A stretch of DNA of 39,582 nt from Acidobacteriaceae bacterium (GCA_025462925.1 JAOAPL010000255.1:1-39582); one strand, 5' to 3'. Shown: positions 1 to 39,582, numbered from the stretch's first letter. Program-made: numbers and translations. The notes: generated by a model not told the origin, from the letters alone.

Positions 1-441
1 GCCCAGAAGTTTTGTCCGCAATGGGGAACCAGACTTGCCGAAATGCTGTATGTTGTACGTCAAAGAAGCGGCAGAAGTTTCAAAAACTATGTTCTCGGAC
101 CTGGGTTTCTAGGTTCAAGTATTCGTCCAGTGTGCGAAATTGAAACTTTTCCTTTGGACTGGAAACAAACTGTAGATTTGAACAAGGATTATAGCTTGTT
201 TGCTCGACCCTGTGAGCGATTTGAGGATTTCAGCGGACAGGACTTTGCCACAGGGTGCGACAACTTATGCCACTTGGTGGACGATCATGGTACTAGGATT
301 AAGTATGTAGAAAATGAGCAATTTGCAGACTTAACGGAAGTGGCAGGCAAGAGCGGATTACCTTGCTTTCTGCCCGGCAAAATCTTACAATTAAACACCC
401 AAAAGTGTATTCCTGTTGGGTCGTTGAGGAGCAGTTTGAAA

Positions 442-2175
442 ATGTCCTTTAATTCCCGGTTTCGCTATTCAATTCTAGCCCTCACAGTCTTCGCATCCCT
501 TGCAGCTTTTGGCCAATCCTCAGACGAGCAGAAATCCGATACCACCAACAACAAGAAGACACCTTCCGCTCAGGAAGTGGATCCGCTAAAGCGCGATATC
601 TCGCCGGAACAGCAAAAGAAGAATGCGAAGGCATTCAAGAAAGAAGTTGGGCAGGAATACAAGAAGTGGCTGGAGAACGATGTGAAGTGGATCATCACTT
701 CTGAAGAGCTCTCCGCTTTTAAGCAACTGTCCAATGACGAAGAGCGCGACCAATTCATCGAAGCATTCTGGCAACGTCGCGATCCCACTCCAGACACCGT
801 CGAAAACGAATTCAAGGAAGAGCACTATCGTCGTATCGCATATGCGAATGAACACTTTGCATCCGGTGTGCAAGGGTGGAGGACTGATCGAGGACGGATT
901 TATGTTGTATTCGGGCCTCCTGACACTATCGATTCTCACCCCAGCGGCGGTCAGTACCAGCGCCCCCAAGAGGAGGGCGGCGGATCAACTTCTACCTATC
1001 CGTTCGAGACTTGGCGTTATCGTTATATCGAAGGCATTGGCAATGAAGTTGAGATCGAGTTTGTGGATGACTGCATGTGCGGCAAGTATGAAATGACGAT
1101 GGACCGCTCAAAGAAGGACGCGTTGCTCAACGTCCCCGGAGCCGGTCTGACTGATTATGAAGCCATGGGATTGGCGAGCAAGACCGACCGGTTTAGTGGC
1201 GGCATGGAAAGACTTGGCCGGGGCGCTTTCAACAGCGACATTCAATCAAAGCAGTTTGACAGGCTGGAACAGTTTTCGAAGTTAAGCCGCGCACCGAGTG
1301 TGAAGTTCAAGGACTTGGAAGAGGTTGTTTCGACCAAGATCCGTTATAACTTGATGCCGTTTGATGTCCGGGTGGATTTCGTAAAAGTCACCGAAGATAC
1401 GGTGCTGGTTCCCATCACGATCCAGATCAAAAACAAGGATGTCACGTTCGTCGAAAAAGAGGGCGTGTCGCACGGACTGGTAAACATTTTCGGCAGAGTA
1501 ACCACGTTGACAGGAAGAGTGGCGCAGACGTTTGAGGATACGGTCAGCATCGATGTTCCGAAAGAACTTCTGCCCAACGCCGTCCAGAAGTCGTCCGTGT
1601 ACTGGAAGGCACTGCCGCTTCGAAGCGGTCGCTATCGCGTCGACGTGGTCGTGAAGGACGTTGCCAACGGCGAAGGACGGCTAGGGACATGGCGCACCGG
1701 AATTCTAGTACCCAATATGGGTGAAGACCGGGGCCTGGTCGCGAGCACCTTGATTTTGGCCGATAAGATGGAGAAGGTGCCGACGCGCGATGTAGGGACC
1801 GGCAGCTTTGTGATTGGCACGACTAAAGTGCGGCCTCGCGTGAATTCCGCCGATGGCAAGCCCACCATTTTCAAGAAGACTGAGAAAATCAATTTCTGGA
1901 TGCAGGTTTATAACCTGGGCGTGGACCAAAAGACCAACAAGTCGTCTGCAACAATTGAATATGAGATCGTGAACACCGCGACGAACCAGCCCGTCGTGCA
2001 TAAAACAGAGAACAGCGGAGAGGGCGGTAACACCGGCGATCAGTTCACTGTTGAAAAAACGCTCTCATTGGCAAGTGTGCCGCCCGGCGTTTATCAACTG
2101 AACATAAAGGTGAACGACAATATTTCGAAGCAGACGATTAACCCGATTCCATCGGCAAAATTTGCCGTGGAATAG
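442..2175 (+). CDS. GWxTD domain-containing secreted protein
   Basis: The ORF track starts at 43, but an in-frame ATG at 442 gives a clean signal peptide (MSFNSRFRYSILALTVFASLAAFGQ). The GWRTDRGRIYVVFGPPD motif is the GWxTD signature. Confidence 0.85.
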   Translation: MSFNSRFRYSILALTVFASLAAFGQSSDEQKSDTTNNKKTPSAQEVDPLKRDISPEQQKKNAKAFKKEVGQEYKKWLENDVKWIITSEELSAFKQLSNDEERDQFIEAFWQRRDPTPDTVENEFKEEHYRRIAYANEHFASGVQGWRTDRGRIYVVFGPPDTIDSHPSGGQYQRPQEEGGGSTSTYPFETWRYRYIEGIGNEVEIEFVDDCMCGKYEMTMDRSKKDALLNVPGAGLTDYEAMGLASKTDRFSGGMERLGRGAFNSDIQSKQFDRLEQFSKLSRAPSVKFKDLEEVVSTKIRYNLMPFDVRVDFVKVTEDTVLVPITIQIKNKDVTFVEKEGVSHGLVNIFGRVTTLTGRVAQTFEDTVSIDVPKELLPNAVQKSSVYWKALPLRSGRYRVDVVVKDVANGEGRLGTWRTGILVPNMGEDRGLVASTLILADKMEKVPTRDVGTGSFVIGTTKVRPRVNSADGKPTIFKKTEKINFWMQVYNLGVDQKTNKSSATIEYEIVNTATNQPVVHKTENSGEGGNTGDQFTVEKTLSLASVPPGVYQLNIKVNDNISKQTINPIPSAKFAVE

Positions 2176-2216
2176 TTTTTGCCCCTGGAACGATTGTGTT
2201 ATGTGAGGCGCTTCCC

Positions 2217-3944
2217 ATGGCCAGCAAAATTCGACGTCTAGCAATTCTTTTCTCCCTCGCTGCAGCCTTTACTTTGCCTGCGGTGGCTGCGGGGTCTGGT
2301 GACGCGACGATCTCCGGACACATAAACGATTCACTGGGCAAGCCACAATTGGGCGTCTTGGTTGAGATATTCACCTCCGCTTTGGCACAACCGGTAAAAG
2401 CGTACACCGATGCAAAAGGCTTCTACACCGCCAATGGCCTGCTGCCCGGCATTTACTTGATCAAGGCGACGGCAAATTCGTTCCTTCCTTCCTTGCGCGA
2501 AAATGTGGATCTTCACTCCGGCTCACAGGTAATGGTCAATCTGACTTTGAATACGCTGGTCGAGGCATTCAAACTTGTTCCGGCCGTTCGCCATACTGAT
2601 AAGAAAGACGATGACTGGGGTTGGACGTTGCGTTCGGCTGCGAACCGGCCGATCTTGCGTGCTCTCGAAAACGATGGCCCGCTCGTGATGGTTTCAAATT
2701 CAGACAAAGCTGATGATCGTGTTTTGAAGGCGCGAGTCGCGTTTATCGCCGGTTCTGACGGCGAAGCGTTTAATAGTTCCGACGTGAACACTGCTTTCAA
2801 GGTCGAGCAATCACTTTTCAATTCGGGAGCGAGTTCCGGAACACTTTCATTCAATGGAAACGTGGCATCAGGAAGTGGTCAGCCGAACGGCATCGTGCGC
2901 GCGGCATACAAGCAGGAGACGATCGGCGGTTTTCACCCAGAAGTCGCATTGACCGCCCGACGCTATGCGACAGCGGCTACTGCTGCACACCATGCGGCGC
3001 TGAATGCTGTGGCACTTTCTGTTTCTGACGGATTTAGCATGGGAAACCGGCTTGAGCTCAATTACGGTGGAGAACTGCAAACCGTGCAGTTCCGGGGCCG
3101 CGTCACTGCGTTTCGTCCCTACGGCTCGGTCAAGGCGCATCTGACCCCCGATACATTGGTGGAATATCGCTTCGCGAGTTCAGAGCCCAGTACCCGGGAA
3201 GAGAAGGGGTTTGACACCTCACCCGCAGACTTGAGCGAAACCAATCCGCGCGTGTCGTTGAAAGACTCTGCTCCGCAATTGGAGCGGGCTCGCCATCAAG
3301 AGATTTCGATTGCACAGCGCGTGGGCAAGAGCAATTTTCAGGCAGCGTATTATTCAGACGTCGTACGCCGCATTGCTCTGACGGGCGTGGGAGATCTCGA
3401 GTCTGACATCGAAGTTGCGAATCTTCTTCCGGATGTGTATGCCAGCACGTTCAACATGACCGGTGGGACTCTGGCCACTCAAGGATTACGCCTGGTCGCA
3501 CAGCGCCAACTTTCAAATGCTCTGACTGCAACACTCGATTACGGTTTTGGCGGCGCCATGGCTGTCGATCAGGCCAATTCTGCGATCGACTCCGCAACAT
3601 TCTCGCAGGACTATCATCATTCTGTCGCTGCGAAATTTTCCGGCGAGATTCCCGGAAGCCGGACGCGATGGATCACCTCATATAAATGGACGAGCGGAAC
3701 CGCCGTGCTCACGCCCGTGGATATGTTCAATGCCTCACCCGGCCAATCTGATCCTTATCTGAACGTCTTTATCCGGCAACCCATTCCCGGCACTTCATTC
3801 CTTCCTGGCAAGGTCGAGGCGCTGGTGGACGTGAGAAATCTTTTGTCTCAGGGCTACGTGCCAATGGTGGCTCAGGATGGTCGCACTCTATATTTGGTTC
3901 AATCGGCCCGCGCCATCCGCGGCGGGCTCGCCTTCAACTTCTAG
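2217..3944 (+). CDS. Carboxypeptidase-regulatory-like (CarboxypepD_reg/SdrD B-like) domain protein with a TonB-receptor-like beta-rich C-terminus
   Basis: Signal peptide MASKIRRLAILFSLAAAFTLPAVAAG, followed by ATISGHINDSLGKPQLGVLVEIFTS...KAYTDAKGFYTANGLLPGIYLIKATA. The start at 2217 is preferred over the ORF-track start at 2196. Confidence 0.7.
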   Translation: MASKIRRLAILFSLAAAFTLPAVAAGSGDATISGHINDSLGKPQLGVLVEIFTSALAQPVKAYTDAKGFYTANGLLPGIYLIKATANSFLPSLRENVDLHSGSQVMVNLTLNTLVEAFKLVPAVRHTDKKDDDWGWTLRSAANRPILRALENDGPLVMVSNSDKADDRVLKARVAFIAGSDGEAFNSSDVNTAFKVEQSLFNSGASSGTLSFNGNVASGSGQPNGIVRAAYKQETIGGFHPEVALTARRYATAATAAHHAALNAVALSVSDGFSMGNRLELNYGGELQTVQFRGRVTAFRPYGSVKAHLTPDTLVEYRFASSEPSTREEKGFDTSPADLSETNPRVSLKDSAPQLERARHQEISIAQRVGKSNFQAAYYSDVVRRIALTGVGDLESDIEVANLLPDVYASTFNMTGGTLATQGLRLVAQRQLSNALTATLDYGFGGAMAVDQANSAIDSATFSQDYHHSVAAKFSGEIPGSRTRWITSYKWTSGTAVLTPVDMFNASPGQSDPYLNVFIRQPIPGTSFLPGKVEALVDVRNLLSQGYVPMVAQDGRTLYLVQSARAIRGGLAFNF

Positions 3945-4077
3945 CGTTGTAGTCATCTTCTTCCGCGCACGGCAGTGGCAACCGCGTCCTTTTTTACCCA
4001 GTCCAACGAAATCAGCTCAAATTGGCAGAACTCGGCAGACCGCCTCGTTTTGATTAACTAATAAGATATTGAGTGTT

Positions 4078-4105
4078 CCGGTTAGGGGCGCCCCGCCTTA
4101 ACCGG
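4078..4105. promoter_or_regulatory. Inverted repeat CCGGTTA...TAACCGG enclosing GGGGCGCCCC, just upstream of the LuxR-type gene
   Basis: Read directly: ccggttaggggcgccccgccttaaccgg. It could be a hairpin or an operator; function unknown. Confidence 0.4.
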
Positions 4106-4115
4106 GCAAGGCCAG

Positions 4116-4862
4116 ATGCGGATGAGTAAAAATAGTGCACACCAAAAAATCTCAGTCCTGATTTCCGACTCCAGTCGAATGGGCTGTCAGCTATTGTCAA
4201 ACGTACTGAAGGCTTCTCGCTACAGATTCAGTATCGCTGCTTTTGCTACCTCGTCACGGGAGCTCTGCGCTGCGCTCGATGAAAGTGAACCGGATATCGC
4301 GGTCATATCCGCCACCCTGCAAGATGGCTCCTTGAGTGGACTTCGCGTCATGCGTGAACTCCATGCCGCTCATCCCGATGTTGCGTTAATCGTTCTGCTG
4401 GATACATGCGAGAGAGACCAGGTGGTGGATGCGTTTCGTTCTGGAGCCGCGGGGATTTTCTGCCGCGCGAAATCGCCCGAAGAACTTTGCAAGTGTATCT
4501 ACGCCGTTCATCAAGGCCAGATCTGGGCTAGCAGCGATGAACTCCGCTTCCTGCTGGAAGCTTTTAAGAGCGCTGTTCCCATGCGGCCTGCCGATGCCAA
4601 TGGCAATCGACTGCTGACACGGCGCGAAGAACAGGTAGTGACGCTGGTTGCGGAAGGCATGTCGAACCGTGAGATATCGAGCCAGTTAAAACTGAGCGAA
4701 CATACTGTCAAAAATTACATGTTCCGGATCTTCAATAAGCTCGGCATTTCAAGCCGGGTTGAATTGATCCTGTATGCCCTAAATCACAACGGCACGCATA
4801 CTATCCCCAATACGGAACCCACATTCAAAGCGCCCCCGGTAAAGTCCCAAGTGGCCGCGTAG
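4116..4862 (+). CDS. LuxR/NarL-type response regulator with degenerate receiver domain
   Basis: C-terminal LuxR HTH: LLTRREEQVVTLVAEGMSNREISSQLKLSEHTVKNYMFRIFNKLGISSRVELILYAL. The N-terminus has a REC-like fold. Confidence 0.85.
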   Translation: MRMSKNSAHQKISVLISDSSRMGCQLLSNVLKASRYRFSIAAFATSSRELCAALDESEPDIAVISATLQDGSLSGLRVMRELHAAHPDVALIVLLDTCERDQVVDAFRSGAAGIFCRAKSPEELCKCIYAVHQGQIWASSDELRFLLEAFKSAVPMRPADANGNRLLTRREEQVVTLVAEGMSNREISSQLKLSEHTVKNYMFRIFNKLGISSRVELILYALNHNGTHTIPNTEPTFKAPPVKSQVAA

Positions 4863-5006
4863 CCTGCGGGGTGCATCTCCACGGAAGCAGCTGGGCGAAA
4901 TCTGTGCCTATTCGTCCTTCCTGCCCCGACCCAGCATCAACACTGATTCAACACTGCTTTTTGCACCATCTTATGTGAGATGTTTTTCCATAAATACTTA
5001 GTTCCG

Positions 5007-5040
5007 TTGTAGCCCATTTGAGCAGATGAATGGGCTACAA
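5007..5040. promoter_or_regulatory. Perfect 12-bp stem hairpin (TTGTAGCCCATT / AATGGGCTACAA, 10-nt loop) in the leader upstream of the antiterminator gene
   Basis: Perfect inverted repeat, arms 5007-5018 and 5029-5040. Confidence 0.6.
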
Positions 5041-5110
5041 AGTCCGGAGCTTTTCCACTTCTTGTGCAGACAATGTGAAAGAGTTAACTTCTGTGTCGGA
5101 TTCGTGACGA

Positions 5111-5749
5111 ATGTTTACGGATCCACATCACGCCGCGCCACTGGTGATGTTTCTAAATTTAGAACTGGGCAATGTGACCCAGAATGGCGAAGCCTTGCAA
5201 ATGGCCACAACACAGACCCTTTTTCATCCTACTTCAATCTCACCGGAACCTTCGCTGATCTTACGGCGATGGTATGCCGCCTACACCCTTCCTCGACATG
5301 AGAAATTGGTCACGCATCAACTGGCGCAAAAGTCCGTCGAGTGCTATTTGCCTTTGTATGAAGCCATTCATCGCTGGAAAGACCGCCGAGCTCGTGTGCA
5401 ATTGCCGCTTTTTCCGGGATACGTTTTCGTTCAGATCCCCTTGTGCGAACGGCTGAAGGTGCTGGAAATCGCCAGCGTTCTAAATATCGTCTCGTTCAAA
5501 GGACAAGCCGCCCCTTTGCCGGAAGGCGAGATCGAAGCGCTGAGAAATGCTTTGCTCCACCGCAAGGCCGAGCCATACCCATATCTCGCCGTCGGTAAGC
5601 GAGTGCGAGTCAATGCCGGCCCGCTTCAGGGTCTAGAGGGCGTTGTCGTCCGGCGCAAGGGAGATTGGCGCATCGTGGTAACACTCGATTCGATCATGCA
5701 ATCGGTGGCGCTGGAGATCGACAGCAGTGATGTTGAATTGGCGTCTTGA
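5111..5749 (+). CDS. UpxY/RfaH-like NusG-family transcription antiterminator
   Basis: RRWYAAYTLPRHEKLVTHQLAQKSVECYLPLYEAIHRWKDRRARVQLPLFPGYVFVQIPL (NGN domain), then a KOW-like segment VGKRVRVNAGPLQGLEGVVVRRKG. The true start may be the in-frame ATG at 5201. Confidence 0.88.
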   Translation: MFTDPHHAAPLVMFLNLELGNVTQNGEALQMATTQTLFHPTSISPEPSLILRRWYAAYTLPRHEKLVTHQLAQKSVECYLPLYEAIHRWKDRRARVQLPLFPGYVFVQIPLCERLKVLEIASVLNIVSFKGQAAPLPEGEIEALRNALLHRKAEPYPYLAVGKRVRVNAGPLQGLEGVVVRRKGDWRIVVTLDSIMQSVALEIDSSDVELAS

Positions 5750-5843
5750 ACCCATACATTGATCCATTGCAAATGAGCTGAGTCCCTCAACTTATTTGTT
5801 GCCCCTCATCTAAAACCCTACTATTTGCGCTTGAAAGCAAATT

Positions 5844-7217
5844 ATGGCCACTGAAATCGCATCCGCTAGTCTCCTCAATAACTTGACGGAGAACTCGCTG
5901 GAAGGAAAGCTGAAGACTCGTCAGGCTCGGGTAGGCGTTATCGGTATGGGCTATGTCGGTCTGCCATTGGCTCTTCTGTTCAGCAGCGAGAGCTGCCTTG
6001 TAACGGGTTTCGATATCGATGGAAAGAAGGTACAGAGCCTGAGCTCGGGAGCTTCGTATATCGCATCCGTTCCATCCTTCGATATCGCCGAGGCAGTCGG
6101 GCGTGGATTTTCAGCAACATCCGATTTCGCTGGCATCAGCCAGATGGACGCAATCATCATCTGCGTCCCAACCCCGCTCAGTCACTCCCGCGAACCCGAT
6201 CTAAGTTTCATTATCAAAACGGCTGAGTCCATTGCGCCGCATTTGCGGCCCGGACAGCTGGTGGTGTTGGAGAGCACCACGTATCCGGGGACCACTGAAG
6301 AAGTATTGGTGCCGATCCTCGAGAACAATAATCCGTTTGGATTGAAGGCCGCGCGCACAGATCTCGACTCTGCTGATTTGTTCTACGTGGCATTTTCTCC
6401 GGAACGCGAAGACCCCGGCAATCACGAGGTTGCGCGACGCGATATTCCGAAAGTAATTGGTGGCCTCAATACCCGCGCAGCAGAAATGGCGGCATCGCTT
6501 TACGGAACTGTTTTCAATAAGACGGTTCTCGTCTCTACGCCAGCGGCGGCGGAGATGACGAAGCTATTGGAAAATATTTATCGGTGCGTGAACATTGCAT
6601 TAGTAAACGAGTTGAAACTGTTGTGCTCCCGTATGGGCATTGACATTTGGGAGGTCATTGACGCTGCCAAGACTAAGCCCTTCGGTTTTCAAGCGTTTTA
6701 TCCCGGACCCGGTCTAGGCGGACACTGCATACCCGTGGATCCTTTCTATTTGTCCTGGAAGGCCAGGGAGTTTGACTTCGCCACGCGTTTCATCGAACTG
6801 GCGGGGCAAATCAATATGGAAATGCCTTACAACGTGGTGGCCGCGGTCGCAACAGCTCTGAACGAACGAAGCAAGATGTTGAAAGGCGCCCAAGTGCTGG
6901 TGTTGGGCGTGGCATACAAGAAAGATGTAGACGATCTTCGAGAGTCGCCAGCCCTCACCATCATTGAATTGCTGCGCAAGTCAGGTGCTGTGGTCAGCTA
7001 CAACGATCCATTTTTCCCGTTCGTCGGCCAGGGGCGCAAGTACAACTTGAACATGAAGTGTGTACCGCTGGAGAACCTAGGCCAGTACGACTGCGTACTG
7101 ATCGTTACAGACCACTCCGATTTCGACTATGTCCGCATCGTTCAGGAATCCCAGCTCGTAATCGACACTCGCAACGCCACCCGCCGAATTGAGTCGCAGC
7201 ACGTTGTGTACTGCTGA
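5844..7217 (+). CDS. wbpA: Nucleotide-sugar dehydrogenase (UDP-GlcNAc 6-dehydrogenase, WbpA-like)
   Basis: RVGVIGMGYVGLPLA Rossmann motif; VPTPLSHSREPDLSFI; PGPGLGGHCIPVDPFYLSWKA active-site Cys motif. Confidence 0.88.
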   Translation: MATEIASASLLNNLTENSLEGKLKTRQARVGVIGMGYVGLPLALLFSSESCLVTGFDIDGKKVQSLSSGASYIASVPSFDIAEAVGRGFSATSDFAGISQMDAIIICVPTPLSHSREPDLSFIIKTAESIAPHLRPGQLVVLESTTYPGTTEEVLVPILENNNPFGLKAARTDLDSADLFYVAFSPEREDPGNHEVARRDIPKVIGGLNTRAAEMAASLYGTVFNKTVLVSTPAAAEMTKLLENIYRCVNIALVNELKLLCSRMGIDIWEVIDAAKTKPFGFQAFYPGPGLGGHCIPVDPFYLSWKAREFDFATRFIELAGQINMEMPYNVVAAVATALNERSKMLKGAQVLVLGVAYKKDVDDLRESPALTIIELLRKSGAVVSYNDPFFPFVGQGRKYNLNMKCVPLENLGQYDCVLIVTDHSDFDYVRIVQESQLVIDTRNATRRIESQHVVYC

Positions 7218-7441
7218 CCCATGCTTGCTAGCTCTACAGGTTCTAAGCCACTCCCAGTGTCGGTCACGGTTGACATCTCAATTGCGATTATCAAGTGCAA
7301 CGATCATTTTGTAAGCCCATCGATCTCGACCCGCATATCACACCGGAAGATCTGATAGCGAGCGCTTGCTGATCTGATGAGCTGTGCGGCCCGCCGCCTG
7401 ATCGCCTTGAGCTATTCGCAATGTTCAAGTAAGGGGTAAAC

Positions 7442-9682
7442 ATGAGCAAGAATTTTGAGCTCTTGCGCGGAATAGACAAGAGTCCGACGTTCGAGGTGCC
7501 TGGGCCAACAACAGAACCGAGACAAACGCCGGCGACCTGGAACGGCTCTTCCGAGCGGCTTGGGCATCATCCTGATCAGAACACTGACTGGTTGCGCGCT
7601 CTTGACATCATGAAAAGACGCTGGCGTCTTGCGGCTTCATTCGCTGCGGCCGTGGTTCTAGCAGTGACTACCGCCACTTTATTGATGACGCCGGTCTACG
7701 AACCTGTCGCCAGAATTGAGATTGATCCCCCTGGAGCGGAGGCCTTTTCACTGGATAGCGGGAATTCCGGTGGAAACGAGGCAGAGTATCTGGAGACGAA
7801 TGCCCAAAACTTGCAAAGTGACGAATTGGCAATCGCCGTGATCCGAACCTTGCATTTGGATCAGAGCAACCACTCAATAAGGGAATCGAACTCTGGAGTT
7901 GTCCGGCAGGCAGTCGAAACCACAGATGCCTCTCGCCTTAGCCCGGCAGAAAACTTTGCCCTTAGAAACTTTCGAACGAATCTGAACGTAAAGCGTGACA
8001 CGGCGAGCCGTCTTGTCAAGGTGAGCTTTTCGAGCACTGATCCACAATTGGCAGCGACCGTAGTCAATACTTTGTTGCGACTCTTTATCGAGAAGTTATA
8101 CAAGACGCGGCTTGACGCCATAAAACAATCAACGGAGTGGCTTACACAACAACTTGATGACGTTCGCAAGAAGATGGAGGACTCAACTCGAGCTCTTGCG
8201 GAATTTCAGAGTGCCAATGGCATTGCAGACATAGATGAAAACAAAAACACCTTCTCAGAACAAATGGCCGAGTTGAATCGCCAGCGCACAATAGCCCAAA
8301 CAGAACGGATCCAGTTAAGTTCAATTCTCAAAAACGTTCAGGATGACAGTCCGGACATGCTTCCTCAGGTTCATGCCAGCCAAATGATCCAGAACCTAAC
8401 TCAGAAGTTGGCTGAAGCTCGAGCAGAGCTCTCTCAGTCCCAAGTGATTTATGGCAGGAATCATCCAAATGTCAAGAAACTCCAAAATCAGGCTGATGAA
8501 CTTGAGACGCAACTGAAACACCAAAGAGCCTCGATTCTTGGAGAACTTAGGACCAGCTACACTGCAACACAAGCTCGCGAGCGAGCGTTAGGGACCGAGA
8601 TAAAGAAGACCAACAAGGAGCTGAGCCAGATGTCGCAATATAGCGCATTAAAGAAAGAGGCTCAGGCTAATGCGGAACTGTATAACGCTCTTTTCCGGAG
8701 GATTAAGGAGGCAGGAATTTCAGCGGGCTCAAAGTCGAGCGGTATCCGCATTATGGATCAAGCGCGAGTGCTTGACGAACCAACGCGTCCAAACCGACTT
8801 CTAAACATAGCCGTAGGCTTGATTGCAGCATTGGTAGCCGGAGTGGGAATCGCGTTCCTTAAGGATAGCCTCGATAACAGAATTCATACGCCCGAGGACA
8901 TCATCAGCCTGGGTGCCTCGTCCGCAATTTCTATTATTCCGGTTATCGGGGCAGGTAATAGTGTACCGAGCGTTCTCGGAATGAAATCCAGTGCCGTCGA
9001 TGGCTTGGAAAAAGAAAATGGAGGCAGATACTTTCCGGACAAATTCCTACTGGACAGGCCTCGCTCGCCCGAAGCGGAAGCACTTCGGGGACTGCAAACG
9101 TCCATCATGCTTTCGAGACTGGGAAAACCTCCCCAGATTCTGCTGGTTACTTCATCGTTGCCCGGCGAGGGCAAGACAACACTCGCAGTCAATCTTGCGT
9201 TGGCGCTGGCTCAGAGCGGCCCGACTTGTTTGGTTGAAGGCGACCTAAGAAAAGCTGGGTTGTCCCGCACATTTGGTATACGGAGCAGGGATGGCCTCTC
9301 AGATGTGTTGACCGGATCAGCTGATCTGGAGCAGGTACTTGTGGAGATTACGGATATCCCCAATTTGACCATCCTTCCCGCAGGGCCAGTATCCTCCAGA
9401 CCTGAACTCGTCTGCTCAGAACTGATGCACGAGGTAGTTCGCTCCCTGCGCCAATCCTTCACTTTCGTCGTCGTGGATTCGCCGCCAATCCTGCCCTTCG
9501 CGGATGGACGAGCACTTGCGACGTTCGTGGACGGGGTAGTGTTTGTTGGGCGATCGGGAGTCACCACCCGTGAGGCACTTCACCGGAGTATGACACTGCT
9601 CACTGAGATCCACGCTGCACCGGTTCTGGAGATCGTGCTCAATGCAGCCGAGTTTGTCTCGCCAGAATACCGATATTACTGA
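7442..9682 (+). CDS. Wzz-type chain-length determinant fused to BY-kinase (polysaccharide biosynthesis tyrosine autokinase)
   Basis: Wzz N-terminus with coiled-coil; Walker A LLVTSSLPGEGKTTLAVNLALALAQSG; Walker B-like TFVVVDSPPILPFAD; ends PEYRYY. Confidence 0.9.
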   Translation: MSKNFELLRGIDKSPTFEVPGPTTEPRQTPATWNGSSERLGHHPDQNTDWLRALDIMKRRWRLAASFAAAVVLAVTTATLLMTPVYEPVARIEIDPPGAEAFSLDSGNSGGNEAEYLETNAQNLQSDELAIAVIRTLHLDQSNHSIRESNSGVVRQAVETTDASRLSPAENFALRNFRTNLNVKRDTASRLVKVSFSSTDPQLAATVVNTLLRLFIEKLYKTRLDAIKQSTEWLTQQLDDVRKKMEDSTRALAEFQSANGIADIDENKNTFSEQMAELNRQRTIAQTERIQLSSILKNVQDDSPDMLPQVHASQMIQNLTQKLAEARAELSQSQVIYGRNHPNVKKLQNQADELETQLKHQRASILGELRTSYTATQARERALGTEIKKTNKELSQMSQYSALKKEAQANAELYNALFRRIKEAGISAGSKSSGIRIMDQARVLDEPTRPNRLLNIAVGLIAALVAGVGIAFLKDSLDNRIHTPEDIISLGASSAISIIPVIGAGNSVPSVLGMKSSAVDGLEKENGGRYFPDKFLLDRPRSPEAEALRGLQTSIMLSRLGKPPQILLVTSSLPGEGKTTLAVNLALALAQSGPTCLVEGDLRKAGLSRTFGIRSRDGLSDVLTGSADLEQVLVEITDIPNLTILPAGPVSSRPELVCSELMHEVVRSLRQSFTFVVVDSPPILPFADGRALATFVDGVVFVGRSGVTTREALHRSMTLLTEIHAAPVLEIVLNAAEFVSPEYRYY

Positions 9683-9765
9683 AATGCAGCTTGAGGCTAC
9701 GTTACTGACCCGCGGTATGCTGCCTTTACTCTCCATAGCACGATTCAACCCTTAGGGAGAAGTCC

Positions 9766-10950
9766 TTGGCAATCAGTTCATCTATTCCGCATCGCGTTAG
9801 CGCATCCCCGCCTGTTGTCCAGGCAGCATTGTTTCCATTTCTGGACTTAAAGACCCAATTCGCCAGGATCAAGAATGAGGTGTTGGCCGAAGTAGAACGA
9901 GTGCTGGACAGCCAGTATTTAATTCTCGGTCCCGAAGTGGAGGCACTGGAAGCAGAGGTGGCGCGGATTGCTGGCTCGGAATTCGCAATCGGGTGCGCCT
10001 CGGGGTCTGATGCTCTCCTGCTCGCTTTATTGGCTCTGGGTGTGCACGCGGGCGACGAAGTAATCACGACTCCCTTCACTTTCGTCGCCACAGCCGGATC
10101 AATTGCCCGACTCCAAGCACAGCCCGTGTTTGTCGATATCGATCCAGAGACATACGATCTGGATATTGATCAGTTGGAATCCGCAATCACGGCAAGGACA
10201 AAGGCGATCATTCCGGTGCATCTCTTTGGGCTGCCGGCTGAGATGAAATCGATTCTGGCGATGGCAGACGCGAACGGGCTTGCTGTCATCGAAGATGCTG
10301 CGCAGTCCATCGCGGCTCGATACCAAGACAAACGGGTGGGCAGCATAGGAAACATCGGCTGCTTCAGCTTCTTTCCATCAAAGAATCTTGGCGGCGCAGG
10401 TGATGGCGGAATGCTAACAACCAGTGATCCTGAACTTGCAGACCGTCTCAAAGTTCTGCGCGTGCACGGAAGCCGTGAAAAATATCACTATGAACGATTG
10501 GGTATCAACAGCCGCCTGGACGCCTTACAGGCAGCCATCCTGCGGGTGAAATTGAGACATTTGGCTGATTGGACCGCAGCGCGACAGCGCAATGCTGAGC
10601 GATACCGGAATATGTTCGCAGAACTGGGACTGGACAGCCATCTGCAATTGCCCGCACAGCCTAGGGATCGGGTGCATGTCTACAACCAATTTGTTATTCG
10701 GACACCGCAACGAGATGCGTTGAGCCATTATTTGCGAGCGGCAGGCGTACCCACCGAGATTTACTATCCCTCACCGCTGCACCTGCAGCCGGCCTTCGCA
10801 TACCTCGGTTATAAAGAAGCAGACTTTCCGCAAGCGGAGTTGGCAAGCCAAGAGGTGCTTGCGCTTCCGATATTCCCTGAGCTGACTGAAGACCAGCAGT
10901 TTGCAGTGGCAAACGCGATCGCAAGCTTCCACGGAATCGCGCCATCATGA
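9766..10950 (+). CDS. wbpE: DegT/DnrJ/EryC1/StrS aminotransferase (WbpE-like, UDP-3-keto-GlcNAcA aminotransferase)
   Basis: PFLDLKTQFARIKNEVLAEVERVLDSQYLILGPEVEALEAEVA...GDEVITTPFTFVATAGSI...VIEDAAQSIAARYQDKRVGSIGNIGCFSFFPSKNLGGAGDGG (PLP-Lys). Confidence 0.85.
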   Translation: MAISSSIPHRVSASPPVVQAALFPFLDLKTQFARIKNEVLAEVERVLDSQYLILGPEVEALEAEVARIAGSEFAIGCASGSDALLLALLALGVHAGDEVITTPFTFVATAGSIARLQAQPVFVDIDPETYDLDIDQLESAITARTKAIIPVHLFGLPAEMKSILAMADANGLAVIEDAAQSIAARYQDKRVGSIGNIGCFSFFPSKNLGGAGDGGMLTTSDPELADRLKVLRVHGSREKYHYERLGINSRLDALQAAILRVKLRHLADWTAARQRNAERYRNMFAELGLDSHLQLPAQPRDRVHVYNQFVIRTPQRDALSHYLRAAGVPTEIYYPSPLHLQPAFAYLGYKEADFPQAELASQEVLALPIFPELTEDQQFAVANAIASFHGIAPS

Positions 10951-10985
10951 ACAGTAACAAATGAAAAAAGGGTCAGGAAAACACA

Positions 10986-12611
10986 ATGGATGATTCAAGG
11001 CCAAAGATCGCCGTATTGGGTTCTGGATACTGGGGGAAAAATCTAGTGCGGAACTTTCATGAGCTCGGCGTCCTTCATTATGTATGCGATCCGAGGGAAG
11101 AGGTGTTGAAGGAAGCGCATGAAAGATATGGAGTGAGAACGACATCCACTCTGGAAAGTGTACTCCGCGATCCGGAGATCAGGGGCGTTGTGATCGCAGC
11201 TCCTGCGGCTCAACATTACGAGCTGGCAAAGAAGTGTTTTGCGCGAGGCAAAGATGTTTATGTTGAGAAGCCTTTAGCATTGCGAGCCGAAGAAGGACAA
11301 GAGTTGGTGGAGCTTGCTCGTGCGCAGCAGCGGATTCTAATGGTCGGCCACATTCTGGAGTACCACCCGGCCATCCTGGAATTGAAGAGACTGATTCGGC
11401 AAGGCGAACTCGGCAGAGTTCAATATATCTATTCCTCTCGTTTGAATCTGGGAAGGCTGCGTACTGAAGAGAACATCCTGTGGAGCTTCGCCCCGCATGA
11501 CATCTCGGCAATCCTGTTTCTTCTGGACGAAATCCCCAACCGCGTATCTACGCATGGCGGAAGCTATCTGAATACGCACATTCCGGATACGACATTGACG
11601 ACCTGCGATTTCAAAAGCGGCGTCAAGGCACACATCTTTGTAAGTTGGCTGCATCCTTTCAAAGAACAGAAGCTGACGATTGTCGGCGGCAGGAAGATGG
11701 CAGTTTTCGATGATATGGAAAGCGACCGCAAACTTGTTTTGTACTCGCACCGCATCGATTGGGTCGATCGTATGCCCGTTGTTTTTAAGGATGAAGCGCA
11801 GGTGGTTCCACTCCCCAGGGAGGAGCCTTTGCGTCGGGAATGCGAACACTTTCTCTCATGCATTCAAACTCGAGAACGGCCAAGAACCTGTGGTCAGAGC
11901 GCATTGCGCGTGCTGCAAGTGCTGGAGGCATGCGAACATTCGTTGGCGGAAAAAGGGTCGGCAGTACAGGTGGGGCGCTCAGCACCAAAATACTTTGCGC
12001 ACCCAACGGCAGTGATTGATGCCGGCTGTGAGATCGGCCAAGGTTCAAAAATCTGGCACTTCTCACATATTATGCCGGGCGCCAAACTCGGAACTGGATG
12101 TAACCTGGGCCAAAACGTTGTGGTCGGTCCGGGCGTGGCCATAGGCAATAACGTCAAAATCCAAAACAACGTTTCCGTCTATACCGGTGTGGAACTGGAG
12201 GACGATGTCTTCTGCGGACCATCCATGGTATTCACTAATGTAATTAACCCACGAAGCCATGTGAATCGTAAGAATGAGTATAAGCGAACCTTAGTTGGAA
12301 AGGGCGCGTCAATCGGGGCCAATGCAACAGTGGTATGCGGAGTCACGCTCGGCAAATACTGCTTCATTGGTGCTGGAGCTGTAGTAACTCATGACGTGTT
12401 GGATTACGCGCTGATGGTGGGAGTTCCCGCAATTCAGATCGGCTGGGCATGCCGTTGCGGAATGAGGCTGCCAGATTGCAGCGATTCTCGTATTACCTGC
12501 AAGACATGCGGGAGTAATTATTCAATTATGGCCGACATTTGTTCCGAGGTCGGTGACGATGGATCGGTCCGCCATTTCGAGGTACTGCCCTCGACTGGCC
12601 TGGCCGCCTGA
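10986..12611 (+). CDS. Fusion of Gfo/Idh/MocA oxidoreductase (WbpB/WlbA-like) and left-handed beta-helix N-acetyltransferase (WbpD/WlbB-like), with C-terminal CxC...CxxC motif
   Basis: N-terminus KIAVLGSGYWGKNLVRNFHELGVLHYVCDP...VYVEKPLAL. C-terminal hexapeptide repeats HPTAVIDAGCEIGQGSKIWHFSHIMPGAKLGTGCNLGQNVVVGPG..., ending CRCGMRLPDCSDSRITCKTCG. Confidence 0.88.
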   Translation: MDDSRPKIAVLGSGYWGKNLVRNFHELGVLHYVCDPREEVLKEAHERYGVRTTSTLESVLRDPEIRGVVIAAPAAQHYELAKKCFARGKDVYVEKPLALRAEEGQELVELARAQQRILMVGHILEYHPAILELKRLIRQGELGRVQYIYSSRLNLGRLRTEENILWSFAPHDISAILFLLDEIPNRVSTHGGSYLNTHIPDTTLTTCDFKSGVKAHIFVSWLHPFKEQKLTIVGGRKMAVFDDMESDRKLVLYSHRIDWVDRMPVVFKDEAQVVPLPREEPLRRECEHFLSCIQTRERPRTCGQSALRVLQVLEACEHSLAEKGSAVQVGRSAPKYFAHPTAVIDAGCEIGQGSKIWHFSHIMPGAKLGTGCNLGQNVVVGPGVAIGNNVKIQNNVSVYTGVELEDDVFCGPSMVFTNVINPRSHVNRKNEYKRTLVGKGASIGANATVVCGVTLGKYCFIGAGAVVTHDVLDYALMVGVPAIQIGWACRCGMRLPDCSDSRITCKTCGSNYSIMADICSEVGDDGSVRHFEVLPSTGLAA

Positions 12612-12641
12612 TTTCCTTACATTCCACTTCTGAAAAGTCGT

Positions 12642-13823
12642 ATGCAGCACACCTATATACCATTTCATCGGCCCTCAGTCGGAGTAGAGGAGCTAGATGC
12701 CATCTCGCGGGTTCTTACCTCGAAGTGGCTAACCACCGGACCAGCGACTCGACAGTTCGAAAGCGAGTTTGCTGCCTATATCGGCTGCAAGCATGCACTG
12801 GCAGTAAATTCAGCTACCGCAGCGCTTCAGCTTGCGCTGGATGCAATCGGATTAGCGCCTGGGGACGAAGTCCTGGTGCCGTCTTACACTTTCACCGCTT
12901 CTGCTGCTGTGGTGACTCATTTCGGTGCTCGCCCAGTCCTATGTGACAGCGTTAGAGGTGGGTTCAACATTGATGCTGCCGATGCCGGGCGCCGTATCAC
13001 CTCACGCACTCGGGCAATTATGCCCGTTCACATTGCAGGCGAGCCCTGTGACATGGATGCGGTGGATGAGTTAGTGGAGAAATATGAGATCAAGGTGATA
13101 GAAGATGCGGCCCATGCACTTCCGGCCAGCCATCGAGGGCGACGCATCGGTACCATTTCTGAGTTAACTGCTTTCAGCTTTTATGCCACAAAGACAATAA
13201 CCACCGGTGAAGGCGGAATCCTGACGACGCAGAACGATGAATATGCACAACGCGCTTCCACGATGCGCCTTCACGGCATCAGCGGGGATGCCTGGAAACG
13301 ATATGCCCGCGAAGGCTCCTGGTATTACGAAGTATTGGACGCAGGCTACAAACTCAATATGTGCGACCTGCTTGCAGCGATTGGGTCAGTGCAGCTCAGT
13401 AAATGCGACCGGTTCTACGAGAGGCGCCGATCGATTGCCGCACAATATCGGCAGGCATTCGAGCAATTTGAGGAGTTGGAGAATCCCCCCCAAGGAGCTA
13501 CTGACAGCCAACACTCGTGGCACCTTTTTATCTTGCGCATTAGACCGAAACTCTTAACGTTGAATCGGGACACCTTCATTGAAGAACTGAAACGCGAGGG
13601 AATAGGCACGAGTGTGCATTTCATACCATTGCACCTGCATCCGTTTTATGCGAAGAGCTACGGCTACGCGCCATACGATTTTCCGAACGCCGAGGACGCC
13701 TACTCACGATGTATCTCATTGCCGATCTACCCGGACATGAGCAATGAGAACGTCTCACGTGTTATTCAGGCCGTTCAGCGCATAGTGTACCTGAACCGCA
13801 AATCGCTGCTAGTTGCAGCTTGA
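12642..13823 (+). CDS. Second DegT/DnrJ/EryC1/StrS aminotransferase (probable 4-amino-4,6-dideoxysugar type)
   Basis: IPFHRPSVGVEELDAISRVLTSKWLTTGPATRQFESEFAAYIGCKHALAVNSATAALQLAL...VIEDAAHALPASHRGRRIGTISELTAFSFYATKTITTGEGG. Confidence 0.88.
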   Translation: MQHTYIPFHRPSVGVEELDAISRVLTSKWLTTGPATRQFESEFAAYIGCKHALAVNSATAALQLALDAIGLAPGDEVLVPSYTFTASAAVVTHFGARPVLCDSVRGGFNIDAADAGRRITSRTRAIMPVHIAGEPCDMDAVDELVEKYEIKVIEDAAHALPASHRGRRIGTISELTAFSFYATKTITTGEGGILTTQNDEYAQRASTMRLHGISGDAWKRYAREGSWYYEVLDAGYKLNMCDLLAAIGSVQLSKCDRFYERRRSIAAQYRQAFEQFEELENPPQGATDSQHSWHLFILRIRPKLLTLNRDTFIEELKREGIGTSVHFIPLHLHPFYAKSYGYAPYDFPNAEDAYSRCISLPIYPDMSNENVSRVIQAVQRIVYLNRKSLLVAA

Positions 13824-13854
13824 ACTCTGCCGAGATTCCAGGAGAACAGTAGCA

Positions 13855-14541
13855 TTGGTTCATTCCGAAATTGTTCAGGTAACTGGGGCTCAGCTCTTAA
13901 ACGCGAGCCCCTGGTGCTTGTCGCAACGCAAACGAGCATTCGACTTGCTATGTGCTGCCCTGCTGCTGCTTGCCGCATCTCCCGTGATGGTTATAACCGC
14001 GTTAGCAGTGAAGCTGTGTTCACCGGGCCCGGTGTTCTTTCGCCAGATTCGTACTGGCAAAGATGGAATTAATTTTGAGATTCTAAAATTTCGAACCATG
14101 ACTTGCAACGACAACGACGATGGCCCCCGCCTTACACAACGAGGAGACAGGAGAGTCACTCCGATCAGTCGCGTGATTCGACGCTGCAAGCTAGACGAAT
14201 TGCCACAACTGTGGAACGTGGTCCGTGGAGACATGTCCTTGGTAGGCCCAAGGCCTGACTTGCCTGAATACTTGGCGAACCTCAACCCAAAGCAAATGCA
14301 GGTGCTGCAGTTGCGTCCGGGAATCACGAGTCCCGCGTCGCTGAAATTCCGCGACGAAGAGGATTTTTTGGCAAAAGTGTCCAGCGAGGACTTGCCTCTC
14401 TATTATGTCAAGGTTATCTTGCCGGAAAAAGTCGGCTCGGAACTCGAATACGCGCGGTGCGCGACATTCTCCAGCGATTTCAAAGTCCTGTACCGAACCG
14501 CACTGGCCGTGTTGCCCTCGTATCGTTCAGGGGCTAACTGA
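13855..14541 (+). CDS. Bacterial sugar transferase (initiating polyprenyl-phosphate glycosyl-1-phosphate transferase)
   Basis: KRAFDLLCAALLLLAASPVMVITALAVKLCSPGPVFFRQIRTGKDGINFEILKFRTM...RRCKLDELPQLWNVVRGDMSLVGPRPDLPEY. Start set at a TTG with an AGGAG-like site; the ORF track begins at 13813. Confidence 0.88.
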   Translation: MVHSEIVQVTGAQLLNASPWCLSQRKRAFDLLCAALLLLAASPVMVITALAVKLCSPGPVFFRQIRTGKDGINFEILKFRTMTCNDNDDGPRLTQRGDRRVTPISRVIRRCKLDELPQLWNVVRGDMSLVGPRPDLPEYLANLNPKQMQVLQLRPGITSPASLKFRDEEDFLAKVSSEDLPLYYVKVILPEKVGSELEYARCATFSSDFKVLYRTALAVLPSYRSGAN

Positions 14542-14554
14542 GACAGCAGGTGCA

Positions 14555-15826
14555 ATGAGAATTCTTTTCGTGACCCCGTACTTTCCGCCCGAGATTGGGG
14601 CGCCACAGACGCGCATATACGAACAGGCCGTGCGGCTGTCTCGCAAGAAGTGCACGGTGTCGGTTCTCACCACTTTTCCCAACTATCCCACGGGCATTGT
14701 TGCAAAGGAGTGGAAGGGCCGCCTGTTCTGGAAGGGCAGCGAAGACGGTGTAGGAGTGTATCGCTTCTGGAGTTATGCCACGCCGAACTCAGGCTTCTAC
14801 AGGCGGATCTTCAGCCAACTGTCGTTTGCATTGTTGGCGTGTATTGCGGGATTGAGGTTGCCTTCTGTCGATGTGATCATAGTCGAGTCTCCACCTTTGT
14901 TTAACGGCATCGCCGCAATAATTTTGAGCTGGTTGAAGCGAGCGCCGTATTTTTTTCACGTTTCAGATCTTTGGCCCGAATCCGCCGTGCAACTCGGAGT
15001 GCTCAAGAATCCGACGCTGATTTGGATGGCCAAGCGGCTGGAAATTCTGTCTTATCGTCGGGCAGCAACGGTTTTGGCCGTTACTGCCGGCATTCGGCAA
15101 TCCATTGCAGAGGAAGTCGGGCCGGCAACAGTGGCAATGCTTCGTAATGCCGTTGATACCGATTTCTTTCGGCCCGTCGTTGACGAAGTGGATATGAAGA
15201 AAACTCTCGGGGTTTCCGGCGAAAAGTTTCTGGTCCTATACGCCGGCACACTCGGGTTGGCTCATCAGCTCGATGCGGCACTTGATTGTGCAGCACACTT
15301 CGAGGAAGAAGAAAGCAATGTGCATTTTATATTCGCGGGCGACGGAGCAGAAAGGAAAGCACTCCAGCGACAAACCGCCGAGATGAAGCTCTCAAACGTA
15401 AGCTTCGTGGCGCCGTTTTCAAAGGCCCTCATGCCAAATCTGTTGAAAGCGGCTGATTGTGTTCTGGTGTCACTAAAAGACGTACCGATATTTCATGCAG
15501 CGCTGCCGACCAAACTTTTTGAAGCGATGGCTTGTGCACGACCAATAGTGCTGGCTGCAGGTGGGGAATCGGCAGCCCTGATCAGGGAATCGGGCGCCGG
15601 ATGCTGTGCCCGGCCAGGTGATCCAGAAAGTATTCACGATGCGATCCTTGTGCTCAAGCAAAACTCGGCTGAAGCCGAGATGATGGGGCGTCGAGGACGG
15701 GAGTACATGCTCGCAAATTTCAGTCGCGAGCGACATGTTGAAGAGCTTTTAATGCTGCTTCGGAGGTTCGCACCGCAAGCTATATCTGCCGATGTTATGC
15801 CGGTCGTAGGCAGTGGAGCCAAGTGA
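14555..15826 (+). CDS. Family 4 glycosyltransferase (WbuB-like)
   Basis: True start at 14555: MRILFVTPYFPPEIGAPQTRIYEQAVRLSRKKCTVSVLTTFPNYPTG. The track ORF begins earlier, overlapping the upstream gene. Confidence 0.86.
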   Translation: MRILFVTPYFPPEIGAPQTRIYEQAVRLSRKKCTVSVLTTFPNYPTGIVAKEWKGRLFWKGSEDGVGVYRFWSYATPNSGFYRRIFSQLSFALLACIAGLRLPSVDVIIVESPPLFNGIAAIILSWLKRAPYFFHVSDLWPESAVQLGVLKNPTLIWMAKRLEILSYRRAATVLAVTAGIRQSIAEEVGPATVAMLRNAVDTDFFRPVVDEVDMKKTLGVSGEKFLVLYAGTLGLAHQLDAALDCAAHFEEEESNVHFIFAGDGAERKALQRQTAEMKLSNVSFVAPFSKALMPNLLKAADCVLVSLKDVPIFHAALPTKLFEAMACARPIVLAAGGESAALIRESGAGCCARPGDPESIHDAILVLKQNSAEAEMMGRRGREYMLANFSRERHVEELLMLLRRFAPQAISADVMPVVGSGAK

Positions 15827-15830
15827 CCAT

Positions 15831-16976
15831 ATGAAGGTAGCTACTGTCCTGGGCGCCAGACCGCAGTTCATCAAAGCCGCCGTGGTCTCGAAAGCATTCA
15901 GTCTCAGTCCCGAGATCGACGAACTCATCATACATACAGGTCAGCACTACGATGAGAATATGTCCGATGTGTTCTTCCAAGAACTTGATATTGCCAAGCC
16001 TGCTTACAATTTGGGTATCGGATCGGGTCTTCATGGGTTTCAGAGCGGACGAATGCTCGAGGCGATCGAGAGCATGCTCCTGGAGGAAGCCCCAGATTGG
16101 GTACTAGTCTATGGTGATACAAACTCAACTCTCGCGGGAGCTCTAGCTGCAGCCAAGCTGCACATTCCGGTGGCCCATGTAGAAGCCGGATTGCGTTCTT
16201 TCGACCGCCGAATGCCCGAGGAGATCAATCGCGTAGTGGCCGACCACACCTCTGACCTGCTATTCGTCCCTACAAAGACAGCACTACAAAATCTTCGACG
16301 GGAGGGATTGCCTGACTCTGCGATACATGTGGTGGGCGATGTGATGTATGACGCAGCCATCTACTTTGGTTCGAAAGCGAATGCGCGTAGCCAAATATTA
16401 GACGAGTTCGGCCTGAGAAGCGGCGAATACGTTCTCGCAACGCTCCATCGAGCTGAAAACACGGATAACGTCGATCGATTGAGTTCGATTCTGGAGGGGC
16501 TGGCACAGATCGCACGAGAAGTGCCGGTCGTGCTACCGATTCATCCCAGAACGCGCAAGGTTCTTGTCGCTAACGGCATTGTCAGGGAAATATCACAACG
16601 TGTCCGGCTAATCGAACCGGTGGGATATCTGGAAATGATGATGCTGGAAAAGAACGCCCGTCTGATTGCGACGGATTCCGGCGGGGTGCAAAAGGAAGCT
16701 TACTTCCACGGCGTCCCTTGCGTGACTTTTCGCGACAGAACCGAGTGGGTGGAGCTTATTGAAATGGGTTGGAACCGCCTGGCGCCACCGGTGAGCCCTG
16801 CGACTATGATTTCAGGTTTGCGTGATGGCCTGGAGAGTACACCACGTTCCACACAGACCCCTTACGGGGATGGCCATGCGGCTGAACGAATTGTTCAGAT
16901 TCTTCTAGAGAAAGGACGAACGCGTGCCAACTGTATGGACTCGGGCGTGATGGCAGGGGCTAATCCACTATCCTGA
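15831..16976 (+). CDS. Non-hydrolysing UDP-N-acetylglucosamine 2-epimerase family (WecB/WbpI-like)
   Basis: MKVATVLGARPQFIKAAVVSKAF; HTGQHYDENMSDVFFQEL; VHVEAGLRSFDRRMPEEINR; TDSGGVQKEAYFHGVPCVTFRDRTEW. Confidence 0.9.
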   Translation: MKVATVLGARPQFIKAAVVSKAFSLSPEIDELIIHTGQHYDENMSDVFFQELDIAKPAYNLGIGSGLHGFQSGRMLEAIESMLLEEAPDWVLVYGDTNSTLAGALAAAKLHIPVAHVEAGLRSFDRRMPEEINRVVADHTSDLLFVPTKTALQNLRREGLPDSAIHVVGDVMYDAAIYFGSKANARSQILDEFGLRSGEYVLATLHRAENTDNVDRLSSILEGLAQIAREVPVVLPIHPRTRKVLVANGIVREISQRVRLIEPVGYLEMMMLEKNARLIATDSGGVQKEAYFHGVPCVTFRDRTEWVELIEMGWNRLAPPVSPATMISGLRDGLESTPRSTQTPYGDGHAAERIVQILLEKGRTRANCMDSGVMAGANPLS

Positions 16977-17081
16977 CGCACACGCTCGACCTCCAAGGAA
17001 TAGTTTGAGAATCTGCGGTGAGTCAGTCGAGAAATATCTCGCCGGAGACCGCTGCTGAGCGGGATCCCGTAAAGTTTTCTG

Positions 17082-17255
17082 ATGATTTGCACTGCGCTGA
17101 TACCTAGCTTCAGCATCTTCTACGCTGTCGCCATAGCCGTAATCCCGCTTGTGCTCTTATGGCCGGTGCAGATGACAATTGGCATCTTGGCTCAAATCGC
17201 TTTTTTTGGACCGGGGGCAGGCTTACCTGTTATCACCTCAAAATTTCCCAACTAG
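17082..17255 (+). pseudogene. Remnant of a Wzy/WaaL-like O-antigen polymerase/ligase gene (N-terminal transmembrane fragment, 57 codons)
   Basis: Translation MICTALIPSFSIFYAVAIAVIPLVLLWPVQMTIGILAQIAFFGPGAGLPVITSKFPN* shares IPLVLLWPVQM with the intact 37787-39178 protein (VAAIPLVLLWPVQMSLGMFAF). It falls below the ORF-track length cutoff. Confidence 0.55.
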
Positions 17256-17442
17256 GAAGAGCTAGTGAACGGAATCGGGTGCGGAATAATTGCCTTCGAC
17301 CCGACTTATCCGCGCGCCATTGGCGACGCGGTGCTTTATCGGTTGTTGCACCGACCGAGGCAGCGGAAATGGATTCGCATGTCTAGATGCTGTCCACTCG
17401 GCTGCATGCTGAGTCTAGGCTGCTAGCTATGCTGAATGCCTC

Positions 17443-18888
17443 ATGAAAATTGCACTGGAGTTCACCCCTGCTCAGTCACCCGAACACCAGAGCAGGCTAA
17501 GATACGCATTTCAGCTGTTCTGTGCTGTCTATGGCCATGAACCGATCCTGGACAGCACGAAACCAGACAGCGCGGACCTGCGGATCACCTATTCCGGCGA
17601 TTATGGAACCCTTCAGCGTGGCAAAGTGCTTCGACTTCAGAATGGATATAGACCCCGTCCATTGGCACGCCCGGTACCTCGCCCGCGCTGCTTCCGGGAG
17701 GACGGGACGACAACTGTGCTGTTCTATCCTCCCGAGAACTCCGCACAAGTAGATTGGCTTGCGGAAGTCTTCGAGTGGATCTCTTGCGCAGACGAATACA
17801 GCATTTGTGCACGCGACTCCGTCGGCCGCATTCCGTTTGAGAGCAGCGTTTTTGGGCGGTACGGGCTAGATGGGCGGATACCCTATGCGGCGTTGGCCAT
17901 GTGGTTTCTTCAGCGTGCAATTCGTAAGCTAGTTCCGAGTGCTGAGGAGAAGGCCCAAGCTCCCGGCATCGGCCTGACACACGCCATTGTCTGCTCTCAC
18001 GATGTCGATTTCATGCCGTTGGGTTATTTTTCAGTGCTCGGCAGATTGTTAAAGAATTCGATTATTGCCCTACAGCAGTCCCCGTCCGTTGCACTCGGCA
18101 TCTTTGCACGTGCAGTTCTGTTCGCGCTAGGTGGAGCCAATCCGTTGCAAGGGGGTGCGCAGCTCGCGAGATCGGAGCAGAAATCCGGAATTACTTCGTC
18201 GTTCAACTTTATCGTGCGCCATAATCATCGAAGAGATGCTAACTACCGGATCGAAAACCCGGCGGTGATCGAGCTGATGAGGTGGCTCCAGTCGACAGGG
18301 ATGGAGATTGCTCTGCATGGTTCGTACACCAGTCTGGATACTTGCAATGGTCTTAGCGAGGAATTCGAAATACTTCAAAAGCATGGATTTCAGCCCCTTG
18401 GCGGCAGACAGCACTGGCTTCGCTTCAGCTTAGACCGGCTTATAACAGCCGTAGAAAGGGCCGGGGTGCTGTTTGATACTTCGGTCGGTTGGCAGGATCA
18501 CATTGGGTTTAGAGCCGGTGCATGTTTCCCGTTTCCTCCCTATAACTTCGCCGAAGAACGGCCGGCCAGGTTCCTAGAAATCCCGTTGGCAGTTATGGAC
18601 CAGGCGCTATCGCCGATTGCAGGAGAGGCGTTTACCGCAGTCGCAAAACTGCTCGCGAGCAGCCGGATGTACGGTTGGGGTGGTATTTCGTTGCTATGGC
18701 ATCCAACGGCTTTCGGAGGGGGACAACTGCCGATTGAAATCGGCCGAACGTTTTATGACTTGGTCAACGCCCGCTCCGAGTGGCAGGATACATGGCTATC
18801 TGCCAGAAAATTCCTGCAGATAGTGCGCCATCGATATATAGAAGTAGGACTGATGGATCGAGACTGGGGAGCTTCTGATCAATGTTGA
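17443..18888 (+). CDS. NodB-like polysaccharide deacetylase family protein
   Basis: LTHAIVCSHDVDFMPLGYFS (HDVDF-type), MEIALHGSYTSLDTCNGLSEEFEILQKHGFQPLGGRQHWLRF, GGISLLWHPTAFGG. Confidence 0.75.
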   Translation: MKIALEFTPAQSPEHQSRLRYAFQLFCAVYGHEPILDSTKPDSADLRITYSGDYGTLQRGKVLRLQNGYRPRPLARPVPRPRCFREDGTTTVLFYPPENSAQVDWLAEVFEWISCADEYSICARDSVGRIPFESSVFGRYGLDGRIPYAALAMWFLQRAIRKLVPSAEEKAQAPGIGLTHAIVCSHDVDFMPLGYFSVLGRLLKNSIIALQQSPSVALGIFARAVLFALGGANPLQGGAQLARSEQKSGITSSFNFIVRHNHRRDANYRIENPAVIELMRWLQSTGMEIALHGSYTSLDTCNGLSEEFEILQKHGFQPLGGRQHWLRFSLDRLITAVERAGVLFDTSVGWQDHIGFRAGACFPFPPYNFAEERPARFLEIPLAVMDQALSPIAGEAFTAVAKLLASSRMYGWGGISLLWHPTAFGGGQLPIEIGRTFYDLVNARSEWQDTWLSARKFLQIVRHRYIEVGLMDRDWGASDQC

Positions 18889-19889
18889 CGAAGGCGAGCA
18901 AATCTCCGTCGAAGCTCGGCGCACAAGAATCCTTCACGCTGCGCTACATTGAACCGGGCGAATATCCGCTTTGGGATGCGCTAGTGCAATCATCGCCGCA
19001 AGGCTCGGTCTTTGGCCGGTCATGGTGGTTGAACGCGGTGGGCAACGTACGTGTGTTGGCCCTTTTCTCCAGAAGCGAAATGATTGCCGGTATACCGCTA
19101 TACTTCGAAACACATTTTGGTATTCCGGTGTGCACAATGCCCAAGCTGACACAGACTTGGGGAATAATCATGCCGCCACTGGAGGGAAAAAGGGTTACAG
19201 CGACAGCAAGAGAAACAAAGATTCTACGAGCGTTTGCGATTGCGCTGTCTCGATACAAACTGTTCTTTCAAGCGTTTCACCCCAGTCTCTCGAATTGGTT
19301 GCCATTCTATTGGTCAGGATTTCGGCAGACTACCCGTTTTACTTATGTCATTGATGACCTGACCGACTTGAATCGAGTGTGGAATGGGATTTCTGATAAG
19401 ACTCGCTGCGAGATAACGAAAGCACAAAGAGCCGGTCTCACCGTAGTGCCGTGCGCAATCGAGGACGTCCACAGATGTGAATGCCAGAGCTTCTTGCGCC
19501 AAGGAAGGAGGCCGTCCCACAGCGAATCCCTTCTCAATGGCATACATGATTCGGCAAAGGAGAATGATAGCGGTGCTTGTTTCGCCGTAGTTGACCAAAA
19601 GGGAACGGTGCATTCGGCGTGTCTGCTCGTGTGGGACAGGCACCGAGCGTATTACCTCGTTGGCGGTGCGGTCAGCGGACTGCGCACTAGCGGCGCCAAC
19701 TCTTTGGGGGTTTGGAGCGCTATTCAGTTCGTGGCACAACGGAGCCGTGCGTTCGACTTTGCGGGTTCAGTAATCCAGAGCATAGAACACTTCAACCGAA
19801 ATTTTGGGGCCAAGCAGGTTCCGTACAACTATGTGATCAAGGTTCCGACCTTGGTTCAATCTTGTCTTCAATTTGCGGGCAAGCTGTAG
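18882..19889 (+). CDS. FemAB/GNAT-superfamily acyl- or aminoacyl-transferase-like protein
   Basis: FTLRYIEPGEYPLWDALVQSSPQGSVFGRSWWLNAVG...LNRVWNGISDKTRCEITKAQRAGLTVV...RAYYLVGGAVSGLRTSGANSLGVWSAIQFV. ATG overlaps the upstream stop. Confidence 0.7.
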   Translation: MLTKASKSPSKLGAQESFTLRYIEPGEYPLWDALVQSSPQGSVFGRSWWLNAVGNVRVLALFSRSEMIAGIPLYFETHFGIPVCTMPKLTQTWGIIMPPLEGKRVTATARETKILRAFAIALSRYKLFFQAFHPSLSNWLPFYWSGFRQTTRFTYVIDDLTDLNRVWNGISDKTRCEITKAQRAGLTVVPCAIEDVHRCECQSFLRQGRRPSHSESLLNGIHDSAKENDSGACFAVVDQKGTVHSACLLVWDRHRAYYLVGGAVSGLRTSGANSLGVWSAIQFVAQRSRAFDFAGSVIQSIEHFNRNFGAKQVPYNYVIKVPTLVQSCLQFAGKL

Positions 19890-20059
19890 CCGAGGTTCCT
19901 GCCACACGCGCGCATCACCCTCTATGTTTTTTCCGGTTCTACCCTGGTACCAACAACGATGCCCCGAGACTAACTAACCATCGAGGCATTAAGGTCGCGA
20001 ATTACAAGATCGATACATCAAGGTGCAACTTTGACTTTTCGGATTCAGGAAGTAAGGCG

Positions 20060-21139
20060 ATGAGGAACCGGTATCTGTACCTGATTGTGGCGCTGTTCGT
20101 CGCGGTCTGTGTCTCCGCTATGGTAGTTGCCCGGCAGCATTATTGGGATTGGAGTGACATGGCGTTCCTATACCGTGTGCACGCTATTGCATACGGCACG
20201 AAGGCACAATGCAAAGCCCATCAGTACTTTTTCGAGCACGCCTCCAACCCATACGCATGTGATGTTGCCGCGGCCCGAATTGAATATGCTGCGATGGGGA
20301 TCTCCTACAAAGATCGCATCCAGAACTACACGCCTTTCGGTGATTGGTTGAATTGCGGAAAGAGGTGTACCTGGCAAGGTATGAGATTTCACTTCGACGA
20401 GGACGGTATCCCTATCGTCAACTATGACGGCAAGTACTACTACAACCCTGTCACAATCTCTATGTATGGATTGGCCATGTATGGCCGCTACATCGACGGA
20501 GACCGAGACGCGCAACGCGGGCTAATGGCCGCAGTGGCAAAGCTTATAAAAATGCAAGACTCGCGTGGGGCATTCCCCTATGAATTCGCTTATGGAACCT
20601 ATCGTTCCGGATGGGTGTCCGGCATGGCACAAGGCTTGGCATTAAGCCTTTTAGCTCGCGTCTATCACTTGACGGGTGATCCACATTACTTAGCTATCGG
20701 AGATAAGGCATTTGATCTCCTAGTTACCCCTTCATCGAATGGAGGGACACTGGATAATCTCTCGTATATTCGTGGTGGGAGTGCGAATGAGATCGTCTTC
20801 GAGGAATACCCCAGCCATCCTCCCGGATACACGTTGAACGGCTTCATGTTCGCTATTCTAGGGGTGTACGACTGGTCACAGGTACCTGCGGGAAATTCCA
20901 AAGCCGCGGCCATATACTTCGTCAAGGCTGTTCGCTCCTTACAGGTGATTCTGCCCTACTATGATCTTGGAGGATTTACGGCCTACGATTTGGGACACAT
21001 TACCAACCACAAGAAACCTTTGATCGGCGTCAACTACCATGCGACTCACGTATATCTGCTGCATGCATTAGTGTGCATCACCCGCGATCCGGTACTTCGC
21101 AAATACGAGCAACTCTGGGCGTCATACGTGCCCCAGTAA
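20060..21139 (+). CDS. D-glucuronyl C5-epimerase family protein, membrane-anchored
   Basis: Start at 20060 gives an N-terminal TM (MRNRYLYLIVALFVAVCVSAMVVA). RSGWVSGMAQGLALSLLARVYHLTGDPHYLAIGDKAFDLL is typical of the C5-epimerase C-terminal domain. Confidence 0.75.
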   Translation: MRNRYLYLIVALFVAVCVSAMVVARQHYWDWSDMAFLYRVHAIAYGTKAQCKAHQYFFEHASNPYACDVAAARIEYAAMGISYKDRIQNYTPFGDWLNCGKRCTWQGMRFHFDEDGIPIVNYDGKYYYNPVTISMYGLAMYGRYIDGDRDAQRGLMAAVAKLIKMQDSRGAFPYEFAYGTYRSGWVSGMAQGLALSLLARVYHLTGDPHYLAIGDKAFDLLVTPSSNGGTLDNLSYIRGGSANEIVFEEYPSHPPGYTLNGFMFAILGVYDWSQVPAGNSKAAAIYFVKAVRSLQVILPYYDLGGFTAYDLGHITNHKKPLIGVNYHATHVYLLHALVCITRDPVLRKYEQLWASYVPQ

Positions 21140-21187
21140 CGCACTGGATCCATCCACCACTGATTCCAGCAACAATCGATTGTCAAT

Positions 21188-23092
21188 ATGTGTGGCATCT
21201 GCGGAGTGTTCCGCCCCGACCGCGGCCAGATCGATATCTCACGTGTTGAAACAATGCGTGAGGCAGTGACCTATCGTGGACCCGACGCGTGTGGACTGAG
21301 CCATGGGCCCGGCTATGCTCTAGGTCATCGGCGGCTGTCTATTATTGACTTGTCCGAAAATGGCGTGCAGCCAATGAGTAACGAGGATGGGTCCGTCGAA
21401 ATCGTCTTCAATGGTGAGATATACAATTTTCGTGAACTGAAATGCCAGCTGCAGACTAAAGGACATATTTTCCGGTCGGCAAGCGATACCGAAGTCTTAG
21501 TGCATGGTTACGAAGAGTGGGGTATCAACAGACTGCTAAGCATCATCCGCGGTATGTACGCGTTCGGGATCGTCGACCATAATGAGCACATAATCCATTT
21601 AGCACGTGATCCCCTCGGCAAGAAGCCACTCTTCTTTCGATTGGATTACTACGAGCTAGTTTTTGCTTCATCAGCTCGAGCGCTTGCATTGGGGCTGACC
21701 TCCCCTCCGGACGTGGACCCAGTTGCCATTGATAATCTGTTATCGAATTTGTACATACCCGGCCCTCAAACAATTTTTCTAGGAGTTGAAAAGCTACTTC
21801 CAGGCCATGCGCTAAGTCTGGGATGCGACGGAATACGACGTGAAATTGTTCACTGGCAGCCTGATTTCTTAAACTCCGAAGAAGGCCTTCAAGATGACGA
21901 GTGGCTGGAGAGGATTGAGAACGCACTTGAAACAGCAGTCAAGCGCCGATTAGTGGCGGATGTACCAGTCGGCACCCTTCTCTCTGGAGGTATTGATTCG
22001 AGCCTGGTCACAGCCATAGCGGCCAAATTGGCGGGGCAAATCCAGACGTTTTCGGTGGCAACGGAGGACCCGCAACTAGATGAAAGCCAGTTTGCCCGCG
22101 CCGTTGCAGAGAGTTGCGGCACGAAGCATCACGAACTAGAAGTGCGTGGGGATATTCGAAAAAATCTTTGTCGTTTGATCGCTGCCATGGGTGAGCCACT
22201 GGCGGATGCCTCGGCTGCAAATACGTTTGCCATTGCTGAAAAGGCCCGACAATTTGTTACCGTGGTGCTTACTGGGGACGGTGGCGATGAAGGCTTCGGG
22301 GGGTACCGACAATATCTGGCCTACTATTTTGCAGGCCATTTGAGTCGGCTTGGTTCTAGTCTTCTCAAATTGCCTCTTTGGGCGCTGAATAGAATTCCAT
22401 TGAATGGGTCCAGCCCTCTGCATTCAGCCCGAACCCTCTGTCGCCTAGCTTCGGCTCCACTCGAGGAGACACTATTTTCGACCAGCATGGCGATGGACGG
22501 AGCCACGCGGGAATCTCTGTACACGCCGGAGTTCAAGGGTAGGCTCAGACAACGTCATCCTGATGAGCATTATTTTCGTGTCCTTCCGCCCAGCGACCAC
22601 GCGCTTGCGGTTGATAGAGTCATGCAAACCCGGTTGTTGACCGTCCTTCCCGATGACTATCTGACGAAAGTGGACAACGCGACAATGGCCGTCAGCCTTG
22701 AGGCGCGCAGCCCATTCCTTGACCTTGATGTTGTGGAACTGGGCATGCGTATTCCCGCTGCTGCCAAGTTTCGTGGCGGCAAATCCAAGGCTTTGCTACG
22801 CCAGCTTGCGGAACGTTACGTGCCTGAAAAGTGTGTGCGACGCCGCAAGCAAGGGTTTGTCGCACCGATTGGGAAATGGATACGCAACGACTGGGGGGAC
22901 CTAGTGGAGCAAATGGTATTAGGACCCCAGGTGGAACAGCGCCAGTGGTTCCGGCGAAAGACGCTGTTACAGATCGTCGAGGACCACCGACGCGGCATCG
23001 ATCATGGTTACCTTTTGTGGGGGCTCATAATACTGGAGCTGTGGGTACGGATGAGCGTCGAGCGTACTCTGCGCCCTGGCGACATCATCTAA
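21188..23092 (+). CDS. asnB: Asparagine synthase (glutamine-hydrolysing) family amidotransferase
   Basis: MCGICGVFRP (Cys2 glutaminase), VTYRGPDACGLSHGPGYALGHRRLSIIDLS, VPVGTLLSGGIDSSLVTAIA (PP-loop). Confidence 0.92.
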   Translation: MCGICGVFRPDRGQIDISRVETMREAVTYRGPDACGLSHGPGYALGHRRLSIIDLSENGVQPMSNEDGSVEIVFNGEIYNFRELKCQLQTKGHIFRSASDTEVLVHGYEEWGINRLLSIIRGMYAFGIVDHNEHIIHLARDPLGKKPLFFRLDYYELVFASSARALALGLTSPPDVDPVAIDNLLSNLYIPGPQTIFLGVEKLLPGHALSLGCDGIRREIVHWQPDFLNSEEGLQDDEWLERIENALETAVKRRLVADVPVGTLLSGGIDSSLVTAIAAKLAGQIQTFSVATEDPQLDESQFARAVAESCGTKHHELEVRGDIRKNLCRLIAAMGEPLADASAANTFAIAEKARQFVTVVLTGDGGDEGFGGYRQYLAYYFAGHLSRLGSSLLKLPLWALNRIPLNGSSPLHSARTLCRLASAPLEETLFSTSMAMDGATRESLYTPEFKGRLRQRHPDEHYFRVLPPSDHALAVDRVMQTRLLTVLPDDYLTKVDNATMAVSLEARSPFLDLDVVELGMRIPAAAKFRGGKSKALLRQLAERYVPEKCVRRRKQGFVAPIGKWIRNDWGDLVEQMVLGPQVEQRQWFRRKTLLQIVEDHRRGIDHGYLLWGLIILELWVRMSVERTLRPGDII

Positions 23093-23194
23093 AGTGAAGA
23101 GGATCATCGCATTTCGTACTTCGCAATAATACAAATCACTACTTGCCACTTGGTTCAGTTCAAAACGTCTTCGAGTTAGGAGTACAGCGCGATA

Positions 23195-24451
23195 ATGCAA
23201 GGGCATCAGTTAAACGTGACTATGCTCGTCTCGGGCTTCCCCTGCGATGGCAAGCCGAAAAACGGTATTTTCAATCTCCGCGCAGTTAAAGCACTTCGGG
23301 AATTCGTAAACATCACCGTGATTCATTTGCGGACGTGGTTGCCCGATCGACCTACTGCTCAAATCTCGGAAGTGGAAGGTATTCCTGTAACCACAATTGC
23401 TGTTCCGCAGAGCCCTTGGGGGATGAGTATCAATGTTGCTCTATACCAATATTTGGGATGGCCTCAAGTCCGATCGCTAGTGCAAAACTGTGACATAGTT
23501 CATTCGGTGGGTACGCTGGCTGGTGTACTTGCCAGCACCTGGGCGCGCCGAACCCGCACACATCATGTGTTTCAGGCTACAGGCTCTGATATCAACGCAT
23601 TCCTCCCGCGGATGCGAGCGGCGCGTAGCGTTGCTGGATGGGAAAACCATCTACACGCTGTGGCTTGCAACAGCGAGGCTTTGGCAGCTGCATTTCTGGC
23701 GCTCTATCCGGGATTCAGAAATGTGCGCACCGTTTGGCGTGGAGTAGATCTAGACTCCTTCCATCCCTCAGGGCCTGTAGCGGGCCCCCTGGCCGATAAA
23801 CCTCCAGTGCGTTACACATTCCTGGGAGGTTTTGGCCTTGTTGCTCCACAGCTTTCCCCACTGTGGTTTGATGTGTCCGTAGAAAGATGCAGGAATCGCG
23901 CTCTTCCTTTCGGTGCGAATACGAAAGGAGGAGAAACTCTGCTGCAGGCATGGCAGGGAGCGGAAGACGAACTCGTGTCAAGGGGTGCATCTCTGTTAGT
24001 TCTAGGTTGCGAACCACCATATTATGACCGCATCCGCCGTTGGCAAGCAGGACTCAGGTATCCCGAAAGAGTTCACTTGGGCAGCTCCATTCGACCGGAG
24101 ATGGTTTCTGCTTACATTCGCGCCTCGGACGCGGTGCTGGTACCTAGTCTTCAGGAAGGACTGCCAAACGTTGCAGTCGAGGCTTCTGCGTGTGGCCGGC
24201 CAGTAATCGCAAGCAATGTAGGCGGGTTGTCGGAAGTTGTTGTGAATGGCGAAACGGGAGTTCTGCTGCCGGCTGGCGACGTTGCCGCTTGGAAGAATGT
24301 TCTGGTCTCGTACGCTGACCGGTTATCGTGCCTGCAAACGATGGGCAAACGCGCCAGACAGCGCACGGAAGCGTTATTTGATTCCCGCAACTATCCAGTC
24401 CGAATGTTGGAATTATACGAAGCCGCGCTCGGAGAACTACTACCGAACTAA
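23195..24451 (+). CDS. Family 4 glycosyltransferase
   Basis: VLVPSLQEGLPNVAVEASACGRPVIASNVGGLSEVVVNGETGVLLPAGD (GT-B C-terminal motif). Confidence 0.88.
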   Translation: MQGHQLNVTMLVSGFPCDGKPKNGIFNLRAVKALREFVNITVIHLRTWLPDRPTAQISEVEGIPVTTIAVPQSPWGMSINVALYQYLGWPQVRSLVQNCDIVHSVGTLAGVLASTWARRTRTHHVFQATGSDINAFLPRMRAARSVAGWENHLHAVACNSEALAAAFLALYPGFRNVRTVWRGVDLDSFHPSGPVAGPLADKPPVRYTFLGGFGLVAPQLSPLWFDVSVERCRNRALPFGANTKGGETLLQAWQGAEDELVSRGASLLVLGCEPPYYDRIRRWQAGLRYPERVHLGSSIRPEMVSAYIRASDAVLVPSLQEGLPNVAVEASACGRPVIASNVGGLSEVVVNGETGVLLPAGDVAAWKNVLVSYADRLSCLQTMGKRARQRTEALFDSRNYPVRMLELYEAALGELLPN

Positions 24452-24480
24452 TTCTCTTACTCCGGTTGATCAAAACTCCA

Positions 24481-25497
24481 ATGTCAATTAATGGTTCCCA
24501 ATTTCCCCCTTACCAGTGTCCTGTCCATAAGACGCGTTTGTCACAGAGCCGCGAATCGCTGGTTTGTACTCAAGGCCACCAATATCCGATACGAGCAGGT
24601 GTTCCGCGTTTCGTTCCTACATGCAACTACGCCCAAGCATTTGGAGCTCAATGGAAACGCTACAGGTTAACTCAACTAGATTCGTATACAGGTACGACAA
24701 TCACTCGGTCCCGATTGCAAAGGTGTCTTGGCCCAGCGTTGTGGGCGGCGTTGAAACAAATGCAAGTCCTAGAATGCGGATGCGGGGCGGGACGATTCAC
24801 CGAGGTACTGCTTGAAAAAGAGGCGACTGTCACGTCTCTTGACCTGTCCGATGCTGTCGACGCGAACTTCGAGAATTTTGCAGGTAGTGGCGGGCGACAC
24901 CGTGTGGCGCAGGCCGACATCCTCGGCCTTCCTTTTCCTCCAATGCAGTACGATATCGTGCTGTGCCTCGGAGTGGTTCAGCATACGCCTAACCCTGAGT
25001 CTGCCATCCGCAGATTATGGGACCAGGTCAAACCAGGAGGCTATCTCGTATTCGATCAGTACAGATATCGACTGTATCGATGTACAACGATATCCCCATT
25101 GTTCCGTCAGATTATCAAGCGGTTGCCAAGAGATATAGGCCTGCAATGTACAGCTAAATTGGTGAATTTAACCTTTCCAATTCTCACGCGCTTGCGCAAA
25201 TACCCGGTACTCGTTCGTTCCATTGGAAGGGTCGTTCCAGTCGCACACTACTTCTATTCGTATCCCGAACTGAATGAGAAGTTGCAGTATGAATGGTCCC
25301 TGCTCGATACGCACGATTCACTCTCGGATTGGTACAGGCACTACACCACGGTCGACCATACGCGGAGATTACTCAACCGACTGGGAGCTGACAACGTGGA
25401 ATGTTGGGAGGGGGGAAATGGTGTGGAAGCAAGGATCCAACGAGCGCCGATCAGTGCCCCTAACACGATGTCGCAACGACGGCTGACTGGCAGCTAG
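24481..25497 (+). CDS. Class I SAM-dependent methyltransferase with N-terminal Trm112-like zinc-binding segment
   Basis: YQCPVHKTRLSQSRESLVCTQGHQYPIRAGVPRFVP (Trm112-like); MQVLECGCGAGRFTEVLLEKEATVTSLDLSDAV (motif I); CLGVVQHTPNPESAIRRLWDQVKPGG. Confidence 0.85.
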   Translation: MSINGSQFPPYQCPVHKTRLSQSRESLVCTQGHQYPIRAGVPRFVPTCNYAQAFGAQWKRYRLTQLDSYTGTTITRSRLQRCLGPALWAALKQMQVLECGCGAGRFTEVLLEKEATVTSLDLSDAVDANFENFAGSGGRHRVAQADILGLPFPPMQYDIVLCLGVVQHTPNPESAIRRLWDQVKPGGYLVFDQYRYRLYRCTTISPLFRQIIKRLPRDIGLQCTAKLVNLTFPILTRLRKYPVLVRSIGRVVPVAHYFYSYPELNEKLQYEWSLLDTHDSLSDWYRHYTTVDHTRRLLNRLGADNVECWEGGNGVEARIQRAPISAPNTMSQRRLTGS

Positions 25498-25537
25498 AGA
25501 ACAGGGTTGACAGTATGGAGAGTCCATCTAGTCTGTT

Positions 25538-26914
25538 GTGTCAAGTCACGTATTCATGCTGAATACTGGGGGAGCGCGCATCCGATTTGCAAGTAATACT
25601 GCAATTCTAGTGACTTCGCAGGTGGTTCGGTATGGTTTGACCTTAGCGACCTGGGCGATCATCGCAAGATCACTGGGTCCGCGAGTGCTCGGTGAGGTTC
25701 AGATCGCCTACATCTTGCCAGGCTGGGTATTGTTAGCGACCAACTTTGGATTGCCCCTGGCCAATATATATTTTCTGGGCAGGCAGGCGTATCCACTGTC
25801 GCAAATCTTAGGAAACGTGCTCCTCAGATGGGTGATCGAGTCGTGCGCGGTAGTCCCCTTGCTGCTGTTTGGCCGTGCACTAGTTCTGAAATATGTGCCA
25901 TTGAGCCCAGAGGTATATGCGGTTGTTGTTTGTTGGATCCCGTTGCAAATCTTGAACTCGTATCTGACCTCCATCCTTACGGCGCAAATGCGTTTTTACG
26001 CACAGTTCTGGATTAACGTGGTACAAGGAGTGTCCGTCATGATTGCGGTTCTGGCGGCTGCCGGCCCCCTTCGGTTGGGCGCACTCGGTGCGGTCAGAGG
26101 GCTGGTGGCGGCAACCGGAGTGGCGGTACTCTTCGAAATTTGGTTCCTGCGAGATGGGTTAGCGAAGCAGGGCATGAGGCCCCCATCGAAGCTGATCCGC
26201 GAATGTTTGCGATTTGGTAGCCGCGGCTATTTTGCAAATCTGGCTCAGTTCGTTACCTACCGGTTTGACACCTTCATCGTGAGCTACTTTTTAGGCATGA
26301 CTGCGCTGGGCATCTATGCAGCCGCTTACACAGCGGTGGAGTTGCTGGCTTACCTTCCCAATTGTCTCGCTACTATCATCTTTCCAGCTACTGCGGCATC
26401 CAGCATTATGGAAGCTAACTGGCGGACCGCTTTGGTCTCCAGGTTGACTTTCGCCTTCGTGTTTGTTGGATCGATATTGGGCGCTGCAGCTGCACCCTGG
26501 CTGTACCCGGCAATCTTAGGTTCGCAGTTTACTTATTCTGTTGTGCTTTTTTGGGTTTTACTGCCGGGCATGGCGATGCTGGCGGGTGCGAAAATCATCA
26601 CTGCTGACTTCCTCGGGCGAGGATTCCCGCAGTACGCGAGCCGGGGATCACTAGCAGGTATGGTTGCGATTGCCGTGCTTGATATCTGGCTGATACCCAA
26701 GTATGGGCTAATGGCTGCTGCTCTCAGCTCATCGTTCGTCTATGGCTGCCAGGCTGTGTACTACGTCAGATGTTTAGAGCAGGTTACAGGAATGGAGACA
26801 AGCGAACTGTTAGTTGCAACACGAGATGACTTAAGGACAGTTATGAACCTCTTGACAGGGCGAACACGCCCCTTATCTTTGCGTCTGCGCTCCTTATTCG
26901 CAACCCCAACCTAG
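25538..26914 (+). CDS. wzx: Oligosaccharide flippase (Wzx/MATE-like)
   Basis: Polytopic hydrophobic protein: RFASNTAILVTSQVVRYGLTLATWAIIARSLGPRVLGEVQIAYILPGWVLLATNFGLPLANIYFLGR...YRFDTFIVSYFLGMTALGIYAAAYTAVELL. Confidence 0.8.
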   Translation: MSSHVFMLNTGGARIRFASNTAILVTSQVVRYGLTLATWAIIARSLGPRVLGEVQIAYILPGWVLLATNFGLPLANIYFLGRQAYPLSQILGNVLLRWVIESCAVVPLLLFGRALVLKYVPLSPEVYAVVVCWIPLQILNSYLTSILTAQMRFYAQFWINVVQGVSVMIAVLAAAGPLRLGALGAVRGLVAATGVAVLFEIWFLRDGLAKQGMRPPSKLIRECLRFGSRGYFANLAQFVTYRFDTFIVSYFLGMTALGIYAAAYTAVELLAYLPNCLATIIFPATAASSIMEANWRTALVSRLTFAFVFVGSILGAAAAPWLYPAILGSQFTYSVVLFWVLLPGMAMLAGAKIITADFLGRGFPQYASRGSLAGMVAIAVLDIWLIPKYGLMAAALSSSFVYGCQAVYYVRCLEQVTGMETSELLVATRDDLRTVMNLLTGRTRPLSLRLRSLFATPT

Positions 26915-26980
26915 CTCATGCCCCCACATCCGCCTGCATCTTTTTATTAATTAACAAGTCGTCTGTTGTAGGGAAAACGT

Positions 26981-28894
26981 ATGTCGATCTTTTCTATTCA
27001 CTCGCCTCTGCCTGAGCATCTGGCCGCAACCCCATCGAAGAATCAGTCTCGACCAGCATGGATTGCCGAATTGGTGTCCGTCCAAGCAGTCTCGACGCCG
27101 GAAGCAATTGCTGTGGCCGATCAAGATCATGTGCTGAACTACGGAGAGCTGGATGGCCGAGCTCAGCGGTTGGCTCAACACCTGCGTACTCTGGGAGTCG
27201 GGCCCAATGTCGTTGTCGGACTCTGCTTGGCACGTTCAGTAGCCATGGTTGTGGGGGCACTGGGAATCCTCAAGGCGGGTGGAGCCTACCTGCCTCTGGA
27301 CCCCGCCTACCCGGCGACCCGCTTGGCTTTTCAATTGAGCGACGCGCAAGTTTCCATCGTGGTTACCGCGCAGTGCATGAGGGAACGATTGCCAGCCGGA
27401 GAATGGCGAGTAGTCGGATTGGATCCTGAAGGACGAGAGGCCAATTTGCAGACCAACTCTGATACTCCTGTACTGCCCGCAATCGAGGCTCATGAGGGAG
27501 ACCTGGCTTACGTGATTTACACATCCGGTTCAACTGGCCAACCCAAGGGTGTAGAGTTGACTCACGCTGGCTTAGAAAACCTAATATCTTGGCACCAACT
27601 GACGTTCGCAGTGAGACCGAGCGATCGGGCAACCCATCAGGCGAGCCCAGGTTTCGACGCTGCGGTATGGGAACTGTGGCCCTACCTCACCGCTGGGGCA
27701 AGCGTCCATATACCCAATGACGATACTCGCAGCAGTCCTGAGCTCTTTCGTGATTGGCTTGTGAAGCACGCGATTACTATCGCGTTTGCTCCCACACCGA
27801 TGGCCGAACAACTGATGCAACTGGAATGGCCCTCGAATACCGCCCTGCGCATTCTATTAACCGGAGCCGACACATTGCGTCATTACCCATCGGCAACGCT
27901 GCCCTTTGCAGTTGTGAATAACTATGGTCCCACCGAGTGTACGGTCGTAACGACATCTGGGACCATATCACCAGATGGACGTCCGGATCGCCTGCCGTCA
28001 ATTGGTCGGCCAATCACAAATATGCAGGTCTACATATTGGATGACAATTTGCGGCAAGTACAGGCTGGCACTCCTGGCGAACTGTACATTGGTGGTGTAG
28101 GTCTGGGGAGGGGCTATCGGAACCCGGATCTTACGGCCGAACGCTTTATTCCAAATCCTTTCAGCAAACAACCGGGCGCCCGTCTGTACAGAACAGGAGA
28201 CATGGCTTGCTCCCTGCCGGATGGTCAAATAGCATTCTTGGGTCGGACTGACGACCAAGTTAAAATCCGCGGCTATCGCATCGAAACGAGCGAGATTGCT
28301 ACTGCGCTTGATCGCCACCCCATGGTGCAAGCCAGTGTTGTTATAGCTCGAGAGGACACCCCAGGCGATAAACACCTAGTTGCATATATCGTGCCGAAAA
28401 CGAATGCAAGTCTCACAGACAAAGCACTGCGCGAATTTTTGCTTTTGAATTTGCCTGAATACATGGTTCCAGCCGCCTTTTTTCGTTTAGACAGCCTCCC
28501 CTTGAGCGCGAGCGGCAAGATCGATCGAAATGCGCTTCCAATGCCAACACAAGCGCATCCGCTGAGTGAAGACGACTACATTGCCCCACGTACGCCAGTG
28601 GAAGAACGTATTGCAGCAATTCTGACGAAGCTCTTGCGTTTGGATGGCGCGAGCGTGAATGACAATTTTTTTCTCTTGGGAGGGAACTCCCTTCTGGGAG
28701 CGCAAGTGATCGCGCGAGTCCGGGATGCTTTTGATGTAGAACTGCCCCTGCTAAGCCTTTTCGATCATCCGACAGTTGCTGAGCTGTCTGCGGAGATCGA
28801 GCAACTTCTGGTTGCCAAACTAGATGCAATGAGCGAAGACGAAGCGCGCTTGCGGCTCCAGCCAGCAACACTAAGACAGGTAAAGAATTCTTGA
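26981..28894 (+). CDS. NRPS adenylation-thiolation (A-T) didomain, predicted Leu-activating
   Basis: Core motifs: VIYTSGSTGQPKGVELTH (A3), NNYGPTE (A5), GELYIGGVGLGRGYRNPDLTAERF, LYRTGDMACSLPDGQIAFLGRTDDQVKIRGYRIE (A7/A8), SASGKIDRNALP (A10), NFFLLGGNSLLGAQVIARVRDAF (T). Confidence 0.93.
   Translation: MSIFSIHSPLPEHLAATPSKNQSRPAWIAELVSVQAVSTPEAIAVADQDHVLNYGELDGRAQRLAQHLRTLGVGPNVVVGLCLARSVAMVVGALGILKAGGAYLPLDPAYPATRLAFQLSDAQVSIVVTAQCMRERLPAGEWRVVGLDPEGREANLQTNSDTPVLPAIEAHEGDLAYVIYTSGSTGQPKGVELTHAGLENLISWHQLTFAVRPSDRATHQASPGFDAAVWELWPYLTAGASVHIPNDDTRSSPELFRDWLVKHAITIAFAPTPMAEQLMQLEWPSNTALRILLTGADTLRHYPSATLPFAVVNNYGPTECTVVTTSGTISPDGRPDRLPSIGRPITNMQVYILDDNLRQVQAGTPGELYIGGVGLGRGYRNPDLTAERFIPNPFSKQPGARLYRTGDMACSLPDGQIAFLGRTDDQVKIRGYRIETSEIATALDRHPMVQASVVIAREDTPGDKHLVAYIVPKTNASLTDKALREFLLLNLPEYMVPAAFFRLDSLPLSASGKIDRNALPMPTQAHPLSEDDYIAPRTPVEERIAAILTKLLRLDGASVNDNFFLLGGNSLLGAQVIARVRDAFDVELPLLSLFDHPTVAELSAEIEQLLVAKLDAMSEDEARLRLQPATLRQVKNS
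28055..28099 (+). repeat. 45-bp perfect inverted repeat, copy A (inside the A domain, encodes QVQAGTPGELYIGGV)
   Basis: caagtacaggctggcactcctggcgaactgtacattggtggtgta; its reverse complement occurs at 31026-31070. Confidence 0.95.
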
Positions 28895-28925
28895 TACCTG
28901 AAGTCACACATCTTTCAGAGGCCAC
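28677..28925 (+). repeat. Direct repeat copy 1: PCP C-terminal half plus start of the downstream C-domain gene
   Basis: About 86% identical by hand count over 171 bp to 31069 onward. It ends with the nearly perfect stretch aattcttgatacctgaagtcacacatctttcagaggcca. Confidence 0.85.
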
Positions 28926-29992
28926 ATGCAATCGCTGCTCGATCTCGCGGCGAACCCGCCCCCCGAGCATTCGACTTGCAGAGGGGACCGTTACTCCGAC
29001 TCTCAGTGGTGAGAGCAGGCGAGGCAGACTACAGGCTGATCATGACCGCACACCGGAGCATCGTCGATGGGGTATCTGTGTACCAGGTGTTTCTATCGGA
29101 ACTGGCACAGTTGTACGATGTCTTCTCCACCGGCAAGGTATCTCCACTTCCGCAGCGGCCCATTCAGTACGCCAATTATGCTTGTTGGCAGCGCGAGTTG
29201 CTGGCAGGGGGGAATTGAAAAGGCAAGTGGAATATTGGCGGACGCGCCTTGCAGGAGAGCTTCCTGTCTTACAGTGGCCCGCGGACCACGTGCGTTCGGC
29301 TGTTCAGACGTTTCGGGGTGCAATCAAATCCTTCTCATTGCCGGCCAATTAGGCAACACTGTCAAAGAATCGTGCCGGAGGGAAGGTGTCACATTATTTA
29401 CGTTCCTTCAGGCCGCGTTCACCTCACTTCTTCATAGCTACACGAGAAGGACGACATCATCGTGGGCACTTTTTCCCGGGCTGGTCGCAAACGATCCGAA
29501 GCTCAGGGGTTGCTTGGTCACTTTCTCAACCCTGTAGCTCTGCGAATTAACCTTTCTGAAGACCCATCATTCAGTGAGTTGTTGAGACAAACGCAACGAG
29601 TAACTTCCGAGGCTATGTCCCATGACGACGTGCCGATCGAGTTCCTCGCGGGAGAGCTCATGGCCGAACAAGATCCGAGCCGCCATCCTTTATTTACTGT
29701 GGCGATATCTCTGCAGCCACCCATGTCGGGCCTCCATCCAGTTTGGTCGGTTACATCGATGGACGCCGAGAGTGGCGGAGCATTTTGGGATCTATATCTC
29801 GCGTTCATCGAACAGCAAACCGGATGGATAGGACGTGTGCAATACAATCCCGACCTGTTTGAAACGCCAACAATCATTCGGTTCGTAGAGGATATTAAGA
29901 CTGTGCTGGAATCTGCAGCAATCAATCCCTTGCAACAATTGTCACAACTCCGGCCCTCGAGAATGGATCGCCAAGGAATCAGCGAATACTAA
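28891..29992 (+). pseudogene. Decayed NRPS condensation domain (internal deletion, frameshifts and a nonsense codon)
   Basis: C-domain blocks lie in successive different frames: FDLQRGPLLRLSVVRAGEADYRLIMTAHRSIVDGVSVYQVFLSELAQLYDVF, then LKRQVEYWRTRLAGELPVLQWPADHVRSAVQTFRGAIKSFSLPAN*, then REGVTLFTFLQAAFTSLLHSYTR, then DDIIVGTFSRAGRKRSEAQGLLGHFLNPVALRINLSEDPSF...VQYNPDLFETPTIIRFVEDI. All are paralogous to the intact 31286-32758 gene. Confidence 0.88.
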
Positions 29993-30055
29993 AGAGAGCC
30001 TGATCGGCACTCTCCCCATCTGATGATCGCAGTAATCCAATCAAAGCGCGAATTC

Positions 30056-30988
30056 ATGTCCTCGCCGGATACGCTCCCGCAGAACTTAAGTCATCTTTGG
30101 TCGAATATGACCGTGGACAGGTATGCGCAATTTGCAAAAACTATGGGATCGAAGGTGGTCAAACAGAACGATGTCTGGTGGAAAAGAGGACACCTCTTTT
30201 GCTATAAACCTCTACTGCCTTTCAAAAAATACGACATAGGGAAGGTAGGAGAAGCGTTTAGCAAGTTCGACGTATGCCAATACGGAGTACACCCTGGACA
30301 AGCGCACAATTCGTACCTCAACTTCATCGTCTTTGAGGACCTCTGCCAATATGAGATCCGAAAAATGCGAAAGAGCTCACAACGGAATCTCAAGACCGCC
30401 ATGAATAAGGATGTTGTGGTCCGGCGCCTCGTGGACGAAAAGGAGTTTTGTGCGAAAGCATACAACGTTTATCTTTCCTTTTATCAGAGAAGTAAGTATG
30501 GATTCCGAGCTGATCGGACGCAGAAAAGTGGTTTTGTACGGTGGTCGAGTGCGCTGTTCCAGTTTCCAGAACTTGTCGTACTGGGTGCATTCTCAGGTCA
30601 GAAACTGGTGTCATTTGAGATTGGTTGTCTCCTGGACAACACAATTGTTCTAAATACGAGCGTCCACTCAGACATAGGACTGAGACTCCGGGCCCCTGAC
30701 CTCCTGCTGCATTATTGGCGGCTCAGTGCGCGGGAATCGGGCCGTATAAGAGCCATCTATGATGGCGCGCTCGCAGACAGGCCTGGTGTTAATGAGTTCA
30801 AAATTCACAGGGGTGGGCGTGCGGTAGCCTTGCCCGCCTTTCTCCAGATTAATCCAGTTCTCCTGTGGCTCATCAGGAAAATGAGTGCAAGCCTTTACAA
30901 ACGGTTACGCGGCCTTGGACCGGATGAGATCGCTTCCACAAGAAGATCCCAAAACGCGAATAATGACTGCGGTAAATCACTTGATTAG
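30056..30988 (+). CDS. FemAB/GNAT-superfamily acyltransferase-like protein, located between the two C-domain copies
   Basis: IRKMRKSSQRNLKTAMNKDVVVRRLVDEKEFCAKAYNVYLSFYQRSKYGF...VLGAFSGQKLVSFEIGCLLDNTIVLNTSVHSDIGLRLRAPDLLLHYWRLSARESGRIRAIYDG. An alternative start is 30023. Confidence 0.6.
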   Translation: MSSPDTLPQNLSHLWSNMTVDRYAQFAKTMGSKVVKQNDVWWKRGHLFCYKPLLPFKKYDIGKVGEAFSKFDVCQYGVHPGQAHNSYLNFIVFEDLCQYEIRKMRKSSQRNLKTAMNKDVVVRRLVDEKEFCAKAYNVYLSFYQRSKYGFRADRTQKSGFVRWSSALFQFPELVVLGAFSGQKLVSFEIGCLLDNTIVLNTSVHSDIGLRLRAPDLLLHYWRLSARESGRIRAIYDGALADRPGVNEFKIHRGGRAVALPAFLQINPVLLWLIRKMSASLYKRLRGLGPDEIASTRRSQNANNDCGKSLD

Positions 30989-31289
30989 CGAAGTTCCGCG
31001 CAATTACTTGAGCTGGTCGCCGGATTACACCACCAATGTACAGTTCGCCAGGAGTGCCAGCCTGTACTTGGGAGGAAATTCCCTTCTGGGAGCACAAGTG
31101 ATCGCGCGAGTCCGAGATACTTTTAACATCGAATTGCCGTTACTCAGTCTTTTCAATAGTCCTACAGTTGCTGAGCTGTCTGCGGAGATCGAGCAGCTTC
31201 TTGTTGCCAAACTGGAGGTAATGAGCGAAGACGAAGCGCTACAGCTTGCGGCTCCATCCAGCAACGCTAGGCAGGAAATGAATTCTTGA
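30963..31289 (+). pseudogene. Chimeric PCP remnant: short novel N-terminus and antisense A-domain scrap, joined to the C-terminal half of a PCP carrying GGNSLL
   Basis: Open frame MTAVNHLISEVPRNYLSWSPDYTTNVQFARSASLYLGGNSLLGAQVIARVRDTFNIELPLLSLFNSPTVAELSAEIEQLLVAKLEVMSEDEALQLAAPSSNARQEMNS. Carrier helix 1 is missing. Confidence 0.7.
31026..31070 (-). repeat. 45-bp perfect inverted repeat, copy B (scrap at the PCP-remnant junction)
   Basis: tacaccaccaatgtacagttcgccaggagtgccagcctgtacttg is the exact reverse complement of 28055-28099. Confidence 0.95.
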
Positions 31290-31320
31290 TACCTGAAGTC
31301 ACACATCTTTCAGAGGCCAA
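31069..31320 (+). repeat. Direct repeat copy 2: PCP C-terminal half plus start of the intact C-domain gene
   Basis: See copy 1 at 28677. Shares ttgggagg...atcgcgcgagtccg...gttgctgagctgtctgcggagatcgagca. Confidence 0.85.
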
Positions 31321-32758
31321 GCGCAAACTGCTGGAGAAGTACTTGCGCGGTGACCTCGAGCGAAATGGAGCCGACGATCGTGGCATCGCTCCTCGTCCTT
31401 ACAGTGGGCCGGCGCACCTGTCGCTGGCTCAAGAACAGCTTTGGTATCGGTCCCGGGCCACGGCCAGTATGCCGCTCCTCTATAACGAGTCCATTACGAT
31501 TCACCGTAATGGTCCCTTGGACTTGAGCGTCCTCAAGCGATGCATTCTTGAAATCCTGAGACGTCATGAAAGTTGGCGCACAAGCTTCGAGAACAAGAAT
31601 GGAAATCCGGTCCAGGTGGTCCACCCAACACCCAATTCGATTTCGTTGCCTTTATTCGACATCCGAGGTCTTCCGAAGCATGAGCGGGAGGCTGAAGCCT
31701 TGCGCCTGGCGGCTCATGAACTTCAGCGTCCTTTCCACCTGAGCGAGTGTCCCCCGGTCCGATTCCGATTGGCTAGGTTAAGCGATGAAGAATATTGGCT
31801 CTTTGTTTTCGCCCATCAAATCATCATCGACGGTGTGACCGCCTACAATGTCTTCTTTCTGGAATTGGCAAGGCTTTACGAGGCGTTTTCCATCGGCCAG
31901 TCAACTCCATTGCCCGAAATACCCATTCAGTACTCTGACTATGTCGATTGGCAGCGCCGATGGTTCACAGAAAAAGTTTTTGCGAAGCAAATGGTGCATT
32001 GGAGAAACCAACTCTCTGGCGCGCTGCCGGTTCTTCAGTGGCCGATGGATTTCCCTCGTCCTGCCACCCAAACATTCAATGGTAGGATCTATCGCTTCGC
32101 GCTGTCCAAGAATGTGGCGGCAGCGGCGAGAAGATTGAGCCAACGCTACAACGTAACGCTTTTTGTGACGCTCATGGCCGCTTTCATCGCGCTGCTGTAT
32201 CGCTATACGGGCCAGAGCGACATCATAGTTGGCACTGTTACCCCTGCGGGCCGCGATCGATCAGAGGTCCAGTGTCTCATGGGCTACTTCCTCAATCCCG
32301 TCGGACTGCGCTCTGATTTATCCGATGATCCGACGTTTGCAACAATACTGTCGCGAACTCAAGACGTGATCTTAGGAGCGCTCGCAAACGACGATGTGCC
32401 TTTTGAGTCCGTCTTCAGATCTCTTGGAATCAAACCGGAACCAAGCCGCAATCCGGTTTTTCAGGTTGCGGCGTCTCTTGAACCTGCTGTCCCAGACGTT
32501 GGCCCGGGCTGGGACCTCACGCCGATGGACGTTCAGAGCGGCGGAGCGAGGTGGGACCTCTACTTCGTCTGGGAAGACAGACCTGTCGGTATCACTGGTC
32601 GAGTGCAATACAACCCTGACCTTTTCAAACTGACCACTGTCACGGGACTGGTGGAGGATTTTGCATCTGTACTTGAGACCATCGCGCACAATCCGTGGAT
32701 GAAGGTTTCAGAGATATCGCGATTGGCTATCCGGAACCAGCTTCCAATCAATCAGTAA
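31286..32758 (+). CDS. Stand-alone NRPS condensation domain with non-canonical HQIIIDG motif
   Basis: Begins at TTG overlapping the upstream TGA (MIPEVTHLSEAKRKLLEKYLRGD); AHLSLAQEQLWYRSRATASMPLLYNESITIHRNGPLDLSVLKRCILEILRRHESWRTSF; FAHQIIIDGVTAYNVFFLELARLYEAF; VGTVTPAGRDRSEVQCLMGYFLNPVGLRSDLS; VQYNPDLF. Confidence 0.9.
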   Translation: MIPEVTHLSEAKRKLLEKYLRGDLERNGADDRGIAPRPYSGPAHLSLAQEQLWYRSRATASMPLLYNESITIHRNGPLDLSVLKRCILEILRRHESWRTSFENKNGNPVQVVHPTPNSISLPLFDIRGLPKHEREAEALRLAAHELQRPFHLSECPPVRFRLARLSDEEYWLFVFAHQIIIDGVTAYNVFFLELARLYEAFSIGQSTPLPEIPIQYSDYVDWQRRWFTEKVFAKQMVHWRNQLSGALPVLQWPMDFPRPATQTFNGRIYRFALSKNVAAAARRLSQRYNVTLFVTLMAAFIALLYRYTGQSDIIVGTVTPAGRDRSEVQCLMGYFLNPVGLRSDLSDDPTFATILSRTQDVILGALANDDVPFESVFRSLGIKPEPSRNPVFQVAASLEPAVPDVGPGWDLTPMDVQSGGARWDLYFVWEDRPVGITGRVQYNPDLFKLTTVTGLVEDFASVLETIAHNPWMKVSEISRLAIRNQLPINQ

Positions 32759-32761
32759 GTC

Positions 32762-35335
32762 ATGACGCCCGAAAATCAATCCTTGTGGCTAGATAACCCT
32801 GATCATTTGAACGCAACAAGCGTGGGCCAATCGATGCACCTTCTGGACAGGATCAGCCGAGCATATTCGGAGCTGTCTGCCCAGGACGCATTCGTGGTGC
32901 CGGGGTGGTTTGCAGATCAACGGTCATGGGTGCGCGACCCGCAAAATTCGAACAGCGCCATTTTTAATTTTCCGCTAGCTTTGGAAATTGCTGGCACATT
33001 GAACCACGAGGCCATGCGACACGCACTTCAGGAATTGCAAGCTCGCCAGCAGGTGTTTCGTAGCGTATTCCGTTTCCTGGATGACCAATTGATCCAGATC
33101 GTACTGCAGCAGCGACCGGTTGATATTTCGGTGACTGATCTTACAGCTCTCGGGGAAGCACCAGGAAAAAGAGATGCGGAATTTCGGCGAATCGCGAATG
33201 AAGAAGCGGGCCGTGCTTTCGATCTAAGATACGAACCCGCTTTGCGAGCGCGTCTGCTGCAATTTTCGCCGGATAAACATGCCCTCTTACTGACGACCCA
33301 TCACCTCATCTGCGACGATTGGTCCACGGGCATTCTGCTTCGGGAGTTGTTTGGAATTTATGAATCGTTCTTAGGGCGTAACTCAAGTCTCCAGCCTGTG
33401 CCGAGCGGATTCCAATATGCCGATTTCATCCGATGGCATGAGAAGCAGATGCAAGGGACAGGAATGGAATCACGACTCTCGTTCTGGAAACGCCAACTCG
33501 CTGGCGGGACCGAACCTCACCTTCTGGAACCCGATCATCCTCGCCCATTGCGACGCACCTTTGTAGGGGCGACAGCGCGACACATCCTGTCTGAAGAGTT
33601 AACAAATTCACTAAAGACGCTCAGTCAGCATGAAAGGGTAAGTCTCTTCATGACGTTGCTGGCGGGCTTCCAGTGCATTCTCCATCGTTTCAGCGGTAGT
33701 AATAACATTGCGGTTGGCTCGTGTGCTGCGAATCGCCGCTTGACAGAAGTGGAAGGACTGATTGGTCGTTTTGCCAATGACCTCGTGGTTCGCACAGATT
33801 TATCAGGAAATCCGACATTCCGCGACTTGCTCGCCCGGGTTCGCAAGTCCGCCCTCACATCTTACTCGTACCAGGATCTGCCTTTTGCGAGGCTGCTTGA
33901 AGAAATCGATCCGCGAAAAGATTTGAATTGCAACCGTCTGTTCCAGGTAATGTTCATTTTGCAGGATTCTCCAAAAGGTGGAATTCAATCCCCGCGGTTA
34001 ACGATAAATCGAGTTCCACTCGACGTGGGGACCGCCAAATATGATTTGGCCGTGTTCTTGACCATCGGAAGACAATTGGAGATCGCACTTGAGTACAACA
34101 CTGACCTGTTTGAAGCGGCCACCATTCGGCAAATTTTCGAAGACTATCGCGCCGTGCTCGAAGCAATGTGCAACAGCCCAGAAACACGAGTCGGTGAGCT
34201 AGCGATTCAGAAACAGCGAGCGGCAATCAACAGCCAGCAGCTTGAAGGTGTCCGCTTTTCAGGGCACGTGGCTCCAAGCGGCCCGATTGAATCGCGACTG
34301 GTTGAGCTCTGGGAATCGGTTCTCGACAAGCGGCCTATCGGTGTGAATGACGATTTCTTTGAATTGGGTGGAGACTCGCTCCGTGCCGCACGTTTATTTG
34401 CGCAAATTGAACAGAAATTCGAGCGCTCGATTCCTGTGGGCGCTCTTTTCCAGGCCCCGACAATAGCAACTCTGGCTAAACTCGTTTCGGTGGCGGACTC
34501 GAACGACGCGTGCGTTGTCACAATACAGGCTGGCGGAACCCTCCCACCTCTGTTCTGCCTTCCTGGGCAAACAGGGAGCGTACTGATGTACCGGAGTCTG
34601 GCACAGCACCTGGGTTCGGACCAGCCGGTTTACGGTTTGCAGCCTCAAGGGCTTGACGGCAAACAGCCTCCCCTTACGCGAATCGAGGATATGGCAGCAA
34701 ACTTTCTCAAGAAAATCCAGTTGATTCAATCGCAGGGGCCATATTTTTTGGCCGGATACTGCATGGGAGGTACTATAGCTTTAGAAATGGCGCAGCAGCT
34801 CCGAAGGCAGGGACAAACGGTAGGTTTGCTTGCCATGTTGGATACTTACAACTGGGGGCTGCTTAAGCGCACATCGCTAGTCGACGATTTCTATTTCAGA
34901 GTGCAGCAATGGTGGTTTAGTTGGCGCGGCGGCATGCGATGGAAAGAGTTGCGCGGCCGCCGAGACCCGTACTCCGTGCTTCTTGTGGCTCTGCCAGGAG
35001 CCTTGCCATGGAGGAAGAAATCCTTGAAGAGACTTAGCGAGTTCTGGACTAAGCCAGCCGCCCAACTAGTCTCGGAATGCAGTGCGCATGCCGCATACAG
35101 TTATGTTCCGCAATTATACCCGGGACGAATTCTACATGTGAGCCCGGCGAGACAGTGCGCGAGATACAAGAGGCCAGAGTTCAGCTTGAGATCCTTCGCG
35201 AAAGACGGTCTAGAGGAATTCTTTGTCCGCGGGTATCCCGCGCAAATTCTGGCGGAGCCACTGGTGCTAGTTCTAGCGGCCAAACTGAGAGCTTGGATTG
35301 ACGAAGTGGCTGCGAAAGACTTTTACCCGGACTGA
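32762..35335 (+). CDS. NRPS C-T-TE protein (terminal condensation, carrier, thioesterase)
   Basis: C domain HHLICDDWSTGILLRELFGIYESF; T domain VNDDFFELGGDSLRAARLFAQIEQKF; TE PPLFCLPGQTGSVLMYRSLAQHLGSDQPVYGLQPQGLDG...YFLAGYCMGGTIALEMAQQL. Confidence 0.93.
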   Translation: MTPENQSLWLDNPDHLNATSVGQSMHLLDRISRAYSELSAQDAFVVPGWFADQRSWVRDPQNSNSAIFNFPLALEIAGTLNHEAMRHALQELQARQQVFRSVFRFLDDQLIQIVLQQRPVDISVTDLTALGEAPGKRDAEFRRIANEEAGRAFDLRYEPALRARLLQFSPDKHALLLTTHHLICDDWSTGILLRELFGIYESFLGRNSSLQPVPSGFQYADFIRWHEKQMQGTGMESRLSFWKRQLAGGTEPHLLEPDHPRPLRRTFVGATARHILSEELTNSLKTLSQHERVSLFMTLLAGFQCILHRFSGSNNIAVGSCAANRRLTEVEGLIGRFANDLVVRTDLSGNPTFRDLLARVRKSALTSYSYQDLPFARLLEEIDPRKDLNCNRLFQVMFILQDSPKGGIQSPRLTINRVPLDVGTAKYDLAVFLTIGRQLEIALEYNTDLFEAATIRQIFEDYRAVLEAMCNSPETRVGELAIQKQRAAINSQQLEGVRFSGHVAPSGPIESRLVELWESVLDKRPIGVNDDFFELGGDSLRAARLFAQIEQKFERSIPVGALFQAPTIATLAKLVSVADSNDACVVTIQAGGTLPPLFCLPGQTGSVLMYRSLAQHLGSDQPVYGLQPQGLDGKQPPLTRIEDMAANFLKKIQLIQSQGPYFLAGYCMGGTIALEMAQQLRRQGQTVGLLAMLDTYNWGLLKRTSLVDDFYFRVQQWWFSWRGGMRWKELRGRRDPYSVLLVALPGALPWRKKSLKRLSEFWTKPAAQLVSECSAHAAYSYVPQLYPGRILHVSPARQCARYKRPEFSLRSFAKDGLEEFFVRGYPAQILAEPLVLVLAAKLRAWIDEVAAKDFYPD

Positions 35336-35350
35336 ACTTGCGGTAAGGGC

Positions 35351-35394
35351 GCAGTGCGGACACAGGCGGGGCGCTTGCAGTGCGGACACAGGCG
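35351..35394. repeat. Two-copy 18-bp direct repeat (gcagtgcggacacaggcg), period 26 bp
   Basis: Copies at 35351-35368 and 35377-35394 in the intergenic region. Confidence 0.85.
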
Positions 35395-35556
35395 CGCTCT
35401 CTGAAATCTAGTGCAGTGCTCCCGTTGAAACTGACCTGCCAATGGTCGGAGAAGAGCTGACTCGCGCGATAATGTCGAGGCGTCCTTCAAACGCGAGCAT
35501 TCAATAAGCGAAGCGAGCAAGGCTTTGTTTTCACGGCCTGTTTCGAGGGTCCCACC

Positions 35557-37527
35557 ATGTCTTTCTTAATCTTCCGAAATGCTTCGAATGACACAAGTGA
35601 GCCAAAGAGCAAGCGGTCATGGAATTTTAGGAGCTATCGCAAGCTGCTCATTCTGTGCTCGCATATTTCCCTGGTGGTTCTCGCCTACTATGCCAGCTTT
35701 CTTCTGCGATTCGATTTCTCTCTCAATGATTCCGATGGTCTGGTCTTCCTGCAAACGCTGCCGCTGATTCTGCTGGTGAAGCTCTCACTCTTCTACTACT
35801 TCAGTCTCTTGAGCGGCTGGTGGCGATATGCGGGAATGAGCGATCTGTTGGATATTACCAAAGCGGCTGTCGGGAGTGCACTGGTTGTTTACCTGCTCCG
35901 TCCTACGCCGTACCCCCGCTCGGTTATCGCGATTGACATGATGCTCACCATCATCGTGATCGCGGGGGCGCGGTTTGCAGTCAGAGCATATACAGAGCAT
36001 GCTCAAAAGTTCGCCCCGCAAAAAAAGACATTAATCGTGGGCGCGGGTCAGGCAGGGAGCACGATCGTGCGCGAATTGAAGCGTAATCCTGAGCTCGATT
36101 ACAAGCCCATTGGTTTTGTCGATGACAACCGCACGAAGAAAGGATTAAAGATCCATGGCGTGAAAGTACTGGGAAGCACTGATGTTCTATCCAAACTGAT
36201 TTTCGATAACAAAGTAGAATGCGTGCTGATCGCCATACCTTCTGCAGGAGGAAAGCAGGTTCAGCAGATCATTAGCAAGTGCCGTGAATGCAAGGTTGAT
36301 CTGAAGATCCTTCCAGCCGTGGGTGAGCGAATTGGCCGCAGAAGCTCAGTGAGTCAAATGCGAAATGTCCAGGTCGAGGATCTGCTCGGCCGCGAACAAG
36401 TGACCCTTGACGTCAAGAACATCAGTGCGAAGTTCAAAGACAAAGTACTGCTCATTACTGGCGCTGGAGGCTCGATTGGCTCGGAGCTCGTGCGTCAAGT
36501 GGCTAAATTCCATCCCAGGAGAATAGTTTTATTCGAGAGATCTGAGAATGACCTCTTCAAGATCTGTATGGAGATGGGGACGAGATTTCCTGAACTCGAT
36601 TGCCATCCGGTAGTCGGGGATATCTTGGACGTTCGTCTGCTACGTGATGTGTTTGCTTTACACCGGCCGGATTCGGTTTTCCACGCTGCTGCGTACAAAC
36701 ACGTCCCATTGATGGAGCGCAATTGCTTCCAAGCGGTGACCAATAATGTTTTCGGCACCTACAACGTCGCGCTTGTCGCCAAGCAATATCAGGTAGGGGA
36801 CTTCGTAATGATCTCCTCGGATAAAGCGGTGAATCCCACCAACATCATGGGTCTGACAAAGCGAGTGGCAGAGCTCATCACCCTCAGCCTACAAAACCAG
36901 AAACACACCCGATTCATGTCAGTGCGATTTGGCAATGTATTGGGAAGCAATGGGAGTGTGTTGCCCATCTTCCAGCAGCAAATCGCTCAGGGCGGCCCAG
37001 TGACGGTGACCGATCCTGAAGCTACGCGCTATTTCATGACGATTCCCGAAGCCGTCCAGCTGGTTCTACAGGCCTCAACCATGGGACGCGGAGGAGAAAT
37101 ATTTGTGCTGGACATGGGAGACCCAGTGCGCATTGTCGATCTCGCGAAAAACTTGATTCGTCTTTCGGGGATGGAACCCGACAAAGACATCACCATTGTT
37201 TTCACAGGGCTTCGACCCGGAGAAAAACTCGTCGAAGAGCTCAGACTGGATGGAGAGGGAATCAGCCGGACCACTCACGAGAAAATTCGAGTGTTAAATG
37301 GTGGAACTTCGCATTTCGATCAAGTACTAGTTTCACTCGACGAACTGTCTAGACTTCTGGAGGCGAAGAATGTCTACGGCCTTGTCACCAAATTGAAGAG
37401 CATCGTTCCCGAATACGTTCCGAGTGATGAAATTCTGTGTCTCTGTGAAATTGACCGCCATGACATGGCTTTTGCATACAAGCGCCAATCCGCTGATCTG
37501 ATGCAGCCTGTGCGGCCTGCTGCCTAA
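35557..37527 (+). CDS. Membrane-bound nucleoside-diphosphate-sugar 4,6-dehydratase (CapD/WbpM/PglF-like)
   Basis: N-terminal TM helices; KTLIVGAGQAGSTIVRELKRNPELDYKPIGFVDDN; LLITGAGGSIGSELVRQVAKFHPRRIVLFERSENDLF; MISSDKAVNPTNIMGLTKRVAE. Confidence 0.92.
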   Translation: MSFLIFRNASNDTSEPKSKRSWNFRSYRKLLILCSHISLVVLAYYASFLLRFDFSLNDSDGLVFLQTLPLILLVKLSLFYYFSLLSGWWRYAGMSDLLDITKAAVGSALVVYLLRPTPYPRSVIAIDMMLTIIVIAGARFAVRAYTEHAQKFAPQKKTLIVGAGQAGSTIVRELKRNPELDYKPIGFVDDNRTKKGLKIHGVKVLGSTDVLSKLIFDNKVECVLIAIPSAGGKQVQQIISKCRECKVDLKILPAVGERIGRRSSVSQMRNVQVEDLLGREQVTLDVKNISAKFKDKVLLITGAGGSIGSELVRQVAKFHPRRIVLFERSENDLFKICMEMGTRFPELDCHPVVGDILDVRLLRDVFALHRPDSVFHAAAYKHVPLMERNCFQAVTNNVFGTYNVALVAKQYQVGDFVMISSDKAVNPTNIMGLTKRVAELITLSLQNQKHTRFMSVRFGNVLGSNGSVLPIFQQQIAQGGPVTVTDPEATRYFMTIPEAVQLVLQASTMGRGGEIFVLDMGDPVRIVDLAKNLIRLSGMEPDKDITIVFTGLRPGEKLVEELRLDGEGISRTTHEKIRVLNGGTSHFDQVLVSLDELSRLLEAKNVYGLVTKLKSIVPEYVPSDEILCLCEIDRHDMAFAYKRQSADLMQPVRPAA

Positions 37528-37786
37528 TCGCTCCGGCGCGTCATCGTGTCAGTCGGGGTTCTCCCATTTTTAGTTTTCGGCGTCGCCCAGCCAGTGCTGG
37601 TTCAGCACGGCTTGATTCACACGTTGCGGGCGCTTCGATATTTGGCAGGCTACGTGTTCGCCGTTCGCGACCGTGCTGTAGCGGGCGCTGTTTTGCCGTC
37701 TGCGTCTCGGAGATTCCATCTCCTCGGTAAACCCTCCGCGACTGTGAGTGACATCGCGTTCGTGCACAGTCTGCCCATCATCGCGT

Positions 37787-39178
37787 ATGGCACGTAACTT
37801 TTCTAAACTATTGCTGATCGGTACTGCAGGCTTCTTGGGCGTGGTGATTGCACGTGAGCAGTGGCTTTTTCTAATCCCTGTAGCCGCAATTCCTCTTGTA
37901 TTGCTGTGGCCGGTACAGATGTCCCTGGGAATGTTTGCATTCATTCTCCCGTTCGACTCCGTTGCAGCACTTGACAAAGAAGGCATCGGGACCACGCTAA
38001 ACTTTATTATCGGCGCTGCCTCAGGGCTTATTCTGCTAACGACAGGGATTGTGACAAGACGATTGGAGCGGCCACCGCGAGCTGCCCTGTGGTGGGGGCT
38101 GTTTGTTCTCTGGAGTGCCCTGACCGTGCTGTGGGCATTAGAGCCCGAGACAGCATTGGGCCGCCTTCCAACGGTTTTCGCTTCTTTCCTTCTCTATGTT
38201 GCTGCTGTTTGTTTTCGCATGACACGCAAAGAGCTCAGCGGGGTGCTTCTGTTAGCTATGCTCGGCGGGATCATTGCTGCTGGTTATGCCTCCTTGAATT
38301 TTATGCGGGCTGGCGGGGGCGAGAGAGCTACGCTGGTGCTGGGTGAGAGGACAACAAATCCGAATCAGTTTGCCGCAATCATGCTTCTACCGCTGTCATT
38401 GGCTCTTGGCAGATTCATCTCGTCTCGAGGCTGGGTCAACAGAATAGCCATGATGGCCTCTGTCGCTGTGATTGCGTTTGCCATCCTGCTTTCTATGTCG
38501 CGAGGCAGTCTGATCGCTGTCGGTGCATTGATTGTAGTTTATGTTTATAGGATCGGTGTTCACCGGCGCATGGTTCTTGCGGTTTCCGTTCTGATACTGC
38601 TGCTCTTCGCAATGCCAGACTTATTCTTTACACGTGTGCAGGGGGGCATCATTAGCAGGGCCGCAGGCCGGTTTGATATCTGGCAAGTAGGATTGACAGC
38701 CTTTAAGCATTATGGCATTTTCGGGGCAGGCCTGGACAATTTTCCTGTCGCCTACGACAAGTTTGTTGGAGACGCACCGCGATTCCCTGGCTACCGCAAC
38801 AACCCACACAACATTTATCTCGGGATTTCAGTTGAAATGGGGATTGTCGGACTCCTGTTATTCTTGGGTGCTGTGAGATCACAACTCCGAGCGGTGCAGC
38901 GCTTCCAGGCTGACGCCAACGGATTGGTCCCCCCAGTGGTGGTGGCCTGTGAAGCCGCCTGTTGGGGAATGCTTGTTGCTGGGTTCTCCGGCAGTTTCGT
39001 TTGGAACAAGGTTTTTTGGCTGTCATGGATTTTGCTGGCGATTGCCGTCCGGGTAGTTTATCGAGAGAAGGCTGCTTGTGACAGTGCTGGCACTATTGAA
39101 ACGCGGCTACCGCGAGTCGTCGTTGGGCAATATGCCCGAGTGGCTTCGCATCCAATCGGGACGAATTCTTTCAGGTAG
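37787..39178 (+). CDS. O-antigen ligase/polymerase family protein (Wzy/WaaL-like)
   Basis: Polytopic membrane protein; LVLGERTTNPNQFAAIMLLPLSLAL...FAILLSMSRGSLIAVGALIVVY...HYGIFGAGLDNFPVAYDKF...RNNPHNIYLGISVEMGIVGLLLFLGAV. Start is the ATG at 37787 rather than the track start at 37748. Confidence 0.85.
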   Translation: MARNFSKLLLIGTAGFLGVVIAREQWLFLIPVAAIPLVLLWPVQMSLGMFAFILPFDSVAALDKEGIGTTLNFIIGAASGLILLTTGIVTRRLERPPRAALWWGLFVLWSALTVLWALEPETALGRLPTVFASFLLYVAAVCFRMTRKELSGVLLLAMLGGIIAAGYASLNFMRAGGGERATLVLGERTTNPNQFAAIMLLPLSLALGRFISSRGWVNRIAMMASVAVIAFAILLSMSRGSLIAVGALIVVYVYRIGVHRRMVLAVSVLILLLFAMPDLFFTRVQGGIISRAAGRFDIWQVGLTAFKHYGIFGAGLDNFPVAYDKFVGDAPRFPGYRNNPHNIYLGISVEMGIVGLLLFLGAVRSQLRAVQRFQADANGLVPPVVVACEAACWGMLVAGFSGSFVWNKVFWLSWILLAIAVRVVYREKAACDSAGTIETRLPRVVVGQYARVASHPIGTNSFR

Positions 39179-39419
39179 TCGATTTTAGGAGTGCTGAACC
39201 CTAGACGCGCCGGATCGGCTGTGAAGGCTAAACTGATTGCAGTGAATCGTGCGGGGCGGAATAATGGCCTAACGCGAGCCGCGAGTGTAACGCTGCTCCG
39301 ATATTTGAATCATGAGCCACTTTACCCCATCATTCCCGTTAGAATCTGAAGTCACTAAGGCATCCAGATCCACCCTGTTTAAACTAACGTGGGCAAAAAG
39401 AACCGTGCTATGGGGCCTG

Positions 39420-39582
39420 CTAGTTGCTGGTGCGGAGTTGCCAAAGATAGGTGCCCGGTGTGGAACCATATTCGTGAGCACCAATATCAACTTTCGCACC
39501 TACAGGCCGGGTTCCACCGAAGAGGTCCGTCGTAGGGGCCACAAAGGAGTTGCTGCCTGAATTCTCGCCGGCATCAATGGCT
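39420..39582 (-). CDS. Partial C-terminus of a right-handed beta-helix / choice-of-anchor-Q-type protein (runs off window)
   Basis: Minus-strand translation from the window edge: AIDAGENSGSNSFVAPTTDLFGGTRPVGAKVDIGAHEYGSTPGTYLWQLRTSN*. AIDAG...P.TDL.G..R..G..VDIGAHEY is the common C-terminal signature. Absent from the ORF track because it has no start in the window. Confidence 0.7.
   Translation of the reverse strand, partial: AIDAGENSGSNSFVAPTTDLFGGTRPVGAKVDIGAHEYGSTPGTYLWQLRTSN

Follow-up and report, generated by a model that had tools for sequence, protein, structure and literature searches.

A predicted leucine-activating NRPS within a Wbp/Vim-like surface-polysaccharide locus of Acidobacteriota, and its possible role as an aminoacyl donor

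What does a nonribosomal peptide synthetase (NRPS) do in the middle of a locus for surface polysaccharide? The question is raised by a stretch of 39,582 nucleotides from an Acidobacteriaceae bacterium (JAOAPL010000255.1, hereafter the window), which is the whole of contig C291 of a metagenome-assembled genome (MAG; G000) that is 79% complete. Profile scans of the open reading frames (ORFs) of the window show a single long polysaccharide locus on the plus strand, headed by a LuxR-type regulator and a NusG-like factor; by Pfam, the NRPS genes come after Wzx (25538) and before WbpM/CapD (35557) and a Wzy-type protein (37748). GC content across the locus is 0.51-0.54, with the exception of the putative gene FemAB2 (0.487) and a fragment of a T domain; at 0.53-0.54 the NRPS genes equal their neighbors, so that a foreign origin inferred from composition was rejected. 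An Rfam scan of the window gave no RNA family matches, and an 82-residue ORF at the contig end (39312-39560) has no family match. The genes for sugar synthesis, assembly and export, some of them with orthologs noted from a near-complete MAG of the same genus, Acidobacteriales bacterium RYN_6 (G001; contig JAOAPE010000008.1), are:

5111-5749, plus strand: NusG-like antitermination factor heading the locus (PF02357, E 2.5e-17; G001 ortholog 70% identical)
5844-7217, plus strand: UDP-sugar 6-dehydrogenase, WbpA or UDP-glucose type (PF03721/PF00984/PF03720)
7442-9682, plus strand: Wzc-type chain-length/tyrosine kinase protein (GNVR, AAA_31, Wzz)
9766-10950, plus strand: DegT aminotransferase, WbpE-like (PF01041, E 2e-119; G001 ortholog 71% identical)
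10986-12611, plus strand: WbpB-WbpD fusion of MocA oxidoreductase and hexapeptide acyltransferase in a single ORF (PF01408 and PF00132)
12642-13823, plus strand: PglE/PseC/ArnB-like 4-aminotransferase (PF01041; best NCBIfam matches ArnB/PseC, below cut-off)
13813-14541, plus strand: PglC-type initiating sugar transferase (PF02397, E 2e-54)
14405-15826, plus strand: GT4 glycosyltransferase (profile scan)
15813-16976, plus strand: WbpI-like protein of the UDP-GlcNAc 2-epimerase family (PF02350, E 3e-113)
17443-18888, plus strand: VimE-like deacetylase (NF053580, E 2.4e-13 over residues 103-422, below equivalog cut-off)
18882-19889, plus strand: FemAB1, candidate VimA-like aminoacyltransferase (PF13480, E 5e-5; TIGR03019, E 3e-12, below cut-off)
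19712-21139, plus strand: D-glucuronyl C5-epimerase family protein (PF06662, E 5e-51)
21188-23092, plus strand: AsnB/WbpS-type amidotransferase (TIGR03108, E 5e-151, below cut-off; TIGR01536, above cut-off)
23195-24451, plus strand: GT4 glycosyltransferase (profile scan)
24466-25497, plus strand: SAM methyltransferase (PF08241)
25538-26914, plus strand: Wzx-type flippase (PF01943, E 1e-15)
35557-37527, plus strand: WbpM/PglF-type 4,6-dehydratase (PF02719, E 3e-116)
37748-39178, plus strand: Wzy-type polymerase/ligase (PF04932, E 4e-19)

The C5-epimerase probably starts near 20055, as the alignment of its G001 ortholog begins at residue 116. The methyltransferase has no counterpart in the G001 locus. 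WbpB and WbpD, fused in the window, are separate ORFs in three other genomes (G314, G422 and G312).

The sugar side of this locus recalls the Wbp/Vim pathway of Porphyromonas gingivalis and Tannerella forsythia, with which it appears to share WbpA/B/D/E, WbpI, a VimE-like protein, an acyltransferase related to TIGR03019 and a WbpS-type enzyme (PMC7468200). In that pathway, the proposed role of VimE is deacetylation at C-2, after which VimA attaches Ser or Gly to the liberated amine and WbpS forms the uronamide, so that a 2,3-diamino uronic acid ends up aminoacylated at its C-2 amine; its authors also remarked on the match of VimA to TIGR03019 and on the presence of similar genes in exosortase loci (PMC7468200). 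The UDP-sugar dehydrogenase at 5844 (which fits WbpA or the UDP-Glc type), WbpB and WbpD (the fusion at 10986) and WbpE (9766) are all in the locus, and the VimE-like protein retains the CE4-like motifs SHDVD, HGS, GFRAG and LWH. The latter and FemAB1 are, however, only distant relatives of their Wbp/Vim equivalents and score below equivalog cut-offs (49.5 bits against 440 for the VimE-like protein with NF053580), as does the AsnB/WbpS-type enzyme at 21188 (504.6 bits against 816.9 with TIGR03108). Since the gene set resembles an experimentally based pathway (PMC7468200), Wbp-derived amino sugars are plausible acceptors for an amino acid. A further amine may be on offer: WbpM and the 4-aminotransferase should give a 4-amino sugar, the sole hexapeptide transferase in the window scan is the WbpD part of the fusion, and no separate PglD-type acetyltransferase was found among the scanned window ORFs or the recognized ORFs of the G001 locus, which suggests the 4-amine as a second possible acceptor. 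The P. gingivalis and T. forsythia loci contain no NRPS, and VimA alone sets the amino acid (PMC7468200); the window system, in contrast, has in addition A-T, C and C-T-TE proteins, a cytochrome P450 and a phosphopantetheinyl transferase (PPTase; for both see below), the C5-epimerase and the Wzx/Wzy set.

The NRPS proteins encoded in the window are:

26981-28894, plus strand: A-T protein (Pfam A domain, E 1e-78, plus T; code DAWFLGNVVK, holo-site GGNSL; 60% identical to G001 ortholog)
31286-32758, plus strand: stand-alone C protein (C2) with motif HQxxxDG (PF00668, E 1e-78)
32762-35335, plus strand: C-T-TE protein (Pfam E values 1e-81 for C, 7e-17 for T and 5e-29 for TE), with an HHxxxDD C domain, a GGDSL T domain and a GYCMGG TE domain in which YPA replaces the catalytic His

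With Pfam matches far above chance, the three lie collinearly between Wzx and WbpM/Wzy as a preliminary description of this DNA had stated, and its observation that the sole A domain is in the first protein, the C-T-TE having none, also holds by Pfam. The A-domain code was the same in all eight homologs of a first comparison and in 11 of 12 in a later one, the remaining protein reading EAWFLGNVVK; it is the commonest Leu code, is also seen where the final product holds 3-hydroxyleucine, and predicts leucine as the substrate. The holo serine is retained in the T domains and the C domain of C-T-TE reads HHLICDD, retaining HHxxxD. In the stand-alone C, which reads HQIIIDG, the second His of HHxxxDG is gone; the same position is HQ or HE in two Verrucomicrobia and HL in G001, with HH kept in G002, so that the loss, common to G001 and Verrucomicrobia, characterizes much of this C family and does not reflect local decay. 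The nearest solved relatives of the stand-alone C in the PDB, Txo2/Txo1, are not decisive as to its subtype.

G001 carries the same locus, with most sugar-gene proteins 56-78% identical to those of the window, and its A-T (60%), C (38%) and C-T-TE (45%) follow directly after Wzx, with neither FemAB2 nor a remnant; phylogenetic trees pair the A-T proteins of the two genomes (99/99). WbpM and Wzy are placed elsewhere within the G001 locus, and the unchanged position of the NRPS after Wzx despite this move argues that it is a real, retained part of the locus. About 5 kb beyond its C-T-TE, G001 encodes a P450 and an Sfp-type PPTase. Both are present and intact on a second contig of G000, C226 (84-85% and 50% identical to the G001 proteins, respectively; P450 at 12209-13486), where gene order follows G001 starting with the gene that separates C-T-TE from the P450. 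On the strength of this synteny downstream of C-T-TE, a P450 and a dedicated PPTase very probably belong to the NRPS of the window, encoded past the end of its contig, and the minimal assembly line of A-T, C and C-T-TE pictured in the preliminary description should be enlarged accordingly. NovH/NovI and NikP1/NikQ are examples of free-standing A-T and P450 pairs in which an amino acid is hydroxylated on its carrier; the present set resembles them in its architecture and single amino acid code and differs from them in its polysaccharide locus, stand-alone C and A-less C-T-TE. In the dlt system for D-alanylation of teichoic acids, a surface polymer receives its amino acid by way of adenylation and a carrier; the window shares adenylation plus carrier in a surface-polymer setting and differs by C and TE domains and a Gram-negative polysaccharide, and no DltB-type MBOAT was matched by Pfam among the window ORFs scanned.

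Between A-T and the stand-alone C lies a stretch with the following features, of which the condensation-domain remnant and the truncated T are absent from the preliminary description:

28891-29992, plus strand: psi-C1, a dead condensation-domain remnant in pieces (frames 2-1-3-2)
30023-30988, plus strand: FemAB2, possible GNAT-type protein of putative family (GC 0.487)
31026-31070, minus strand: inverted, perfectly matching copy (45 bp) of the A-domain DNA at 28055-28099, either a rearrangement scar or an assembly junction
31067-31289, plus strand: C-terminal part of a truncated second T (87% DNA identity to the T of A-T)

Some 130 residues are missing from the N-terminus of psi-C1, whose three longest pieces share 50-59% identity with the C protein of G001 and 44-49% with C2; it is probably a relic of a G001-type C, and C2 was rejected as the ortholog of the G001 protein, to which psi-C1 is the closer of the two. 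The inverted copy and the truncated T abut with a 4-base overlap. On the simplest reading of this arrangement, the original C would have died and a second T'-C2 segment entered by recombination, with FemAB2 acquired between the two, though the inverted 45-bp junction may instead stem from assembly. The question of the scar leaves the presence of A-T, C and C-T-TE unaffected, as G001 shows the set independently. As to the two FemAB/GNAT-like genes of the preliminary description, FemAB1 is borne out by PF13480 and TIGR03019, whereas FemAB2 has no Pfam family match even at E 1. Its structure model is poor (pLDDT 35) and the fold was not used; homologs (47-49%) occur in only two other genomes of 397 (G027 and G360), with no NRPS genes near them in the readable stretches. 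With so few homologs, none near an NRPS, and no copy in G001, FemAB2 was discarded as a core part of the system.

The association of NRPS and polysaccharide genes extends beyond the genus. The C-T-TE proteins of the window, G001 and G312 group in a single clade (100/98), separate from the C-T-TEs of stand-alone cassettes, and all three are encoded in Wbp/VimE-like/FemAB/AsnB loci; in G312 the C-T-TE (51%) has no A-T adjoining, and the same contig carries, at a distance of about 175 kb, a second polysaccharide locus that encodes a Leu-code A-T together with a P450-C-A-T-TE fusion. Beside the FemAB and C-T-TE genes of G312 (L079, 17195-20000, and L080, 1-453) are also a 2-hydroxyacid dehydrogenase, a PEP-mutase-family protein and an ATP-grasp-like protein, possibly a pathway for a phosphonate or hydroxyacid substituent. 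Following the lead from G312, 11 more loci were chosen only by TE similarity and ORF size (L214, L215 and L234-L252, in G201, G225, G388, G328, G010, G014, G271, G198, G423, G218 and G317), and all 11 combine Wzc-like genes and a PglC-domain transferase with a Leu-type A-T and with a P450 that is either fused to the NRPS or next to it; an acyl ligase was also noted among them. Locus L232-L233 likewise combines Wzc, a PglC-domain transferase, an acyl ligase, a Leu-type A-T and a P450-NRPS, and one related locus that was annotated further encodes Poly_export, an AAA_22 ATPase, an acyl ligase, an acyl-CoA dehydrogenase, Wzy, sulfotransferases and a GH10 enzyme. NusG homologs head 10 of the 12 related loci and were not found in G317, nor in G423, whose contig ends first. 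At least two of NusG, Wzc and PglC are present in 12/12 of these loci against 1/18 other NRPS loci (p 1.5e-7, a guide only, since the control stretches measured at most 20 kb and those of the 12 loci up to 40 kb, and since independence of the loci cannot be assumed). In the A-T tree the sugar-locus label is clustered more than in shuffles, which fits one or two origins. Counted with the second locus of G312, the pairing of such an A-T with polysaccharide operons is seen in 12 loci beyond those of G000 and G001.

The pairing is not universal. VimE orthologs (47-50%) in G314, G264 and G422 sit in Wbp/VimE loci with no NRPS genes nearby, and window-type A-T and P450 are absent from these genomes, two of which are incomplete; the NRPS is therefore an optional add-on to the Wbp/Vim polysaccharide. 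Relatives whose exopolysaccharide locus lacks the NRPS, with random insertion points, had been named beforehand as evidence against a functional link: loci without it exist, although in G000 and G001 the NRPS occupies the same place. Conversely, A-T, P450, C, C-T-TE and PPTase form a cassette on their own amid unrelated genes in Verrucomicrobia MAGs, and an Acidobacteria gp18 MAG has A-T, P450 and C-T-TE outside a polysaccharide locus.

In the window, the thioesterase has Cys and Asp with YPA in place of His after the last strand, and thus departs from the canonical Ser/Cys-Asp-His triad; in a model of T-TE (mean pLDDT 81), whose best fold matches are NRPS T-TE and TE structures, the YPA loop directly follows the last strand, where His is expected. 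The TEs of the window, G001 and G312 and 11 stand-alone T-TEs all have a Cys nucleophile and Y-P or D-P at the position of the catalytic His, in another T-TE Arg takes the place of Cys and His is likewise missing, and four large NRPSs are Cys/His-less as well, whereas His is present in 21/21 Ser-type TEs with a complete end. ObiF1 and SulM (PDB 6n8e, 8w2d) resemble the window TE in their fold and in the Cys of a GxCxG elbow, and AB3403 (4zxh) aligns with Cys at its nucleophile position; ObiF1 and SulM TEs, however, terminate small-molecule NRPSs, and it is the window subfamily that has Y-P or D-P at the His position (PMC6668435, PMC11298585). Open-licence papers held no clear precedent for TEs without the catalytic His. 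With the window left out, 6/14 loci of the Cys-type class have a FemAB homolog within 12 kb, against 0/18 Ser/His stand-alone T-TEs (p 0.003); the figures become 5/13 against 0/18 (p 0.008) when one near-duplicate is dropped and 3/11 against 0/18 (p 0.045) once G001 and G312 are excluded as well. AsnB genes are near 8/14 loci of the class and 2/18 of the Ser type. A Cys/His-less TE does not by itself denote sugar transfer, since the Verrucomicrobial TEs are also His-less and have no sugar genes. A module recurring in L172, L174, L176, L171, L177 and L043 consists of an FAD oxidoreductase, an ATP-grasp-like protein, FemAB, a protein of about 483 residues and a T-TE (Cys, no His), together with an AsnB-type protein, a homocysteine-synthase-like enzyme, an acyl/aminoacyl ligase and a 2-hydroxyacid dehydrogenase; the L174 and L176 copies include an exosortase. 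In L187, L186 and L042, Ser-type and His-less T-TEs are encoded close together in the same locus.

Gene content, synteny, the Leu code, the TE motif and the enrichment of the neighborhoods together suggest a Wzx/Wzy-type surface-polysaccharide locus of the Wbp/Vim kind in which the NRPS serves as an aminoacyl-donor module, placing a leucyl or 3-hydroxyleucyl group on an amino sugar of the polymer, a reading whose truth and falsity we hold to be evenly balanced. The order of events might be as follows. Wbp enzymes would make a 2,3-diacetamido uronic acid, from which the VimE-like enzyme would take off one acetyl group; the VimA-like FemAB1 could put an amino acid on the freed amine, and the AsnB/WbpS enzyme would amidate the carboxylate. 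L-Leu would be loaded by A-T onto its own T domain and, by comparison with P450s paired with A-T proteins elsewhere, probably be hydroxylated on the carrier by the P450 of C226. The stand-alone C, its catalytic His lost, is probably a docking or shuttle partner, and C-T-TE would take over the residue, its Cys-type, His-less TE passing it to an amine and not to water. The receiving amine may be that of the Wbp/Vim sugar or the 4-amine of the WbpM/aminotransferase sugar, borne by a nucleotide sugar or a lipid-linked repeat unit, and the last transfer could instead be carried out by FemAB1. The decorated unit would then be flipped by Wzx and polymerized by Wzy. That the NRPS product is attached to the polysaccharide had been proposed at the outset; retention of the NRPS in the locus and the plausible Wbp amino sugar acceptors favor this, while the attachment itself is what we infer. 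Extended to the recurrent NRPS-polysaccharide hybrids of Acidobacteriota, the reading would have their polymers carry leucyl, 3-hydroxyleucyl or short peptidyl groups, with the His-less Cys TE as a transferase to amino sugars, a generalization that we put forward tentatively.

Several observations pull the other way. The stand-alone cassettes in Verrucomicrobia (AV52, AV16, AV43) and in Acidobacteria gp18 (AA62), homologous yet outside polysaccharide loci, point to an ordinary small-molecule NRPS; FemAB1 does not need an NRPS, as Wbp/Vim loci without one exist; C-T-TE has no A domain to load its T; and the matches of VimE, FemAB1 and AsnB stay below equivalog cut-offs. The product could accordingly be a free small (lipo)peptide, perhaps a dipeptide containing 3-hydroxyleucine, co-regulated with the polysaccharide and at most held non-covalently in the matrix. 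Release of free products is what NRPSs usually do, related A-T/P450/C sets occur in G085 and G054, and the acyl-CoA ligase and acyl-CoA dehydrogenase of some related polysaccharide loci recall lipopeptide pathways. We nevertheless regard a free peptide as less likely, given that C-T-TEs from Wbp/Vim loci form a clade, that the NRPS keeps its place behind Wzx and that Wzc/PglC genes accompany such systems in 12 further loci; moreover, a gene for a peptide exporter was not found among the scanned window ORFs, which included only part of the small ones. Far less credible is that the NRPS, or the 28.9-31.3 kb stretch, is a decaying insertion with no present function: the frameshifts and missing N-terminus of psi-C1, the truncated second T, the inverted A-domain copy and the second His gone from the stand-alone C would fit such decay, but A-T, C2 and C-T-TE retain their full length as well as intact A motifs and T serines, the His loss is common to G001 and Verrucomicrobia, and an intact set exists in G001, as do an intact P450 and PPTase on C226.

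The locus also invites comparison with exosortase/PEP-CTERM loci (TIGR03019 FemAB, TIGR03108 amidotransferase, TIGR03098 AMP-forming ligase), with which it has polysaccharide genes, FemAB, an AsnB-type enzyme and an adenylating ligase in common and whose related representatives here also carry a T-TE of the window's TE subfamily; it differs by having no exosortase and by its true condensation domains and Leu-code NRPS A domain. The product might then be the anchor by which an exosortase attaches PEP-CTERM proteins to polysaccharide, comparable to the linking sugar of type IX secretion. The Wbp/Vim linking sugar of Porphyromonas is such an anchor, and its authors raised the PEP-CTERM possibility (PMC7468200); G001 has an exosortase and eight PEP-CTERM matches and G000 one, and loci with exosortase, FemAB, AsnB and a Cys/His-less T-TE share the same gene order. 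This account seems improbable to us, as no exosortase is found in the window and no PF09721 match in the G000 assembly (79% complete), the exosortase of G001 belongs to a separate polysaccharide locus on another contig, and G314 and G264 have the Wbp/VimE locus with no exosortase match. Exosortase linkage was hence set aside as the main reading, the locus being without exosortase.

A search of open-licence papers returned nothing relevant on NRPSs in polysaccharide biosynthesis: the parts are known, but the search brought up no Leu/P450 NRPS embedded in polysaccharide loci of the Wbp/Vim or another export type. If the aminoacyl-donor reading is true, NRPSs would also decorate surface polysaccharides, beyond making secreted small molecules, and a carrier-protein route to amino-acid-bearing sugars would exist alongside the VimA route. 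It would make concrete which small moiety is attached to sugars by polysaccharide loci bearing FemAB and AsnB, including those with exosortase, and would single out a subfamily of His-less TEs whose chemistry is accessible with purified protein. In summary, the pairing of a small NRPS with a polysaccharide operon is repeated in relatives, so that Acidobacteriota may decorate their surface sugars with NRPS-made amino acids.
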